NCBI GenBank assembly: GCA_025765615.1
Contig: JAIVFJ010000208.1
Coordinates: 1 to 64,000, forward strand
DNA: 64,000 bases
Source of the DNA: Zopfochytrium polystomum
Taxonomy: Eukaryota > Chytridiomycota > Chytridiomycetes > Chytridiales > Chytridiaceae
Direction of reading: 5' to 3'
Numbering within the stretch: the first letter of the stretch is position 1; every line of letters starts with the position of its first letter. Below the pieces are notes generated by a model, which did not search any database, was not told where the DNA came from, and saw nothing but the letters and a program-made list of their open reading frames with translations. This document shows positions 1 to 64,000 of this stretch, in pieces. A program made the position numbers and the translations under genes.

Positions 1-1708
1 CCCACCATATTCCAGGGCATGCTGATGGGCGAGGGACACGCCTGTGAGGTCGAAAAGTACGGCGTGTCGTGGCTCGGGCCGTACTTTATCACCAAGGAGA
101 CTGTCGATCCCAAGGGCACCATCGCATGGTTCCCCAAGCGGCTGCCGTCGCACCTTGGCCTTCCCAAAGCGTGGGACAGCGACCGGATTGGGTGCAGGAA
201 GGCGGTTGCATTTGGGCGAACCACGGCGTCTGGGACCGCAACACGAAGCAGCTTCTCGTTCCGGATTACTTTGTCCGCACCACCAGCGACTTGGGAAGGC
301 CGCCGCACTTTGACGACTTTTTTGTTCCGTTCGCGGAACGCTTTATCCGCGCCGTCAGGTCGCACCACAAAGCGGCGGTCAGCTTTGTCGAGCCCGCCGC
401 CAACTCGATAGCTCCGCGCGTGAGGCGGCCGTGGCTCGAAGGAAAGGAAGGCGGCGGCGGTCAAGGGGTGCCCGTCTCCAACGACGGCAGCTGGGACCGC
501 ATTTGCTTCGCCCCGCACTTTTACGATCGCTCACGCTCATCACCAAAACCTACAACCCGTACTTCACCCGGACCTCTTTGGCGCCGCGCGCCACCGGTAC
601 TCGCACGTGTTCCTCTCCATCAAGTTCTTCGAGAGCGGAATCAAGGCGTGCTTCCGCGACCAGCTGGCGGGCACGCAGGACGAGGGCGCGGAGAACGTCG
701 GCGAGGCGCCTTGCGTGATCGGCGAAATTGGGATCCCGATCGACCTTGAAAACGGCAAGGCGTTTTGGACGGGCGACTACTCGATGCAGACGAGAGCGCT
801 GGACGCGAACTTGTGCGGGCTGGAGGGGAACCCGGGGTTGAACTACACTCTGTGGACGTATGTGCCTGACAACTCGAATGAGTGGGGGGACGGTTGGAAC
901 AGCGAGGACCTAAGCTTGTGGTCGCCTCCAAAGACCGATGGTGGCTCGGTCGCGGATGGGGAGGACTTGGATGCTGGCGCTCGCGGGATCAAGGCGTTCG
1001 TCCGCCCCGCGCCCGTCCTGGTCCCCGGAGAGATCCGCTTCACGGCGTTCGACCTCGCCACCTCGACGTTTACCTTCATCTTCCGGCACCCCTCTGTCGG
1101 GCACCTGCGCAACCTTCTTATCGAAAACAACAACAGCCCCTCCGTCAGCGAGGGGATACCTTTCTCGTTTGGCTGGGGCCGTCGCATCCACCCCTGCCGC
1201 CGCTGTCCACGCCGTCGCGCTTGGCGCGTGCCCGCGGGACGTCGAAATCTACCTCCCGCGCCTCCACTTTCCGGAATTCGCCAACCTGCAAGTCCACGTC
1301 GGCTCCGTCCCGCGCGACCCGCTCGACGCCGACGCCACCGGGTCCGCCGGGACGCCCGCGGAGACTGCTGCGTTCAGGATCGACCTTACCGCGCAGCGGC
1401 TGTGGTACCGGTGCCCGTGTGCGCGGCGGCACGTCGCTGAGACGCCCGTGGGGAGCGGGGAGTCTGCGAGGGTGAAAGCGCCTGATGAGAATGCCGAGCC
1501 GGCCCAAGTTGAGCACCGGATTGTGGTACGGTACGGCGGGGGCCGCGGCAAGCGCCTTGCGGTTGTGGCGAGAGAGGGTGCAGTGGTGGCGGCGGCCGCG
1601 GCGATGGCAGAGGAGCGGGAAAGTGCGTGGGCCGTGTTGATGGCCGCGCGAAACTTTCGTTGGAGACATTTGGTGCCCGTGTTATTCAATAAAAGAGAAG
1701 AAGAATAG
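1..1708 (+). pseudogene. GH5 endoglycoceramidase/steryl-glucosidase-like gene, 3' part, frameshifted
   Basis: The 3' part of a glycoside hydrolase family 5 gene resembling fungal endoglycoceramidase-related or steryl-glucosidase proteins (GH5_12 type), which hydrolyse glycosylceramides or sterylglucosides. The 5' end lies outside the window. Family-typical stretches are readable: 'GCIWANHGVWD' and 'LLVPDYF' near 200-270, 'FAPHFYD' near 510, 'TLITKTYNPYF' near 530-560, 'VIGEIGIPIDLENGKAFW' near 715-770 with the likely nucleophile Glu, and 'LNYTLWTYVPDNSNEWGDG' near 840-895. A C-terminal beta domain follows ('FDLATSTFTFIF', 'VEIYLPRLHFPEFA'). These stretches sit in different frames: frame 1, then 3, 2, 1 and 2, so about four 1-nt shifts are needed. 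Two other degraded copies lie at 18062-19210 (minus) and 22185-22875 (plus). It is most likely a pseudogene; assembly error is the alternative. Confidence 0.7.
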
Positions 1709-1907
1709 AAGTAGTGATCTAATGAGTATCAATACGGACAAAAAAGAGAGGTCCCCGATTCGAGATGTCCGGCAATTCTCCCTGGAGTTGTTCAACGGTC
1801 AGTTACGTGCCGTGCATATTGCAAATGAAAGCTTGCTCCAATAAACCTCACAAATATTCGTCGTTGCGCACCAAAAACTGCTGCTCAAATCAAGAAGAAG
1901 CACTGCC

Positions 1908-3858
1908 TCAGCTCCTCAGCGGTTGCCGACCCCTTTCAGCATCCGAGGCATCCACCGCTGAACGCGGCGACGAGCGTCTTCTCCGTCCAAGCTCCAAAAC
2001 ACCAAACCGCATCAGCAGCTCCTCAATACAGGGCACATAGCTGAGATTGAAGTCCCCACGTACACTGCGGGCTCGTTCCACGATGGCCGCGGCGAGCGCC
2101 TGCGATGCGAGACATCGTTCTTGGTGCTTGTCGTCCAGCATCGCAAACACACTGTCGAGCGCGCATAGGAGGCGCTGCATGTGAACGGCGGCCCCAGTCG
2201 CAGTACGAATGCGTGAGAAGCCTGTTCCCACCATCCACTGTCGTTCGTGAAGAGCTCGGCGAGGCTGTCGGCGCTTGCACCGGCGTCAAGCAGCATGTCC
2301 AGGATGATCGCGTCGGGGCGTCGGTCATCTGGGAATGGGTAACTCGAGGGCAGAGTACAAGTGGGCTAGTGGGAAATCCTCCGGCCACGAACTCGGAAGG
2401 CCCTGGTCGTCGGCACGGATCACGTCCTCTGGCTGCTCCTCGCCTTCCCCCTTCGTCGTCGTTTCGCAGAGTAACCACATGCGGCGGGTCGATAAATACC
2501 TGCTCGACGGCCAGGGGAAGCGCAGTGAGCCCGCGAAAGTTCCTCGCCGAAAAGATTCCATTCTTTGCAATTACTCCATTGGGCGTGTCTGCTTCTGACA
2601 GCTCTGCTGCTGACAGCTCCTTCCTCGTCCTCTCCACATCAAGACTCCGCACGCACATCAGTAGATCGCGACCCTCTACTGCGCAGCGTCCGCCGTGGCG
2701 TTGCAGAGCCTGAATGGCACGCTCAAGAACACGTGCTCGATAGAGAGCAAGCCTTTTCTGCTTTCCGCTCCCAGGTGCGCCAAAATAACTGCTCGACCAC
2801 GGGCCTGATCGTTGCCAGTACGCGAAAATCTCATACGCGATGTCGAGGGCCGTCTTACCTCCGCAGCTACGCTCATTCACGATCGCCGCCGCCGACCGTT
2901 GATCTGCCTCGAGGACAAAAGTGATGGCGTCGGCGACCACGTACTCCCATGCGGACGAGGAATTCGAGGAGGACCAGGTTTCATCGTTAAAAGAGGTATT
3001 TGGCGGCAAGGGCTCAGGGACGGGGGCCAGTTGCGCGCCCTTCAAGATGACGGCCTGCAGCAGGGTCATCCCTGCGCGGCCTCGCGAATGCACACAGCGC
3101 TCGCGACGGACAAACTTCCCCTGCCACGTCCGCGGCGTCCCGGGAGCGTAACGGAAGGTCAACGCGGTTCTTCCTTGCGGGCCGACAATGAGGCGCGAGG
3201 CGGGACGGAATCCGATGGCGAGGGCGTGGACGAGGAGGTCCTTTTTGACGTCGAAGCTGGAGGGATTCGCGCGGAGCCAGCAACCCAGGACTAGCATCGC
3301 GGCGGCGGCAGCCGATCGGGAGGCGTCGGTGGTATCCCCTTGGCCAGACGAATCAAGGTGCGAGACCAGTCCCAGTCCCGGGGTGTTTGCGATGGCGGCG
3401 TGGGTGAGAAGGAACTGAATGAGGCCGCGGTCCGTGATTTCCTTCGCAGCAGGGTCGTTGTGGGACAGTTTCCTAACAAGGGGCCGGCGAAGGGCAACAA
3501 AGGCGGCACGCCACAACACCAGCCCTTGAGACGAACGAGAGAAAGTGAGACTGGCAAGTGCGCGGCACACCCGGGACATCCCGACGAGATCGCGGACGGC
3601 TTGGACGGCGGCGAGGTGTTCTTGGCTTTGGATTGCGTTCCAAAACTGGGCGCGGCGGTGGTCGAGCCGCACCGTAGTGCGACGAGGTTGAAGGGCGCCG
3701 GCCAGCGCGCCGGGCCGTTGCCGGCCATGCCGTCGAGAATCGTGCCGGAAAGTCGTCTCTGTATCACCGCCGCCCCCGTTGATGCCGAGCAGCAGCACTC
3801 TCATTAGCAACTCGAACGGGAGCCGAAGCAGTAGTTGCGGCCGGTCGTCCTCCGCCAT
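1908..3858 (-). CDS. Ankyrin-repeat protein with F-box-like N-terminus, apparent frameshifts
   Basis: The minus-strand protein starts at an ATG at 3858 ('MAEDDRPQLLLRLPFELL', an F-box/LRR-like leader of the kind that precedes ankyrin repeats in this genome). An upstream in-frame ATG at 4017 is less likely. Ankyrin-like segments are readable: 'GMTLLQAVILKGAQL', 'GGKTALDIAYEIFAYW' and 'GLTALPLAVEQVF'. After about 2460 the family-like sequence moves to another frame ('ILDMLLDAGASADSL', near 2280-2300), and near 2235 to a third ('MQRLLCALDSVFAML') that ends at 1908. At least two 1-nt shifts are therefore needed for a full-length product. The role would be protein-protein binding, possibly ubiquitin-ligase adaptor. 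The repeats differ from the LQWW type found elsewhere in the window. Confidence 0.55.
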
Positions 3859-4068
3859 GATCAAGCGAGATTGAAGATTTGCCTTTTGTCTTGAATTGGT
3901 CCGATGACTGCGCACCGCACATGGGTTGTCCAGCCGACTCCCAACCTTGGAGTCAAGAATAGTGGACTCGAGTTTTATCACGACGAGGCGAACGATGCAG
4001 CAAGCCGCTTTGGCCACGTCCCTGTAATGCAGCAGCGGGCTGCCCCTGAAGTACGGTGAGGAAGCAGT

Positions 4069-4290
4069 TTGCGGTGCGTCGCATTCATAGTTCTGGAGTG
4101 GTTAAAGGACAGCGGTCCCGAATTCAAGTACCACGATGGATCAACGCCGACAGGAACGGCTACATCAGTGCGCTTCAATGGTGACTGGAAAGTGCGTACG
4201 ACCTCAGTGCAGATCTCCGGCGCCACCACCTGGAATGAAACCGAAAGCTTGCAGTAGTGGTGGTTGGACAGCGGCCTTTAAATCGACTGG
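4069..4290 (+). pseudogene. Relic of LQWW-type ankyrin repeats
   Basis: Three repeat remnants are spread over different frames: 'VLEWLKDSGPEFKYHD' near 4085-4135 (compare LEWWKDSGLELKY in the intact genes), 'GYISALQW' followed by a stop and 'LESAYDLS' near 4155-4205, and 'LQ', stop, 'WWLDSGL' near 4248-4280. No open frame joins them. This is a decayed fragment of the ankyrin family found at 11819, 57526 and 60257. From 4300 to 4820 I see no gene. Confidence 0.55.
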
Positions 4291-4820
4291 CACTTTTCCT
4301 TTTTAAGATGCAAGTTAATCGAAGTTCTCACGAGGCGGGAACAAACGGAGCACCGCTGGTCCACGAGAGGCGTTTAGGAATATCTTGCAAGACGTTGGGC
4401 CTCACGAAACGGCAGAAGCATGCTGTGAAAAATAGTATCAAGTTTAACCTGTGAATCAGAGTTTTAAAAAATGGATTGACATTGTGGACCAATCCAGCGA
4501 TTGCGTGGGACGGCGATTTTGCAATGGACGGGCGTGGTCACTCAGGTTTACTTGGTGGTCGCTCATGTTGTCTCTTGATGCTGCATGATTTCGACTTTGC
4601 GGCTTCGGTGGGCCGCGGGCGACGACTTCTCTTGTTCTCCTATTGCCTCTTCAATTTGGCGTATGCCGCCTCCGCTCGGCAGACAAAGCGGAGGACCGCG
4701 GCAAAGATGGATGCTCACTGCTCTGCTCTTTTTTAACTGCACTCAGCCCACCAAGAATGTGCTTAGCCTCCTTTCCCTTTCTGTCTGCCCCCACCCCCGT
4801 CCCCGCACTTCGTCCTTCAC

Positions 4821-4827
4821 TATAAGT
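4821..4827 (+). promoter_or_regulatory. TATA-like box of Family A gene 1
   Basis: The sequence TATAAGT lies about 75 bp before the ATG at 4901. A comparable box precedes members 4 and 5 of the same family (near 9986 and 13870). Confidence 0.4.
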
Positions 4828-4900
4828 ACTTTCATGCACTTTGAGGAGACAGCAGACCCACTTTATCGTCCGAACCACCACCATAGTGCCATCTTCAACA

Positions 4901-5740
4901 ATGCGTTCCCTGACCCTCCTAGTCGCCGCCCTTTTTACCGCTGCCGCCTCCATGGTTGCAGCCGCACCGCTCCCGCCCACCGCCGATCTCGCGCTCGTCG
5001 GCTCAACCAGCTTGATATCCGCCAACACTGCTGCCGTCGTCCAGCTCGAGCGCCGTACGTGTTAGCCCCATTTTCCTGTGCACAATTTTGTTCGATCGTC
5101 CAGAACAGCTGATCGCATGCCTATCTTCTTTCCCTTGCGGACGTGGTGTTGTGTTCGGTTGGTGAAGGCCGTAAGTGTGCTGAATTGCGAGCAAATTGTA
5201 GCGAACTCAGGTTCTGATATCTCTCTCGCACCTTTAAATGTCAATCTCACAGACAAAGGCAAAAAGGGGAAAAAAGGTAAAGGCAAGCACGGCAAGGGCA
5301 AAGGCAAGAAAGGCAAGGGCATGGGAGGTGGTCCTCCCCCAGGTATGAGAGCCACCCCTTTCTCCGCTTCTCCAGCCCTCGTTATTGCGGGAAGAAAAGG
5401 CCTCTAATCGCCCGAAACGATGAACAATGGCACAATCGACTTGACAGCTGCCGCCGAAGCGCCCCCAGCCGAAGCCGCCCCTGCCGAAGCACCTGCCGAG
5501 GGTCTGGTTGACTTCGAAGGCTACGATGACGAGGCCGCCTACGACGACGAAATCGCTGCGGCGTTTGACGAGGAGGAGGCGTTTGACGACGACGACGTTG
5601 TCGAAGGCGAACTGTTTGACGACGAGGAGGCCGTTGACGAGGAGGAACTGGAGGATGAAGAGCTCGAAGAGGCCGTCGATGAGGAGGAGCTCGAGGAAGA
5701 GGAGGCTCTTGATGAGGAGGAGATTTACGACGACGAATAA
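4901..5740 (+). CDS. Family A member 1: secreted polyampholyte protein
   Basis: Exons 4901-5054, 5253-5342 and 5448-5740 (178 aa), both introns in phase 1. Exon 1 encodes a signal peptide ('MRSLTLLVAALFTAAASMV', Ala-rich cleavage region) and a short pro-segment ending 'VVQLER', with a basic residue contributed across the intron, resembling a Kex2-type site. Exon 2 encodes a cationic block of GKGKKG repeats ending in GGGPPP. Exon 3 starts with AAEAPPAEAAPAEAP, then the family motif 'GLVDFEGYDDEAAYDDE', then a long Asp/Glu tail (EEAVDEEELEDEEL). I do not recognise the family. The layout suggests an extracellular charged, possibly metal- or wall-binding or self-associating protein; this is inference. 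It is the first of five tandem copies. Confidence 0.8.
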
Positions 5741-6307
5741 GTCGCTTGATGGTGGATTCTACGAGTTTCTTGTACTTTTTCGTTTTTTACTTAGTTGCGT
5801 TTGCCACTCCATTGTATATAAGGGCAAGTTGTGGGGTTTTCTTCCAGCCCGAAGCAAGTGGATGGGGAAGCGTTGCGGGCAGGTTGAGTTACACCGTTCA
5901 ACAGCAAACAGCAGCTGCGGTCAAAGAGCTTGGAACAAACATTTACAAAACACGAACCACAAAACACTAGCGAATAGTAACGACTATGTTTTTGCGCTGT
6001 CTTTGTTTGCTGCTACCCTGTGTGCCAGTGCGCTGCACGGGAAGGAGTGAACGTGTATTGTGGCATGTGACAAGGGAAAACACGTGATTGAACTATGCGG
6101 GTGATTCTCGCACGCTTGAGAGGAATTTGGAACGAGCCGAAAAAGGAAAGAAAAAACAATTTACTGCTTTCCGAGTGTCTGCGGCTTCCCTTTTTGGAAA
6201 TAGCTCAGCCAAGTGTGTGCTCCGCCCCTCCGACATTTCCGCGCACCGAACCAACATAGACCTTTCCAACACAACAGCATTCGCCACAGCTCGTTTTGCC
6301 GCAAGTC

Positions 6308-7683
6308 ATGCGTCCTCGCACCCTCCTGGTCGCCGCGTTCATTGCCGCAGCTGCGTCTGTGGTGGATGCCGCACCGCTCACCGTCACGGGCGATCTCACG
6401 CTCGCTGGCGCCAGCAGCTTGATCTCGGCTGACCATGCCGCCGTCGTCCAGCTTGAGCGCCGTACGCACCACAATTCTTGCTTTTCTAATCTCCATCTCG
6501 ATCCCCACAAACAACTGACCGCACCATCGGAAAAACGATGTTTCCTCAACATTCCCTCCTCACCTCTCGATTGTGAACTTGGGGCTGTCACGTAACGTAA
6601 GTCTGGACGCGTGGTGAGCGGGCTTCGGGTGCCATCATCTCTAACACCACCCCCGTCGCACTTCCCTTTCTTAAAAATACAGACAACAAAGGAGGCAAAA
6701 GAGGAAAAGGCAAGAAAGGGAAGGGTCGCAAAGGCAAGCGCGGAAAGGGTAAGCGTGGCAAGAAGGGAAAGGGCGGCGGTGCTCCCCAAGGTATTTATCT
6801 CTGTCAGGCCCAACGCTACAACGCCAAGCCCGCTGATCACACAACTTCCCACCAAATCCTTGGTCCATGTTCAGGTGGAGCTGGTGATGCTGGTGGGGCT
6901 CCCGGCGACGCTCCCGCAGACGCACCTCCTGCAGGCGGCGACCCCGGCGGCGCTCCCGCCGGTGCTCCTGGCGGCGATCCCGGCGGCGCTCCTGGCGGCG
7001 ATCCAGGCGGCGCTCCTGGCGGCGCTCCTGCGGGAGGAGCCCCAGGAATGCCTGGCGACGGCAACGCGGCTGGGCCGACCTCCGCAGAAGCCCCCATGGC
7101 CATGGCCGACGCTGCTCCTGCTGGAGGGTACGGTGCGGCAGGGAACACTGTGTTTGGGAACCCTTCGTTTGGGAACCCTGCGGTTGGCAACCCTGCGGAA
7201 ATGTACGCTGCTGAAAGGTACCCCGCGGAGAGGAACCCTGCGGCTGGGTTCTCTGCGCAAGCGTACGCTGCGAATCAGTACCCGGCGGAAGGGTACCCTT
7301 CGAGAGGGCATCCTGCGATGGGATACGCTGCGAGACGGTACCCGGCGAGAGGGTACCCTGCGGAAGTCGCGCCGTACTATGGCCAAGCGGGCCTGGTTGA
7401 CTACGAAGGCTACGATGACGAGGCCGCCTACGACAACGACTTTGCTGCGGCATTTGACGAGGAGGAGGCGGTCGACGACGACGGTGCAGTCGAAGAAGAG
7501 CTATTCGATGACGAAAAAGCAGTTGACGAGGAGGAGCTCGAGGAGGAAGGGCTGGAGGAAGACGAGGACGTGGACGAGGAGGAGCTTGACGAGGAGGAAA
7601 TTGATGAGGAAGCAGGAGATGAGGAGCGGCTGGAGGACGAAGAGGCTGCCGACGAGGAAGAGGTCTATGAGGACGACGAGTAA
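6308..7683 (+). CDS. Family A member 2: longest, with collagen-like and Tyr-Pro repeats
   Basis: Exons 6308-6461, 6683-6790 and 6875-7683 (about 356 aa), phase-1 introns as in its paralogues. Signal peptide 'MRPRTLLVAAFIAAAASVV', pro-segment 'LTLAGASSLISADHAAVVQ' ending LER, and a cationic exon 2 (KGKKGKGRKGKRGKG). Exon 3 is extended. It begins with Gly/Pro/Asp/Ala repeats (GGDPGGAPGG), continues with short repeats of the types 'FGNPSFGNPAVGNP' and 'RYPAERNPA / YPAEGYPS', then the family motif 'GLVDYEGYDDEAAYDND' and the acidic tail. The GGxP and YPAE insertions are absent from members 1, 4 and 5 and reduced in member 3. Secretion is supported by the signal peptide; function is unknown. From 5741 to 6300 I see only an intergenic region. 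Confidence 0.8.
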
Positions 7684-8221
7684 GTCACTGGATGCGCCGT
7701 TGCGTCGTTGCGGTCCTTATGTTGAACTGCTGCGGGACGGTCTGTTCACCTTCAGGAGGATCCTACTTGTTCCTGTTATTTTTCGTTCCTGTCATCTGTT
7801 TGTCTTTCCACTTCTGATTGTCCAAATTGCACCAATTGAGCCCCCTGGCCTGCATTTCAATGACTGGAGGACAGCCATAAGGGGTTCTGAGCCAACCGCA
7901 AACAGAAAGTGATCCAAGGGGCTGATTCACTTGCAGCTACCTTTTTACTTCCGCTAGAAGGGTAACTTTTGCATGACCTTGCAAGTGAAGATGAAGATAA
8001 GGGACTGCATCAACCACATTTGTCGACTCGGCTCGGCATATTCCGGAATTCACTCGAAATGGAAAAGCAAACAGCATTCTTCGTGCCTGCAGCTTCTCTT
8101 CGCGTGGAAATGGGCTCAGCCCATGTGCTTCGCCTCGTAACTTTAACAGCTTCACATGGATTCCCATGGAGATTCAGTCCGCCAACCAAACTTCTGCCTT
8201 CGGATCACTATTCCACAAGCA

Positions 8222-9266
8222 ATGCGCTCCCTCAGTCTCCTCGTCGCCGTGCTCGTTGCCACCGCCGCGTCTATGGTTGCAGCCGCGCCGTTTCCGGCCA
8301 ACACCGACCTCGCACTCGTCGGCTCCAACAGCCTGATCTCGGCTGACCACGCTGGAGTGGTCGAGCTGGAGCGACGTAAGCACCACACCTCTTGCATCTT
8401 CTTACCCTGCACACAAAACTTATCATACCCCGATCGGATTAACGATTTCCTCCTCGTGCTTTCTTACTTTCTTTCCCTGAACTCACAATCGTGTACTGGA
8501 TCTGGCTGACACAGGACGTAAGTCGATTGCATAATGAGCGACCTTTCTTGGGCCAGTATTCCCAACCACCACCCGATGTTTCCCATAATCGAAAATTAGA
8601 CGGCAGAAAAGGCAAAAAAGGAAAGGGCAGGAAAGGGAAGCGTGGCGGCAAAGGCAGGCGCGGAAAGGGCAAGCGTGGCAAGAAGGGCATGGGCGGCGGC
8701 CCTCCACCAGGTAAAACATCTTGCTCCAAGCCCACCTGTTTTTGGTTAAAGGCGTTGATAATTTATAAACCAAAAATAATCGTCGTGAATATTCTGGTTC
8801 AGCTGGTGACGCTGGCGCTCCTGGCGGCGCACCCGGTGACGCTCCCGCAGAAGCACCCCCCGCCGGAGTAGCTCCTGGCGATGCCGCACCTGCGGATGCC
8901 AACCCCGCGGAAGCGCCCCCGGCCGAAGCTGCACCTGCGGAAGGGTACCCTGCGGAAGCTGCGCCTGCAGAAGCTGGGCCCTACTATAGCCCAGCGGGTC
9001 TGGTTGACTTTGAGAGCTACGACGACGTGTCTGCCTTCGATGACGGCTTTGCTGCTGCGTTTGGCGAGGACGAAGTGCTCGACGACGACGAGGCGCTTGA
9101 CGAGGAGGAACTCGGGGATGACGAGTTCAAGGGAGAAGGAGCTGTCGAAGCGGTGGAGGCGCTTGACGAGGACGAATTGGAGGAGGAGGAGGAGGCTGTT
9201 GGAGAAGAAGAGTTTGAGGAAGAAGAGGCTGTTGGCGAGGAGGAATTATACGAAGACGAGGAGTGA
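8222..9266 (+). CDS. Family A member 3: secreted polyampholyte protein
   Basis: Exons 8222-8375, 8600-8710 and 8803-9266 (242 aa), phase-1 introns. Signal peptide 'MRSLSLLVAVLVATAASMV' and pro-segment 'LALVGSNSLISADHAGVVE' ending LER. Exon 2 is Lys/Arg/Gly-rich (GKKGKGRKGKRGGKGRRGKG, then GGGPPP). Exon 3 starts with APGGAPGDAPAEAPP and PAEAAPAEGYPAEAAP, then 'GLVDFESYDDVSAFDDG' and a Glu/Asp tail. Intron 1 (224 nt) contains an acceptor-like ACAG, the triplet GAC (8515-8517) and a donor GTAAGT. The same arrangement occurs in member 4, so a 3-nt microexon is possible. 7684-8150 holds no gene I can support. Confidence 0.8.
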
Positions 9267-9985
9267 TTCCTTCACTGTTTTTCGAACTGCGCTCCCGTTT
9301 TTTTTGGACTCTTCCTACTTTCACACTTTTTTTGTTTCCTGTGAATTCGCTCTTCTAATTATATCTCGCTCGCGAAGGCATTATTTCAACTGCGAGCGAG
9401 CACGAGTGAGGAATAAACCGAAAGGATTGCCTTGAGATTGCTTTCTGGAAGAGCGGAGGCTGCCGACGGAAATGAGCAAACGTTCGTACGGCCTTAAGCG
9501 AATCGGCATTGGCACAAGTAGCCACGCAGCTAAAATCTTTGCAAACCATGAGGACGGCGAGGGAAATGCGAGGCGACCTTCAGCGCGCCACAGTCGTCAG
9601 CGTGAATATATGCCAATAAGTATCTTTGTTACTGGCGTGATCGGCGCGTTCCCGGCGGCAGCAACGGTCCGTGGTGTGCCGGCAGCCAAACCAGCACGGA
9701 AACGGAAAAAAAAAAAGGAAAAAAAAAACAAACAAAATGGAAAATGTGTCTCACTTCCAACGCGTCATACTTTTTTTTTACTTTTTTGTTTTTCAAACAG
9801 GAATCTTCGAAACCGCACTCAGCCCGGCCCGGCCGGGAATGGCGTGCGGGTTGGTGCTTCGCCCCGTCAGTTGCTCCTCTCTCGCTCTTCGTCGCTCTCT
9901 CGCTCTCTCTCTCGCTCTCTCTCTCGCCCTCCCTTTCACAAACCGCAAGACAGTTTGTGCCTTCGCCCGGCCCCTTCAGGCCAGA

Positions 9986-9995
9986 TATATATATA
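9986..9995 (+). promoter_or_regulatory. TATA-like (TA)n box of Family A gene 4
   Basis: An alternating TA run lies about 105 bp upstream of the ATG at 10098, the spacing seen for other TATA boxes in this window. Confidence 0.4.
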
Positions 9996-10097
9996 CTTCC
10001 TGCCACACACCAATCCCCAGCCCATCAACCCCATCAATCACACCAATCACAACAGCAGCTCCACATATCCCCCCCGCCTCACTCAATCCAGCCCACA

Positions 10098-11075
10098 ATG
10101 CGCTCCATCACGCTCCTCGTTGCCGCCTTCGTGGCCGCCGCTGCCTCCATGGTCGCCGCCGCGCCGCTCCCCGCCACCTACATTTCCCTCGTTGGCTCCA
10201 ACGACCTGATCTCTGGCGTCTCCGCCGCCGTCGTCCAGCTCGAGCGCCGTATGTATTCTGGGTCGCTGGATTGTTTTGCTCGTCCTGTAACTAATCGAGG
10301 CCAATCCTTCTTCAACCACCATCGCCTCCTACCTGCCTCTTCTCTCACCCGCCTACAACGCGTTCGACTCTCAGGACGTAAGTTTCGTCTTGTTTCGGCT
10401 TGACACCATGGGTTCTGAATCGCTCATCAACCCACTGCTGCCATTTTTCAAATCAACTAGACAAGCACGGTAAAGGAGGCCGTGGCAAGGGCCGTGGCAA
10501 GAAGCGAGGCCCGCCGCCAGGTAAATCCAACGACGGTTCATTTGGTTTCTACCTCCCTCAAAATCATCTCCTCCGAACTCCACAAAGCCCACTCTTTTCG
10601 TGGGACAACGAGTCGCTGAGCTCCGACTTAACCTATTCTTTGCTCATCCTCATCAGCTCCCCCTGCCGAAGCCCCCGCGGACGCGCCGGCCGAGGGTCTC
10701 GTCGACTACGAGGGCTACGACGACGAAGCCGCCTACGACGATGAAATCGCAGCTGCCTTTGACGAGGAGGAGGCGTTCGACGACGACGAGGCCGTCGAGG
10801 ACGAAGAGTTTGACGACGAAGAGGCCGTCGACGAGGAAGAGCTCGATGACGAGGAGCTTGATGAAGAGGAGGCCGTCGACGAGGAAGAGCTCGACGAGGA
10901 GGAGGCGCTTGACGAGGAGGAGCTTGAAGAGGAGGAAGCTGTTGACGAGGAGGAACTCGAGGAGGAGGAGGCGGTCGACGAGGAGGAGCTGGAGGAAGAG
11001 GAGGCCCTCGACGAGGAGGAGCTTGAGGAGGAGGAGGCTGTCGACGAGGAGGAGGCCTACGACGACGAAGAGTAA
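10098..11075 (+). CDS. Family A member 4: secreted polyampholyte protein with longest acidic repeat
   Basis: Exons 10098-10248, 10461-10520 and 10657-11075 (209 aa), phase-1 introns. Signal peptide 'MRSITLLVAAFVAAAASMV' and pro-segment 'ISLVGSNDLISGVSAAVVQ' ending LER. Exon 2 is the shortest cationic block (KHGKGGRGKGRGKKRGPPP). Exon 3 begins PPAEAPADAPAEG, then 'LVDYEGYDDEAAYDDE', and is then dominated by near-perfect repeats of the type EAVDEEELEEEE, encoded by a GC-rich minisatellite of GACGAGGAGGAG-like units. Intron 1 carries TCAG, GAC (10375-10377), GTAAGT, as in member 3. Function unknown. Confidence 0.8.
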
Positions 11076-11257
11076 GCCCAGCTGCTGGGTTTTTCTCTGG
11101 GACTGGCAGTGCCCTTTTTACTTGGGTTCTACCTTACTCTGTACTTGTAATGTTTCTCTCCGTTTCTCTTTTTCCTTTCACTTCAATATATAAAGCACGC
11201 GACTGAAAACCACCGCCGCCACCCACCACCCGCGCCGCGAACAAAACGATCTGGCTC

Positions 11258-11545
11258 ATGGGCTTCGGCAACATCAACTCGGTCGCCGCGCGCCACGACC
11301 GCGTCCTTCTGAGCAAACTCGCGCGGGCCGTCCTAAACCGGCAAGATCGCGTATTCCCGGAGCGCGACGGCCGCCTCCCGCAGCTCGTCGCGTGCGAATG
11401 CACCTCGAGCGGGGCGGCGCTGCCTATCGCCGGCGACTACGCTGAAGCAAAGGCTGTGTTGTCGAAGGCGTTTGGTTGGACGTGGTCGACTTTGGATCTC
11501 TCGCTGAGAGCTCGCGCTACGAGCCCATCTCGTTTACGTGATTGA
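11258..11545 (+). pseudogene. Possible relic of a dinucleotide-binding oxidoreductase (COG2085-like)
   Basis: The segment 'AGDYAEAKAVLSKAFGW' near 11425-11480, followed one frame away by 'DVVDFGSLAESSRYEPIS', resembles the end of the Rossmann domain in F420/NADP-dependent oxidoreductase-like proteins, where a (G/S)DDAxAKxxV helix precedes GFxxVDxGxLxxAR. The join needs a frameshift, and the upstream part ('TIWLMGFGNINSVAARHD') lacks a clean GxGxxG. No full gene is present. The assignment is an inference from pattern only. A further open stretch to about 11690 is unassigned. Confidence 0.25.
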
Positions 11546-11818
11546 TGCGGAAGTGGAAAGTGGATGTGGCTGGGCTCTGGGGGCACTGTTGTCAAGGTGT
11601 CCGAAATTACTGAGCTCCTCAGCAAGGCGGCGAAAGATGGCCTTGTCGGTGGGGTATTGCCAAACGCTTTGACCGGATTTTGACCGGGTCTTCAACTTTC
11701 AAATAAATCGAGCCCAATCAGCCCATGCGGCTTCAATATCGCGATCGCGAGGATGGAAGGAAGCTCATATGTCCCACGCATGATAATGTCCAAGTAGTTA
11801 CACACCTGTGGCCAAGTT

Positions 11819-12670
11819 TTGTCCAGCGTCTCCCACGGGATGTCGCGGCCAAGCCACCGTCTTCTGCCCTCCGTTCTCCCGATCGCGATCTGCGGCTACA
11901 TCGAAACCCACAAGGAGCGCTTGGCAGTCGCATCCCTCTTCCGCCTGCGGCAAATTCAGGCAGTATCCTTGCTGGGGAAGATACAGCGAAGATACGGCTG
12001 CGACTATTTCCGATTCATCTCCGTCGGCGTCCTTGATTTCCTTCAACTCCACCTCCCAAGCGATCGACTCAGGAATCTCACTGTCGGTGGCACTTTGGAT
12101 TATATAGGGTCGGTGGACGTGCTTCAGTGGTGGAAGGAAAGCGGGTTGGAGCTGCAGTATACGGAGAAGGCGATCGCCCGTGCCAGCAATAATATGCTGC
12201 TGGATGTATTGAGTTGGTGGAAATACAGCGGGCTCGCCCTCAAGTATGACGAGTCACCTCTCAATTTTGCCTCAATGGAAGGGAGGATCGGTATGCTGCA
12301 GTGGTGGAAGGACAGTGGGCTCGAGTTGAAGTATGACGAACAGGCAATGGCATGGGCCAGCTACTATGGGCATGTCAGTGTATTGCAGCCCGAACGGCAC
12401 GCAACCCTTCCCGCTCGGCCAGGCTCTGAACACCGGTCGCTCTTCACCAAAGAAGGTGCGCGCATCTCTGGCACGACTTTTCTTAACTCTGCAGACTCTC
12501 ACTCAGTGGCAGAGCGGCCCATCCTTTGGAAATCGGAGTTCAAAACTTCGTCCGGGTGCTCATTGTCCCTTTTTGCCGCCAATCACCATTTCTCAGTGTC
12601 CATGAAAACTCCGCAATCCAGTTTGAAGTCCTCAAGCGTAACCTGGAGCGCAGAACGCCAAAACCTATGA
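11819..12670 (+). CDS. Truncated LQWW-type ankyrin-repeat protein
   Basis: The 283-aa reading frame starts with an F-box-like leader ('PIAICGYIETHKERLAVAS', compare 'SVICGYIHEPTDRYRVATL' of the gene at 60257-61445). Three LQWW repeats follow: 'VLQWWKESGLELQYTEKAI', 'VLSWWKYSGLALKYDESPL' and 'MLQWWKDSGLELKYDEQAM'. The fourth stops at 'VSVLQ' (near 12389), exactly where WW should follow, and the remaining 95 codons have no repeat character. The intact genes have 10 or more repeats, so this copy looks truncated by a rearrangement. Likely role: protein interaction scaffold. 12671-13190 shows no gene. Confidence 0.55.
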   Translation: MSSVSHGMSRPSHRLLPSVLPIAICGYIETHKERLAVASLFRLRQIQAVSLLGKIQRRYGCDYFRFISVGVLDFLQLHLPSDRLRNLTVGGTLDYIGSVDVLQWWKESGLELQYTEKAIARASNNMLLDVLSWWKYSGLALKYDESPLNFASMEGRIGMLQWWKDSGLELKYDEQAMAWASYYGHVSVLQPERHATLPARPGSEHRSLFTKEGARISGTTFLNSADSHSVAERPILWKSEFKTSSGCSLSLFAANHHFSVSMKTPQSSLKSSSVTWSAERQNL

Positions 12671-13194
12671 GATCTTCGTATCAAATCTGGTCGTGGCGTC
12701 CTGCGTAGGGGAACTAGGACTGAACATTATACTAGGACTCACACATCGAGACTACCTATTGGTCTGTGGGTGGCGCTCGCTGGAGCAGAAGGAATGTCGC
12801 TTTTACTTAATTTTTCGACAAACAGACGGTCGAAGCGCTTGCAAAGTTTGTGGCCGGGGTACAGCGGGCTAATGGTGGACTGGACTGGACTAGACTGGAC
12901 CCATCTTGGAGGATGCCGGGGGAAGGGTTGCAGCTCTTGAGGAGGCGGACTCACACGCCGCCTAACTGGCAACTGACACTGGTGGGCAACTCTGAGGGCT
13001 CCTTGATGCTAGCAGGAAGGACGCAGCTTCTCCGACAGACGACCGCCTGGAGCTTCATATCGTCCCCGCACCTTCCGCAACAAAGCAGCCCACACACCGG
13101 GCTGTGGTTGCGTCCCCGCCCTCCTGCAAAAGGAAAAACGGCACAGTGGGGGAAGCCACCGACGTACTCTACATTGCGGGTTGCGTTTGTCTGT

Positions 13195-13370
13195 CCGACC
13201 GGCGTCACAGAGGGCACGGCCGCGGCAGACCTGGCAGGTCTTGTCCAGTTCGATCGTCGTACGTAACCCCCCTTCTCCCGGCAATCCCTGAATAGGGCTA
13301 ATCGATCTTTGAATGGACGACTCCAGTTTAATCGCGTTCAAAAACCATACAGGCGGCAAGGACACGTCAA
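13195..13370 (+). pseudogene. Relic of a Family A gene (end of exon 1, intron, start of exon 2)
   Basis: 'AADLAGLVQFDRR' (near 13222-13262) matches the exon 1 end of member 5 ('GLVQLDRR'), and the donor GTACGT follows at the expected place (13259). A 94-nt intron-like stretch ends in CATACAG, and exon 2 restarts as GCGGCAAGGAC (GGKD, as in member 5) before a stop. The signal peptide and acidic exon are missing. It shows duplication and loss inside the array. 13371-13865 holds no supported gene. Confidence 0.5.
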
Positions 13371-13869
13371 CACCTTGAAATCAAAACCGATTGTTGAAGA
13401 GGCAAACAACTGTTCATTCGCCGCCCTCAGATGCACGACCGCCCCAAAAAACATAAACAGCGGCGCTCGTGTTGTTCACGGGCGTTCTTGTTTCACGACA
13501 GAACAAGCGGAACAAACCCGTGCCGGATAAATGCTGGATCGTTGCTATGCCTCTCGATATTGGCACCACCAGGCAGGCGTCCTTGCCTCGCATTGTGGAT
13601 TTGATCTGTGGTGCAATTGGGATCCTCAATTTTGTCTCGGCTGCCGGTCCTTGCCGGACCTTGAGCGGTCGTTCTCCGACAACTGGAGGCTGCCGGCGAC
13701 GACCGGCAACGACCTTGGGTTTGCCAGACAAAATTGAGCATCCCCCCAATGTCGCGGCCTGCCTTCGGGCTAAGCCAGACATACGCAAGCCAGCGGCGAT
13801 GGCGATTTCTCTGTCGCCGTCTCTCTTTCGCATTGCCTTCGCCGCACGCCACCGCCGAATCCATTTGCT

Positions 13870-13876
13870 TATAAAA
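13870..13876 (+). promoter_or_regulatory. TATA box of Family A gene 5
   Basis: TATAAAA about 104 bp upstream of the ATG at 13974. Confidence 0.45.
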
Positions 13877-13973
13877 AACAGCATCGGACCCTTCAGACCA
13901 GCAGCACTTCAACCCCAAGCCTTCCTTCTTTGCTCTCACAACAACACCAGACGGTCCACAACCAACCACCGCC

Positions 13974-14763
13974 ATGCGCACCATCTCGCTCCTCGTTGCT
14001 GCCGTCCTCGCCGCCATCGCGTCCTTGGTCACCGCCGCGCCGCTGCCGGCGACCGCCGACCTCGCCCTTCTGGGCGCTGAAGAAGTGATCGCCCCGGGGG
14101 AGTCCGTTGGCCTCGTCCAGCTCGACCGCCGTTAGTTCAACCTCCGCCCCCTCCCTCCACCACCTTCACTCCTCCCCCTCTCAATCCATTCCAACTGCTG
14201 CCCGACGTTGCGGATGAACGAGTCTCCCTATTTTGGATGTGGCCAACAACTTCCCCACCATATCACAACCCCTGACGTATCCTCGTTACACTGCGAACCC
14301 TACCCCCACGTTTCCAGGCGGTAAGGACAAGAAGGCAAAGAAGGCCGCCAAGAAAGCCGCCAAAGCGGAAAGGAAGGCCGCAAAAGCAGGTTCGTCATAA
14401 TCTCTTCCTTCTCTTTCCTTTCCTCCTTCCCAGCTCATGCCGGTTGACGCCTTTTGCAATCCTCCCTTCCACAAAACAACAGCGGCTGCGCAACAGGATG
14501 GTGGCGGCGAGGCTACACCAGATGCCCAGGCGGCTCTGGTTGACTATGAGGGCTACGACGAGGAGGCGGCCTTTGATGATGACTTTGCGGATACGTTTGA
14601 CGACGAGGAGGAGTTAGACGACGACGAGGCTGTCGAGGATGAGGAGTTTGATGATGATGAGGCGGTCGACGAGGAGGAGATCGAGGACGAAGAGGCGATG
14701 GACGAGGAGGATTTCGGTGAGGAGGCGCTGGATGAGGAGGAGGTCTTCGACGACGAAGAGTGA
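13974..14763 (+). CDS. Family A member 5: divergent secreted polyampholyte protein
   Basis: Exons 13974-14130, 14318-14389 and 14483-14763 (169 aa), phase-1 introns. Signal peptide 'MRTISLLVAAVLAAIASLV' and pro-segment ending 'GLVQLDR' plus Arg across the intron. Exon 2 is Lys/Ala-rich rather than Lys/Gly-rich (KDKKAKKAAKKAAKAERKAA), so the cationic character is kept while the sequence changed. Exon 3 has QQDGGGEATPDAQ, 'ALVDYEGYDEEAAFDDD' and an acidic tail ending DEEEVFDDEE. The most divergent copy; retention of charge layout suggests selection on charge pattern. 14764-15690 contains no gene I can support (a TTGC tetranucleotide run lies near 15050). Confidence 0.78.
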
Positions 14764-15695
14764 ACAGGAGGCCGCTTGGTCCTCTCCGTTGGGACGTCGG
14801 TTATCCTTGCCCTGTACTTTGCCTGTAATTTTTCTTTTTGCACCTTCTCTGCTTTCTCTAGTTTCCAATACAAATATGCACACTACGCCGAAACGCGCTT
14901 CATGAGAAAGAAGCTTCAATGGTAGGAGCGGTCTGTGTTTGTGTGAGTGTGTGCGTTTGCGCGTGTGTGAGTCCGAGTGAGTGAGTGGCAGTGGGGCGGG
15001 CCGAACCATCGAGCGATGAGCCGGGGAGTGACGGTTGTGAGGTGCGACCGCTTGCTTGCTTGCTTGCTGTGTTGAAACGGACAAGCACAGGCAAGTCGGA
15101 GAAACGGAAAAACGAATCGGGAGCCATGGTGTATGACATGGCAGACGTCCAAATCAGCGTACGGACAATAAATTGTTACTTGGTCTGTTTCGTCTATCGT
15201 TCAAGCAAACACCTCGTTGGTATAATTGTTCTGCGCGCGCGGTGCAAAAGTTTGTTGGAGCAACACAAACCCACACTCCCCACAGGAACTGCTGACTTCG
15301 GGGCATGGAAAGGGATTATGGATGAACATTGACTCAAGGAGGGCGTCGCGCTCAGCTGGAGCGAGGAGCCCCACTGGGCAGCCACGCGAGGGAAGCACGC
15401 GCCATCGGCGAAAATAATGGTGGAGATTGGGACCGCCGGGCAACTGCAGTCTAACAGTGAAGAACGGCAGTTTGACGGTGATCGTCCCTGTGTAGTGTTT
15501 TGCAGGAAGCCGCCTTGTGATACAGAAAGTTTGAAAATTGTACAGAAAGTGAAATCCCTCAGGGCTATGCGTTCATCTTAAAGCAATGATGGACCTGAAG
15601 TTTTTTATCTTTTCGTGTCTGCCAGCGAAGTGCGGTAGCGGTGGATCACGCATTTAAACCGTTACTTTCAGCATATCAATTGATAGGAATAATAA

Positions 15696-15863
15696 CGTGG
15701 GACAGGCGCGAACGCTCATGACCCACAAGGAAAAAATTGTGCGGTCTCGTTCGCCCACAAAGACGAAGAGTGCCGGAACGGGCCCCGCGTTTGTGCAATG
15801 GAAGCGCCACACCAGCAGGCACTGGGCCTTCGTGATCACCCACTGCCCCAGCCAGGTAAGTAT
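15696..15863 (-). ncRNA. U1 spliceosomal snRNA, copy 1
   Basis: Reading the minus strand from 15863, the RNA begins ATACTTACCTGG, the invariant U1 5' end that pairs with 5' splice sites. Further U1 landmarks follow in order: 'GATCACGAAGG' (stem-loop I region), 'CCATTGCAC' (stem-loop II loop, U1A site), an Sm site 'CAATTTTTTCC', and a terminal hairpin closed by GTGGG/CCCAC with a TTCG loop. The length of about 168 nt fits U1. A TATAAATA box lies about 27 bp upstream. The terminal stem differs slightly from copies 2 and 3. Confidence 0.9.
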
Positions 15864-15889
15864 GCCTTTTCATCGAGACGGGGCCAGTG

Positions 15890-15897
15890 TATTTATA
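15890..15897 (-). promoter_or_regulatory. TATA box of U1 copy 1
   Basis: TATAAATA on the minus strand, 27-34 bp upstream of the RNA 5' end. The same octamer is at the same distance in the other two U1 copies. Confidence 0.6.
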
Positions 15898-16094
15898 CGA
15901 TCTTCTCTCCGCAGTCCGACGTTGACGAAAAAGAGAGCGTTCCGCGAGATCTTGCCCGATTTTCTGCAGCGATCTTTGCGAGCCTCCAACCACTCTCGCC
16001 GTTGTTTTCCGATCACTTCTCACCGCCCGTCTTGCCCGATTTGCTCTTGACGACAGATTGGTATTGGGACAAATCAGATCGGTCCAATTATGAT

Positions 16095-16139
16095 GCGCAG
16101 TCCGCAGTTGGTCCGCAGTTGGCTGGTCAAGTATAAATA
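16095..16139 (+). promoter_or_regulatory. U1 copy 2 promoter: PSE-like motif and TATA box
   Basis: GCGCAGTCCGCAGT at 16095-16108 and TATAAATA at 16132-16139, followed by the U1 start at 16166. The 14-mer recurs upstream of U1 copy 3 (17656-17669, minus). Position and sharing suggest a proximal sequence element; this is inference. Confidence 0.5.
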
Positions 16140-16449
16140 CCCCGACCCCGCCGTTGTGAAAAGGCATACTTACCTGGCTGGGGCAGTGGGTGATCAAGAA
16201 GGCCCAATGCCTGTTGGTGCGGCGCTTCCATTGCACACACGCGAGGCCCGTGCTGGCACTCTTCGTCTTCGTGGCGAACGAGACGGCACAATTTTTTCCT
16301 TGTGGGTCACGGGCGTTCGCGCCTGTCCCACGTTTGATTCTGTTCATTGATGTGCTGAAAGCGCAACGGCTGGTCACGTTTGGGGGCGGCTGGTCCAGCG
16401 ATGGAGAAGACCAGCGGCGAGATTGATTGATTGATGGGTAACCAAACGC
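16130..16449 (+). repeat. Inverted duplication arm A (contains U1 copy 2)
   Basis: From the TATA box through the RNA to the sequence GGTAACCAAACG, this segment matches the reverse complement of 17328-17646 almost base for base. The two arms are separated by about 0.9 kb holding a broken dioxygenase gene. Confidence 0.8.
16166..16332 (+). ncRNA. U1 spliceosomal snRNA, copy 2
   Basis: Begins ATACTTACCTGGC at 16166. Contains 'GATCAAGAAGG', 'CCATTGCAC', the Sm site 'CAATTTTTTCC' and a 3' hairpin GGGCG-TTCG-CGCC closed by GTGGG/CCCAC. About 167 nt. Shared 3' flank with copy 3, including an ATTG tetranucleotide run, shows that a larger unit was duplicated. Confidence 0.92.
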
Positions 16450-16565
16450 GGCAGGGTCGGTAGTGTCGGGGAGGGAGAGCTGGATGACTGGGGTTTCTTG
16501 GTTAGGAAAGCTGGGGACAGCGAGTCCTGTCAGGCACAGGAGCTTTGATCGGAAAAATCACAGAC

Positions 16566-16925
16566 TCACAGGTACAACCGGATGGTGAAGTCCCCGTAGT
16601 CCAATCGCTCCGTCTCGTCGGCGACGTTGAACCCCGCCGCATTCAGCAGTCCCGAAGCCTTTGCGGCGTCCGGTGCGCGGGCGGCGGGGGTACTTGACGT
16701 CGTAGAAGTGCGCGGGGAAGTTCTAGTAGTCGTGGAGCTGTTTGTGGTGGGCGTTCGTGCTGACGCGCAGTCCGGGGGCGGTCTCCCAGTGTGCGGACAC
16801 GAGGACGACGGCGCGGGCGGACGGGGGCGGGGAGGATCTCCTTCCCGAGGGCGACGAGGAACTGCGGTCCTGACAGCTCGGGGCTGACGAGTCATGACAG
16901 GTTGCCGTGGGCCAGGTGGTAGGAT
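16566..16925 (-). pseudogene. Broken LigB-type extradiol dioxygenase (4,5-DOPA dioxygenase-like)
   Basis: On the minus strand: 'LAHGN' (metal-binding HG region), 'FLVALGKEILPAPSARAVV', then 'LVSAHWETAPGLRVSTNA' and 'HKQLHDY', an in-frame TAG, 'NFPAHFYDVKYP', then after a frameshift 'LLNAAGFNVADETERLDYG'. This order matches the N-terminal half of class III LigB dioxygenases of the 4,5-DOPA type, which use a Zn/Fe centre to open catechol rings. The C-terminal half is absent. It sits between the arms of the U1 inverted duplication. 16926-17327 holds nothing recognised. Confidence 0.6.
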
Positions 16926-17327
16926 GGTTGGCGGGGTGGCATCATTTGTTATCGTTGGTGGATTCGCCAAGCGAGAAGCGCCAGAAAAGGGTAAAATTTT
17001 TGTAAGCCATGCATCGTTTGTAATCAGGCAAGACGACTCGCTGTGACTTAACGGGCGGTCACCTCTTGAGGAATCCAATTCTCGCGTCCATCCCATAAGC
17101 TGCCCCGGTCTCACAAATGATTCTTGTCCCATCATGACTCAGGACAAGCAAAAGGTTCAGAGAGTGCGTTGGAAGAACTCTGTTGTTATTTGGGGAACGT
17201 CGTTTTGCGCTCTACTGCAAAAAGAAGGAGGTCGCTTGGTTTGGCACTCGTGAAATAAAAATGCAGAGCACACGCTTGACATCGCCAACGTGACCCGAAC
17301 ACGCATTGGCCGAAGTTGAGCCAACGG

Positions 17328-17646
17328 CGTTTGGTTACCCATCAATCAATCAATCTCGCCGCTGGTCTTCTCCATCGCTGGACCAGCCGCCCCCAAACGT
17401 GACCAGCCGTTGCGCTTTCAGCACATCAATGAACAGAATCAAACGTGGGACAGGCGCGAACGCCCGTGACCTCACAAGGAAAAAATTGTGCCGTCTCGTT
17501 CGCCACGAAGACGAAGAGTGCCAGCACGGGCCTCGCGTGTGTGCAATGGAAGCGCCGCACCAACAGGCATTGGGCCTTCTTGATCACCCACTGCCCCAGC
17601 CAGGTAAGTATGCCTTTTCACATCGGCGGGGTCGGGGTATTTATAC
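17328..17646 (-). repeat. Inverted duplication arm B (contains U1 copy 3)
   Basis: Reverse-complement copy of 16130-16449, including the U1 gene, its TATA box and the shared 3' flank with ATCA tetranucleotides. Confidence 0.8.
17444..17611 (-). ncRNA. U1 spliceosomal snRNA, copy 3
   Basis: Minus strand from 17611: ATACTTACCTGG 5' end, 'GATCAAGAAGG', 'CCATTGCAC', Sm site 'CAATTTTTTCC', and terminal hairpin with TTCG loop. Nearly identical to copy 2; a small difference in the stem after the Sm site (GTGAGG in place of GTGGG) may weaken the terminal stem. Confidence 0.9.
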
Positions 17647-17669
17647 CCTTTGAGGACTGCGGACTGCGC
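17638..17669 (-). promoter_or_regulatory. U1 copy 3 promoter: TATA box and PSE-like motif
   Basis: TATAAATA (17638-17645 on the plus strand, read on minus) and the 14-mer GCGCAGTCCGCAGT (17656-17669) upstream of the RNA start at 17611. 17670-18060 shows no gene. Confidence 0.5.
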
Positions 17670-18061
17670 ACCAGAAATGCCCTATCTGACTTGTCCCCCC
17701 GCCTCTTCTCTTTTCAAAAAAGCTTGGAGACTCGCAAAGATCCTGGTAGAATCGAGATTTTAAAAATTCTCATCCAGCTCTTTTTCATCAAGGAACAGAC
17801 TGCCTCCGACGCGTTAAGTACCACTTTCGGCCGCTGAAAGTTGTTTGAACGCACGGGAGCTGTGGAGCTCCCGAGTTCGCAACGTGACCCTGCAACATCG
17901 ACTTCGCTACCAAACACTGCTTCTTGTTGAAAAACAAAGTCTGGAAACCACAGAGACTAACGAAAGAAGAAAACATGGGAAATAGAAAGTTTTGCAAAAG
18001 AGGTGTCTTTGTGAAACAAAGAGGTAAGACTCGTTGTTTAAATGGCTCTTGTCAGAGGGTC

Positions 18062-19210
18062 CGACTAAAACCATCCGTGGTCTTCACCGGCGGCGACCAC
18101 AGACTCAAGTCCTCGCTGTTCCAACCGCCTCCCCACTCGTTCGAGTTATCCGGCACGTACGTTCACAGCGTGTAGTTCAGTCCAGGGTTTCCCACCAGCC
18201 CACACAGGTTCGCGTCCAATGCCCGTGTCTGCATCGAATAGTTTCACGTCTTGAACGCTTTGCCGCCTTCGAGATCCATGGGGATACCGATCTCGCCGAT
18301 CACGCACGGCATCTCTCGGTGGTCCGCACCCTCGTCTTGGTTCCGGCGAGCTGGTCGGGGAAGCAACCCTTGATTCCGCTCTCAAAGAACTTGGTCGAGA
18401 GAAAGACGTGGGAGTACTTTTTGCGGGCGGCGCCAAAGAGGTCCGGTCAAGTACGTGTTGCAGTTCTTGGAGATGAGGGTGAGCCCGTCGTAAAAGTGCG
18501 GCGTAGCAGATGCGGTACTAGCTTCCGTCGTTCGACACCGCACGTCGCCCATCCACGGTCGGCGGATGCGCGGGACATCAGCGCCGCCCCCGGGCTGACG
18601 AAGCTGATGGCCGCCTTGTGGTGGACGCGGATCGCGCAGATGAAGCGTTCGGCAAACGGCACGAAATAGTCGTCAAAGTGCGGTTTGCCGTCGGGAGTTC
18701 CCGTGAGGGCAAATTAGTCGGGCACGAGTGTCTTTTTCGCTTCCCTCCCAGACGCTGTGATTCGCCCAGATGCAACGCCATTGCTGGACCCACTCTGGAT
18801 CGATGTCCCACTCCTTTGGGAACGCTAGGTGGGAGGGGAGTCGCTTTGGGAGCCAGGCGCTGACACCCTCCGGGTCGACAGTCTCCTTTTCGACAAAATA
18901 GGGCCCGAACCGCGACATTCCGTTCCTTTAAACCACGCACGCGTTGCCTTCACTCCGCAGAAAGCTCTGGAGGATGGTCGGCGAGAGGTCGAGGAGGAGT
19001 TCCTGATGAGGCGGTCGTTTCGATAAGTCGGGCGCGCCGATAAACGCGACGTTCGGCTCGTTGAGCATGTCGTACCCGACAACCACATATTTCTCGAGGT
19101 CCGCGGCCTTTTCGTGGATCCGCTTCGCGACAGCGTTTATAAACTGGGACTGGAGGAATTCTTGGATGTTGACAAGTTTGGGCTTGGGCGCAGCGCGGCC
19201 ACCCAATCCG
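18062..19210 (-). pseudogene. GH5 endoglycoceramidase-like gene, degraded copy 2
   Basis: The minus strand reads 'VNIQEFLQSQFINAVAKRI', 'VVVGYDMLNEPNVAFIGAP' (catalytic acid region with NEP), 'GPYFVEKETVDPEGVSAWL', 'CIWANHSVWEGS', 'VPFAERFICAIRVHHKAAI', and near 18062-18170 'LNYTL', a TGA where copy 1 has Trp, then 'TYVPDNSNEWGGGWNSEDL'. Several frameshifts and the nonsense codon break it. It overlaps in content with the copy at 1-1708 but extends further 5'. Orientation is opposite to the other two copies. Confidence 0.7.
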
Positions 19211-19526
19211 TTGTGGCCAAATTACAGAATTATTTGATGCACCACGAGGCACACACACACCAGGAGGAGGCCTGGACTCACCCCGCTGGCAAATGCTTCG
19301 TGTAGTACATGAAGATGCAGCGAAGTCTCGCTCGATAATTGCATCAGCTTCTTCGTGAGATTACAAACGGCTGTCTTTCTGTTAGGCTTGAGTCGCCCGT
19401 CCCCCTTGATCCCCGCATGACGCGGCCACTGGCGGAAAAAGCCGTTTTTTCCCCCAGTCCGCATGGGCACGTGACTTGTTTGACAAATTGGACGCACTCG
19501 ACAAACGCAAAACCGAACGCGCAGGT

Positions 19527-19535
19527 TATTTATAG
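19527..19535 (+). promoter_or_regulatory. TATA-like box of the SDR gene
   Basis: TATTTATAG about 110 bp upstream of the ATG at 19642. Confidence 0.3.
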
Positions 19536-19592
19536 CCGGATGGCGGCGCCGCCTCCCATCATCATCATCATCAATCCTCAGAGGCAAGAAAA

Positions 19593-19594
<2 letters not shown>

Positions 19595-19634
<40 letters not shown>

Positions 19635-19638
19635 CACA
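19595..19638. repeat. (CA)n microsatellite
   Basis: About 20 CA units with one CG interruption, directly in front of the SDR start codon at 19642, thus in its 5' leader. Confidence 0.9.
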
Positions 19639-19641
19639 AGG

Positions 19642-20646
19642 ATGAGTTCGACCACGGCCCCGACCACACACTTCAACCGCAACTCCACCGCCGAGGAGGT
19701 CGCCCGCCACTTTGCCGCCCAAGCCCGCGACAGGCACGTCATCGTCACCGGCGCAAACACCGGCCTCGGCTTCGAGACGGCGTGCGTCCTCGCCCAGCAC
19801 GGCGCCATCGTGACCGTCGCCGCGCGGTCCCTCGACAAGGGCAACGCTGCCGTCGCCAAGATCAAGGAGCGGCACCCGGCCGCCCAGGTCTCCGCGCGAC
19901 AGCTGGACCTCGCCTCGCTCGCCTCCGTCGACGCCTTTGCGGACGCCGTGCTCGGCTCGGGCAAGCCGCTGCACATCCTCATCAACAACGCTGGCGTGAT
20001 GGCGCAGCGAGAGCGGGAGACGACCCGCGACGGGTACGAGGCGCAGTTTGCGGTGAACCACCTCGGGCATTTCCACCTCGTGCGCAAACTCTCGCCGCTG
20101 CTGGCGCGCAGCGGGTCGACCGCGGCGCCGTCGCGGGTGGTGAATCTGTCCAGCGTCACCCACGTCATGTTTGCGCCGAACGAAGGCATCCTGTTCGACG
20201 ACATCAACGGCGAAAAGGACTACCAGAACTGGGTGCGGTACGGGCACGCGAAGCTCGCCACCGTTCTCTTTTCGCACGAGCTGAACAAGCGGTTCAAGGC
20301 GGCGGGCGAGCACGTGCAGTCTGTGGCGCTTCACCCAGGCATTATCAAAACGGATTTGTACGCGCACACGCACGAAGGGACAGGGAAGGAGCAGATGATG
20401 CAGGGCCACTTTTTCAAGCTCCCACTCTACTTGTTTGACTGGTCAAAGTCGGTACCTCAGGGCGCGGCAACGACTGTGGTGTGCGCGCTGGACCCGGGAC
20501 TCAAGGCTGGCGGATACTACAAGGACTGCCGGCCGTCCAACGAGACGCACGTGCTTGCCTTTGACGACACACAGGCCGCGAGGTTGTGGGCGGTCTCAGA
20601 GGAAATGGTCGACAAGGCCCTGAAGGCCAATCGAGGGCGCATTTAG
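19642..20646 (+). CDS. Short-chain dehydrogenase/reductase, retinol dehydrogenase/WWOX-like
   Basis: Intronless 334-aa protein. The Rossmann nucleotide motif 'VTGANTGLGFETA' is near residues 35-47, 'NNAGVM' follows at about residues 114-119, and the catalytic Tyr-Lys pair is 'YGHAKLA'. An extended C-terminal part ('VALHPGIIKTDLYAH') is typical of the retinol dehydrogenase/WW-domain oxidoreductase-like SDR group, which act NAD(P)H-dependently on lipophilic carbonyl or alcohol substrates. No membrane anchor or signal peptide is obvious. The start was chosen at the ATG after the CA repeat, because upstream in-frame codons are low complexity. The substrate cannot be told from sequence. Confidence 0.88.
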   Translation: MSSTTAPTTHFNRNSTAEEVARHFAAQARDRHVIVTGANTGLGFETACVLAQHGAIVTVAARSLDKGNAAVAKIKERHPAAQVSARQLDLASLASVDAFADAVLGSGKPLHILINNAGVMAQRERETTRDGYEAQFAVNHLGHFHLVRKLSPLLARSGSTAAPSRVVNLSSVTHVMFAPNEGILFDDINGEKDYQNWVRYGHAKLATVLFSHELNKRFKAAGEHVQSVALHPGIIKTDLYAHTHEGTGKEQMMQGHFFKLPLYLFDWSKSVPQGAATTVVCALDPGLKAGGYYKDCRPSNETHVLAFDDTQAARLWAVSEEMVDKALKANRGRI

Positions 20647-21070
20647 AGAGAGTGGCGACAGACAGGCATTTTTACCTCATTACTCATTTGTTGATCCTTG
20701 CATGGGTGTTTGAATAAAGAAAGAGGGAACTGAGCAACAATTATGAGTCGATTTTGGCTCCTCCGTTTTGGCGTCGCTGATAACAGGAAAGTGGCCCGCG
20801 AACGAGCAGACTCGCAAAAGTAGACAGTCAACGATTAATAATATTTTGCGCTGAGGCATTGCCAGTATTCGACTGTCGTCAGCCTCCGCTGCGTTAGTTA
20901 AAAGCTTCTTGAACCACAGGAATCTAATATCAGTTCCCCGATAATATTAGCAGCAGTAAAGCCCCTTGCGTGAAACAGTATGTATCCATATGTCATCGGC
21001 AATGCGACAGTATAATACTACTTGCAGAACTAAAAAAAGCCCTGACACGAGGAATTTATTTGTGCAAATT

Positions 21071-21985
21071 TTAATCCTTCTTCTCCGGCCCCAACACGTA
21101 CTCAACGGCCAGCTTCCTCCGCTGAACAATTTCATTCATCAGACAGCAAGCCACGGCGCCCACCAGACCTTCCCCCGCTCGAAATGCGATTTCCAACACC
21201 CTTGCGCCTTGTCGGCCAGCATATTGGTGAACATCATCACTGAATGCTGAGTACGCAAAAACGAACGCATTTACAATGCGGTCGTTCGCCTGGTCATCGG
21301 TATCAAGGGGGAATGACCTGCGCGAGCAAGCGCGCGCTGCTGTTGCGAATTCAGGAGCTGCCCTGAGAATCTCCAGCCATTTATCACGGCGTGCGAGTGA
21401 GTTAGGCAAATTTTCTGGGAGGAATTCCCTTTCAGCTTGCTCTGTTCGTTAAAGAGGGTGGAAGGAGAGTTTGATCAGTCAAAAGCATCAGATTTAACTA
21501 CAGACCAATAACACTTCTGGAAAAAGGAGTCCCTCGTGCCAGGCTAACTCAGTTTGAAGGCTCTCCCTGAAATTGAGGTCAATCTGAGGTGACATCTTGC
21601 CTCGTCCTCCCCATCCCAATGTCGAAAAAATCAACAGTTACTTACACTTTTCGGTTGATCTCCTCAATAAAGCGCTCCTTGTCGTTCGCAAGCAGCAACG
21701 CAGTTTCTGCCGCACTCTTCATGGCTGTAATAACCCTCTCTTTCTCAACGTCGCGGCTGGCAAAGACGGTGCAACGTGTTGGATGAACTACTTGAACATC
21801 GTAACTCGGAAGGGCCACTCCTGGGGTGCAGGAGTGCTCTCCAACATATGCTCGATCTCCTTTCTCAAATTCGGATCGATCACCTCTAAGGCGGACGGCG
21901 AAGAAGATAGCGGGGATGTGAAGGTGGAAGAAAAGGGCTGGGAGGATGGGGACGATGCGAGGGAGGACGAAGAAAACTTCGAGGA
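21071..21985 (-). CDS. Uncharacterised multi-exon protein (3' part; 5' end unresolved)
   Basis: I do not recognise this gene. Three exons can be joined in phase: about 21985 to 21646 (donor GTAAGT), 21566-21515 (acceptor TTTCAG), and 21439-21071. The product contains 'LFFHLHIPAIFFAVRLRGD', 'KGDRAYVGEHSCTPGVALP', a helical stretch 'EKERVITAMKSAAETALLL' and 'ANDKERFIEEINRKVESLQ', then 'NSLARRDKWLEILRAAPEF', and ends 'RKLAVEYVLGPEKKD'. No start codon is visible in the first exon, so a further upstream exon or decay is possible. 20647-21070 contains no gene. A GH5 relic lies just beyond on the other strand. Confidence 0.4.
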
Positions 21986-22184
21986 ACAGGGGGGGCGATC
22001 AAGACTGATGGCGGCGGCGGCAATTAAGGAGCAATCGCCGGTGCGGACAGCGGTGGTGGTGGTGGTGGTGGTGGTGGTCGCGGAGGCGGCGACGGCAGAG
22101 ATGGCGAGGGATGTTCTGGCGGACGTGACGGTTCGACGACAGGCACCCATCGTAACGGCGTGGCCCAGCCGCATTCGATGATGG

Positions 22185-22875
22185 CGCCACCTTCCGCAGC
22201 CTCAAAGGATTTGTCCGCCCTGACCCCATCCTTGTGCCAGGGAGCATCGTTCTTACCTCGTTTGACCTCGCGACCGCCACTTTCACATTTATCTTCCGCA
22301 ACCCCACTCTCGAGTCTCTCCACTCCGATCCAAGCAATCAAAGCGGCGAATCCATACCTTTTGCGCTGTGACCGCGTCGGAAATGTTTCCTCCTCACTCA
22401 CACAGCAATGGCAGCAGCCCGCACGACGTTTAAATATGCCTCCCGCGCCTCACGTTCCGGACCTCGACCACCTTCAAGTGCACGCCGCTTTCGTGCCGCA
22501 GGACCCCTTGATGTCTCGTCGCCCGCACAACCCATGAGTCAGCTGCGGAAACCGCAGCGTACAAGGTCGACCTCGCGATGCAGCAGCTGTGGTACAGGTG
22601 TGCGTGTGAGAGCACGTTGCAGAGACGCCATCGGGCAATGTCTCGAGTAAGGTAGGCTTGCGGGAGAGGAAACGACCCGCAGGTTTGGAGGTGAGCATCG
22701 GATTGTCGTACCCTCCGGAAACGGCGATGGAAAGAGACTGGAGATCGTTGCGAGGGAGGGCGTCGCGAGGGCGGCTGCTGTTGCACGGCAGAGGAGTGGT
22801 AAGGGGAAGGCCGGTTCGTCCTGGTTTTGGTTTTTGGGCTGGTGATCCGCTTTGTTTCGTCCAAACTTTCAGGTA
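22185..22875 (+). pseudogene. GH5 endoglycoceramidase-like gene, C-terminal fragment (copy 3)
   Basis: Only the C-terminal beta domain remains: 'GFVRPDPILVPGSIVLTSF' near 22206-22265 (copy 1: 'FVRPAPVLVPGEIRFTAF'), 'DLATATFTFIFRNPTLESL', then in another frame 'VPDLDHLQVHAAFVPQDPL', 'YKVDLAMQQLWYRC' and 'EHRIVVPSGNGDGKRLEIV'. Two or more frameshifts. The catalytic part is missing. Confidence 0.6.
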
Positions 22876-23370
22876 CCATTAAGACACTCTCCCCTTGGAG
22901 TCTATTAAATGTTTAGACACTGGTGAGCATGTATGCGCGCAGCGTACAAAAGCGGGCGGCCTCACACCAAGTGGGAGCCTATGAGCTTCACTCAAGAAAG
23001 CGAAGCCAAACGTGGCGGCTGATGATGAAGCAGTTGGTTCGAGGTGCAATTGGCCGAAAGGGTGAGAGCCGAAAGCGCACTGGGTAAATATTTCAATGGA
23101 GACGTGTTGATGAAGGCGTTTCAGCCTTACATAGACTGCGCCTGCATTGACACGACTTTGTTGCATGTTTTGTTTGTTCCAGTGCGATTTGCGCCGTGGA
23201 TGAGGTTTGTCGATGGATTTAGAATGTTCGTTGGAAGGCGGGAAGGGTGGAGTGGAGGGCTGGCGGGTGGAGGGTGTCTGCGGCGGGCACTGTGTCGATG
23301 TGAGAGATGAGAGGCCAAAAAGCAAAAAAGAAAACGGAGAAAAAAAAAAAAGAAAAGAAAAAAAGAAATC

Positions 23371-25464
23371 GCAAAGGCGTCGAAGCGAGCCCGTGCAGAG
23401 GCTGCAGTCGCTGCAGTCGCTGCTGCTGCTGCCGCAGGGCGCCTGTCGACCGTCAGCAAGACCGCAAGCACCGCCACCGTCGTCGACTCGGAGTCCTTGC
23501 GCATCTTGTCATCCAATTCACCTCTCCCCCAAAACGGGGGTCCTCTTCCGCCTCCACCAACGCCTCTCGTAGCTGGGTCGGAAAAAATCCTATTGGAGCC
23601 TGTAACGGGTCAAGTCTTTCCAGGACAGATGCTAGCTGTCATGGGACCGTCGGGAGCAGGTAAAACGACCCTTTTAGACGCTCTAGCTCGCCGTTTGCGT
23701 GGGGCGAAAGGAGATGTCTTCCTGGGCGACAAGCGAATAGACACAACGGCTCAAATGGCAACGGTCGGCTCCTACGTGGAGCAGGAAGATGACTTGCTCA
23801 GCCTGCTGACCGTTCGAGAGACAATCATGTACGCGGCTTTTCTGAGCGACCCCAAGGAGAAAACAGAGTTCCTACGAGGCAGAGTCGAGCACGTAAGATT
23901 CCAATATTTCCGATGTTTGCAACCGTGTTTAAGACTTCGTTCCCTTACTTCGCATATTTATGGTCACAGATTATCAACGCCATGGGTCTCGCGAAATGCG
24001 CAGACGTGCGTATCGGCAACCCGATTCAGAAGGGCATCTCAGGCGGCCAAAAGCGCCGCGTCACCATTGCACAATCCCTTGTTACGAATCCCCGTATTCT
24101 CTTCCTGGACGAGCCCACTTCTGGTCTCGACACAACCACCAGTCGTGAGGTCATGACGGCCATCAAGCGCATCGCAAAGGACACACAAATGGTTGTCATC
24201 GCCACTATCCACCAACCAAACTTCGAGACGCTCCGACTTTTCGACAGCCTGCTGGTTCTTGCTGAGGGGAAAACCATGTACTTTGGTGGAATTGAGGATA
24301 TGCCCGACTATGTGAGTTACTCTCCAACCACTACTCTTTCGTTTGCCACTGACTTGAAGAACAAAGTTCGAGGCTTTCGGATCACCTATTCCCCGATTTG
24401 CAAACCCAGCCGATCACGCAATTGATCTGGTTAATGCGGACTTCGAGTTAGCAACGGAATCCAACATTCGTCAGTCAATCTTGGCACTCGCACACTTCCA
24501 CCAGGGCCGTACGAGTGAGGCGGCTTCTGGGCTAAGGGGATCGTTCAACAAGTCAAGCATTACGGCATTGCCGTTGGCCCACGCAACCCACCGGTCTCAC
24601 TTCATTTCTCATACGCTCATCCTTAGCCACCGAATATTCGTTACTTACACTCGTAACTTTATCGCATACGGCGTTCGCGTTGGCATGTACTTTGGCATGG
24701 GTGTCATGATGGCACTGATCTGGTTGAAGCTGGGTTCGAACGCCTCGACCGTGAACGACCGACTCTCAGTACATTTCTTCTCGGTTGCGTTCCTCTCGTT
24801 CATGTCTGTGGCTGGCATTCCGGCCTTTCTCGAAGAGCGCAGCGTGTTCATTCGCGAAAAACACAACGGGCTCTACACAGCGCTGCCCTACGTTCTCGCC
24901 AATTCGCTCGTTAATATTCCGTTCCTGTTTCTCTGCGCCATGGTCTTCGCCGCAATCGCCTACTACTCAATCGGTCTGAACGCCCCAGCTGGGTCGTTTT
25001 TCTCTTTCATAGCGTATCTATTTCTCGCTATATACGCAGCAGAATCGCAGGTGATCCTTGTCGCCTCTCTCCTTCCCATTTTCGTCGCCGCCCTTGCCAT
25101 CGCGTCCTTCGCGAACGGTTTTTGGATGTGCGTGCAGGGCTACTTTATCAAGGCGATATCCCTTCCGAGGTTCTGGCGGTACTCTTTCCACTACATGGAC
25201 TATCAAAAGTACGCTTTCGAACTGCTCGTGAACAATGATTTTTCCAATCTGGTATTTGACTGTGGACGCGACGCAGCTGGCAACTGCCTCCAATGTTCCT
25301 ACCCCAGCTCCGCCCCAGCCAACTCTTGCCAAATGTACGGCGAGGATGTGCTAGCATATTTAGAAATCGGAGGGATAAAGTACTGGGAGTGGATCGTTAT
25401 TTTGGTTGGAATTTCGATTCTTTTCAGGGTCTGCTGGTATGCTGTTCTTGCAAGGAGTAAATGA
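23371..25464 (+). CDS. ABCG-type half-transporter (white/WBC family)
   Basis: Exons to 23892, 23970-24311 and 24367-25464. The N-terminal nucleotide-binding domain has Walker A 'GPSGAGKTTLLD', signature 'ISGGQKRRVT', Walker B 'ILFLDEPTSGLD' and H-loop 'ATIHQP'. It is followed by 'FANPADHAIDLVNADF' and an ABC2-type membrane domain with about six hydrophobic segments; the order NBD-TMD is diagnostic of ABCG. It would act as a dimer exporting lipids or xenobiotics. The reading frame is open upstream to 23311 through an A-rich and Ala-rich stretch, but no in-frame ATG precedes the NBD. A 5' exon or an indel in the A-rich tract is therefore likely, and the start given is only the point where protein-like sequence begins. 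Confidence 0.85.
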
Positions 25465-25914
25465 GTGATCTCTTTCCGATCCACCTGAACCGCGAACGTT
25501 TCTTGTTGTTATTTGTTTCTCTTTACAGTAATGGGCTTTGTTTTCCCACGCCGTGTTTTGCTTCGAGCTACTAAAGTTCCTTTCCAGCGAAGGTTACGCC
25601 AAACATTAGATATTATTCAACATTGGAGGAGATTTGGAAGGCATTCCGCTGAAAAAGAGAAAATGATCGCGGCAACAGGTGCCTTGACTCCTGAGCAGCG
25701 ATCAAGACAGCCCACATTCATCAGGAAGACGTTCAAGCGACCTTTGTGTTTGCTTTTTACTTCCTTTGTGATTCATTCAAAAAAAAATTCATATCAAGAG
25801 GTGGCTGTTTTGGTAGGTTGTTGATTCGGATGAAACATCCTGGCAGTAAAATACAAGAAAGCGAAAGGGATTAAATCGAGAAAAGCGTTCACAAATAGGC
25901 ACGGCTACGACGGG

Positions 25915-27462
25915 TCACTCCTGCGGAGCTTCTTTGCCATCCTCCTCTTCAAACTCTTCCTCGTCCTCGGCTGTTGCGTCCTGGTACTGCTGGTACTCGG
26001 AAACGAGGTCGTTCATGTTCGACTCCGCCTCGGTGAACTCCATCTCGTCCATGCCCTCACCGGTGTACCAGTGCAGGAAAGCCTTGCGCTTGAACATGGC
26101 CGTAAACTGCTCCGAGACGCGTTTAAACAGCTCCTGAATGGCCGTCGAGTTGCCGATGAATGTGGCCGACATCTTGAGGCCCCGCGGTGGGATATCGCAG
26201 ACGGCCATCTTAAAGTTGTTTGGGATCCACTCGACAAAGTACGAAGAGTTTTTGTTCTGGATGTTGAGCATTTGCTCCTCGACTTCGTTCATCGACATCT
26301 TGCCGCGGAACACGGCCGCGGCGGTGAGGTAGCGGCCGTGGCGCGGGTCCGACGCCGCCATCATGTTCTTGGGGTCGAACATCTGCTGCGTCAGCTCGGG
26401 GACGGTCAGGGACCGGAACTTCTGCGAGCCAGCGGCGGTGAGCGGCGCAAATCCGACCATGAAGAAGTGGAGCCGCGGGAAGGGCACGAGGTTCACAGCC
26501 AGCTTCCTCAGGTCCGAGTTCAGCTGGCCCGGGAAGCGCAGGGACGTCGTCACGCCGGACATGACGGCGGACACGAGGTGGTTCAAGTCGGAGAAGGCCG
26601 GACTCTGCAGCTTGAGGGTGCGGAAGCAGATGTCGTACAGGGCTTCGTTGTCGATGCAAAAGGTCTCGTCTGAGTTTTCCACGAGCTGGTGGACGGAGAG
26701 GGTGGCGTTGTACGGCTCGACAACTGTGTCGGAGACCTTGGGCGAGGGAACGACGGAGAAGGTGCACATCATGCGGTCCGGGTATTCTTCGCGGATCTTG
26801 GAGATGAGGAGTGTGCCCATACCAGCGCCGGTGCCGCCGCCGAGGGAGTGGGCGAGCTGGAAGCCTTGCAGACAGTCAGTCGCTTCGGCCTCCTTGCGGA
26901 CGACGTCGAGGACCGTGTCGACGAGCTCGGCGCCTTCAGTGTAGTGGCCTTTGGCCCAGTTGTTACCTGCCCCAGACTGCCCGTAGACAAAGTTGTCCTA
27001 TTATTGATTGTGCGGCGAAGACGGTAGTTCAGAAGAGCAGCAGTGGCCTGATCGTTGCAGCCCTCATTCGCCATGCGTGGCCAGAGATGATCATACAAAT
27101 CCCGCTCCCACTTCGGACTACATTCACGTGCGGCTCACCGGTCGGAACAGAGCGCCGACGGGACCGGCTCTCGCCGAGTCCATCGTACCTGGCTCCAAAT
27201 CGACAAGGACGGCGCGCGGAACATACTTGCCGCTGCTTGCCTCGTTGTAGTAAACGTTGATTCGCTGGAGCTGCTCGTCAGGGATGGACCCGCTGTAGTT
27301 CCCAGCAGCGTCAATGCCGTGCTCGTCTGAGATGACCTCCCAGAATTTGGCACCGATCTGTTGCGTGAAGAGGGGTGAGAGGAGGGAAGTGAACTGCGCA
27401 GGAGGTCAGTCGAATACCTGGTTGCCGCACTGGCCGACCTGAACGTGCACGATTTCCCTCAT
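25915..27462 (-). CDS. TUB2: Beta-tubulin
   Basis: Exons 27462-27418, 27357-27139 and 26997-25915 give exactly 448 aa. The N-terminus is [15 protein letters not shown] (the MREI autoregulatory motif), with the first intron right after codon 15. The GTP-binding '[12 protein letters not shown]' and a Glu-rich tail ([17 protein letters not shown]) are present. It forms alpha/beta dimers in microtubules, including flagella if the fungus is zoosporic. All intron phases fit. 25465-25914 downstream and 27463-27967 upstream hold no other gene I can support. Confidence 0.97.
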
Positions 27463-27967
27463 GGTGTCGTGGATATTCGAGTGGCGGGTCGAGGCCGAAT
27501 TGGAACGGGCTTCCGTGCTGCTATTTATGTAATCATTTTTTTCCTTGGATTTTTTTTAACACCTGCCCGAGTCCATTCGGAATTCGGCTGGATGAACGAA
27601 ACGCACTCACACACTGCGGGAGACAGAGACAGATAAATTAATAGAAAACACCCTGCTGAAATCATTTCAGCAACCCACTATTCTAAAGCAACGGAAGTCT
27701 GGCTTCCGATGAGGGAACCACAAGAAGAGGAGCGGACACGCATGATCCGTCGTTTCAAGCGAGTAGTTTCGCAATTACAGAAGCCGAACATTTGCGGCAG
27801 GGCGTTTCAATAAGCGGCCTCTCGCGGCCCGTTTTCAATTTACAACGGGAGCACATAAATATTGAGCCAACGAGCTGGCCAACGAGAAAGGAAACTTCGC
27901 AGAACAGGGGTTCGTCAATGGAAAACGAAATAAAAAAATCCAGAAAAAAAATTAAAAAAACAAGCAA

Positions 27968-30457
27968 TCACTTTCCACCCCTTCCACGCCGGCCGCGTCC
28001 GCCACCAACACCGCGCGGTTCCACCCGCGTTGCCAACGGCGCCACCCCCTCGCCCCTCTTCTCTGCCATTCCCTCCCCACCCCCCGTGACACCCGCCGGA
28101 TGCGTCGTCTTGAGCATCTTCGTCCTCCTCGTCTCGACGCCCCCACGGCCGCCGCCAACCCCACGCTCCGCGTCCTCCACCACCGTCGCTCCCGTCCTCC
28201 CAACCGCCATCGCCACCGGCCCGCGCCTCCGCGCCCTCATCCACCCCACCACCCGCGCAATCTCGTGCTTCCGCACATAATACGCCTCGACGCAGTCCCC
28301 CGTCGCGCGCGTCTTGACATACTCGCGGGAGATGATCGTAAAGCTCTTGCCGACGGCTGCGAGGCCGCGAGCGAGGGCGTCGAGCTCGTGGGGCAGCCAG
28401 GCCGGGGCGGGGAGGAGCGTGGCTTCGACGGGGAGGTGGTGCGTGTGGGCCGTGTGGGTTTCGTCGTACGGGTGCGCGAAGCGGTGGAGGTCGGGGTGGG
28501 GCGGGGCGAGCGGGGGGTTGGGGTCGAGCCAGCGCCAGCGTAGGCGCTTTGTGGATGGGCGAGCGGGTTGCGGTTCCAAAGCAGGTGCCGACGACGGATC
28601 CCGGGGTCGATTGGCCGGGGTGGGGTTCGTCATGGGGAGGGTATCTGTTGATCCCGCGAGCGATTCTCGCCCGGATACGGGCCTCCCCGCGCGCACTGGC
28701 TCGAACGGCGGGGGTGTCGGCAGCCGGCCCTGCTCCGTGTACTTTACCCTCACGTCGGCGGGCGCCAGCGACACGTTTGTCCTGAGCGTGCTGAACTCGG
28801 GGTCGATGATCCCGGTAGGTGGCGGCACCGCCCGCGTCTTGCCCGTCGGCGCGAGTCGCGGACGCGGCACAAACATCCACGCGGGCACGTCAAACCTTCG
28901 GCGGCAGCGTTCCTCGGGGGATGGCAGGCCGCCGGCGTCCCCGCCGCCAACGACGAGTTCGGGGATCGGGCACGCCATCTTGGTGATGGAGTATGGCTTG
29001 GGCGCGGTGCGCGAGAACGCGGCGGCCAGCACGTGCTCGACGGCGTCGGGGTCACCCTTCCGCGTGCTGCGGACGGCGACGGTGCGGACCGGGCGGCGTG
29101 GGGCGGCGGAGGCAGCTGGCGCGAGCGCTGTGGTCGAGGAGTCCGGGCCGAGTGCGAGGTCGCGGTCGGCGCCGCGTCGCTTGCGGGCGGCTCTGGCGAT
29201 CGCGGGAATGTTTTCTGCCGCGGACCCGGAGGCGCTGGTAGGTGTCCCGGGAACGGCACGCTTGGTGGGTGGGCTGCTCTTTGCAGTGGTTTCCTTTGGC
29301 TCCGGTGTTGCCTCCTTTCCTGCTGGCGAAGATGCAGAGTTATCGACAAGATGTGCCGATCTGGGCAAATTCTTCTGAGAAGTCTTTTCGATCGGCTCTT
29401 CCGCTCCTTCCACTGAATGTGCAGTCGAGGAGAGCGCTTCGTCGATCTTCTTGGCCGCGGTGGGCGAAGGAATGCTGTTGATCACGGCCTTTTCTGCTGC
29501 CACCGTTGGGGTGGCCGCCACGGGTTTGTCTGGAATCACGATCCTACCTACGCTCTGGATGCTCGCAGTCGCGATCTTCGGTTCCTTGCTTTCAGAAGCC
29601 TCACCCACAGTTGATGGTTGGTCGGCTCCCTCCTCGCGCTTCACGCGAACCGCCGATTCAACTGCCGCAGGCCCACCATCTGTTAATCCCTCCGCCTCGT
29701 CCAGTACGGCGCATTTCCTTTTGCGCCGTTTCGGTTGCTGGACGATCGGCGTCAGGCTCGCAAGAACCGGCGTCGTGGGCGTCGATCGGCCCTCTGGCGG
29801 AGTGGCCGTGCCGCCGGTCGCGATCGCAACGGCTTCGGCCGTGCGCCGCCGGGTGGCGTACCGCGCCTGTGTCTGCGGCAGCTCCGACACGAGCTCTCCA
29901 AACGGGTTGTCCAACCGAAGGCCGTCGCGGCGGCGGCGGGTGCCGACGGACCCCTTCCGCGACTGTGGGGCGGCGTCCGCGGGCGATTCTGAGGATGGCT
30001 CGCCGTCGGGCGCGGGCGTTGTTGGCGAGAGTTTGAAGGGGTCGGCAGTGCTGGGCGATTCGAGCTTCGTGGCCGGGTTTGTATGGGGTTCGACGTGCAA
30101 TTTGTGTTGCCCTTTCTTCCCTGTTTCCACGGGGATAATAGGCTCCGCCGAATTGCTGGAACCACCGCCTGCGCGGGTGTTGTCCGGTCCATCGCTGTTT
30201 GAGGTCAGGCAGTTGACGCCGGGGGAAGGCAGTGCCGAAATCAACGTCTTCGGCGCGGCGTCGCCGGGGCCCGCCGCGGCACCGACCGCAACAGACACAT
30301 CCACGGGCGTGAGGCGCTTTCCAGCTGGGATGCTGCCGTCCGCTGCAGCTGGGGCGTTTGGTGCCGCGTCGGGATTCGCGGGCAGGAGCAGTTGGGGTTG
30401 ACGGGCAATTTCAAACTCCGCAGGTTGTCTGGACATTGCTCCTGCTGTGTGTGACAT
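27968..30457 (-). CDS. SANT/Myb-like domain nuclear protein
   Basis: An 829-aa protein without introns, starting 'MSHTAGAMSRQPAEFE'; a second ATG 21 nt in is an alternative. Most of the sequence is Ser/Pro/Ala/Thr-rich and probably disordered, with basic clusters 'QQPKRRKRKC' near residue 240 that could act as nuclear signals. Near residues 685-730, 'LPHELDALARGLAAVGKSF', 'TIISREYVKTRATGD' and 'CVEAYYVRKHE' match a SANT domain of the ELM2-SANT/MTA/RERE corepressor type (GK.F..I, V..YY..K). A chromatin-corepressor role is inferred. An ELM2 domain is not evident. A long plus-strand frame (28314-29378) is its shadow. Confidence 0.7.
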   Translation of the reverse strand: MSHTAGAMSRQPAEFEIARQPQLLLPANPDAAPNAPAAADGSIPAGKRLTPVDVSVAVGAAAGPGDAAPKTLISALPSPGVNCLTSNSDGPDNTRAGGGSSNSAEPIIPVETGKKGQHKLHVEPHTNPATKLESPSTADPFKLSPTTPAPDGEPSSESPADAAPQSRKGSVGTRRRRDGLRLDNPFGELVSELPQTQARYATRRRTAEAVAIATGGTATPPEGRSTPTTPVLASLTPIVQQPKRRKRKCAVLDEAEGLTDGGPAAVESAVRVKREEGADQPSTVGEASESKEPKIATASIQSVGRIVIPDKPVAATPTVAAEKAVINSIPSPTAAKKIDEALSSTAHSVEGAEEPIEKTSQKNLPRSAHLVDNSASSPAGKEATPEPKETTAKSSPPTKRAVPGTPTSASGSAAENIPAIARAARKRRGADRDLALGPDSSTTALAPAASAAPRRPVRTVAVRSTRKGDPDAVEHVLAAAFSRTAPKPYSITKMACPIPELVVGGGDAGGLPSPEERCRRRFDVPAWMFVPRPRLAPTGKTRAVPPPTGIIDPEFSTLRTNVSLAPADVRVKYTEQGRLPTPPPFEPVRAGRPVSGRESLAGSTDTLPMTNPTPANRPRDPSSAPALEPQPARPSTKRLRWRWLDPNPPLAPPHPDLHRFAHPYDETHTAHTHHLPVEATLLPAPAWLPHELDALARGLAAVGKSFTIISREYVKTRATGDCVEAYYVRKHEIARVVGWMRARRRGPVAMAVGRTGATVVEDAERGVGGGRGGVETRRTKMLKTTHPAGVTGGGEGMAEKRGEGVAPLATRVEPRGVGGGRGRRGRGGK

Positions 30458-32930
30458 GTCAGTGCGATCAAACAGGAAAATGGAAACGGAGAAAAAAAAA
30501 AAAAACAGAAAAGGCGTTGATTGGTTGGAAGGCAAGCAAACAATCAACTCGGGAGGAGGAGGGTTTGAGGTGTTTGACGCAACAGAGAACCGCCCACATC
30601 GCCAACAGCACGCTTGGCGCTACCTGGCGCGATGGATCGCAGCATCACCATTCCACCTAAGCCCACCAGCCTTCGCGAGTGAAAGGGGTTGAAGGCGACC
30701 AAGTGAATGGCGGGGAAGGGGGTGGGGGGTAAAGGTAGCAAACGCAGAGTAGACACACGATACCAACGATCCAGGGGGCCAAAAAAAAGATCAAAAAAGG
30801 AGGGTGTGGCGCTTCCAAAGAATCGCCCGTGGAGCCCTCCAAGAAGAGCCCGATTACATGCCCTCCCGGGGCCGATCGCCCGCAGGCGAAGAGGCAGGCA
30901 CGGCTCAGAAGCGCAACACAACAAAAATAAAGAAAAACAAGCAACAGCTTTCACGAAACAAGCAGCTTTGAGATTCAAAGCTCAAAACACAAACCTCCCG
31001 CGAGAGGGTGACGTGCTTGCGTGAAGCGGCCAACATCGACTCGAACGAAGGAAAACAACGGAAAAAAGCGAATAGAGTCGGGAAATCGAGAGGCTCAAAC
31101 CTTGGCCTATTTTTTTTTCGTACCTTTTCAGGGAAACGGTGCTGATTTGTTGGATTGCTGTCACTCTCTTTGCTCTTTGGAGGTGTTCGCTATCTACACG
31201 GTCCGTGCAGGAGGGGGGGAAGCGGGGGAAGGTCAATGGGGGTCGCCGGCAGCGGGGGGTGGGTGGGTGGGGAAGGCGACGTGGCCGCGTCTCTGACCGC
31301 GGCGTCGACCTGAGCGAGACAGAGGGTGAAAGGGAGGAAGAGACTCGAGAGAGAGGGACAGAGACAGGGTGTGTGCTCTCCAGTCTGCACCAAAAAAATT
31401 TTTTTTCGTTTTGCCCCCTTTGTTTTTCCAAGTGCTACTTATTGGTGACGAGTTTGTCCTTCCCACTCACAGCCAGGCACCCCAACTGTGAGGCCTTAGG
31501 GTTGAGACGGAAGCAACCAAAGTGCGAAGGGGTGGTAGAAGAGGAAATATGGTGGTCGACGGCAAAAGCTGTCTGCATACCCCTTGCCAAACACCCTCCC
31601 CCCCACTCCCCGCATTCCGATTTCTTTGAACCATGGTTTTGTTATTGTTACCATCCGCGAGTCACAGATGGAACCATCCTCCACCTACTGAGAAGAAGAA
31701 CTACGCAATCGCTGTATGAGGCATCTGCTCCAAATAAAACGGTCGCCGTTGTGGGTTGAGCAGCAGTCCTTTTCTCAATTTCAGCAAATGTGGTTTTTCA
31801 CATGGGTGCCCAATTGATGACACAAACGTTGTTTGCCCAAATCACGGGGATCTTGATCCGAGGCGCGATCGTTCAAATCGTGGTATGCTAAAGACGTTTG
31901 ATCGCCAGTGCCCGCTTTAATCCCCTATCGAGCAATTAAGTTGACCTCCACTTTTTGCAGAATGTAACCCGTTTCGTCCCAACCCCAACCACATCAAGAG
32001 CTCGTGAGCGGTCTGGCTCTCCGAACCTATCACGAACAACCGAAAGTCGGCTCTCGCTTCCCATGATTGGTGGCGCTTTAGGTTAAAGCTGAGAAGGTTG
32101 CTTATTCGATGCGACCCACAGTCGAAGGATAGACCGATCTTTGCACCGCGAGTTTACAGCAGTACAGCACAAAACGGCTGTGGTTCAAATACTAGGGCTC
32201 ACGCTTCACTTGCCGTTAAGATCAGCTACTCGCCAATGCTCACGGATCTAAATGAAAACGATTGACGCGATGAGAAAGCGTTAAATGCGAAGCAGGCAAT
32301 CGAGACGTTCAGGCTGGCTCAGATCGCTGGTGGCGTTCGTTTGCGCACCTAATTGGGTTGGGGGCCAAACGGCTGGTCCGGGATGAGCTTCACGATATTT
32401 TGCCTCACAGAAGACCTCTCATATCTTATTCCAGCCAACTGACTGAGCTATTTCTTACTCACGTAACGAACGCCCGTTACTGCCCATACGGCCTCGACCA
32501 AAGATGAGGTGTTTGTCTCGGCGAAACGCAGAAACAAGATTTTATTTGTCAGTTGGCCTTGACAACCATGGACAACGACTCTCAAACCTGATGCGCTATG
32601 GCTTTCTCTTGAATGCGATTCTTGGGGCGGTGTAAAGGTCGTTCGGCGGATCGTTCATTCTGCGGCACATTTCAGATGCTGAGCCCACCTCCAATTTCCC
32701 CTGCCACGGTCATCTTATCAGCAATTGCGGACAGTGTGGCTGATCGGCGTGTTCTTTTTTCCTTCGTCACAAACCAACTTCTTGGTGGCTGGCAGGCTTG
32801 GCGTCTGTCTTCTTAGCATCCTTGCCGACTTGAATCCCCGAACGTGGCTTGCAGTGCTGGGACTCGCCCCAGCACAAGAGCGACACAAGAATGGATCCAA
32901 GCAAAGTGTGGCCGGCTGGGCGCTTGTACA
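30458..32930. other. Long intergenic region without recognised gene
   Basis: About 2.5 kb. The first kilobase has purine-rich tracts and several short overlapping frames on both strands with low-complexity translations. From about 31760 to 32610 no frame above 60 codons exists and the composition is less GC-rich. I found no tRNA, no snRNA supported over its length, and no repeat. It may hold regulatory DNA or a decayed element. Confidence 0.5.
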
Positions 32931-32933
32931 ACG

Positions 32934-32940
32934 TATAAAG
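32934..32940 (+). promoter_or_regulatory. TATA box of Family B gene 1
   Basis: TATAAAG about 115 bp before the ATG at 33054; members 2 and 6 of the family have a similar box at similar distance. Confidence 0.5.
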
Positions 32941-33053
32941 TCAACTCGAAGAACCGTCAACACCCCCGAACCTACAAAAACCCTTCCGACCACCCCACAC
33001 ACACGCCCACTCACACACACCCGTTCGATACGTTATAGCCCGTCCCCAGAAAA

Positions 33054-33788
33054 ATGAGCCGACTCGCCCTGCTCTTCGTTGTTGCGTTCCTCGCATCACC
33101 GTCCCTCGCGGCGTACCCTCAAGTCGATGGCAACTTCACCATCTCCGTCACCAACCAGCCCTCCTCCAACCAGTACTGCGTGGCCGACTCCATCGCCTAC
33201 ACGCTCGACCTGACCAACGTTCCAAAAGCCAACCCGAACAACAGCTCGGACGCGACCTACCTCTCCATCATGGTCATGGGACCCCCGCAGGACCCCTCTG
33301 TCGATCCGAACGGAATATCAAAGACACCTCGCGGCCTTGTCGTCAGCGCGCTGGGCAAAACCCTGGTCTCGACGTTCTCTGGTTCGGATGCGTATGTCGT
33401 AGAAGATACGCTGAAGGGATTCACCGGCCTCTTCCTCCGCGCGATCGTTTTCTACGACAGCCAAAGCGCGCTGTTTGAGTCCTTCCAGACGGCGGCCTCC
33501 AGCAAAACCACTTTCTCGATTGCGAAAAGCTGCAACTCAACTAGCACATCGCCCTCCTTGTCGTCGACCTCATCATCGCCAACCTCGGCATCGTCGTCCG
33601 CTCTTCCGACTTCATCGACCTCAGACTCCACCTCAGCATCGTCGTCGCAAACATCCAGCTCCTCGGCCTCATCGAGCAGCTCTCCGAACTCGACTTCGTC
33701 GATCCTGTACAGCGGTGCTGTTGCGGGGGCCTCGGTATCCCTCTTTGCTGCCTTTGCTGCAGTCCCTCTGTTAATCCTCCTCGCATGA
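33054..33788 (+). CDS. Family B member 1: GPI-anchored cell-surface protein
   Basis: Single-exon 244-aa protein. Signal peptide 'MSRLALLFVVAFLASPSLA', then an about 150-aa ectodomain: 'GNFTISVTNQPSSNQYCVA', 'MVMGPPQDPSVDPNGISKT', 'PRGLVVSALGKTLVSTFSG' and 'GFTGLFLRAIVFYDSQSAL', ending at a second Cys in 'AKSCNST'. The two Cys could form one disulfide. A Ser/Thr-rich stalk follows, then a hydrophobic tail 'LFAAFAAVPLLILLA' after small residues, typical of a GPI signal. Several NxS/T sites. I do not recognise the family; a beta-sandwich like fungal Kre9/Knh-type surface domains is a guess. A surface or wall role is inferred. 33789-34086 is intergenic. Confidence 0.85.
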   Translation: MSRLALLFVVAFLASPSLAAYPQVDGNFTISVTNQPSSNQYCVADSIAYTLDLTNVPKANPNNSSDATYLSIMVMGPPQDPSVDPNGISKTPRGLVVSALGKTLVSTFSGSDAYVVEDTLKGFTGLFLRAIVFYDSQSALFESFQTAASSKTTFSIAKSCNSTSTSPSLSSTSSSPTSASSSALPTSSTSDSTSASSSQTSSSSASSSSSPNSTSSILYSGAVAGASVSLFAAFAAVPLLILLA

Positions 33789-34086
33789 GGTGGGCATTTG
33801 CTGGGCCTTATGGTCTCGTATCCATCTTTGTTTTGGTCGTTCATTTTTGCAGATCTTCTTTTATTTGGGCCAGGGCCTCGTCTTCTGCACTTAGATTCAC
33901 CAGTCATTGCATTCTCTGTTTAACTCAAACACATCCGTCAAACTGCACACACCAATGAAACTATACTCTTATTTGGTCACAAACACTCTGACGTGTATTT
34001 TCTCGATGCTGATACTGACTCGATTCAACTAACACAGAAGAGCCACCTCAACCCAAAACTGCTGCTCAATTCCTTTCCCTTGTGCT

Positions 34087-35707
34087 CTACTCCGCCGGGA
34101 CGATCGGGTGCTTCTTGTGGAACACATTGGCGGGGTCATACTTTTTCTTGAGCAGTTGAAGTCGAGAGTAGTTCTCCCCGTAAATGTAGTCGCCCTTGTG
34201 CTCTTTCAAGACGGCTGCGTTCGGGTATCCGGTGCCTTTGATAATGTCTCCGCCCACCTTTTTTGCGTGCCTGTCGCGGAGATTCTTGATCATGCTTTTG
34301 GCATGCGCGTGGGCCTCGCCAGCCTCTTCGGGATTGTCGTAGCTGCGGTTGAAAGTGGATTGTGTGGGAAAAAAGGGTTTGATTGAGGATGAATAATGTG
34401 CAAAAATTAATGTGCCAGAGGAACTCACCCAACATAAATGGCAACATCACGCCAAATGTTGCCGTTCGGGTCGGCCGGCTTTCGTCGGTGCGGTGGCCAA
34501 GCGGACTCGAGGTGGGCGAACTCGGTGAGTGGCTTTGTCCAGTCGTACAATCCGATATAAAACTGGGTGCCGGCGCCGCGGCCCTTCCCGCCTCGTATCC
34601 AAGCGCGCGTCTCGTCAACCAACGGCATGAGTACCTCGGGTGACAGGTCCGTGATCAGCGTGCCATCCGACAGCCGGTTCGTCGGCGCCCAGATGGACTC
34701 GGGGAAAAAGTCTGCCGACTCGTGAAACCAACATTCCCGCGAAGTGTCCTTGACAAAGGGCAGCTCAAAGAACACCCGGAACCGGCGCCGGTACTCCTCC
34801 TCGCTGTCCCCGTGGTAGTACAGCATCAGCACGAACATATCCTCCTGCCCCGGTATCAGCCCGGCCATGGTCAACGCCGCCATGTCCTCCTTCTTCTGCG
34901 ACTTGGCGTAGCCACCCAGCGCCTCAATCACCGCAGCGTACGCCGGCGGCGGGTACAAGACAGCGCCGAACCACACCTTGCTCACCAGCGGCACCGCGCG
35001 GAACCTCATCTTCGTCACGACGCCAAAGTTGTACGCTGCGCCGCGCAGCGCAAAGTACAGCTCCGCGTTCTCCGTCGCGGACACCGTCACGCACTCGCCG
35101 CTGGCCAGCACCACCCGCGCGTCGACGAGCCCGTCCGCGGCCATCCCGTAGACCCCCATGCCCCAGCCGAAGCCGCCGCCGAGGGCGAAGCCGGCGTAGC
35201 CGATCTCCTTGTGGGAGGGGACGGGGACGAAGACGCCGCGTCGCTCGCAGGCGAGGGCGACGTCTGCCACTGTTGCGCCGCCCTCCATGACGACGTGACC
35301 CGCGGCGCCGTAGGCGGCGTTTTCGACCCACGCCGTACGCATCCGCTTGAGGTCGATGATGACGCCGTCAGAGGATGATGCGCCGAGGAACGAGTGGCCG
35401 CCCGAGCAGACTGCGAGCTCGAGGTTGTTGGACGTTGCATAATTGATGGCGACCGCGACGTCGGCTTCAGTGCAGGGCTGGAAGATGACTTGTGGGCGGG
35501 CTTCTTCGTTGGGAGAGAAGCGGTAGACGAGGGCGTTGTAGAGGTCGTCGCCTGGGACGACAACCACTGGAGGTGGGCGAAGCGAGGAAAGCACAAAGAT
35601 AGGCTATGATTAGCAAGATGAAGCGCTCATCTTCACGTTGCACAAGTAGCTCGCTTGGTGAACAGACCTCCTCGAAAACGGTCTTTGACAGACTCCAGTG
35701 ATGTCAT
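34087..35707 (-). CDS. FAD-linked oxidase, berberine-bridge-enzyme-like
   Basis: Exons 35707-35668, 35566-34429 and 34342-34087 give 477 aa; all phases agree. The start 'MTSLESVKDRFRG' is spliced to 'VVVVPGDDLYNALVYRF', the usual beginning of the FAD_binding_4 fold. 'CSGGHSFLG' carries the His used for covalent FAD, and 'GFALGGGFGWGMG' follows. The Cys used for the second covalent FAD link in bicovalent members is not at its usual place (VPSHKEIGYAG). The C-terminal BBE domain is 'NYSRLQLLKKKYDPANVFH'. Such enzymes oxidise carbohydrates or secondary metabolites. No signal peptide is seen, so it may act inside the cell. It lies head to tail in the same orientation as the laccase, within the Family B cluster. 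Confidence 0.88.
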
Positions 35708-36008
35708 TTTTGTGTACGTTTGAGATTGTGCTGCAGAATTGAGTGTATTCAGTCTTCAAGTTGATGAGAGAATGGCGCTCGGTATTTATGGAGGGGATCC
35801 ACAGCCTCATTCACTCGTCGACGGATTCCGATTGTTTTACGCGCTCCCGAATGCGAGCATGAAAGTTTAGGTCGAAAGCACTTGATTTGGTGGAAGCGGA
35901 AGGCCACCCGACCTAGGCGAAGGCGGAGGTGACGGCGTGCAAGCCGGACCTAAACGAGCTGGCGGAGGATGCAAAGATCCCCCAGTTCTTGGGGTTGGCG
36001 GATTCGGC

Positions 36009-36090
36009 GGATTATCCGTGGACATGGCCTTGACCGGTCATAATGACCGGTCAATATTTTGCCGATTGTCCGCGGACATGGTCTTGAGGG
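36009..36090. promoter_or_regulatory. 25-bp perfect palindrome between direct repeats
   Basis: At 36030-36054, TTGACCGGTCAT and ATGACCGGTCAA flank a central A with no mismatch. On each side lies a copy of GGACATGG(C/T)CTTGA preceded by GAT(T/A)(G/A)TCCG(T/C). It is about 300 bp upstream of the FAD oxidase start at 35707. It may be a dimeric transcription-factor site; this is inference. The rest of 35708-36400 has no supported gene. Confidence 0.45.
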
Positions 36091-36419
36091 GGGGTGTTTG
36101 GGGATGCTGCCGGTCGTTGGCGGACGCGGTCAACGGCGGACAAGTCACGTGACTGCGTCCCGTTTGAGAGCCCGACAGCACGCCCTCACTGGCGACTTAC
36201 AGTGAGTGATTTTGCCAACCAACTCTCGCCCCGCCCGAAAGCACCTAAACCGCGACAGCGCCACGCAGTGCCAGCTTGCGTGGGGGCAGATGCAGGCAGA
36301 AAGCCAAGAACAGACCCAAAGATGCCGAGGATAAAGTTGCGATTTGGTGAGCAAAGCTAAGGTGGAATCACTTTTTGTTACAAAGAACAAAATGCTAACG
36401 ACGCTTTCTACCACCGGAC

Positions 36420-36665
36420 GGAAACAATTCTACCACCGGAAATACATTTTCGAAGAAGACGCCGCGCGTTTCCACTCGGTCATCAAGGCATGTTGCGACA
36501 AGCACGACCGGGCGTACACCCACGCTTCAAATCCTGGTGCCAAAGGTACTTCCACCCCCCGCACCGCGACGAGCACCGCGGGGTGGGCGGCATCTTTTTC
36601 GACGACCTCGACGACCGCCCATGCATTGACGATGCTATTAATTACCCTCGCTGCAACGCGTGCTA
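36420..36665 (+). pseudogene. Fragment of coproporphyrinogen III oxidase
   Basis: '[19 protein letters not shown]' and 'KHDRAY' are in one frame, then after a 1-nt shift come '[12 protein letters not shown]', '[19 protein letters not shown]'. These match the conserved core of oxygen-dependent coproporphyrinogen III oxidase (haem biosynthesis; [25 protein letters not shown]). The N- and C-terminal parts are absent, and the fragment runs into the CT microsatellite just downstream. A non-functional duplicate; the working gene must lie elsewhere. Confidence 0.7.
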
Positions 36666-36683
36666 CAGCTACGGTTAGGATTC

Positions 36684-36815
<132 letters not shown>

Positions 36816-37701
36816 TCCTCTTCCTTCGATCCCCAGCGCGTCCCCCACCTCCTGGCTTGGCGCTTTTCATTTCCACGCCATGTTTCGCTGTCCAATAGAT
36901 ATCATATAAGCCCGCCGATCAGACATGCTTGACAAACTCCTTCGCCCTCCCGTCTCACCTCGTTCAGTCCAACCAAGCCTGCAACCCTCAATGGGCGCCC
37001 GTTTTTGGTGATCAGCTTCCAGGACCTTTCCAGTTCCGAATCGCGAAGGAAAGAACCACCCGTACCCACGCTCCGTCCGGCACAAAAACTGGTCAATCGA
37101 CCAAATTGACGTTTCAAACATCTCTAACGCTTCTCGTTCAGCTGCCATGAACGCGAGCACTGACATCGAACGGTTGGCGGCTCACGTCTGTTCGTTGCCC
37201 CATGTGGGCAAGGTAAATGTTGCGCTATTTCAAATACTGGCATACTACAAAGTCGAATGCAAGACCTATCGGCAACCCAGTTTTCTTGTTTTCTTCATCC
37301 ACAGGACCGTTACGTACTGTATAGGATTTTCTCCGGTGAGTCAGGGAAGTGTGGGAAGGAAACAATTGGAGTTGCAAGACACGAAAGAGGTGAAAGGGCA
37401 AGGAGAGCGGAGGGACGGGGAAGCGGAAAGTTACTTAAGGCCGAAAAAGCTGGAATGTGTGAGGTTGACAGATGTAAGAAAATTGGGGAGTGAGGAGAGA
37501 AGCGGGAAAGGCAGAAAGGTGGGATGAAAAAGGGATGAAAGATAAGAGCATACTCAAACTGTAACAGACGCGAGAATGATGACGGAAAGCAAGATGTGCT
37601 GTACGAGCAGTTGTCCAAACAGAACTGGCGCGTGGGGCTCGAAATGTGCGCTTGTAACATGCTGCACATACCACCCTCACAACTTGTGCCGACCCACCAC
37701 C

Positions 37702-39627
37702 TCAAATTCCCGAATCATCCATCTCCGCAAGCGTCGGCTCCACCGTCACATACGATTCCCAATTCGTGCACGTCTGATTCCACGCGCTATCCACGCCGAC
37801 ATTGCCCCTGATTTCCGAGTACCTCTCGACAAACTGCAGCGACAGGCCGTCGCTGGCATGGAAAGCGATATGGCAGTGCATGAGCCAGGTGCCAGGGTTG
37901 TCGAGCGGGAACGCGACGGCGAGGTAGCCGACGGCGGGGAGTACAACGACGTCGCGGCGCGGGGCGGCCGTCGTGAGGTAGTCGGTGAAGGCGCCGGAGA
38001 AGGTGCCGGTGCCGCGGGCAAGGACCCACCAGTCGTGGCCGTGGATGTGCAACGGGTGATCGGCGGGGATGCTGGAGCTGTGATTTTTGTAGTTTTCGTA
38101 TAAAATTGGTTGGTTAAAGCTCCGTCCTGGGGACGGGGGCCGGGAAGAAAAAGTCCATGCAATAACCTGATCACAAAGTAGGCCCAGTCGGAGGAAGTGC
38201 CGTTGAGCGAGACGACGTTGAAGGCGCTGGGGTACGACGCATTCTGGGCTTCGATCATCCCGAGGGATGGGTTGGCCCAGTCGATGACCTGAGTCACTCC
38301 GTTGATGTACCATTTCGCTTGGGAGAACACGACGGGCAAAGAGCCGCTGGAGGCGGCGGACGACGCAGAAATTGTTTTCGTGAGTTTCGGCGTCAGCGAC
38401 ATGGTCTCATCACCGCAGTCGTCCGTGTACGCGTACGCTGTCGTCGTGGGGTCCGCAGTCAGGTTGGCCGCCGTCGCGTACCGGAGGATGCCCTTGATGC
38501 CGTTCTGGTTCTTGTTGTTTGTGCAGGACAGCTGCGGGATGGCGCGGATCCAGTAGTTATCGGCCGTCTGATTCGCGGTGAAGACAATGTCGTACCGCTG
38601 ACCGAGGGCGACGTTTATGACGGTAGCATTGTAGGGGACGATGGGGACCAGGTCGGCGGCGATGACCTGGAAGGTGTGGTTGTCGATCGAGAACTTCATG
38701 TGAGCGAAGACGCCGGTGTTGATGACGCGGAGGCGGTAGGTCTTGCCGGGGTCGACGGTCGTGGTGTAGTAGGAGCCGGCGTCGTTGTACATGTTGGTGC
38801 CGTTCAGCAGGCCGTTGTCGGCTGCCGGTGGCGGGCCAGTGTTGATAGAAAAGAGATAGAATGCATCGGAGTGTGCCCAGTCTTGGATCGTTAGCGGGCC
38901 GAGGTCCACGTCGTAGTTGGCAGTGGCAGGGCCGTTGATTACGATGGGACCGATTGCGCCGTTGCCGTACTGCAGGGAGAAGTGGCTGTGGTACCAGGTC
39001 GTGCCTTGAATTGTGTAAGCATGTCAGATTACAGGCTTTGAGAACAGCCACAGCCAAACAAGGAAAAAAGTCACGAACCGTATTGCGTTGCGTGCCAGGT
39101 GTACCTGAAAGTATCGCCAGGCGCGATCGCGCACTGCGTTACGCCCGGTACTCCGTCGCTTGCGGCAGTGTAGTTTTGACGCAGCCCGTGCCTGTACAGT
39201 TTGTTTCGCTGCTTATTAGACAAGGGAACGGGGTTGTGGGAGTAGCTTGTGACAATAAAATTAAAACAACAGGGCTTAATACTTACCAGTGGAGTGCCGT
39301 GCCGTTACTCTCGAGATTATTAGTAACGTACACCACGACGGTGTCTCCCCAGTCCGCTGTGATCGTCGGTCCGGGAATCGAGCTGTTGAAAGCGGTGACC
39401 GAGCGCGAGAAGCCGTCGGGAGCCATCGTGACATTGTTGAGGGAGAGGTAGTAAGTGCGGGTGACGCCTGTGTGAGGCGCGGTTTCGTAGTAGTCGGTGG
39501 TGATGTCGTAGTCGCCCCAGCAGTCGCGGGCGCTGGCTGAATGAACGCAGGCTGCGCTTGACGAGCGGGCGTGGAGCAGAGCCGCAGCGGCGACCGTTGC
39601 CCCCAGTGAGAGCGCTTTAAAAATCAT
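37702..39627 (-). CDS. Laccase (multicopper oxidase), secreted
   Basis: Exons 39627-39287, 39191-39079, 39004-38167 and 38119-37702 give 569 aa. The last intron uses acceptor GGAG, chosen because it restores phase. Signal peptide 'MIFKALSLGATVAAAALL'. Copper ligands: L1 'HWHGL' (split by intron 1), L2 'TTWYHSHFSLQYGNG', L3 'HPLHIHGHDWW', L4 'WLMHCHIAFHASDGL', with Leu ten residues after the Cys as axial residue. It oxidises phenols with reduction of O2 to water, outside the cell. Many NxS/T sites. A TATAAAT box lies about 90 bp upstream. All four copper motifs are intact. Confidence 0.93.
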
Positions 39628-39714
39628 TGTTGTAGTATTCTTTAAAGTGAAGTCGCTTGTTGTCTCTATTTGGTGCAATCGATGCTTGCGATTGGCAGCG
39701 CGTGTCCCTTTTGC

Positions 39715-39721
39715 ATTTATA
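39715..39721 (-). promoter_or_regulatory. TATA box of the laccase gene
   Basis: TATAAAT on the minus strand, 88-94 bp before the ATG at 39627. Confidence 0.45.
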
Positions 39722-39889
39722 CTGAAAGCAATGTCAAATCTGAATGGAGATAATGGAAGAAAACTTTTCATCAAATAGCTGGGAAATTGAAAAGAATCGG
39801 AGGTGGGATGCTGCTCCGGCGAAAACTTGGCGCTTGATGTTTGTTGTTAACGCGCCTAAGAGGTAAAAGCAGCGACGGAACAAACGACG

Positions 39890-39892
<3 letters not shown>

Positions 39893-39937
<45 letters not shown>
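39893..39937. repeat. (GT)n microsatellite
   Basis: Some 20 GT units upstream of the laccase. Confidence 0.9.
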
Positions 39938-39938
<1 letters not shown>

Positions 39939-41990
39939 AAATCATTGGGCGTGACCGAGCGAGAGTGAGGGAAAACGGAGAAGCCAATTTTTGCGAATGG
40001 AGGATAAATTTGTTTGTCTTTCGCGTCTTGTTTACAAATCTTGGCACCACCGAAAAGAGCGGAATTATTCTCAGTGCTTTATTTAGTAAGTTTACCCCAC
40101 TCGCGCGACCCTCACTCGCGATAAAGTCGAATTTTACTAACTATTTGACAGTCCGCTCCGCCTCGGCCGCTCCGTAAATTGGAGTCTGGGGGGCACGGGA
40201 AGTGACCAGGCGGACTGGAAAACGGAAGGACAAAAGAGGAGGGAAAGAAAAATAGGAGAAAAAAAAAAAGAAAAGATAAAAAAGCAGCTGTGACGTGCAG
40301 TCCGTCATTGATGCACCGGAGATGTCACGGTGACCGTCGCGCATCGACGCCGCTTTGCGCACTAATGGCAAGGGAATTCTCCTTAAAAAAAAGCAAGCAA
40401 AAGCATCGCTTTCCCGTGAGCCACCGGAACTTCCTGTGGTCACCGGAAATTCTCTCGTTTTTGACTGGTTTTACTTATGGGACAGGTGTGTGAGGGTGTG
40501 TGAGAGTGGTGGATTTTGCAGGAACCTGCAGTTTTTTGCGCCATTCCCGTTGGCCCCCTTGTCACGTTCCCGTGCGCATCGCCGAGGAAACAGAAGGTTG
40601 TTGGACAAGGAATGAAGGAATTGGAAGGGAAAAAAAAAAAGAACAAAAAAAAGAAAAAAAAAAGAAAAAAAAGAAAAAAACATAAACGGACATGTGAGCC
40701 AAACCGTGGGCAGGGGTCGGTTTTTTTTTTTTTTCGCCGGCCGCACATCCCCGGAAACTGCGCAAAGCCCGCCAGGTTGCCCCGAAGTCCGACAGCAAGC
40801 GCCAGCCGTGCTCGGGATCTCCCTTTGTCAATCTACACTGCATCAATAATATCACACGGGAAACCATTGCGCACGGGTAATTCCGTCGCTGTTTGTTCCG
40901 CAGCTGCGGAAACCGATCCGTACCGTGTCCGTCTGGTCTGGAACGAACACCGCCCGACCTCGTCCCCGATAAATCTTCCACAGCCTCCGTTCTTTTTCCT
41001 CCGCACCTCCGTCCCAAAACGCCACCAATCTCCCTCCCCTCGTTCTTTTCCTCTGTAGTCCGTACAGGCAACGCGGCACAGGCTTCCGACAACTACACTC
41101 GGCGGCGGAGTCCTGGATGCTATCATCATCATTTTGGCTGTTCAACTGGGACGTCGCGGGGCATTCGGTCTTTCTTCATGATCACTCATTAGACGACCGT
41201 GCAAACCACACCCGTGAGGAATTGCTACATCGTAGCCTCCCGCAGTCTAAAATCCTGCACTTTAGGTCCTCCGTATCGCCTACTTTAGTTATTTACGCGA
41301 GCGAAGAAATGAGCGAAAATGAGGAGAGATCACTGTTTGTCGGAAGCCTCCTCCTCTTTCGACAACCCCCGTCGGAGCGTCCGAGCCGACGCCGTCGACT
41401 TTGGGTCGGCGGCATCCCCAACAGCCCAAACAGTCAGAGACAGAGACTGATATGGAGGGCCCGGTTGAACGCTTCAATTCTGGGAATTACAATTCCGCAT
41501 TGCCCCGAAGAAACCTCGCAGAGTTCAGATTTGCTTCGACCTTTTCGTCCATAGATACGACAGAGTACGTTTTAATTTCTGCGATTTGAGCCGTCGGTCC
41601 AACTGAATTAGGAGCTTTTTATGTTTTCTGTTTTCCCATCAGTTTTTCGCGGAACGTCTTGGTCTTCGACAAAATGCGTCTGCTGTCGAAGACGTCCTTG
41701 TTCGAACAAGTCGAAGACAGCCTCGGTCGTCGCTGTGCTAATTCCGGCCTTCCGTTCCGTGCCGAATTGCCAGTGCGGCGAAGGGGCCAGCCACATTGTC
41801 ATGCTGAGACACTTTGCATCCGCCGTGTTTGTTTGTTTGTTTTCGCGTCCCCACGAAAATGAAGACACAGCCACTGCGCCTTGCCTGTCTTCGGCCAGGC
41901 GTGGCTTGGGCGACAAGCATGCATGTTTCTTCATGCTCAGACGCACCGAGTGTAAGATGAAAGCGAAGACAGCCACGCCCTGCCTGGTAG
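39938..41990. other. Intergenic region, no supported gene
   Basis: Contains A-rich tracts (40260-40280, 40384-40400, 40630-40682) and a T tract near 40721-40734. Overlapping frames on both strands are low complexity. Around 41640-41990 the words GAAGACA and GTCTTCG recur in both orientations (again near 43880-43945), giving imperfect inverted repeats upstream of Family B genes 2 and 3. No gene recognised. Confidence 0.4.
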
Positions 41991-42002
41991 GACCAATGCA
42001 GG

Positions 42003-42009
42003 TATAAAA
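42003..42009 (+). promoter_or_regulatory. TATA box of Family B gene 2
   Basis: TATAAAA about 112 bp before the ATG at 42118. Confidence 0.5.
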
Positions 42010-42117
42010 ATGACGAGATCGAATTGGGTTGTTGAACATTCACATCGCTTCCCCAAGTTCTTCTTTCCTATCCATCCCTCCCGCAAAATCCTTATCAACA
42101 ACAATCAGCTTGCTAAA

Positions 42118-43258
42118 ATGACCAGAATTTCATCGCTCATCACTGCATTCGCTGCCGCCGCCGGTCTCATGATTGCCACCCCGACCCTCGCTGCGTATCC
42201 TCAGGTTGATGGTACCTTCTCCATCAGTGTCACCAACCAACCAGCGTCCAACCAATACTGCGTCGGCGATTCCATCTCCTTCTCGCTGGACCTCTCCAAC
42301 ATCCCAACGACCAACCCGCAAAACAAGTCCGACGCCACCTTCGTCTCCGTCATGGTGATGGGACCGCCGCAAGGCTCGACCGTTGACCCGACGGGCATCT
42401 CAAACACCCCGCGGGGCCTTGTCGTCGGAGCTCTCGGGTTCACTCCTATCTCTTCGTTCTCCGGGTCTGCTACCTACGTCGTCGAGGACAAGCTCAAGGG
42501 CTTCACGCGCCTCTTCCTTTCGCGCGATCGTGTTCTACGAAAGCCAGAGCTCCCTGTTCGAGTCGTTCCAGACTGCGGCTTCCACGCAGACGTCCTTTTC
42601 GATCGCGTCAAGCTGCAACGCACCTCCAACACCCCAGCAAGTCGAAGGCAGCTTCACGATCAGCGTCACCAACCAGCCTGCGAACAACCAGTACTGCGTT
42701 GGCGACTCGGTCGCCTTCTCTCTCGACCTGTCCAACATCCCCAAGGTCAACCCAAAGAACAGTTCAGACGCCACCTACCTCTCCGTCATGATCATGGGCC
42801 CGCCTCAAGACCCCTCTGTCGACCCTTTCGGCATCTCCAAGACGCCCCGCGGCCTCGTCGTCGGCGCACTCGGGAACACTCTTGTCTCGACGTTCTCCGG
42901 ATCGGCCACCTACGTCGTCGAAAGCAAGCTCAAGGGCTTCACCGGCCTCTTCCTTCGCGCCATCGTCTTTTACGAAAGCCAGAGCTGGCTGTTCGAGGCG
43001 TTCCAGACCTCGGCCTCGGCGCATACGACCTTTCGCCATCGCCCCGGACTGCGGATCGACGTACTCGCCGTCGTCGTCGGTGTCTCCCACTGGAACTCTG
43101 TCGCCATCATATTCTCCGACTGGTTACTACGGTGGATCGAGCTCGTCGCTGAACTCTACGTCGTCCATCTTGTACAGCGGCGCTTTGGACGGCGCGTCGG
43201 CATCTCGCGCAGCCCTTGTGGGTATCGCTGTGATTCCTGTCCTCATGCTCTTTGCATG
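42118..43258 (+). CDS. Family B member 2: two tandem ectodomains, two apparent frameshifts
   Basis: Signal peptide 'MTRISSLITAFAAAAGLMI', then ectodomain 1 ('FSISVTNQPASNQYCVGDS' to 'IASSCNAPPTP') joined directly to ectodomain 2 ('FTISVTNQPANNQYCVGDS' to 'APDCGSTYS'), a short Ser-rich stalk and the GPI-type tail 'AALVGIAVIPVLMLFA'. It is the only member with a duplicated domain. The coding frame moves twice: near 42518-42520 and near 43031-43033. Both places read CTTTCGC where paralogues or the sister domain read CTTCGC, so one T too many in each. Without these two bases the protein is about 380 aa with all family features. The other frames are otherwise clean, so this may be a recent mutation or a read error. 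Confidence 0.7.
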
Positions 43259-44074
43259 AGTTGTGGATCAATCGAGTTTGATTTAATTTCTTGGGCCGAT
43301 TTCGACTATTTTGCATTGCTTGCCTTTTTCTTATATTGGGATGCCCCGTCCGAAGTTTCCATAGATCTCTTGACAGTTTTTGAAAAGCCAAATCGCACAC
43401 ATTCGTCACACTTAAAACAGCCGTTCCAATAAAACCACTTACAGATCGTCTCGTCACAACAACTTTTTTTTTGTTCACGCTAACCTCGTCGAGGCTTGAC
43501 TTGGGGAAACAAATGCGGTGCTAATTTCGCCAGTTCAACAACTACAATTAAGCCACAACAAGATTTTTAGTTTTTTTCTTTTGGGCCGCTTGCATGAGCA
43601 CTGCTTTCCAATCAGAAGGTTAGTTGCATTCATCGCGTGGAACAGATGCTACACCTTCAATGACAGCTCCAACAGCCCGACAAAGTAGGCAAACGGTAGG
43701 CGCATGGTCGGTCATAAGAGTCACGGAATCATGTTAAGAAGGCATCAGGGGGAGCACGGGGCTGTGCGAGGATATCTTGTCGCCGAGAAACAGGGAGCTG
43801 CTGTTCCCCACGAAAGTGGAAACACTGCCGGAGAAAAATCTGTAATTTTTTTTTTCCAAATGCTATTCCGAAATGAAAATGGGAATCGACTGTCTTCGAC
43901 GTACCTGCGCTTGCGTGGGCAATTCTTTTCTCGACGAAGACAGTCGCGAGGTGGCGATGCGAGGCTGGCTTCAATGACATCCATTTTGTGAGCAAAACGG
44001 TGCATTCCCCCACGTAGAAAATGGGTAAACAAGAAGAATCAACTTGTAATTCAAGGCCCTAAGCTTCGCTCAAG

Positions 44075-44743
44075 ATGACCAAAATCTCCTCTCTCCTCGC
44101 CGCCTTTGTCGCTGTCGCCAACCTCGCCGTCACCCCAACCCTCGCCGCCTACCCCCAAGTCGACGGCAACTTCACCATCACCGTCACCAACCAGCCCGCG
44201 TCCAACCAGTACTGCGTCGGCGACTCCATCGCCTTCGCGCTAGACCTCGGAAACATCCCGAAATCCAACCCTCAAAACAAGTCTGACGCCACCTACGTCT
44301 CGGTACTAGTAATGGGCCCCGCGCAAGACCCCGCGGTCGACCCAGCCGGCCTCTCCAAGACTCCGCGAGGCCTGGTCCTCGGCGCCCTCGGCTTCACGCC
44401 CGTCTCGACGTTCGCCGGGTCGGCCACGTACACAGTCGACAAGCGGCTGAAGGGGTTCACCGGCCTGTTCTTGCGCGCCATCGTGTCGTACGAGAGTCAG
44501 TTTGCGCTGTTCGAGTCGTTCCAGACCGCGGCGGCGACCAACGTGCCGTTTTCCGTTGCGCTCGACTGCGCGCCGGCTGGCTCGAGCTCGGCCACGTCAT
44601 ACGGCGGAGCTACTACGAGGACGGCGCAGAATGAGACGACGTCGATTCTCTACAGCGCTGCGGTTGGCGGTGTCGCTTCGGCTTCTCGCAGCGCCGTTGT
44701 TGCGGCTGCTGCTGCCGTCCCTCTGTTGATGCTTTTCGCTTGA
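44075..44743 (+). CDS. Family B member 3: GPI-anchored cell-surface protein
   Basis: Single-exon 222-aa protein. Signal peptide 'MTKISSLLAAFVAVANLAV', ectodomain with 'FTITVTNQPASNQYCVGDS', 'MGPAQDPAVDPAGLSKTPR' and 'GFTGLFLRAIVSYESQFAL', second Cys in 'ALDCAPAG', short Ser/Thr stalk, and GPI-type tail 'VVAAAAAVPLLMLFA'. Closest to member 2 at the N-terminus. Intact. 43259-44074 upstream contains no supported gene. Confidence 0.85.
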   Translation: MTKISSLLAAFVAVANLAVTPTLAAYPQVDGNFTITVTNQPASNQYCVGDSIAFALDLGNIPKSNPQNKSDATYVSVLVMGPAQDPAVDPAGLSKTPRGLVLGALGFTPVSTFAGSATYTVDKRLKGFTGLFLRAIVSYESQFALFESFQTAAATNVPFSVALDCAPAGSSSATSYGGATTRTAQNETTSILYSAAVGGVASASRSAVVAAAAAVPLLMLFA

Positions 44744-44994
44744 AATTTGGTGTTTTTGCTTAGGGAAACGAAACATCCCCGTTTCTATGGGAGGAATTGA
44801 TGTTTCGCTTGTTCGCTTTGCCAATAAAGGCACTGTCAAATGCTTCTCACCTTCGTGTGGCTGAGGTCCAGGTCCGCTCGGCCGAGTTTCCATGCGCGGA
44901 CAAAAACCAAAAAAAAAAAAAGCCTTGTCTTTCGGGAGGAACCCACATTTGCGGAACCGACCTGACGGTGAGCGAACAACAGTCAGAGAAAGGA

Positions 44995-45005
<11 letters not shown>

Positions 45006-45050
<45 letters not shown>

Positions 45051-45103
45051 TGAGGAGAGAGTGTGTGTGTGTGTTGTGTGTGTGTGTGTAGGTGAGTGTG
45101 TGG
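45006..45103. repeat. (GA)n and (GT)n microsatellites
   Basis: A GA run (45006-45060, with GGA interruptions) passes directly into a GT run (45061-45103) in the upstream region of Family B gene 4. Confidence 0.9.
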
Positions 45104-45157
45104 AGAGGACAAACGCTATGTGCTGCCTTCCGCAAGAACGAAGGAAAACACAACACA

Positions 45158-45976
45158 ATGTTCCGCTCTCTCGTTGCAACAGCCGCAGCCGTCGCCTTCA
45201 CGGCCCTCACCACCTTCCCCGCCGCAGCCCAACCCGCTCCTCCTATCGTCCCAGGCATCTTCACCATCCAACTCACAAACCTCCCCGCATCCAGCGAGTA
45301 CTGCGTCGGCGACGCCATCGCCTTCACCCTCTCCCTCGTCCAAGTCCCCGCGACCAACCCCGCAAATGCCTCCGACCCGACCCTGATCTACTTCGAGATC
45401 ATTGGCCCGCAGCAGGACCCCTTCACCGACCCTACCGGTATATCCAAAGGCTTCCGAGGCCTGGCGCTCCCCGTGAGCGACCCGGCGCCGGTCGTGTCGT
45501 TCGCCACCGCCGCGTCCGTCGCGGTTCCAGACGTGGTCGCCGGGTTCACGGCGTTGGCGCTGCGTGCGGTGCTCGCGTTTCAGAGCACGGTCGATCAGCC
45601 GAGTTTCCGGCAGGCGGTTGCGGTGGCGGCGGGGGTGTTCTCGATCGCAAAGGTTTGCGTTCGAGACGGCGGTGGTGGTGGAGGTGGTGGAGGGTCGAGC
45701 GGCTCCGTCTCGGTCTCTGCTTCCGCTTTTGGGTCGGCCTCCGCGTCGGCTTCGGCATTCGGATCTGGGTCGGGAGGCGCGACGAGCGGGGCTGCGTCGA
45801 CCACGGTTGGGGCGACCACTCTTTCGACGGCGGTGACGTCCTCACCGGGCGCGGTTGGGACGTCGTCGTCCGTTTCCAACATGAAGAGCAATGCATTGGT
45901 GTTGTCGTCGCCGCTACGAGCGGCCGCGTCGTGCATCGTTTCCGTGGTTGCTGTATGGGCTGTGGCCTGGGTCTGA
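45158..45976 (+). CDS. Family B member 4: divergent GPI-anchored protein
   Basis: 272 aa, one exon, start at 45158 chosen because the signal peptide 'MFRSLVATAAAVAFTALTT' begins there. Ectodomain 'FTIQLTNLPASSEYCVGDA', 'GPQQDPFTDPTGISKGFRG', 'AGFTALALRAVLAFQST' and second Cys 'AKVCVRDG'. The stalk is unusual: a Gly run, then Ser/Ala/Gly repeats (SASAFGSASASASAFGSGS). The C-terminal hydrophobic tail is 'CIVSVVAVWAVAWV'. It differs most from the other members in sequence but keeps the Cys pair and architecture. Confidence 0.8.
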   Translation: MFRSLVATAAAVAFTALTTFPAAAQPAPPIVPGIFTIQLTNLPASSEYCVGDAIAFTLSLVQVPATNPANASDPTLIYFEIIGPQQDPFTDPTGISKGFRGLALPVSDPAPVVSFATAASVAVPDVVAGFTALALRAVLAFQSTVDQPSFRQAVAVAAGVFSIAKVCVRDGGGGGGGGGSSGSVSVSASAFGSASASASAFGSGSGGATSGAASTTVGATTLSTAVTSSPGAVGTSSSVSNMKSNALVLSSPLRAAASCIVSVVAVWAVAWV

Positions 45977-46340
45977 CTCTTTCTTCTGGTCGTATTGCAT
46001 ATGAGTCTGATGTCGCTCCAAAGCTGGGTAGTGTGTGTCATTGGAATATAAGTATGCCATTCGTTTTAATTGTCCAGTGAAATGGATGGAAATAATGGGT
46101 GTAAGCGGGGGGATATTTAAAAATAGTTGCGGGAGAGTTCGATCGCGTGAGTTGCGGGGTTCAAGCGGGGAAACGCCTCGGACCTCCGGGCTTGCATATG
46201 GAAGCGTCCGTGCAGCTTCTATTTTTGGATTGTTTGGAAGGGGGGGCACCCGAGAGAAAACCACACAAACACACTGGCTCAGGACCGCAGCTAAATCGTT
46301 CTTTGCCGCAATTTCTCCACCAAACAACCACCAAACATCC

Positions 46341-47097
46341 ATGATGGCGCTTCGCCGCTCACACCACCACACCCTCAACGCAGCAGCCGCCGCCGGCGCG
46401 GTTGGCAGCAGCTTTGCTATCACCGTCTTCGCCGTGATCGCCGTGCTGGTGGTCGCTCTTCTCACTTCGTGCTCAGTAGCAATGGCCCAACTCACCCAAG
46501 TGCAAGGCAACTTCACCGTCACCGTCACAAACCAGCCGGCCTCGAACCAGTTCTGCGTGGGCGACTCGATCTCGTACGCCCTGGACCTCGCGCAGATCCC
46601 CACCGCCAACCCGGCGAACCAGTCGGACGCGACGTACCTGTACGCCTTCCTGTTTGGCCCGCCGCAGAACGCCTCGGTCGACCCGACGGGCATCTCAAAG
46701 ACGCCTCGCGGACTCGCTGTCTGGGTTCGCAGGCGCTGCTACTTTCGTCGTGCCCGAGTCGGTCAGGGGTTTCGTCGGGCTGAGCGTCAGGGCCATCCTT
46801 TCGTTTCAGAGCGGCCTGGCGTCGCCCGAGCAGCTGCAGTCGTCGGCGGGCTCGAATCCCCAGTTTTCAATCGCGGTGGCGTGCGCAACTGGATCGGCGT
46901 CCGGCTCGGCGTCGACCGGCTCCGCCACAACTACGAAGGCGGGTTCGAGCGGCACAGCATCATCAACGACGGCGTCGACGACGACCGGTTCGGTCAGCCT
47001 GAAGAGCGGCGCTTTGGCGGCGACGGGGTGGTCGTTGGTATCGGTGTTGGCTGCAGCCGGCAGCCTCTTTCTCCGCCAGCATACAATCCTGATGTGA
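46341..47097 (+). pseudogene. Family B member 5: broken by internal deletion
   Basis: Starts 'MMALRRSHHHTLNAAAAAG' with a long hydrophobic signal or anchor segment ('ITVFAVIAVLVVALLTSCS'), then 'FTVTVTNQPASNQFCVGDS' and 'VDPTGISKTPRGLA'. At about 46725 roughly 10 codons present in the paralogues (the ALxxxPVSSF region) are missing and the frame shifts. The rest continues in the next frame: 'SGFAGAATFVVPESVRGFV' to 'AVACATGSASG', a Ser/Thr stalk, and an end at 47097. As written it cannot make the family protein. 45977-46340 and 47098-47410 hold nothing else supported. Confidence 0.65.
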
Positions 47098-47410
47098 GGT
47101 ACAATGTTTCAAGTTATTTAGCCTTGGCTGCGTTTGGATGCCGAGACAATACATCTACCGTCTTTGGTCCTTCCTTCCTTCGTTTGCGCGATGATCACAC
47201 ACCAAACATCGTTCCCGTTCTTCGGCAGAAGGAGTCCGGCCGCGCTTCGGGTCGTGGCTTCGTCTCCCTAATGCGTCTCCAATGCGTGGAGGCGCTCTGC
47301 CGCAGCCGCGGACAAGCCACAAACAGCCGCCACGCTTGTGGCTGAATCTCCTCCGTCTGCCTCTGTCTCCCGCTCTGTCTGTCTCCTTTCTTTCCGACGC
47401 ATTTCGTGTC

Positions 47411-47418
47411 ACACCCAC

Positions 47419-47458
<40 letters not shown>

Positions 47459-47472
47459 ACACACACACACAA
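47411..47472. repeat. (CA)n microsatellite
   Basis: CA units with CCA and CG interruptions, about 35 bp before the TATA box of Family B gene 6. Confidence 0.9.
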
Positions 47473-47505
47473 ACGCTTCTCATCTCCAAAAGAAAGGCAA
47501 GTCCG

Positions 47506-47513
47506 TATATAAA
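47506..47513 (+). promoter_or_regulatory. TATA box of Family B gene 6
   Basis: TATATAAAG about 130 bp before the ATG at 47642, just after the CA repeat. Confidence 0.55.
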
Positions 47514-47641
47514 GAACCGCCCTTCGCCTGCTCTTCCTTCCCCCCCAAACCCACCCTCCTTCTCAAAGACCAGGCCTCGTTCCGTCTAGCCGACCCCTCC
47601 AAAAAAAGAAGACCTTCCATCACTTACTCCACTAAGCAGCC

Positions 47642-48337
47642 ATGGTCAAGACCAGCAACCACCCTCTCCTCCTCTCTGCCCTCGCAATAATCGCCGCCCT
47701 CGCATTCGCCCCTCTCCTCGCCGCCGCCCAACGGCCCATCGTCACCGGCAACTTCTCCATCACCGTCACAAACCTGCCCGCCTCCAACCAGTACTGTGTC
47801 GGCGACTCGATCGCCTACTCGCTCGACCTCTCCAAGCTCCCCGCCGCGAACCCGCAGAACCAGTCCGACCCGACCTACCTCTACGTCCTGCTCTTTGGCC
47901 CGCCACAGGACGCGTCCGTCGACCCCTCCGGCATCTCAAGGACCCCGCGCGGTCTGAGCCTCAGCGCCCTCGCCCAGACCCCGATCTCGTCGTTCAAGGG
48001 CACGGCGACGTACGTCGTCCCGGACAACGTCAAGGGGTTCGTCGGGCTGTTCCTCCGCGCCGTCGTCGCGTACCAGAGCACACTCTTTGCGCCTGAGGCC
48101 CTCCAGGCGTCGGCAAACTCGAGCCCTGCTTTTTCCATCGCCACGTCTTGCAACGCAACTTCGTCGTCGTCGTCGCCGTCGTCGACCGCTGTCACCGCCT
48201 CGTCGTCGGCCAAGGTCGTGTCGTCCACCTCCACGTCGTCGACCAACCTTGTCAGTGGCGCTGCTGGCTCGTTCTCGGCACCGCCTGCGGCTCTCTACGC
48301 TCTGGCTGCCGTCCCGGTCCTGATGCTTTTTGCTTGA
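47642..48337 (+). CDS. Family B member 6: GPI-anchored cell-surface protein
   Basis: Single-exon 231-aa protein. Signal peptide region 'LLSALAIIAALAFAPLLAA', ectodomain 'FSITVTNLPASNQYCVGDS', 'FGPPQDASVDPSGISRTPR', 'KGFVGLFLRAVVAYQST' and second Cys 'ATSCNATSS', a stalk of Ser/Thr (SSSSPSSTAVTASSSAKVV) and the GPI-type tail 'LYALAAVPVLMLFA'. Intact. 48338-48713 has no gene. Confidence 0.85.
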   Translation: MVKTSNHPLLLSALAIIAALAFAPLLAAAQRPIVTGNFSITVTNLPASNQYCVGDSIAYSLDLSKLPAANPQNQSDPTYLYVLLFGPPQDASVDPSGISRTPRGLSLSALAQTPISSFKGTATYVVPDNVKGFVGLFLRAVVAYQSTLFAPEALQASANSSPAFSIATSCNATSSSSSPSSTAVTASSSAKVVSSTSTSSTNLVSGAAGSFSAPPAALYALAAVPVLMLFA

Positions 48338-48713
48338 AACTCCCAACCGAAGCATGTGGAATCGCTTGTTGCGTGGATTTATGTTATTGTTTTCGTTCCG
48401 ACCTTACTTTTTATCCACCACTCCAACGAGACGCTTCCTTTCCTCGTTCAATCTTCACGTTAGAGTTTACATATGGCCAGTGTGAACCCATCATCAATAT
48501 ATGACTTATAGCATCTTCTCACCAGCCACCTGTTCTTCGTGTGTTCATATATTTTGAGTTTTAGTTGCGCATTGCTCGTGAGTTTCGGCATGCAAGTTGA
48601 AGAAGACCGAGCCAAGGAATGATACTTCAAAGCGAGGTGGAAGGAAAGCAAGGCTGCTGCTGCAACACCAACAGAAGAAAGGCAAAATGATAAGCGAGCC
48701 ACGAAGCCGAAGA

Positions 48714-49943
48714 TCAAAAAGTGCTTTGCATCTTGCGCTTCGAGACGGCGCCCGACCGTCCGCCTTGTGTGCCAGAACCTCCAGTCGCAGAGCGGCGTGG
48801 GCGCATCGTCGCCGTCGTCGTCTGCGGCTGCATCATCTGCTGCTCCTCCTGCGCTTGCTGCGGCGGGTGCATTCCGCCCGTGTGCCCGCTCATCCGACAG
48901 AGCCGCTGTCCGGCGTCGGGAGCCATGAGCTTGCGAGCCACCTTCATCAGCCACCTGTCGCGCTCGTGGTCCTAGCGGTAAGCGTGAGTGCTTCATCAGA
49001 TACGAATCCCGTGCAACCAAAACCCCACCCCCTCCCTCCTCTTTACCTCAGCCTCCTCCGTCTCATCCTGCTGCCTGAAGCAATGCCTCCTCCCCTTGCT
49101 CAAGTTCCGCACGATCTCGTCCGCCTTCCTGTTCGTCTGCTTGTCCTCCAGTATCTCAAGTATCACGTCGTCGACCGCCGCGTCCAGCAACACGTCCTCG
49201 CACAGCAGCGCGTGGATCTCCCGCTTGGACACCCTCTCCCCGCCCCCCAGGGCATCGCAAATGTCGTGCACGTTGCGGTTGGTCCGACGGTCCTTGATCA
49301 GCGCCTCCATGAGGGAGATCTGCAGCTCGTCGCGCTCGCGGTCGATCGTGAGGTCGCGGAGGATCTCGGAGAGCTCGGAGTCGGCGTCGGCGGTGGGGGT
49401 GCTGGTGGCGGCGGGGGTGGGCTGCTGAGCGGGCTGATGGAGGAGGCTGCCGCCACCGCCGCTTGTGGAGAGTCGAATGGGGCGACGTGGCTGGGATGTC
49501 GACGTCGCAGGCGCCCTGCGCGTGCTGATGCTGCTGCTGCGGCCGCCCCCGCCTCCGCGGACGGGTATCGACTGCTCGGCCTCGCCGAGGTCCTCCTCGC
49601 TTTCAAGCAGGTCGCCCGTGTTTTGTGTGCTACCGCCGTACTCGCCACGGCGAGTTGTCGGCTGGATCATCGTGGGGGCGGTCATGGTGCGCCGCGTCCT
49701 CATCGGCGTCGTCGTCGCAGGCACCGAGTGCTGCTGCTGCACCCCGCCGGTTGGGCAGCCTTGGATCAGTTCCGTCTCGCTGTCGGTAAAGTCGTCCTCG
49801 GCGACGGGGGCGGGCTGCTCGCGGCTGATGATGCGGCTGGGGCGCTATGATGGGGTTCAAGAGCGTAAGTGATGGAGGTTGTCGGTCAGTTCCTGCGGCA
49901 TTTGCACACAGGAGAAAGAAATAGTTACCTGGCGAGTGGACAT
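48714..49943 (-). CDS. Uncharacterised protein with helical core
   Basis: Not recognised. Exons 49943-49929 (MSTRQ only), 49844-49047 and 48971-48714 join in phase 0 to 356 aa. The N-terminal half is Thr/Arg/Pro/Ser-rich and probably disordered ('DDFTDSETELIQGCPTGG', 'TRRAPATSTSQPRRPIRLS'). The centre is predicted helical and charged: 'SELSEILRDLTIDRERDEL', 'SLMEALIKDRRTNRNVHDI' and 'VILEILEDKQTNRKADEIV', where RTNRxxxxI and QTNRxxxEI look like two copies of one motif. A further helix 'DRWLMKVARKLMA' precedes a Gln-rich, basic tail. The first coding exon of 15 nt is notable. A scaffold role would be a guess. Confidence 0.6.
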
Positions 49944-50461
49944 CGTCGAGCAGCGTTTCTGATTGAAAGGTTGGTTTGGTGAAGTAAGTCTTCTTTTGTT
50001 TGTTGAGTGCGTGGATGTGCAGTTGGCGTACAGGAGAAGAGGACTGCTTTTATATACTCCTTCATAGCGACGGACGCGCTCGAATGTGAGAAGGAGAAGA
50101 TCGGTTTGCGAACCGAAAGGGCCCTTGCTGAAAGTGCTGCTCAGGTGACTCGAGTGGGCAAAATAAGGGACTCGTGGGTGCTTGCGGTTGGTGGCGTCTT
50201 CTCACGCTAGAAGGAAGAAATCACTTTGAGCGCTGAAAGAGCTTTGGATTGCAGCCAGACTTCGACTGGGTTTTCGGAGGAAAGCGTGTCCCGAAAAAGC
50301 AAAACCAAATAAATACACTGATAATCCAGACCGTTTGCCTTTATTTATATCACTCCAGAACAGATAGAGATCTCTCTCTGCTCACTGTAGATTCCAGCCG
50401 CTAGCTAGACTGCAGCTGGATTCGATTGGATGGGATGTGGATGTGTTGGGTGACAAAAGCC

Positions 50462-53400
50462 TCAAGTGTCAACGTGGAACGCTCGCTTCCTTCTCTGGGT
50501 CGCAGCCCCGTCCGCAACACTTTTAAGAAGCGCCGCGTTCGCAGCCCCCGTCTCGGCCACCATCGCTCCAAACACCGAACCCTCTCTCCGCAGCAAAACC
50601 GCCGGCTCGTCAAACTCCAAAACCGTCCCATCGCCCATAACCAGCACGCGATCGTAGTCCACGACCGTGTTTAGCCTGTGCGCGATCGTCAGCACCGTCG
50701 CCTCGGCAAAGTCCTCCCTCAGCGACTTTTGGATCCACGCGTCCGTCTCGTAGTCGACGTTGGCCGTCGCCTCGTCCATGACCAGGATGCGCGGGTCTTT
50801 AAGCATTGCCCGTGCGAGGCAGAGCAGCTGGCGCTGGCCGACGGACAGGTTTTCACCCCCCTCGGCGACGGGCGCGTCAAGGCCCTTGTCTCCGAGGAGC
50901 TCTCCCACGCTGCGCTTCAGCCCGGCGCGCTCCAGCGCGTCCCACATTTGCGCGTCAGAGTGCTCGGAGAACGGGTCGAGGTTGCTGCGGAACGTGCCGC
51001 CGAAGAGGGTTGGGTCTTGCGGGATGATGGCGAGGCCCCGTCGGAGGTCGGTCAACCCCAGGGACGACGTGTCCACGCCGTCAACGGTGATGGTCCCGTC
51101 GGACACTTCCACCATCCTGAAGAGCGCCTGCATCAGCAAGCTCTTGCCGCTTCCGGTGCGGCCGACGATACCAACCCTCTCGCCGCCGTTGACGGAGAAG
51201 GAGACTCGATCAAGAACGAGTGGGAGCTCTGGCGCGTATCGCAAGGAGACGTTCGAAAAGCAGACGCTCCCCTGGGTCGGCCAGTCCTTTGGCGGACGAT
51301 TATGCGGGTTGATTGCCGCCGCCTCCACGGCGATTTCGTCCGAGTAGTAGCCAACTCGCTCGACACTGTTCATGGCGATTTCGGCCTGCAAAGAGAAATG
51401 GTCAACCGATTTGTGTGGTTGTCGACCTCTGTCATATCGTTCTTACATTAGTGAGCTGAATGATGCATGCGTTAAAGATCTGCGTCACTTGGAGCGCGTA
51501 GCTAAGAGCAAGGCCAAGGAGTGCCGGGGATATTGATTTTGTCGCGACGATGCCAAAGACGCAGGCACAAAATATGAGGACGGCCCCAATCAGCTCCAGC
51601 CTTAGGCCAAGCCACCGAGCCGAAGCGATGAGAAGGAAATACGTTGCGTTACTACCGTTCGTAGCGGCGTCATTGTTTTTTGTAAACCGAGCCTCTTCTC
51701 GAAACCTATGCCAGATAAGACAACAAATGTCAATGCTCAATTATTTGGGTAGTGTCGATCGACAGAGCTGTTCTTACGCGCGTATTGTTGAGAGACCCGT
51801 CAGCGTCTCACCAAAGTTTGCGTACAGCGGCGAGCGGGAGATGGATTCAAGTCGCTTTAGTTCCCTCGACGTCTGCCGGTAGAGTCTTTGAATGGAGTAG
51901 TAAACAACAAGCATTGGGATAAGCGGAGCAGCGAAAAGAGGTGTCGCATAGACAATAAGAAAGATGGTGGCGAAAGCTGAGGCCATCGTGCTCGCAAAGG
52001 ATTGAATGTTGTCCATAAGTGAGTTGTCGATGCTGTCTTGGTCCTGTTGAGATCAACACGTTATGATTACATTGGTGGCGCGACTCTCAATGTGCCAAAC
52101 CTTGCTAAATCTGTTGACAATTCTACCAAGAGGAGTTGTATCAAAGAAGCGCAAAGGCGCCCTCATCACCCTACTCAGCGCACGTTCGTGCAAAAGTTTT
52201 GCGGCTCTTGTCCCAGAAAGGGTGTAAAATATCGCGGACACGTATGTCATGATTGATTGACTGAGCGATAGACCAAGATATACTCCGATATACCCCATGA
52301 CTTTGAAGGACGTGTCGTACTTTCCCTCCGACCACCAGGTCAGCCAGAGGTCTGTGACGACCCGCGCCGCTTGACCGGCTGCGAGAAGGACGATAGCAGC
52401 GAAGACAAAAAGCAACCCGCCGCAGGCGCGAACGAAGGTCAACCACACTCGGCCGGGGACAGTGCCAGTCTGGCGCTCCTCCACCTGCATGATACCCTTT
52501 CCGGAGTTGGTATTGGACGTGAGTTCATCCAAGGTGCCCACTTGTTCCTTGTCTCCGTCAGCAGTCCCTTTATCCAGGTCGACCTCCTCTGCGACGTGGT
52601 CGCGCAACATCCTTGCAAGCTCGCCATTCTCGCTCGCAGCAAGGTCCGTATACGTCCCTTGCTCGGCGATCTCACCGTCCCGCATAACCACCATCCAGTC
52701 GACCCTCTTCAGAACATGCAGCTGATGCGTCACCAGAACGCGCGTGCGATCGCGAAGCTCCCCGAGGATGCAATTTTCAAACAGAGCCTTCCCCACGTGC
52801 GCGTCGACTGCCGAAAGCGGATCGTCGAGCAAGATCAGCTGCGACTCCTGGTACACGGCGCGGGCGAGGTTGACGCGCTGCCGCTGGCCGCCGGAGAGGT
52901 TGATTCCCTTCTCGCCGATGGACGTCAGGTCGCCCGAGGGGAGGATCCGGAGATCCGGTTCGAGCGCGCAGACGGCCAGGACGCGCAGGTACCGTTCACG
53001 GTTAAATTTGTTGCCGAACAGAATGTTCTCCTTGAGCGTGGCGTTCTGGATCCACGCGGTCTGCGGGACGTAGCCGACTTTCCCGCCGACGGTGACCGTC
53101 CCTTGAAGCTTTTTCATTTCGCCCGTGATGGCGTTGAGGAGGGAGGACTTTCCGGAACCAACCGTGCCGACGACGGCGACTAATGAGCCTTTGGGGACGC
53201 GCAGCGTGATGTTGCGGAGGGTCGGTCGATCGGTGGATGCTGCGCGGGGCGTGTCGACGACGCCGCCTCCAGCATTCTCGGGGACTGTCGAATTTGTCGT
53301 GGATTTTTTCCACCAACTCTTTTTGGACTGTTTCCGGGAGGCGAAGGCTTTGGCGCTGGGTGGGGGTGCATCCCATTCGAATTCACCGTCTTCAACTCGA

Positions 53401-55013
53401 AGACCGTACTCGCTCTCCGGACTAACGAGGGGCAGCTCGTCCAGCTCAGGCGCGAGAAGGAGAGATTCGATGCGCGCAAGAGCGACACCAACGTCGGCAG
53501 AGAACGCAATGAGGCTTGGAACAACGATAAGAGGAAATCTGTGAGTGGTTTGTTAGTTCTGCTCAAATACTTTGTATTGACGGTGGAGCTAATTCCCAGC
53601 CAAACTTACCGAAGCTGACTAAACCAACTGAGCGATGAAAAAACTCTTGACGCATCCAGGGGATTTTTCAGTCCATACAGCGCAAACGAAACTGTGGATG
53701 TCATAACCGAGATGCTACCCGCGATTGTCGTTACAATGGCATAGAGAAATCCCCTCCTCCGGACTTGCGCAATTTCCAAAATGCGAACATCTTCGATCCG
53801 TTGCAGAAACGGGGCCTCCCAGGCGAAGTACTTGATTGCCCGAATTCCGGTCAGGGCCTCGGTCGTCAGCTTGACTCGCTTGTCCGTCAGCGGCGCGATG
53901 CTTCTCCGCACCTTCGACAGCATCCGGTACAGCGCGCTCGTCACGGGCGTCGAAAACACCAATAGCGACATTCCCGCCACGGCCGCCCATCCGATCTGAG
54001 AGACGAGGAAGGCGACGACGACGAGCCCTTGGATCGGGCCGGTCCACAGGATGTGCGCGACGGTGAGGAAGCTCTCAATGCGGTTTGCGTCGGTGGAGAC
54101 CATGTTGACGACTCTGCCCGAGTTGAACTCTTGCCGCGCTCCAGAGGAGAGGCGGAGGGATTTGCGGTAGATGGCGCTCGACAGGGAGACGCGGACACGG
54201 ACGCTCACCAAGTTCGAGCGAAATAGGAATGCACTGTAGGCCAAGGAGCCGATGACTTGGATTAAAAAGAGGGCTACGGAGAGCACGTAGCTTGGCGGGC
54301 GGATAGTCAGCAAATCTGTGAGCTAAAATGCGGATATACTTACGCAGGGCTCATGTCGGACCTCTCGCCGTAATACGCTTCAGCCGCGTAGTCTATGAGG
54401 TACTTGACTAGAAGAGGTGAGAATGTCGATCTCCTGCAGAAAAAGAAATAGAAGTCAGAATCTCAGGAGGGAAGAACGCTTTTGGCTTAAACATCAGACA
54501 CTTACATGTCAGACACCAGCCTGAGCATTCCAAGAGGCCAGAACTCGCCCCAAAAGAGACCGAGTAAAACACGCCTCAGTCGGCGCCCTTCTGCCGGCTT
54601 TTTCTCGCTGAGGCTCGCCGAAATGTTGGCCTTTGTCAAATCGTCGATCTTCCCGCCCTCTGCTGGCTGAAGCGGGTACTGTGCAAGGTCCGCCGTCCAC
54701 GCGGCTTCAAACTTGTCCGCGAGCTTCACCGTATCCAAAGAGGGGCTGACGCGCCACAGGTTACTCATCTCCAGCGGTCGTTTCCATCCCTTCAAGAACA
54801 GGCTTCCATGGTGCAGTTGGTTGTTACACTGGTGCCATAGTCAAGTGGAACGCAAGGAAGGAGTAAGGAGGCTTGCACTTACGGCGTGAGCCATTGGAAC
54901 GTGAGTATGCTGAGCAGCGACGCCGATTCGAAAGGCGACGGCCCCGCCTCTTGGGGTGTCGGAGGCAACTCGAAGGAGGGACAGTCGGCGGCAGCGGAAA
55001 GCGAAGGCGACAT
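50462..55013 (-). CDS. ABCC (MRP/YOR1-type) full-length ABC transporter
   Basis: Eight exons in consistent phase: 55013-54883, 54802-54506, 54433-54344, 54290-53610, 53538-52101, 52043-51778, 51705-51447 and 51385-50462, giving about 1361 aa. Layout TMD1-NBD1-TMD2-NBD2 without an N-terminal TMD0. It begins with a short cytoplasmic part ending in the family motif 'LLSILTFQWLTPLFLKGW'. NBD1: 'VGTVGSGKSSLLN', 'LSGGQRQRVNLAR', 'LILLDDPLSAVD' (Asp instead of catalytic Glu, normal for ABCC NBD1). NBD2: 'VGRTGSGKSLLMQ', 'LSVGQRQLLCLAR', 'ILVMDEATANVD' with the Glu. Expected to export organic anions, conjugates or drugs at plasma or vacuolar membrane. The acceptors CATGGAAG and CGCCAAG were chosen because they restore both frame and family sequence. 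Confidence 0.92.
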
Positions 55014-55229
55014 TGCCACACAGGAATCGGTCGTGTTGCTGGATTTGGGATGTTGGGGCTTCGGTGGCCACACGGCTGTGGGTGTTGCGTTTTATGCGCC
55101 AAGCTGAAGGAAAGATCGCTGAGCTAATCGCAGCTGTCCCTTGGACGCGGAAAAATTGGTAAAGAGGGAGGTGTCTTTCCCCTCAGCACTATCATCTGCT
55201 CTGATTTTCCGGCGATCCGAGCGCCGCAT

Positions 55230-55560
55230 CGGACGGTGCCGTGCACCCCACCAAAACTTCACAGTGCGAGCGACTGTCGCATCGATCAATTAAGTCTGCA
55301 TCTGATTTTTCCTCTTTCGATAACGCAATTCGCTGACGGACTCGGTCTCGACCCACGTCGCCTGATTGCACACATTATGAACTGTGGGCACAGTAGGAAG
55401 CACAGTTATCTGCATTCAAACCGTGCGTACATGATCCGTCCGACACCACCCCACGAATGTTTCACTCACCGTCGCATCGATCGAATCAGCCAGACCGAGT
55501 CTCCATGGATCCAAGACGCCTGATCGCACAAGTCGATGAAATCTGCCATTGTGCGGACTT
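55230..55560 (-). repeat. Imperfect tandem duplication with a hypothetical frame
   Basis: Two related segments, about 55232-55400 and 55440-55560, share 'GTCGCATCGATC' and 'CGCCTGAT(T/C)GCACA'. The right-hand copy overlaps a minus-strand frame (55801-55466, 111 codons, ending 'DQASWIHGDSVWLIRSMRR') that stops next to a GTGAGT donor-like site. I cannot assign a function. 55014-56171 otherwise contains no supported gene. Confidence 0.3.
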
Positions 55561-56171
55561 TTTCGGCAGGTACTTCCGCTATGCGCGGGAAGAATGGCAA
55601 TACGCAAGGCTTTGCGATGATTAGGCTCGCCTTGCACTTCCTCCACAAACCAGAACAACCAATGATGGGCTCGTGAGCCGACAAGATGCCGTGGACTTGC
55701 AGGCCAGAACTGCAATTGGCAAACCCTCCTATTGGGAATCCCCGTGGAACGAAAGAGGTTGAACCTCTGGCGGGCGTTGGATCTTTCGGGATTTCACTCA
55801 CTCACGGAACCTCAACGCACACCAAATCTTCCTCAATCTTCTGCCCGTTTGGGGGTGTAGCTTGAAGCCAGCCTTCATTACCAGCACCACAAAAGCTGGC
55901 CAATAAGTTCGGATTGTTGTCTCGTTCCGCTGGCCGGCCGATGTTTGTTTGCCTAGCCTTGGCGGTTGCATGTTTGTCCGAGTCGGAGCCTGCGGAATTC
56001 CTTTGTGTCGCGCCGCGAAAATAGTTGCGGACGGACGAGCGGCGTCGCGGAACAATAGTTTTTCCAGTCCCCGCCTCGACTCCACTTCCTAGCCGATTGA
56101 AACTATTTGTGCCCGCGACTTAACATCTGTTCTCCTTCGCCTTCACCCGCACAACAAGACCTTCGCCGACC

Positions 56172-57184
56172 ATGGACCTCTTACGATCGCCTGCCGTTGA
56201 TGCGGCCTCCGAGATCTTGGCCAATGCTAGCACAACAGCCACAAATTCGCCGCTTGGATCGCCCCCATCCACCCTTATGCTACTTGCTACAACTGTAGTC
56301 GGCTGCTGCTTTTTCGCTTCCTTCAGCGTACTGCACATGCTGTTCTTCGAGAGATGGACGGACTGGCTGTATTACGAAAAGAAGATTCTCAAACGGAGGC
56401 AGCCACTCGGAAAGGTGGACAAACAAGAGCGTCTTCTCTTTGAAAACTTTAGTTGAGTATTCGCTTCTGCTCTTTTGCGTTCTTTTGGCGGCCTAGGGTA
56501 CACGAGCGGATATCTTACACCAGCCCAGTCGATACCGTCGTTCTTGCTTTCTTCCCCGTGCTCCTCCGCGCAAACTCGATTTTTACCGGAATCTTCACAA
56601 ACACGACCGACTTCACCTTCAAGCCGCTCGACATCCTGGCGTCTAATTTGATCGTCTACCTCTCGTTCGACACCGTTTACTACTTTGCCCACCGTATCCT
56701 CCACGAATCACCCTTTCTTTACCGCACCATTCACAAGCGCCACCATGACTCGCTCCCCGTCCACGTGTTCTTGACTGCTAAGGCCCACATCCTGGAAAAC
56801 ATAATTGCCGTCTCCCCAGCCTTGATCTTGTGGAATTTTATAACCATGACGTTCATCACGAAAGGGGTCTTCAACTTTTGGACGATCATGCTTCCAAATT
56901 TGACCATGATTATGGAGTTCAATACGGCCCACGCTGGGTATCTTGATCACTGGACCATGTATGTGGTGTCGCCGCTGCAGTGGAGCATCAAGATTCTTCC
57001 GTTTGCGAGGCGAGTTGCGGCGGAGCACGAAAACCATCACTTGATGGTCACCAAGAACTACGCACCGATGTTCCGGCATTTCGATCTTCTTGGCGGTACG
57101 CACGAAGGCCCCGCTGTGGAAAAGTACCAGACTGCGGATGTCATTGAGCAAACGTTCAAGCCAAGGAAGGCAAAGTCAAACTAG
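56172..57184 (+). CDS. Fatty-acid hydroxylase/sterol-desaturase superfamily membrane protein
   Basis: Exon 1 56172-56451 encodes 'MDLLRSPAVDAASEILANA', a first membrane segment ('LLATTVVGCCFFASFSVL') and 'DKQERLLFENF'. The second exon carries the rest up to 57184. Joining at acceptor 56528 (AGCCCAG) keeps the frame; an acceptor at 56496 would not. The His motifs of the di-iron superfamily are complete: 'HRILH' (HX3H), 'HKRHH' (HX2HH) and 'HENHH' (HX2HH), plus 'NTAHAGYLDHW'. Such ER enzymes hydroxylate or desaturate sterols, fatty acids or alkylglycerols; which substrate cannot be told. 57185-57525 is intergenic. Confidence 0.8.
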
Positions 57185-57525
57185 TAGTAGTATGTGAATC
57201 ATCTTTTCTTGCACTCCAAGGCCCCAACTTCTTTTTTTCCCACACTTTTTCCAGCTACTTGCTTCCTCATTTAATGAGACTCTCCTTTGACATCAAATCA
57301 GCTTGTCCATGAGTCTGTTTCACCCCGCCTCTTATTACGTTTGTTGCTTTGCTGTTTGCTTCTTTGTTTTTTGGGACCTCTGTCACTTCTTCTAGCAGCG
57401 ACTTTCTCTCTTTCTACAAAATGACTGGAATCAAAAAGATTGAGTTCGATATCTCTCCTGGAGTCTCGTAGTCGTGCGGGCGTTGTTTCGACGCATCGCT
57501 TTGGGCCGCCCGATGTTGGTGGCAA

Positions 57526-59078
57526 ATGACTTCTGAACCCGTGCCACTCCCGGATACCCAATCTCAGCTAGTTCCAACCGCACTTAGAGCGAAAATGTCG
57601 TCCGAACACCTACCCGCCCCTCCTTCGGAACGAGAGGCACAGACCTCGATCGAGTCCACCACCAAGAGCCAGAGCAGCGACGAAGTCGGAACGGAGAGTG
57701 ACGATCCTGCCACCAGTATCAACGATCTCATTACTCCTCCTTTCACCATCCCCTCGATCGTCTCCACGATCTGCGAATTCCTCGAACCCCCTCAGCGCAG
57801 CGGTTCGCCCTCGCCACACTGCACCAGCTCAAGACTGTACAAGCCGGAGCGCTGACTGCAGTCCTCTCGTCGGCAGCTGCGGCGGCGACGCAGACTACGT
57901 CGACGTCGGCTGGGACGAGCGCGTCCTCTGAACTGGCGGCGAACTGGTTTGCGAATACCGATCGCCTCGCCCTCGTCCGCGATCGCGGCGGAAACGCCGG
58001 TCGCCGATTCCTCACCGCCTCTCTGCGGCGCGCAGTACTCCGTGCAAGCTGCCGCGGCGACGTCGAAGCGCTTCGGTGGTGGGTGGGTGGCGGCGGAGAA
58101 AAAGCGGCCCATGTTGAGGACGGGACGAACAAGGAGATCGGGTCTCCCGGTAGCCGGCTCCACATAGACTTGGAGGCTCTGTACCACGCCTGCATGAACG
58201 GACACGTGGAGGTCCTCCGGTGGTGGCGCGGGAGCTTCCCGGACGCGGCGGTTTTGCTGGAAGCTCGTGCGGTGGACGCGGCGAGCATGTTTGGCAGGGT
58301 CGACGTGCTCGAGTGGTGGAAGACCATCGCGGTCGGTGGGACGGATCCGAACGCTGCCGACGCCGGCGCGCACGATCCAGGTGAAGGCAGCTCTTCGCGG
58401 CCGTCGCCTCGGTCCGCACCCCCACCCCTACTGGCTTACTCGGCGTCCACAATGGACTCGCCCCTCACACCTGTTGCGGCCCTGCAGTGGTGGCGCGACA
58501 GCGAACTGCCCCTCCGCTACACAGCGTCCGCGATGGACCACGCCAGCGGGTTGGGACAGCTCGAAAAGCTCGAGTGGTGGCGCGGCAGCGGGCTGGACCT
58601 TCGATACTCGATCCTCTCGATGGGCGGCGCGAGCTCCAACGGCCACGTCGCCGTCCTGCAGTGGTGGCTGGACAGCGGCCTGGAGCTCAAGTTCACGTAC
58701 CGCAGCATCGACTGGGCCAGCAAGCGCGGGAACGTGGCGGTGCTGGAGTGGTGGAAGCAGAGCGGCCTCGAGTTTGCGTACACGCACAGCGCCGTCGACG
58801 GCGCGGCCGAGTCTGGGCGCACGAACGTGCTCGACTGGTGGATTGGCAGCGGGTTCGATTTGAAGTACACGGCGCACGCGGTGGACAACGCCTCGCGTTG
58901 TGGACGCCTGGATGTGCTTGAGTGGTGGCGTGAGAATGGTCTTGATTGGGAAGTATACGGATGCGCGGTCACGTGAGCGCGCCAGAATGGCCACAACGAC
59001 GTTGTCGCCTGGTGGGACGAATTTCGCAATCGGCAACCCACAGCGAAGGAGGGCTTGTCTTCCCTGTTGCTGTCATAG
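57526..59078 (+). CDS. LQWW-type ankyrin-repeat protein with one frameshift and an in-frame TGA
   Basis: The first frame (start 57526 or 57595) holds a Ser/Glu-rich leader and 'IPSIVSTICEFLEPP', similar to the F-box-like leader of its relatives. Near 57795 the frame must change to continue as 'RFALATLHQLKTVQAGAL'. About ten repeats follow, e.g. 'LEWWRGSGLDLRYSILSM', 'LQWWLDSGLELKFTYRSI', 'LEWWKQSGLEFAYTHSAV' and 'LEWWRENGLDWEV'. The frame ends at TGA 58974-58976, but the same frame continues 'ARQNGHNDVVAWWDEFRNR' to a TAG at 59078. Relatives have Trp at this point, so TGG changed to TGA. Likely a protein-binding scaffold; either damaged or read through. Confidence 0.65.
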
Positions 59079-59285
59079 CCTGTAATGTATCTTTTGTTTG
59101 TAATAACATGTCCCGAAGGAGGTTTTCTGAGTTTGTGAGTTTCTTTCTTGTCTGTTTGTTCTCCGGATTCGAACTCCGGTGTGCGCTGCTCTGAAAGACC
59201 TCTCCCACCCGCCCTGGTGCGCACTCCATACTGACGTGGGGTGCCCGCTGGGAGGGAGAGAGAAATACATATCCTTAGCCCACTA

Positions 59286-59564
59286 TCATTTCTGCTTCAC
59301 CCTCTTCCTTACCCTTCGGGATCTTCTCTGCGATAGGAAGGAGTTGGTTGACAAGCAAGCACCACTCCAACAAATCGGGAAGCCACCCACACACAATTCT
59401 CTTTCCACTTTAGGCAGATTGGGGCTCCCATGGCTCAGACGCGCTCCCTTTGTCCCCTCCCTTGCTCCGGACTGTTCTCCACCATCGTCTGACGGCAGGG
59501 CGACGACAACAGCTGCGCTCACCACGGCGGCGACAAATACAACAGGGAAGATCGTCTTGGGCAT
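59286..59564 (-). CDS. Small secreted protein, Cys-containing
   Basis: 92-aa frame beginning with a clear signal peptide ('MPKTIFPVVFVAAVVSAAV' then VVALPSDD). The mature part has three Cys in 'ELCVGGFPICWSGACLS' and a strongly basic end ('RRSRRVRKRVKQK'). A TATAAAAG box lies at 59629-59636 on the minus strand, about 65-72 bp before the ATG, which supports transcription. No family recognised. The basic end could be intronic read-through. Confidence 0.45.
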   Translation of the reverse strand: MPKTIFPVVFVAAVVSAAVVVALPSDDGGEQSGAREGTKGARLSHGSPNLPKVERELCVGGFPICWSGACLSTNSFLSQRRSRRVRKRVKQK

Positions 59565-59628
59565 TTGAGAGAGTTTTTTGAATCGGTGAAGAGGTTGGTT
59601 CTACTCTTTCCTTCATTTTCGCTTCATC

Positions 59629-59636
59629 CTTTTATA
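59629..59636 (-). promoter_or_regulatory. TATA box of the small secreted protein gene
   Basis: TATAAAAG on the minus strand, 65-72 bp before the ATG at 59564. 59637-60256 contains short frames on both strands that I cannot support. Confidence 0.45.
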
Positions 59637-60256
59637 TGCATCATAAAACTTCTTTTTTGAACCCGCTGCCCCGTGACTGCGCCGTAGCACGATCTCTTGC
59701 AAAGCAGCTTCAACCGGCGAAGGAAACAGAAAAGCGGGGCTTTGTTCGTGTGGCGCAGTAGCTTGATCCGAGCCGGCCTCTCGTCGACCGCAACCGTGTG
59801 CAGCTTTTAGATTGGAGATGCCGGTCGCGGATTCCATCTTTCACGCCTCCAGCAACTACCACCGCGAAATACTTGCGGAACTGACGCCGTCCTGTCACCA
59901 TCCTCCGGGAAGCCATTCGCGATTGCCGCCGCCAACTTTTTCACCAAACCCTTCCCAGACAGCGTTGACGACCAAGGCCAAAGTCAAACACAGGCCCAAC
60001 GATTATCCGCAAGAGATGTTCGTATTCGAGGGCCAGCACCCACTCGTCTTCCGCCCCTCCCTGGACGCCGCGCTGCGTCGCCACGGGCACCGTCCGCGTA
60101 GGATGTGTCGAGGCAACGCCTGGCCATGGTATAGGTCAGTCCGCGTGGCCGTCGGCTCGCAAAATCGGCTTCGTAGCGCTATTTGACTAAAAGTATCCAC
60201 AACATTTACCGGACATTTTCAAATGTCCCACCAAGCTCAAACATAGTAAATCATAA

Positions 60257-61445
60257 TCAAACATCGCTCTTTGACAGCAAACCGCTCGTTTGCCACCAGG
60301 TTTGAACACTTTTCGCCAGTTTTGACTCCACCAGGGACGCGTCATACTTGAGCACGAGTCCGCTCTCAAGCCACCAGTTGAGCACCACGATTTGTCGAGA
60401 ACGGCTTGCGCTCTCCAAAGCGGAGTTGTACTTGAGCTCCAAGCCACTGTCCTTCCACCATTGCAAAACGTTCAAATGCCCAGCAAGGCTTGCTTGATCC
60501 AAAGACCTTTCCGTGTATCTCAGCTCCAATCCTGAGTCCTTCCACCACTGAAGAACTGCGGTACTGCCGCTGGCGCTGGCTTGGTCAATCGCGGTGGAGC
60601 TGTACTTGAGATTAAGCCCACTGTTTTTCCACCATTCCAGCATTTTGACGTCGCCGCAGCCAAAGACGCTGTTTACGTTCATGCAGTCGTCCGAGTATCT
60701 GAGTTCGAGCCCGCTGTTCCTCCACCAGTCCAGCACGTAAGTCAGCCCCCTAACGCTGGCCCCATCAATCGCCATACTGGAGTACTTCAAATCCAAGCCG
60801 CTGTCGCGCCACCACTGCAGAACGGCCACGTTCCCAGCCTCGCTTGCCGCGTTCATCGCATTCTCAGAGTACCGAAACTCCAAACCACTCTGCCTCCACC
60901 ACTGCAGAATCGCCACCCTCGCCGGCCGTACTAAACACGTCAAAGTCGGGCGGCGGGCACTTTACCTGCAGCCCGCTCTTCAACCACCAATCTAGCACCG
61001 CGAAGTGCTTGTTGCACGTCGCCCATTTCATCGCCGCCGCGCCGTACTCGAGCTCCACCGGCTGCGTCTTCCACCACTCCAAGACGCCGACGTGGCCGTT
61101 CTTGCTGGCGGCGACGATCGCCTCCTCGGAGCAGCTGAATTCCAGACCCGTGTCCTTCCACCACTGCAGCGCGGCGACGCTTCCGCCCGCGCTCGCTTCG
61201 ATCATGACGCGATGCGGGGTGTGGGTTCCGACGATCTGGCCGTTCCGGTGCAGCAGCGACAGCAGCTCGACATTGTTGGTGCGGCTGGCGCGCGTGAAGA
61301 TGTCGCCGACGAGGACGCAGAGAAAGGTGGCTTGGGTGCGCTCGAAGCGTAGCAAGGTCGCGACGCGGTATCGGTCCGTTGGTTCGTGGATGTAGCCGCA
61401 GATCACTGAGGCGATCTCGGAGTGAGCAAAGGTGGGCCACCGCAT
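60257..61445 (-). CDS. LQWW-type ankyrin-repeat protein, one frameshift
   Basis: Starts 'MRWPTFAHSEIASVICGYI' (F-box-like leader, 'RYRVATLLRFERTQATFL'), then three repeats ('LQWWKDTGLEFSCSEEAI', 'LEWWKTQPVELEYGAAAM', 'LDWWLKSGLQVKC'). Near 60940 one base is missing: the frame carries on one position over as 'ARVAILQWWRQSGLEFRYS'. Eight repeats of about 26-35 residues follow, ending 'WWQTSGLLSKSDV' at 60257. The repeat has the ankyrin pattern with an invariant WW and GLELKY core. With the missing base the protein would be about 395 aa. Divergently arranged with LTV1. Confidence 0.7.
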
Positions 61446-61515
61446 GATCTTTGCCGGACAGGTGAATCAATTGCGCCGTGCTTTCTTTCTTACTTTCTTT
61501 TCGTGACAAGGCAGG

Positions 61516-64000
61516 ATGGCTCCATCAGAGGCGACAACACCAGCCTCCGCTGCCGACACCGCCTCTCCCTCCATGACCCACACCACCGCAACCGCCGCGC
61601 CCTCTCGGAAACCTCGATCCGCAAAGCCGTCCCGACGGCGCTTCATCGACCCCAAAAAGTCCGTCACCTTCCAAGTCGTCCACCGATCGCAGCGCGACCC
61701 AGCCCTCGCAGACCCCAACGCTTCCCGCCTCGTCCTGCGAGAGGTCCCGCACAGCGGGAACCTCCAACGGGTAAGCACCCTGTGCCAGAAGCACAACTTC
61801 AAAACCCGCACCCCGATCGCCTCAACAGCCTACTTTGATACTGAATGAAAATGCCGGGGGTGGATCAATTTCCATCTCGGGTTGCAGAAAAAGATCGTCC
61901 TCCCCACCGCCCAGGACACCGTCCCGGACCTCGACGTCATCGACCGGGGAGAGTACCTCTCCTCCGACTTTGGCGGCGAATACTATGACGACGACGAGGA
62001 AGAGGGCGGCAGCGAGTTTGACGATGCGCGCAGCTACAAGAGCGATCGGTCTCGCGGCACGATCGTGTCCAAGGTCGCGGCGAGCGTCGCAGCGAAGGAG
62101 GACCCGTCGATGTACGGGATCTACTTTGACGATCAGGAGAGCTACGATTACATGAAGCATCTGAAGTCGATTGGGGACGATCCGTCGGCGGTATTTGTGT
62201 CGGCGAGAGGAGCGAAGGAGGGGAGGACGGGGATCCACTTTAGGGTGAGATTTTTTGTTGTTTTTCGATCGCGCTCTCTTGGTGTCGATTGACCGACGAT
62301 TTGCGCTGCAGGAGGAGACGGCGAGCGTGGCCATGAGCACGTCGGGGCGGCGGAAAGTCCAGTTTGACCTCCCGAGCGAGTCGATGCCGTCACAGTTTGA
62401 GACTCGGGTGGGTTTGCTGAACCAAGAGCCGACCGTCGACAGTGAGTGTTATTCCTGTGAGTTATGTTTTATGAGAGCTGAACTCTTTGATCCGTACACC
62501 TCGATAGTCTTGGATGTCGAACCGGAAATGCGCGAGGTTTTATACGCACTGGACGATGAAGAGTACGTCGAAGACGACGTGGACGACTTTTTCGCCGCTC
62601 TTGATGCGGACGAGGTTCCGGAGGGGCTTAATCTGATACCGGAAGACACGTTTGTGCCGAGAAGACCTGCTGATATTGATGACGATGAATACGATGAGGA
62701 CGCAGTGCCAGATGTGGACGAAGAGAGCGATGAAGAGGAACCAGAGTGGTTCAGGGAATACCGAAAGTGCGCTCTGCGTCTGCATTTGATCCCTTTTATT
62801 TCACTGACCTGCACGTGCATTACAGATTCAAGAAAAGCGGAAAGCAAAGGGACGATGACGCAGAGGAGGAAGAGGACGAACGGGACGGACGAAAAACGGC
62901 GATATCGGCTCTGTCGATGACCTCATCGGCAATGGTCCGGACAAAGCAACTGACGCTCCTGGACGACAAGTTTGACGAGCTGCTGAGGAAGGAGTACGAT
63001 AATGACGACGATGACTCGTACGAAGAGAATTTGGACCCGTCAAACCCGAACGCTCGCAAGACAATCGACCTGAACTCGTACGGCCGCCGTGGTTTCGGCT
63101 ACGAAGACGACGGCGACCGAGAGAGCGTGGCCGCCTCCAAAGCGCAACCCTCCGTCGGCCGGAAACACCTCAACGCCGCCCTAGAAGCCTTCCTCACCGA
63201 GACCGAAGTCGTCGGTCGCAGCCGCCGCACCAAGATCATCCCGCGGCGGATATCCGGCCACACGGGCATCGACGCGCTCCGCGGCGCGCTCACGGCGCCG
63301 CTGGAGCCGGGCGACGGCGACGCGGCGGTCGTCAAGCAGCAGATCGCGCAGCGCGGTGAGGAGATGACGGCGGAGCTCGAGGCCGAGGTCGGCGGGGCCG
63401 CGCTGGACGAGGAGCTGGAGCGCGAGGTCGCGGCGGAGGAGGAGGCGAGGGGCAGGGGCAAGGAGCGGTGGGATGTCGAGACGATCATGTCGACGTACTC
63501 GAATGTTTACAACCGGCCGAAGCTGATTGCGGCGGTCGAGCGGACGGCGCCGAAGATTCGGTTTGTGAAGGGGCGACGGGTGGTTGTGGAGGCGCCGGCG
63601 GAGAAGGGCGATGTGGAGAGCGCCAAGCCTGGACAGAGGGATATCGGAGCTGAGGATGAGGATGGAGAGGAGGACGAATTCGATGAAGAGGAGGGCGCTG
63701 AGAGGGGTGAGTTACTGCATTTCCATTCCTCTGACTAGTTGCTTATATGTAACCCACTTCCACAGTCAACCTTGGTGCGGCAAGAAGTAAAAATGAAACG
63801 AAAGAAGAAAAGAAGGCTCGCAAGCAGGCAGTGAAGGAACAACGAAAGGTACTGACAAGTGGACCCGTTGTTTGCCCGGTCTTCTGCCTTATCAACTCAC
63901 CATTTGCGGTGGCGTCCGTGTTTTCCTTGCCTTTTGTTTGTTTCCGCAGAGCCGGCGAAACGAAAAGAAGGAGCTGAAGGACGCGTTCAAGAAGGAGTCC
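61516..64000 (+). CDS. LTV1: LTV1, 40S ribosome biogenesis factor (3' end beyond window)
   Basis: Exons 61516-61770, 61888-62244, 62312-62441, 62508-62766, 62826-63706, 63766-63848 and 63950 to beyond 64000, with matching phases. Family features: 'RRFIDPKKSVTFQVVHRSQ' at the N-terminus, 'SMYGIYFDDQESYDYMKHL', 'LDVEPEMREVLYALDDE', acidic 'YVEDDVDDFFAALDADE', 'LLDDKFDELLRKEYDNDDD', 'METIMSTYSNVYNRPKLI'-like 'ETIMSTYSNVYNRPK', and a basic end 'KKARKQAVKEQRK' and 'SRRNEKKELKDAFKKES'. LTV1 binds the head of pre-40S particles and assists Rps3/Rps20 incorporation and nuclear export. Acidic and basic tracts are normal for the family. Nearly complete. Confidence 0.93.

Follow-up and report, generated by a model that had tools for sequence, protein, structure and literature searches.

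A window of 64,000 nucleotides from the Zopfochytrium polystomum assembly contains five tandem genes, M1 to M5, all on the forward strand between positions 4901 and 14763 (Table 1). Each encodes a signal peptide (judged by sequence layout), a pro-segment, a cationic block and a long Asp/Glu tail, with one exon each for signal peptide plus pro-segment, cationic block and acidic tail, and with phase-1 introns separating them. The five paralogues of this layout described in an earlier note on this DNA are all present, as judged by exon models and by the 55-74% identity of the M2-M5 signal-plus-pro segments to that of M1, and the replacement of the Lys/Gly of the cationic block (M1-M4) by Lys/Ala in M5 is likewise confirmed. 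The three exons proposed in that note are correct for M2 and M5, while M1, M3 and M4 possess three plus a probable 3-nt micro-exon. The cationic exons of M1-M5 are 90, 108, 111, 60 and 72 nt long, respectively, all multiples of three.

Long Gly/Ala/Pro/Tyr linkers, which the earlier note did not mention, separate the cationic from the acidic block in M2 and M3, the long M2 linker containing GGAPGD and YPAxGYPA, and the acidic tail of M4 is made up of 33-bp (11-residue) repeats. The 17-residue motif said to be common to all five proteins is, within the window, exact in M4 only; variants are found in M1 (with DFEGY), M2 (ending in YDND) and M5 (with DYEGYDEEAAFDD), and the motif is eroded in M3, where it reads DFESYDDVSAFDD, or GLVDFESYDDVSAFDDG as given with the gene model.

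A common upstream element was present in 8 of 10 upstream regions examined, although the pattern GTGCTYMGCC was written with the sites already seen, and chance figures for it are thus post hoc. Exon-1 relics are also present, including a probable relic of a sixth member that was read by eye against M5, with an approximate start and with no acidic exon seen downstream of it.

Table 1. Positions of genes, probable micro-exons, upstream elements and a relic in the window (a slash marks an exon boundary)
Feature	Position	Strand	Details
M1 (179 aa)	4901-5740	+	exons 4901-5054, micro-exon 5168-5170 (GCC), 5253-5342, 5448-5740
M2 (356 aa)	6308-7683	+	exons 6308-6461, 6683-6790, 6875-7683
M3 (243 aa)	8222-9266	+	exons 8222-8375, micro-exon 8515-8517 (GAC), 8600-8710, 8803-9266
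M4 (210 aa)	10098-11075	+	exons 10098-10248, micro-exon 10375-10377 (GAC), 10461-10520, 10657-11075
M5 (169 aa)	13974-14763	+	exons 13974-14130, 14318-14389, 14483-14763
Probable 3-nt micro-exon of M1	5168-5170	+	AG/GCC/GTAAGT; acceptor GAAG unusual
Probable 3-nt micro-exon of M3	8515-8517	+	CAG/GAC/GTAAGT
Probable 3-nt micro-exon of M4	10375-10377	+	CAG/GAC/GTAAGT
Upstream element of M1	4742-4768	+	CTCAGCC and GTGCTTAGCC
Upstream element of M2	6204-6226	+	CTCAGCC and GTGCTCCGCC
Upstream element of M3	8115-8134	+	CTCAGCC and GTGCTTCGCC
Upstream element of M4	9818-9863	+	CTCAGCC and GTGCTTCGCC
Probable sixth-member relic	13190-13376	+	ADLAGLVQFDRR/gtacgt ... acag/GCGGCAAGGAC

The pro boundary and a probable micro-exon

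The pro-segments were claimed to end in a basic pair, LER-R or LDR-R. This is true of M5, where LDR-R is formed at one ordinary junction and represents the only certain basic pair at this position among M1-M5. In the case of M1, M3 and M4 the claim is conditional, as the second Arg of LER-R is present only when the 3-nt micro-exon is included, and it does not apply to M2, which reads LER-H and has no micro-exon acceptor. LER-R was rejected as a feature of exon 1, because in the genomic reading the codon for the second Arg runs into the splice donor (CGC C/GT... or CGA C/GT...), and that Arg would be lost on splicing.

M1, M3 and M4 probably contain a 3-nt micro-exon, the inclusion of which would turn LER-H into a canonical Kex2 site, L-x-R-R. 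A conserved canonical acceptor and donor surround the 3 nucleotides, well within the limit of 30 nt or less by which micro-exons are defined, and the motif AGNNNGTAAGT was found in each of the 13 M1, M3 and M4 copies examined. The same motif occurs 6 times in the window against 0.63 expected, a figure that is post hoc since the pattern was defined once the sites had been seen. A twin intron with an interrupted donor was also considered and rejected; the GTAAGT donor is intact downstream, making two introns around 3 nucleotides the simpler reading. Micro-exons as such are not new to fungi, being described for pombe (PMC11121469), and 1-nt micro-exons have been validated in plants (PMC8831610), where one gene family uses GTRAGT donors, which makes a 3-nt exon followed by GTAAGT feasible.

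The L-x-R-R sequence fits the preference of Kex2 for Leu at P4 and Lys or Arg at P2 (PMC8528282). Glu is among the alternatives tolerated at P2, and LER-H might therefore also be cleaved. The genome encodes a P-domain, of the type found in proprotein convertases, with three matches of which two have stops read through, although such a match alone is no proof of Kex2.

It is also conceivable, if rather doubtful, that inclusion or skipping of the 3-nt exon in M1, M3 and M4 is a protein-maturation switch between L-E-R-R and L-E-R-H. Inclusion would create the Kex2 site and lead to removal of the pro-segment, whereas skipping would leave a poorer site and a largely retained pro-segment, so that one gene could yield a condensing matrix protein in free and pro-bound forms at different life stages. 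M2 would then be fixed without, and M5 fixed with, a dibasic site. If included, the micro-exon would rank among the shortest exons, with a single residue of a protease site depending on it.

Kex2-processed repeat proteins (KEPs) are secreted, repetitive proteins with Kex2 sites, as M1-M5 are predicted to be, and in one survey they average 9.37 per strain in Chytridiomycota (PMC7329392). By definition, KEPs possess at least 3 tandem repeats of at least 8 residues, each between KR, KK, RK or RR. In contrast, the acidic-tail repeats of M1-M5 are not bounded by Kex2 sites, with no dibasic pair of any kind found within the repetitive acidic part in any of the five proteins, and KEP membership was rejected on this basis. 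Dibasic pairs are instead found where the pro-segment ends and within the basic block, where their spacing was judged by eye, with one extra pair in the M2 linker.

Copies, relatives and selection

M1-M5 are a real, tandem family under purifying selection, in which the charges are segregated. The five genes are repeated on four haplotype-like contig sets that include all 20 of the 20 exon-1 matches in the genome, and the frame and splice sites of M1 are intact in three other copies. The pooled dN/dS is 0.27, with values of 0.44 for signal peptide plus pro-segment, 0.28 for the cationic block (from only 11 changes), 0.31 for the linker, and 0.18 for the acidic part. In the five gene pairs compared, the length of the indel is divisible by three in 9/9 coding and 9/49 non-coding cases. 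The block-wise dN/dS and indel counts are based on one partner per gene, from contig C125 for M1-M4 and from C538 for M5. The dN/dS analysis excluded three copies with apparent assembly frameshifts, namely M3 on C538 and the M5 copies of C245 and C125. On C694 the locus ends within M3, and that copy was examined, unaligned, for the micro-exon motif only; the M4 entry for C694 is that contig's M1, mispaired by the anchor, and was left out of the block, indel and micro-exon counts.

The family extends beyond the window, as a diverged second subfamily with the same three-exon architecture is present elsewhere in the genome, on contigs C20 and C15. One member, P0001 (C20:31353-32202), is in NCBI as the depositor-annotated hypothetical protein DFJ73DRAFT_774427 of Zopfochytrium polystomum, and consists of signal/pro/RR, cationic and acidic exons with both introns in phase 1. 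An hhalign comparison with the family profile gave a probability of 97.3% (E 1.8e-11, residues 1-53), and exon layout, intron phases and N-terminal similarity place P0001 in one family with M1-M5. Its pro-segment ends in L-A-R-R and is followed by a Gly-rich cationic exon and an acidic tail with EELDEEEAVDEEEL. However, the cationic block of P0001 is Gly/Phe/Lys/Met/Pro as opposed to the Lys/Gly of M1-M4, it contains a Tyr-rich stretch (DAYYNNYGYSS), and, unlike M1, M3 and M4, it needs no micro-exon. Since P0001 comes from the same genome assembly, it does not represent support from another species.

The statement in the earlier note that no described family is known to have this layout is in agreement with the database searches. 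None of the five proteins reached a curated Pfam cut-off, sub-threshold matches being limited to one each in three proteins (Extensin_1, Fungus-induced and AtzG-like), and M4, the one protein compared with the PDB, had no match (best E 0.41). No relative outside the species was found among ~5.8 billion proteins, a provisional result, as the five- and six-sequence profile searches scored only 7991 and 7989 candidates, respectively, of those sharing words with the query, and acidic low-complexity words may have displaced distant relatives among them. Among the candidates scored, P0001 was the sole relative, and in the six-sequence search that match is by construction, P0001 being part of the query. 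M1-M5 themselves did not turn up in the protein collection, and residues 1-125 of M4 yielded 1451 candidates, none with E <=0.001. A DNA pattern allowing up to 3 mismatches gave 71 and 80 matches where its reversed control gave 64 and 43; these are mostly background, and clustered matches alone were taken further. Literature searches found nothing on secreted disordered proteins of chytrid zoospores, or on acidic-tail, lysine-rich matrix proteins.

Charge pattern and possible roles

Opposite charges lie in separate blocks, as the earlier note had observed. The cumulative charge excursion past residue 22 is 51, 64, 55, 87 and 51 for M1-M5, compared to maxima of 44, 58, 46, 82 and 50 in 2000 shuffles (a narrow excess for M5), and the charge patterning score is above all 300 shuffles in 5/5 proteins, leading us to reject chance clustering. 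The chains are not charge-balanced, with a net charge of -39 to -79 and acidic residues outnumbering basic ones ~3- to 9-fold, and being so far from neutral they cannot cancel their own charge unless cations or a basic partner are present. The predicted structure of P0001 has no confident fold (mean pLDDT 54.3, pTM 0.15), a low single-sequence pLDDT being a weak indicator of disorder, and the acidic exon of M4 alone is modelled with a long helix over residues 68-135 of a 138-residue piece (mean pLDDT 63.4), again not a confident model.

Our tentative reading, to which we would give somewhat less than an even chance, is that M1-M5 are precursors from a single chytrid lineage: after trimming by Kex2, the largely disordered polyampholytes would condense together with divalent ions to form a matrix or adhesive outside the cell. 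The zoospore or cyst coat proposed in the earlier note would be a purely hypothetical place for it, although the guess of a zoosporic fungus was right. The signal peptide, read from sequence, would route the chain to the secretory pathway, where a Kex2-type convertase is predicted from the motif to cleave past L-x-R-R, with loss of the ~30-residue pro-segment and a mature chain that starts with the cationic block. For M1, M3 and M4, this cleavage site would exist only in mRNAs that include the micro-exon. The cationic block of one chain may then pair with the acidic tails of other chains, and Ca2+ or Mg2+ may be bound by the acidic charge in excess, resulting in condensation in secretory vesicles and, upon exocytosis, in a putative cohesive matrix or adhesive. 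The cationic exon is symmetric (phase 1) and differs in kind, being Lys/Gly, Lys/Ala or, in the second subfamily, Gly/Phe/Lys/Met/Pro, while the tail stays acidic; such an arrangement fits a need for a charge pattern, with one exact peptide not required. The lack of a dibasic site at the pro boundary of M2 is a counter-point.

By analogy only, the reading can be compared to the polychaete cement of the sandcastle worm and Sabellaria (Pc-1/2 and Pc-3 types), where basic Gly-rich proteins and highly acidic partners condense with Mg2+ and Ca2+ (PMC12621633). The cement divides the two charges between separate proteins and has phosphoserine as its acid, whereas each M1-M5 chain carries both charges, with Asp/Glu as the acid. 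The family, which combines an extreme charge pattern with an exchangeable cationic exon, would provide candidates for a secreted chytrid matrix that are small, come from one locus and can be tested. Among animals, the lysine-rich matrix proteins of pearl oysters are secreted, of low complexity and contain both basic and acidic stretches, and the granins are acidic granule proteins that condense with Ca2+ and have dibasic sites; we know of no sequence link between either and M1-M5.

A granin-like store, or a buffer of calcium or other metals, is an unlikely alternative in which the acidic tail would hold cations at high capacity but low affinity inside secretory or vacuolar compartments, with the basic block merely a sorting signal or membrane tether. 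The acidic part does show the lowest dN/dS, and the net charge is strongly negative, but the cationic block is found in all five genes and in P0001 and, on the 11 changes counted, seems constrained too. Moreover, M1-M5 have no Pfam domain such as an EF-hand, and the chain ends (YDDE, EDDE, EDEE or DDEE) do not match an ER-retention signal of known type.

It is improbable that these are precursors of cationic antimicrobial peptides, with an active Lys/Gly block that is neutralised by the acidic tail until cleavage. A Kex2-type site does adjoin the cationic block in M5, P0001 and, with the micro-exon, M1, M3 and M4, and M4 has a match to the Pfam Fungus-induced protein family (E 0.076), albeit at 13.8 bits and below the cut-off of 24. 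However, KR/RR between the blocks is not conserved, and release of a free cationic peptide was rejected as the main role for this reason: only M4 has such a pair at the block end (KKR-GPPP), M1, M5 and P0001 have none past the pro boundary, and those of M2 and M3 lie inside the block, with another in the M2 linker. Hydrophobic residues are also scarce in the block of M1-M4, and the acidic excess is above what neutralisation would need.

There is a slim chance that M1-M5 are secreted, effector-like proteins of the K2PP (Kex2 pro-domain-processed) class, acting on a host or substrate organism. In K2PP fungal secreted proteins, as in this family, an N-terminal pro-domain precedes a canonical Kex2 motif, and, as in the published screen, the first half of the chain holds the signal peptide, the pro-segment and L-x-R-R. 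The sequence pattern (a first-half pro-segment, then KR/RR or LxxR) is found in M5 and P0001, in M1, M3 and M4 if the micro-exon is included, and not at that position in M2. K2PP proteins were defined among plant-pathogen effectors, whereas the mature part here is a charge-block low-complexity chain. M1-M5 have no evident folded domain and no Cys, their low-complexity composition differs from that of folded, Cys-rich effectors, and no relative was found beyond the species among the candidates scored.

Finally, it is highly improbable that the genes are an artefact of the gene models or decaying repeats that yield no protein, in spite of the apparent frameshifts in 3 copies, the exon-1 relics and the failure of M1-M5 to turn up in the protein collection, given that coding indels are in frame in the compared pairs, dN/dS is well below 1, splice sites are conserved, upstream elements are shared, and a subfamily member, P0001, was annotated by the depositors.

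Layout, copies and relatives of the charge-block genes

Splice models from a reading of 4400-15400 give five plus-strand genes, M1 to M5, whose products start with MR and a hydrophobic, putative signal core ending A-A-P. Next come a pro-segment, some 30 residues long and terminating in LER or LDR, and a cationic block; the last exon encodes a linker, then LVD[YF]E, then the Asp/Glu tail. The linkers of M2 and M3 are long, that of M2 carrying GGDPGGAPGG and YPAxGYPA repeats, and the M4 tail consists of 33-bp, 11-residue repeats. Signal plus pro-segment, cationic block and tail each occupy their own exon, the cationic exon being a symmetric phase-1 cassette of varying composition (Lys/Gly/Arg in M1-M4, Lys/Ala in M5), and the tail is always acidic. 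Charge segregation exceeded every shuffle in all five proteins. The five paralogues with separate charge blocks described in the earlier note are upheld, as is the exchange of Lys/Gly for Lys/Ala in M5, seen in its cationic exon.

In the whole assembly (80.16 Mb, 761 contigs), an exon-1 query returned 20 matches, one each for M1 to M5 in every one of four contig sets: C208 (the window), C245, C125, and C694 with C538. The window aligns with C245 at 97% over 14 kb, and with C125 at 89-96% in the main stretches; the C208 and C245 proteins are identical at M3 and M4, and the M4 proteins of C125 and C538 are identical to each other. From these sequences, the four sets appear to be haplotypes in a phased assembly, diploid or polyploid, rather than dispersed paralogues. 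The four copies of the locus form two classes that are partly identical, pointing to an 80 Mb genome that is phased, diploid or polyploid, and perhaps hybrid. Apparent frameshifts, representing sequencing error or decay, affect M5 on C245 and C125 and M3 on C538 (exon 1 of an extra copy), in genes that are otherwise intact.

A profile of M1-M5 matched one of about 5.8 billion proteins, P0001 (hypothetical protein DFJ73DRAFT_774427 of the same chytrid, Zopfochytrium polystomum; E 6.1e-6), which this genome encodes exon by exon and which represents a second subfamily (see table). P0001 has a clear three-exon, phase-1 layout, the C20:89131 member having an ambiguous last acceptor. Signal-plus-pro exons ending L-T-R-R give eight further matches on contigs C278 and C91 (for instance L057, L058 and L072), one with a stop; behind the copy inspected (L057) no clear acidic exon was seen. 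These exons would be relics or a third, uncharacterised group. L057 has a CTCAGCC element upstream.

The statement that no described family is known with this layout is supported by the searches made: no Pfam family exceeded the cut-off for M1-M5, the PDB held no match for M4, the one member searched, and M4 and profile queries of the protein collection found no relative outside this assembly among the candidates scored. M1-M5 are variants of two known kinds, pro-domain-processed secreted proteins and charge-block matrix-like proteins.

A probable 3-nt exon at the proposed processing site

Most surprising is a probable micro-exon, read from sequence: just 3 nt long, it would determine a protease site. 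Exon 1 of M1-M4 ends CG[CA] C at the donor, and direct joining to the cationic exon (AC...) gives LER-H. The first intron of M1, M3 and M4 holds AG-GCC-GTAAGT or AG-GAC-GTAAGT, with the GTAAGT donor 82-83 nt from the intron end, and inclusion of the 3 nt would create Arg-His codons and LER-R-H. The basic pair previously proposed for the whole family therefore stands for M5, where LDR-R is read from one junction with neither micro-exon acceptor nor GTAAGT, and for M1, M3 and M4 only with the micro-exon; it fails in M2 (LER-H), all four copies of which have GTAAGT at 85-86 nt from the intron end and no AG before it at the micro-exon spacing.

The motif is kept in 13/13 examined copies of M1, M3 and M4 (12 aligned, the thirteenth being M3 on C694), and is absent elsewhere in the stretches examined of C245, C125, C538 and C694. 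Eight of ten paralogue intron pairs align no better than 200 shuffles; M2-M3 scores 28 versus a maximum of 27 through a long weak match starting at the donor, and M3-M4 scores 24 versus 23, its best match being exactly CAGGACGTAAGT. Because the patterns were written after the sites were seen, two frequencies are post hoc: AGNNNGTAAGT arises in 39, 3 and 5 of 20000 first-order intron resamples (M1, M3 and M4, respectively), and AGNNNGTAAGT-type strings number 6 in the window against 0.63 expected, three being those of M1, M3 and M4. A weak point is the M1 acceptor, GAAG, in contrast to the CAG or TAG at the end of all other modelled acceptors. The single intron of the second subfamily, after RR, has the position of the micro-exon's second intron, and that of M5, before the second R, the position of its first; this distribution would follow from an ancestor carrying both introns, or from introns being gained and lost step by step.

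According to PMC8528282, Kex2 prefers Arg at P1 with either Lys or Arg at P2, and an aliphatic residue such as Leu at P4, a preference fitted by L-E-R-R, L-D-R-R and the L-A-R-R of P0001. In the skipped form, Q-L-E-R, P4 is Gln and P2 is Glu. The paper also lists Glu among the five best P2 alternatives and Asp at P3 as unfavourable, the latter bearing on L-D-R-R of M5, so that included and skipped forms would differ in degree. The genome has three convertase-type P-domain matches above cut-off, two with stops read through.

Selection and proposed function

M1-M5 were compared with the diverged haplotype (C125, but C538 for M5). The apparently frameshifted copies (M5 on C125 and C245, M3 on C538), which speak against selective constraint, were excluded from dN/dS and indel counts. 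Pooled dS was 0.105, dN 0.028 and dN/dS 0.27, ranging from 0.11 to 0.60 gene by gene. By block, dN/dS was 0.44 for signal plus pro-segment (22 changes), 0.31 for the linker (38), 0.18 for the acidic tail (81), and 0.28 for the cationic block, a rough value because only 11 changes underlie it. In the five gene pairs compared, 9/9 coding indels were divisible by three, versus 9/49 non-coding.

Modelled from single sequences with AlphaFold2, P0001 reaches a mean pLDDT of 54.3 (pTM 0.15), and the M4 acidic exon, which ends in a long helix, one of 63.4. The models agree with, without proving, disorder of the whole chain, and the tail may be helical. Separate exons, a variable cationic cassette and a consistently acidic tail favour a function in which charge pattern outweighs exact peptide. 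Secretion and L-x-R-R trimming, taken alone, are judged probable. Tentatively, and with the odds slightly against it, such a charge-pattern protein would condense in secretory vesicles, via divalent ions and oppositely charged blocks, and form a matrix or adhesive outside the cell after secretion. In polychaete cements, according to PMC12621633, basic and acidic proteins are separate, and accompanied by Mg2+ and Ca2+.

Upstream elements and neighbouring genes

CTCAGCC occurs within 400 bases upstream of eight of ten genes examined (M1-M4, two near-duplicate copies on C20, and one copy each on C15 and C278); M5 carries CTAAGCC instead, and the element is absent from the 400 bases upstream of the C20:89131 gene. 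Shuffles of the window predict about 0.035 occurrences in 400 bases of a single strand (11.29 in 64 kb, counting both strands), and the window total of 8 is not above chance; the notable point is position, not count. In M1-M4, GTGCTYMGCC lies 10-36 bases downstream of CTCAGCC, start to start, and occurs 5 times in the window versus 0.82 expected, for a pattern written from these sites.

Relatives of M1-M5 and other features of the window
Feature	Location	Strand	Remark
P0001 gene	C20:31353-32202		
P0001 copy	C20:86397-87250		87-99% alike, exon by exon
Second pair of second subfamily	C20:89131-89985; C15:74937-75786		
Sixth exon 1, probable relic	window, about 13190-13258		
U1 spliceosomal RNA gene	window, 15697-15863	-	above Rfam gathering score
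U1 spliceosomal RNA gene	window, 16166-16331	+	above Rfam gathering score
U1 spliceosomal RNA gene	window, 17445-17611	-	above Rfam gathering score
Secreted-looking tandem family, form YPQVDGNFTITVTNQPASNQYCVGDSI	window, 33054-33788; 42010-43152; 44075-44743; 45158-45976; 46086-47345; 47642-48337	+	by eye
Ankyrin-like repeat proteins, form VLQWWKDSGLELKYD	window, 11840-12670; 58194-58976	+	by eye
Ankyrin-like repeat protein, form VLQWWKDSGLELKYD	window, 60257-61445	-	by eye
FAD-linked-oxidoreductase-like gene	window, 34425-35342	-	named by eye
Multicopper-oxidase-like gene	window, 37702-39771	-	named by eye

The oxidoreductase- and oxidase-like genes lie about 20 kb or more from M1-M5, and nothing ties them to these genes; laccase crosslinking of Tyr-rich linkers such as that of M2 is conceivable. 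Several YPQVDGNFTITVTNQPASNQYCVGDSI family members have, by eye, Ser-rich C-termini and a hydrophobic end like that of GPI-anchored proteins. The U1 RNA genes lie shortly past M5.
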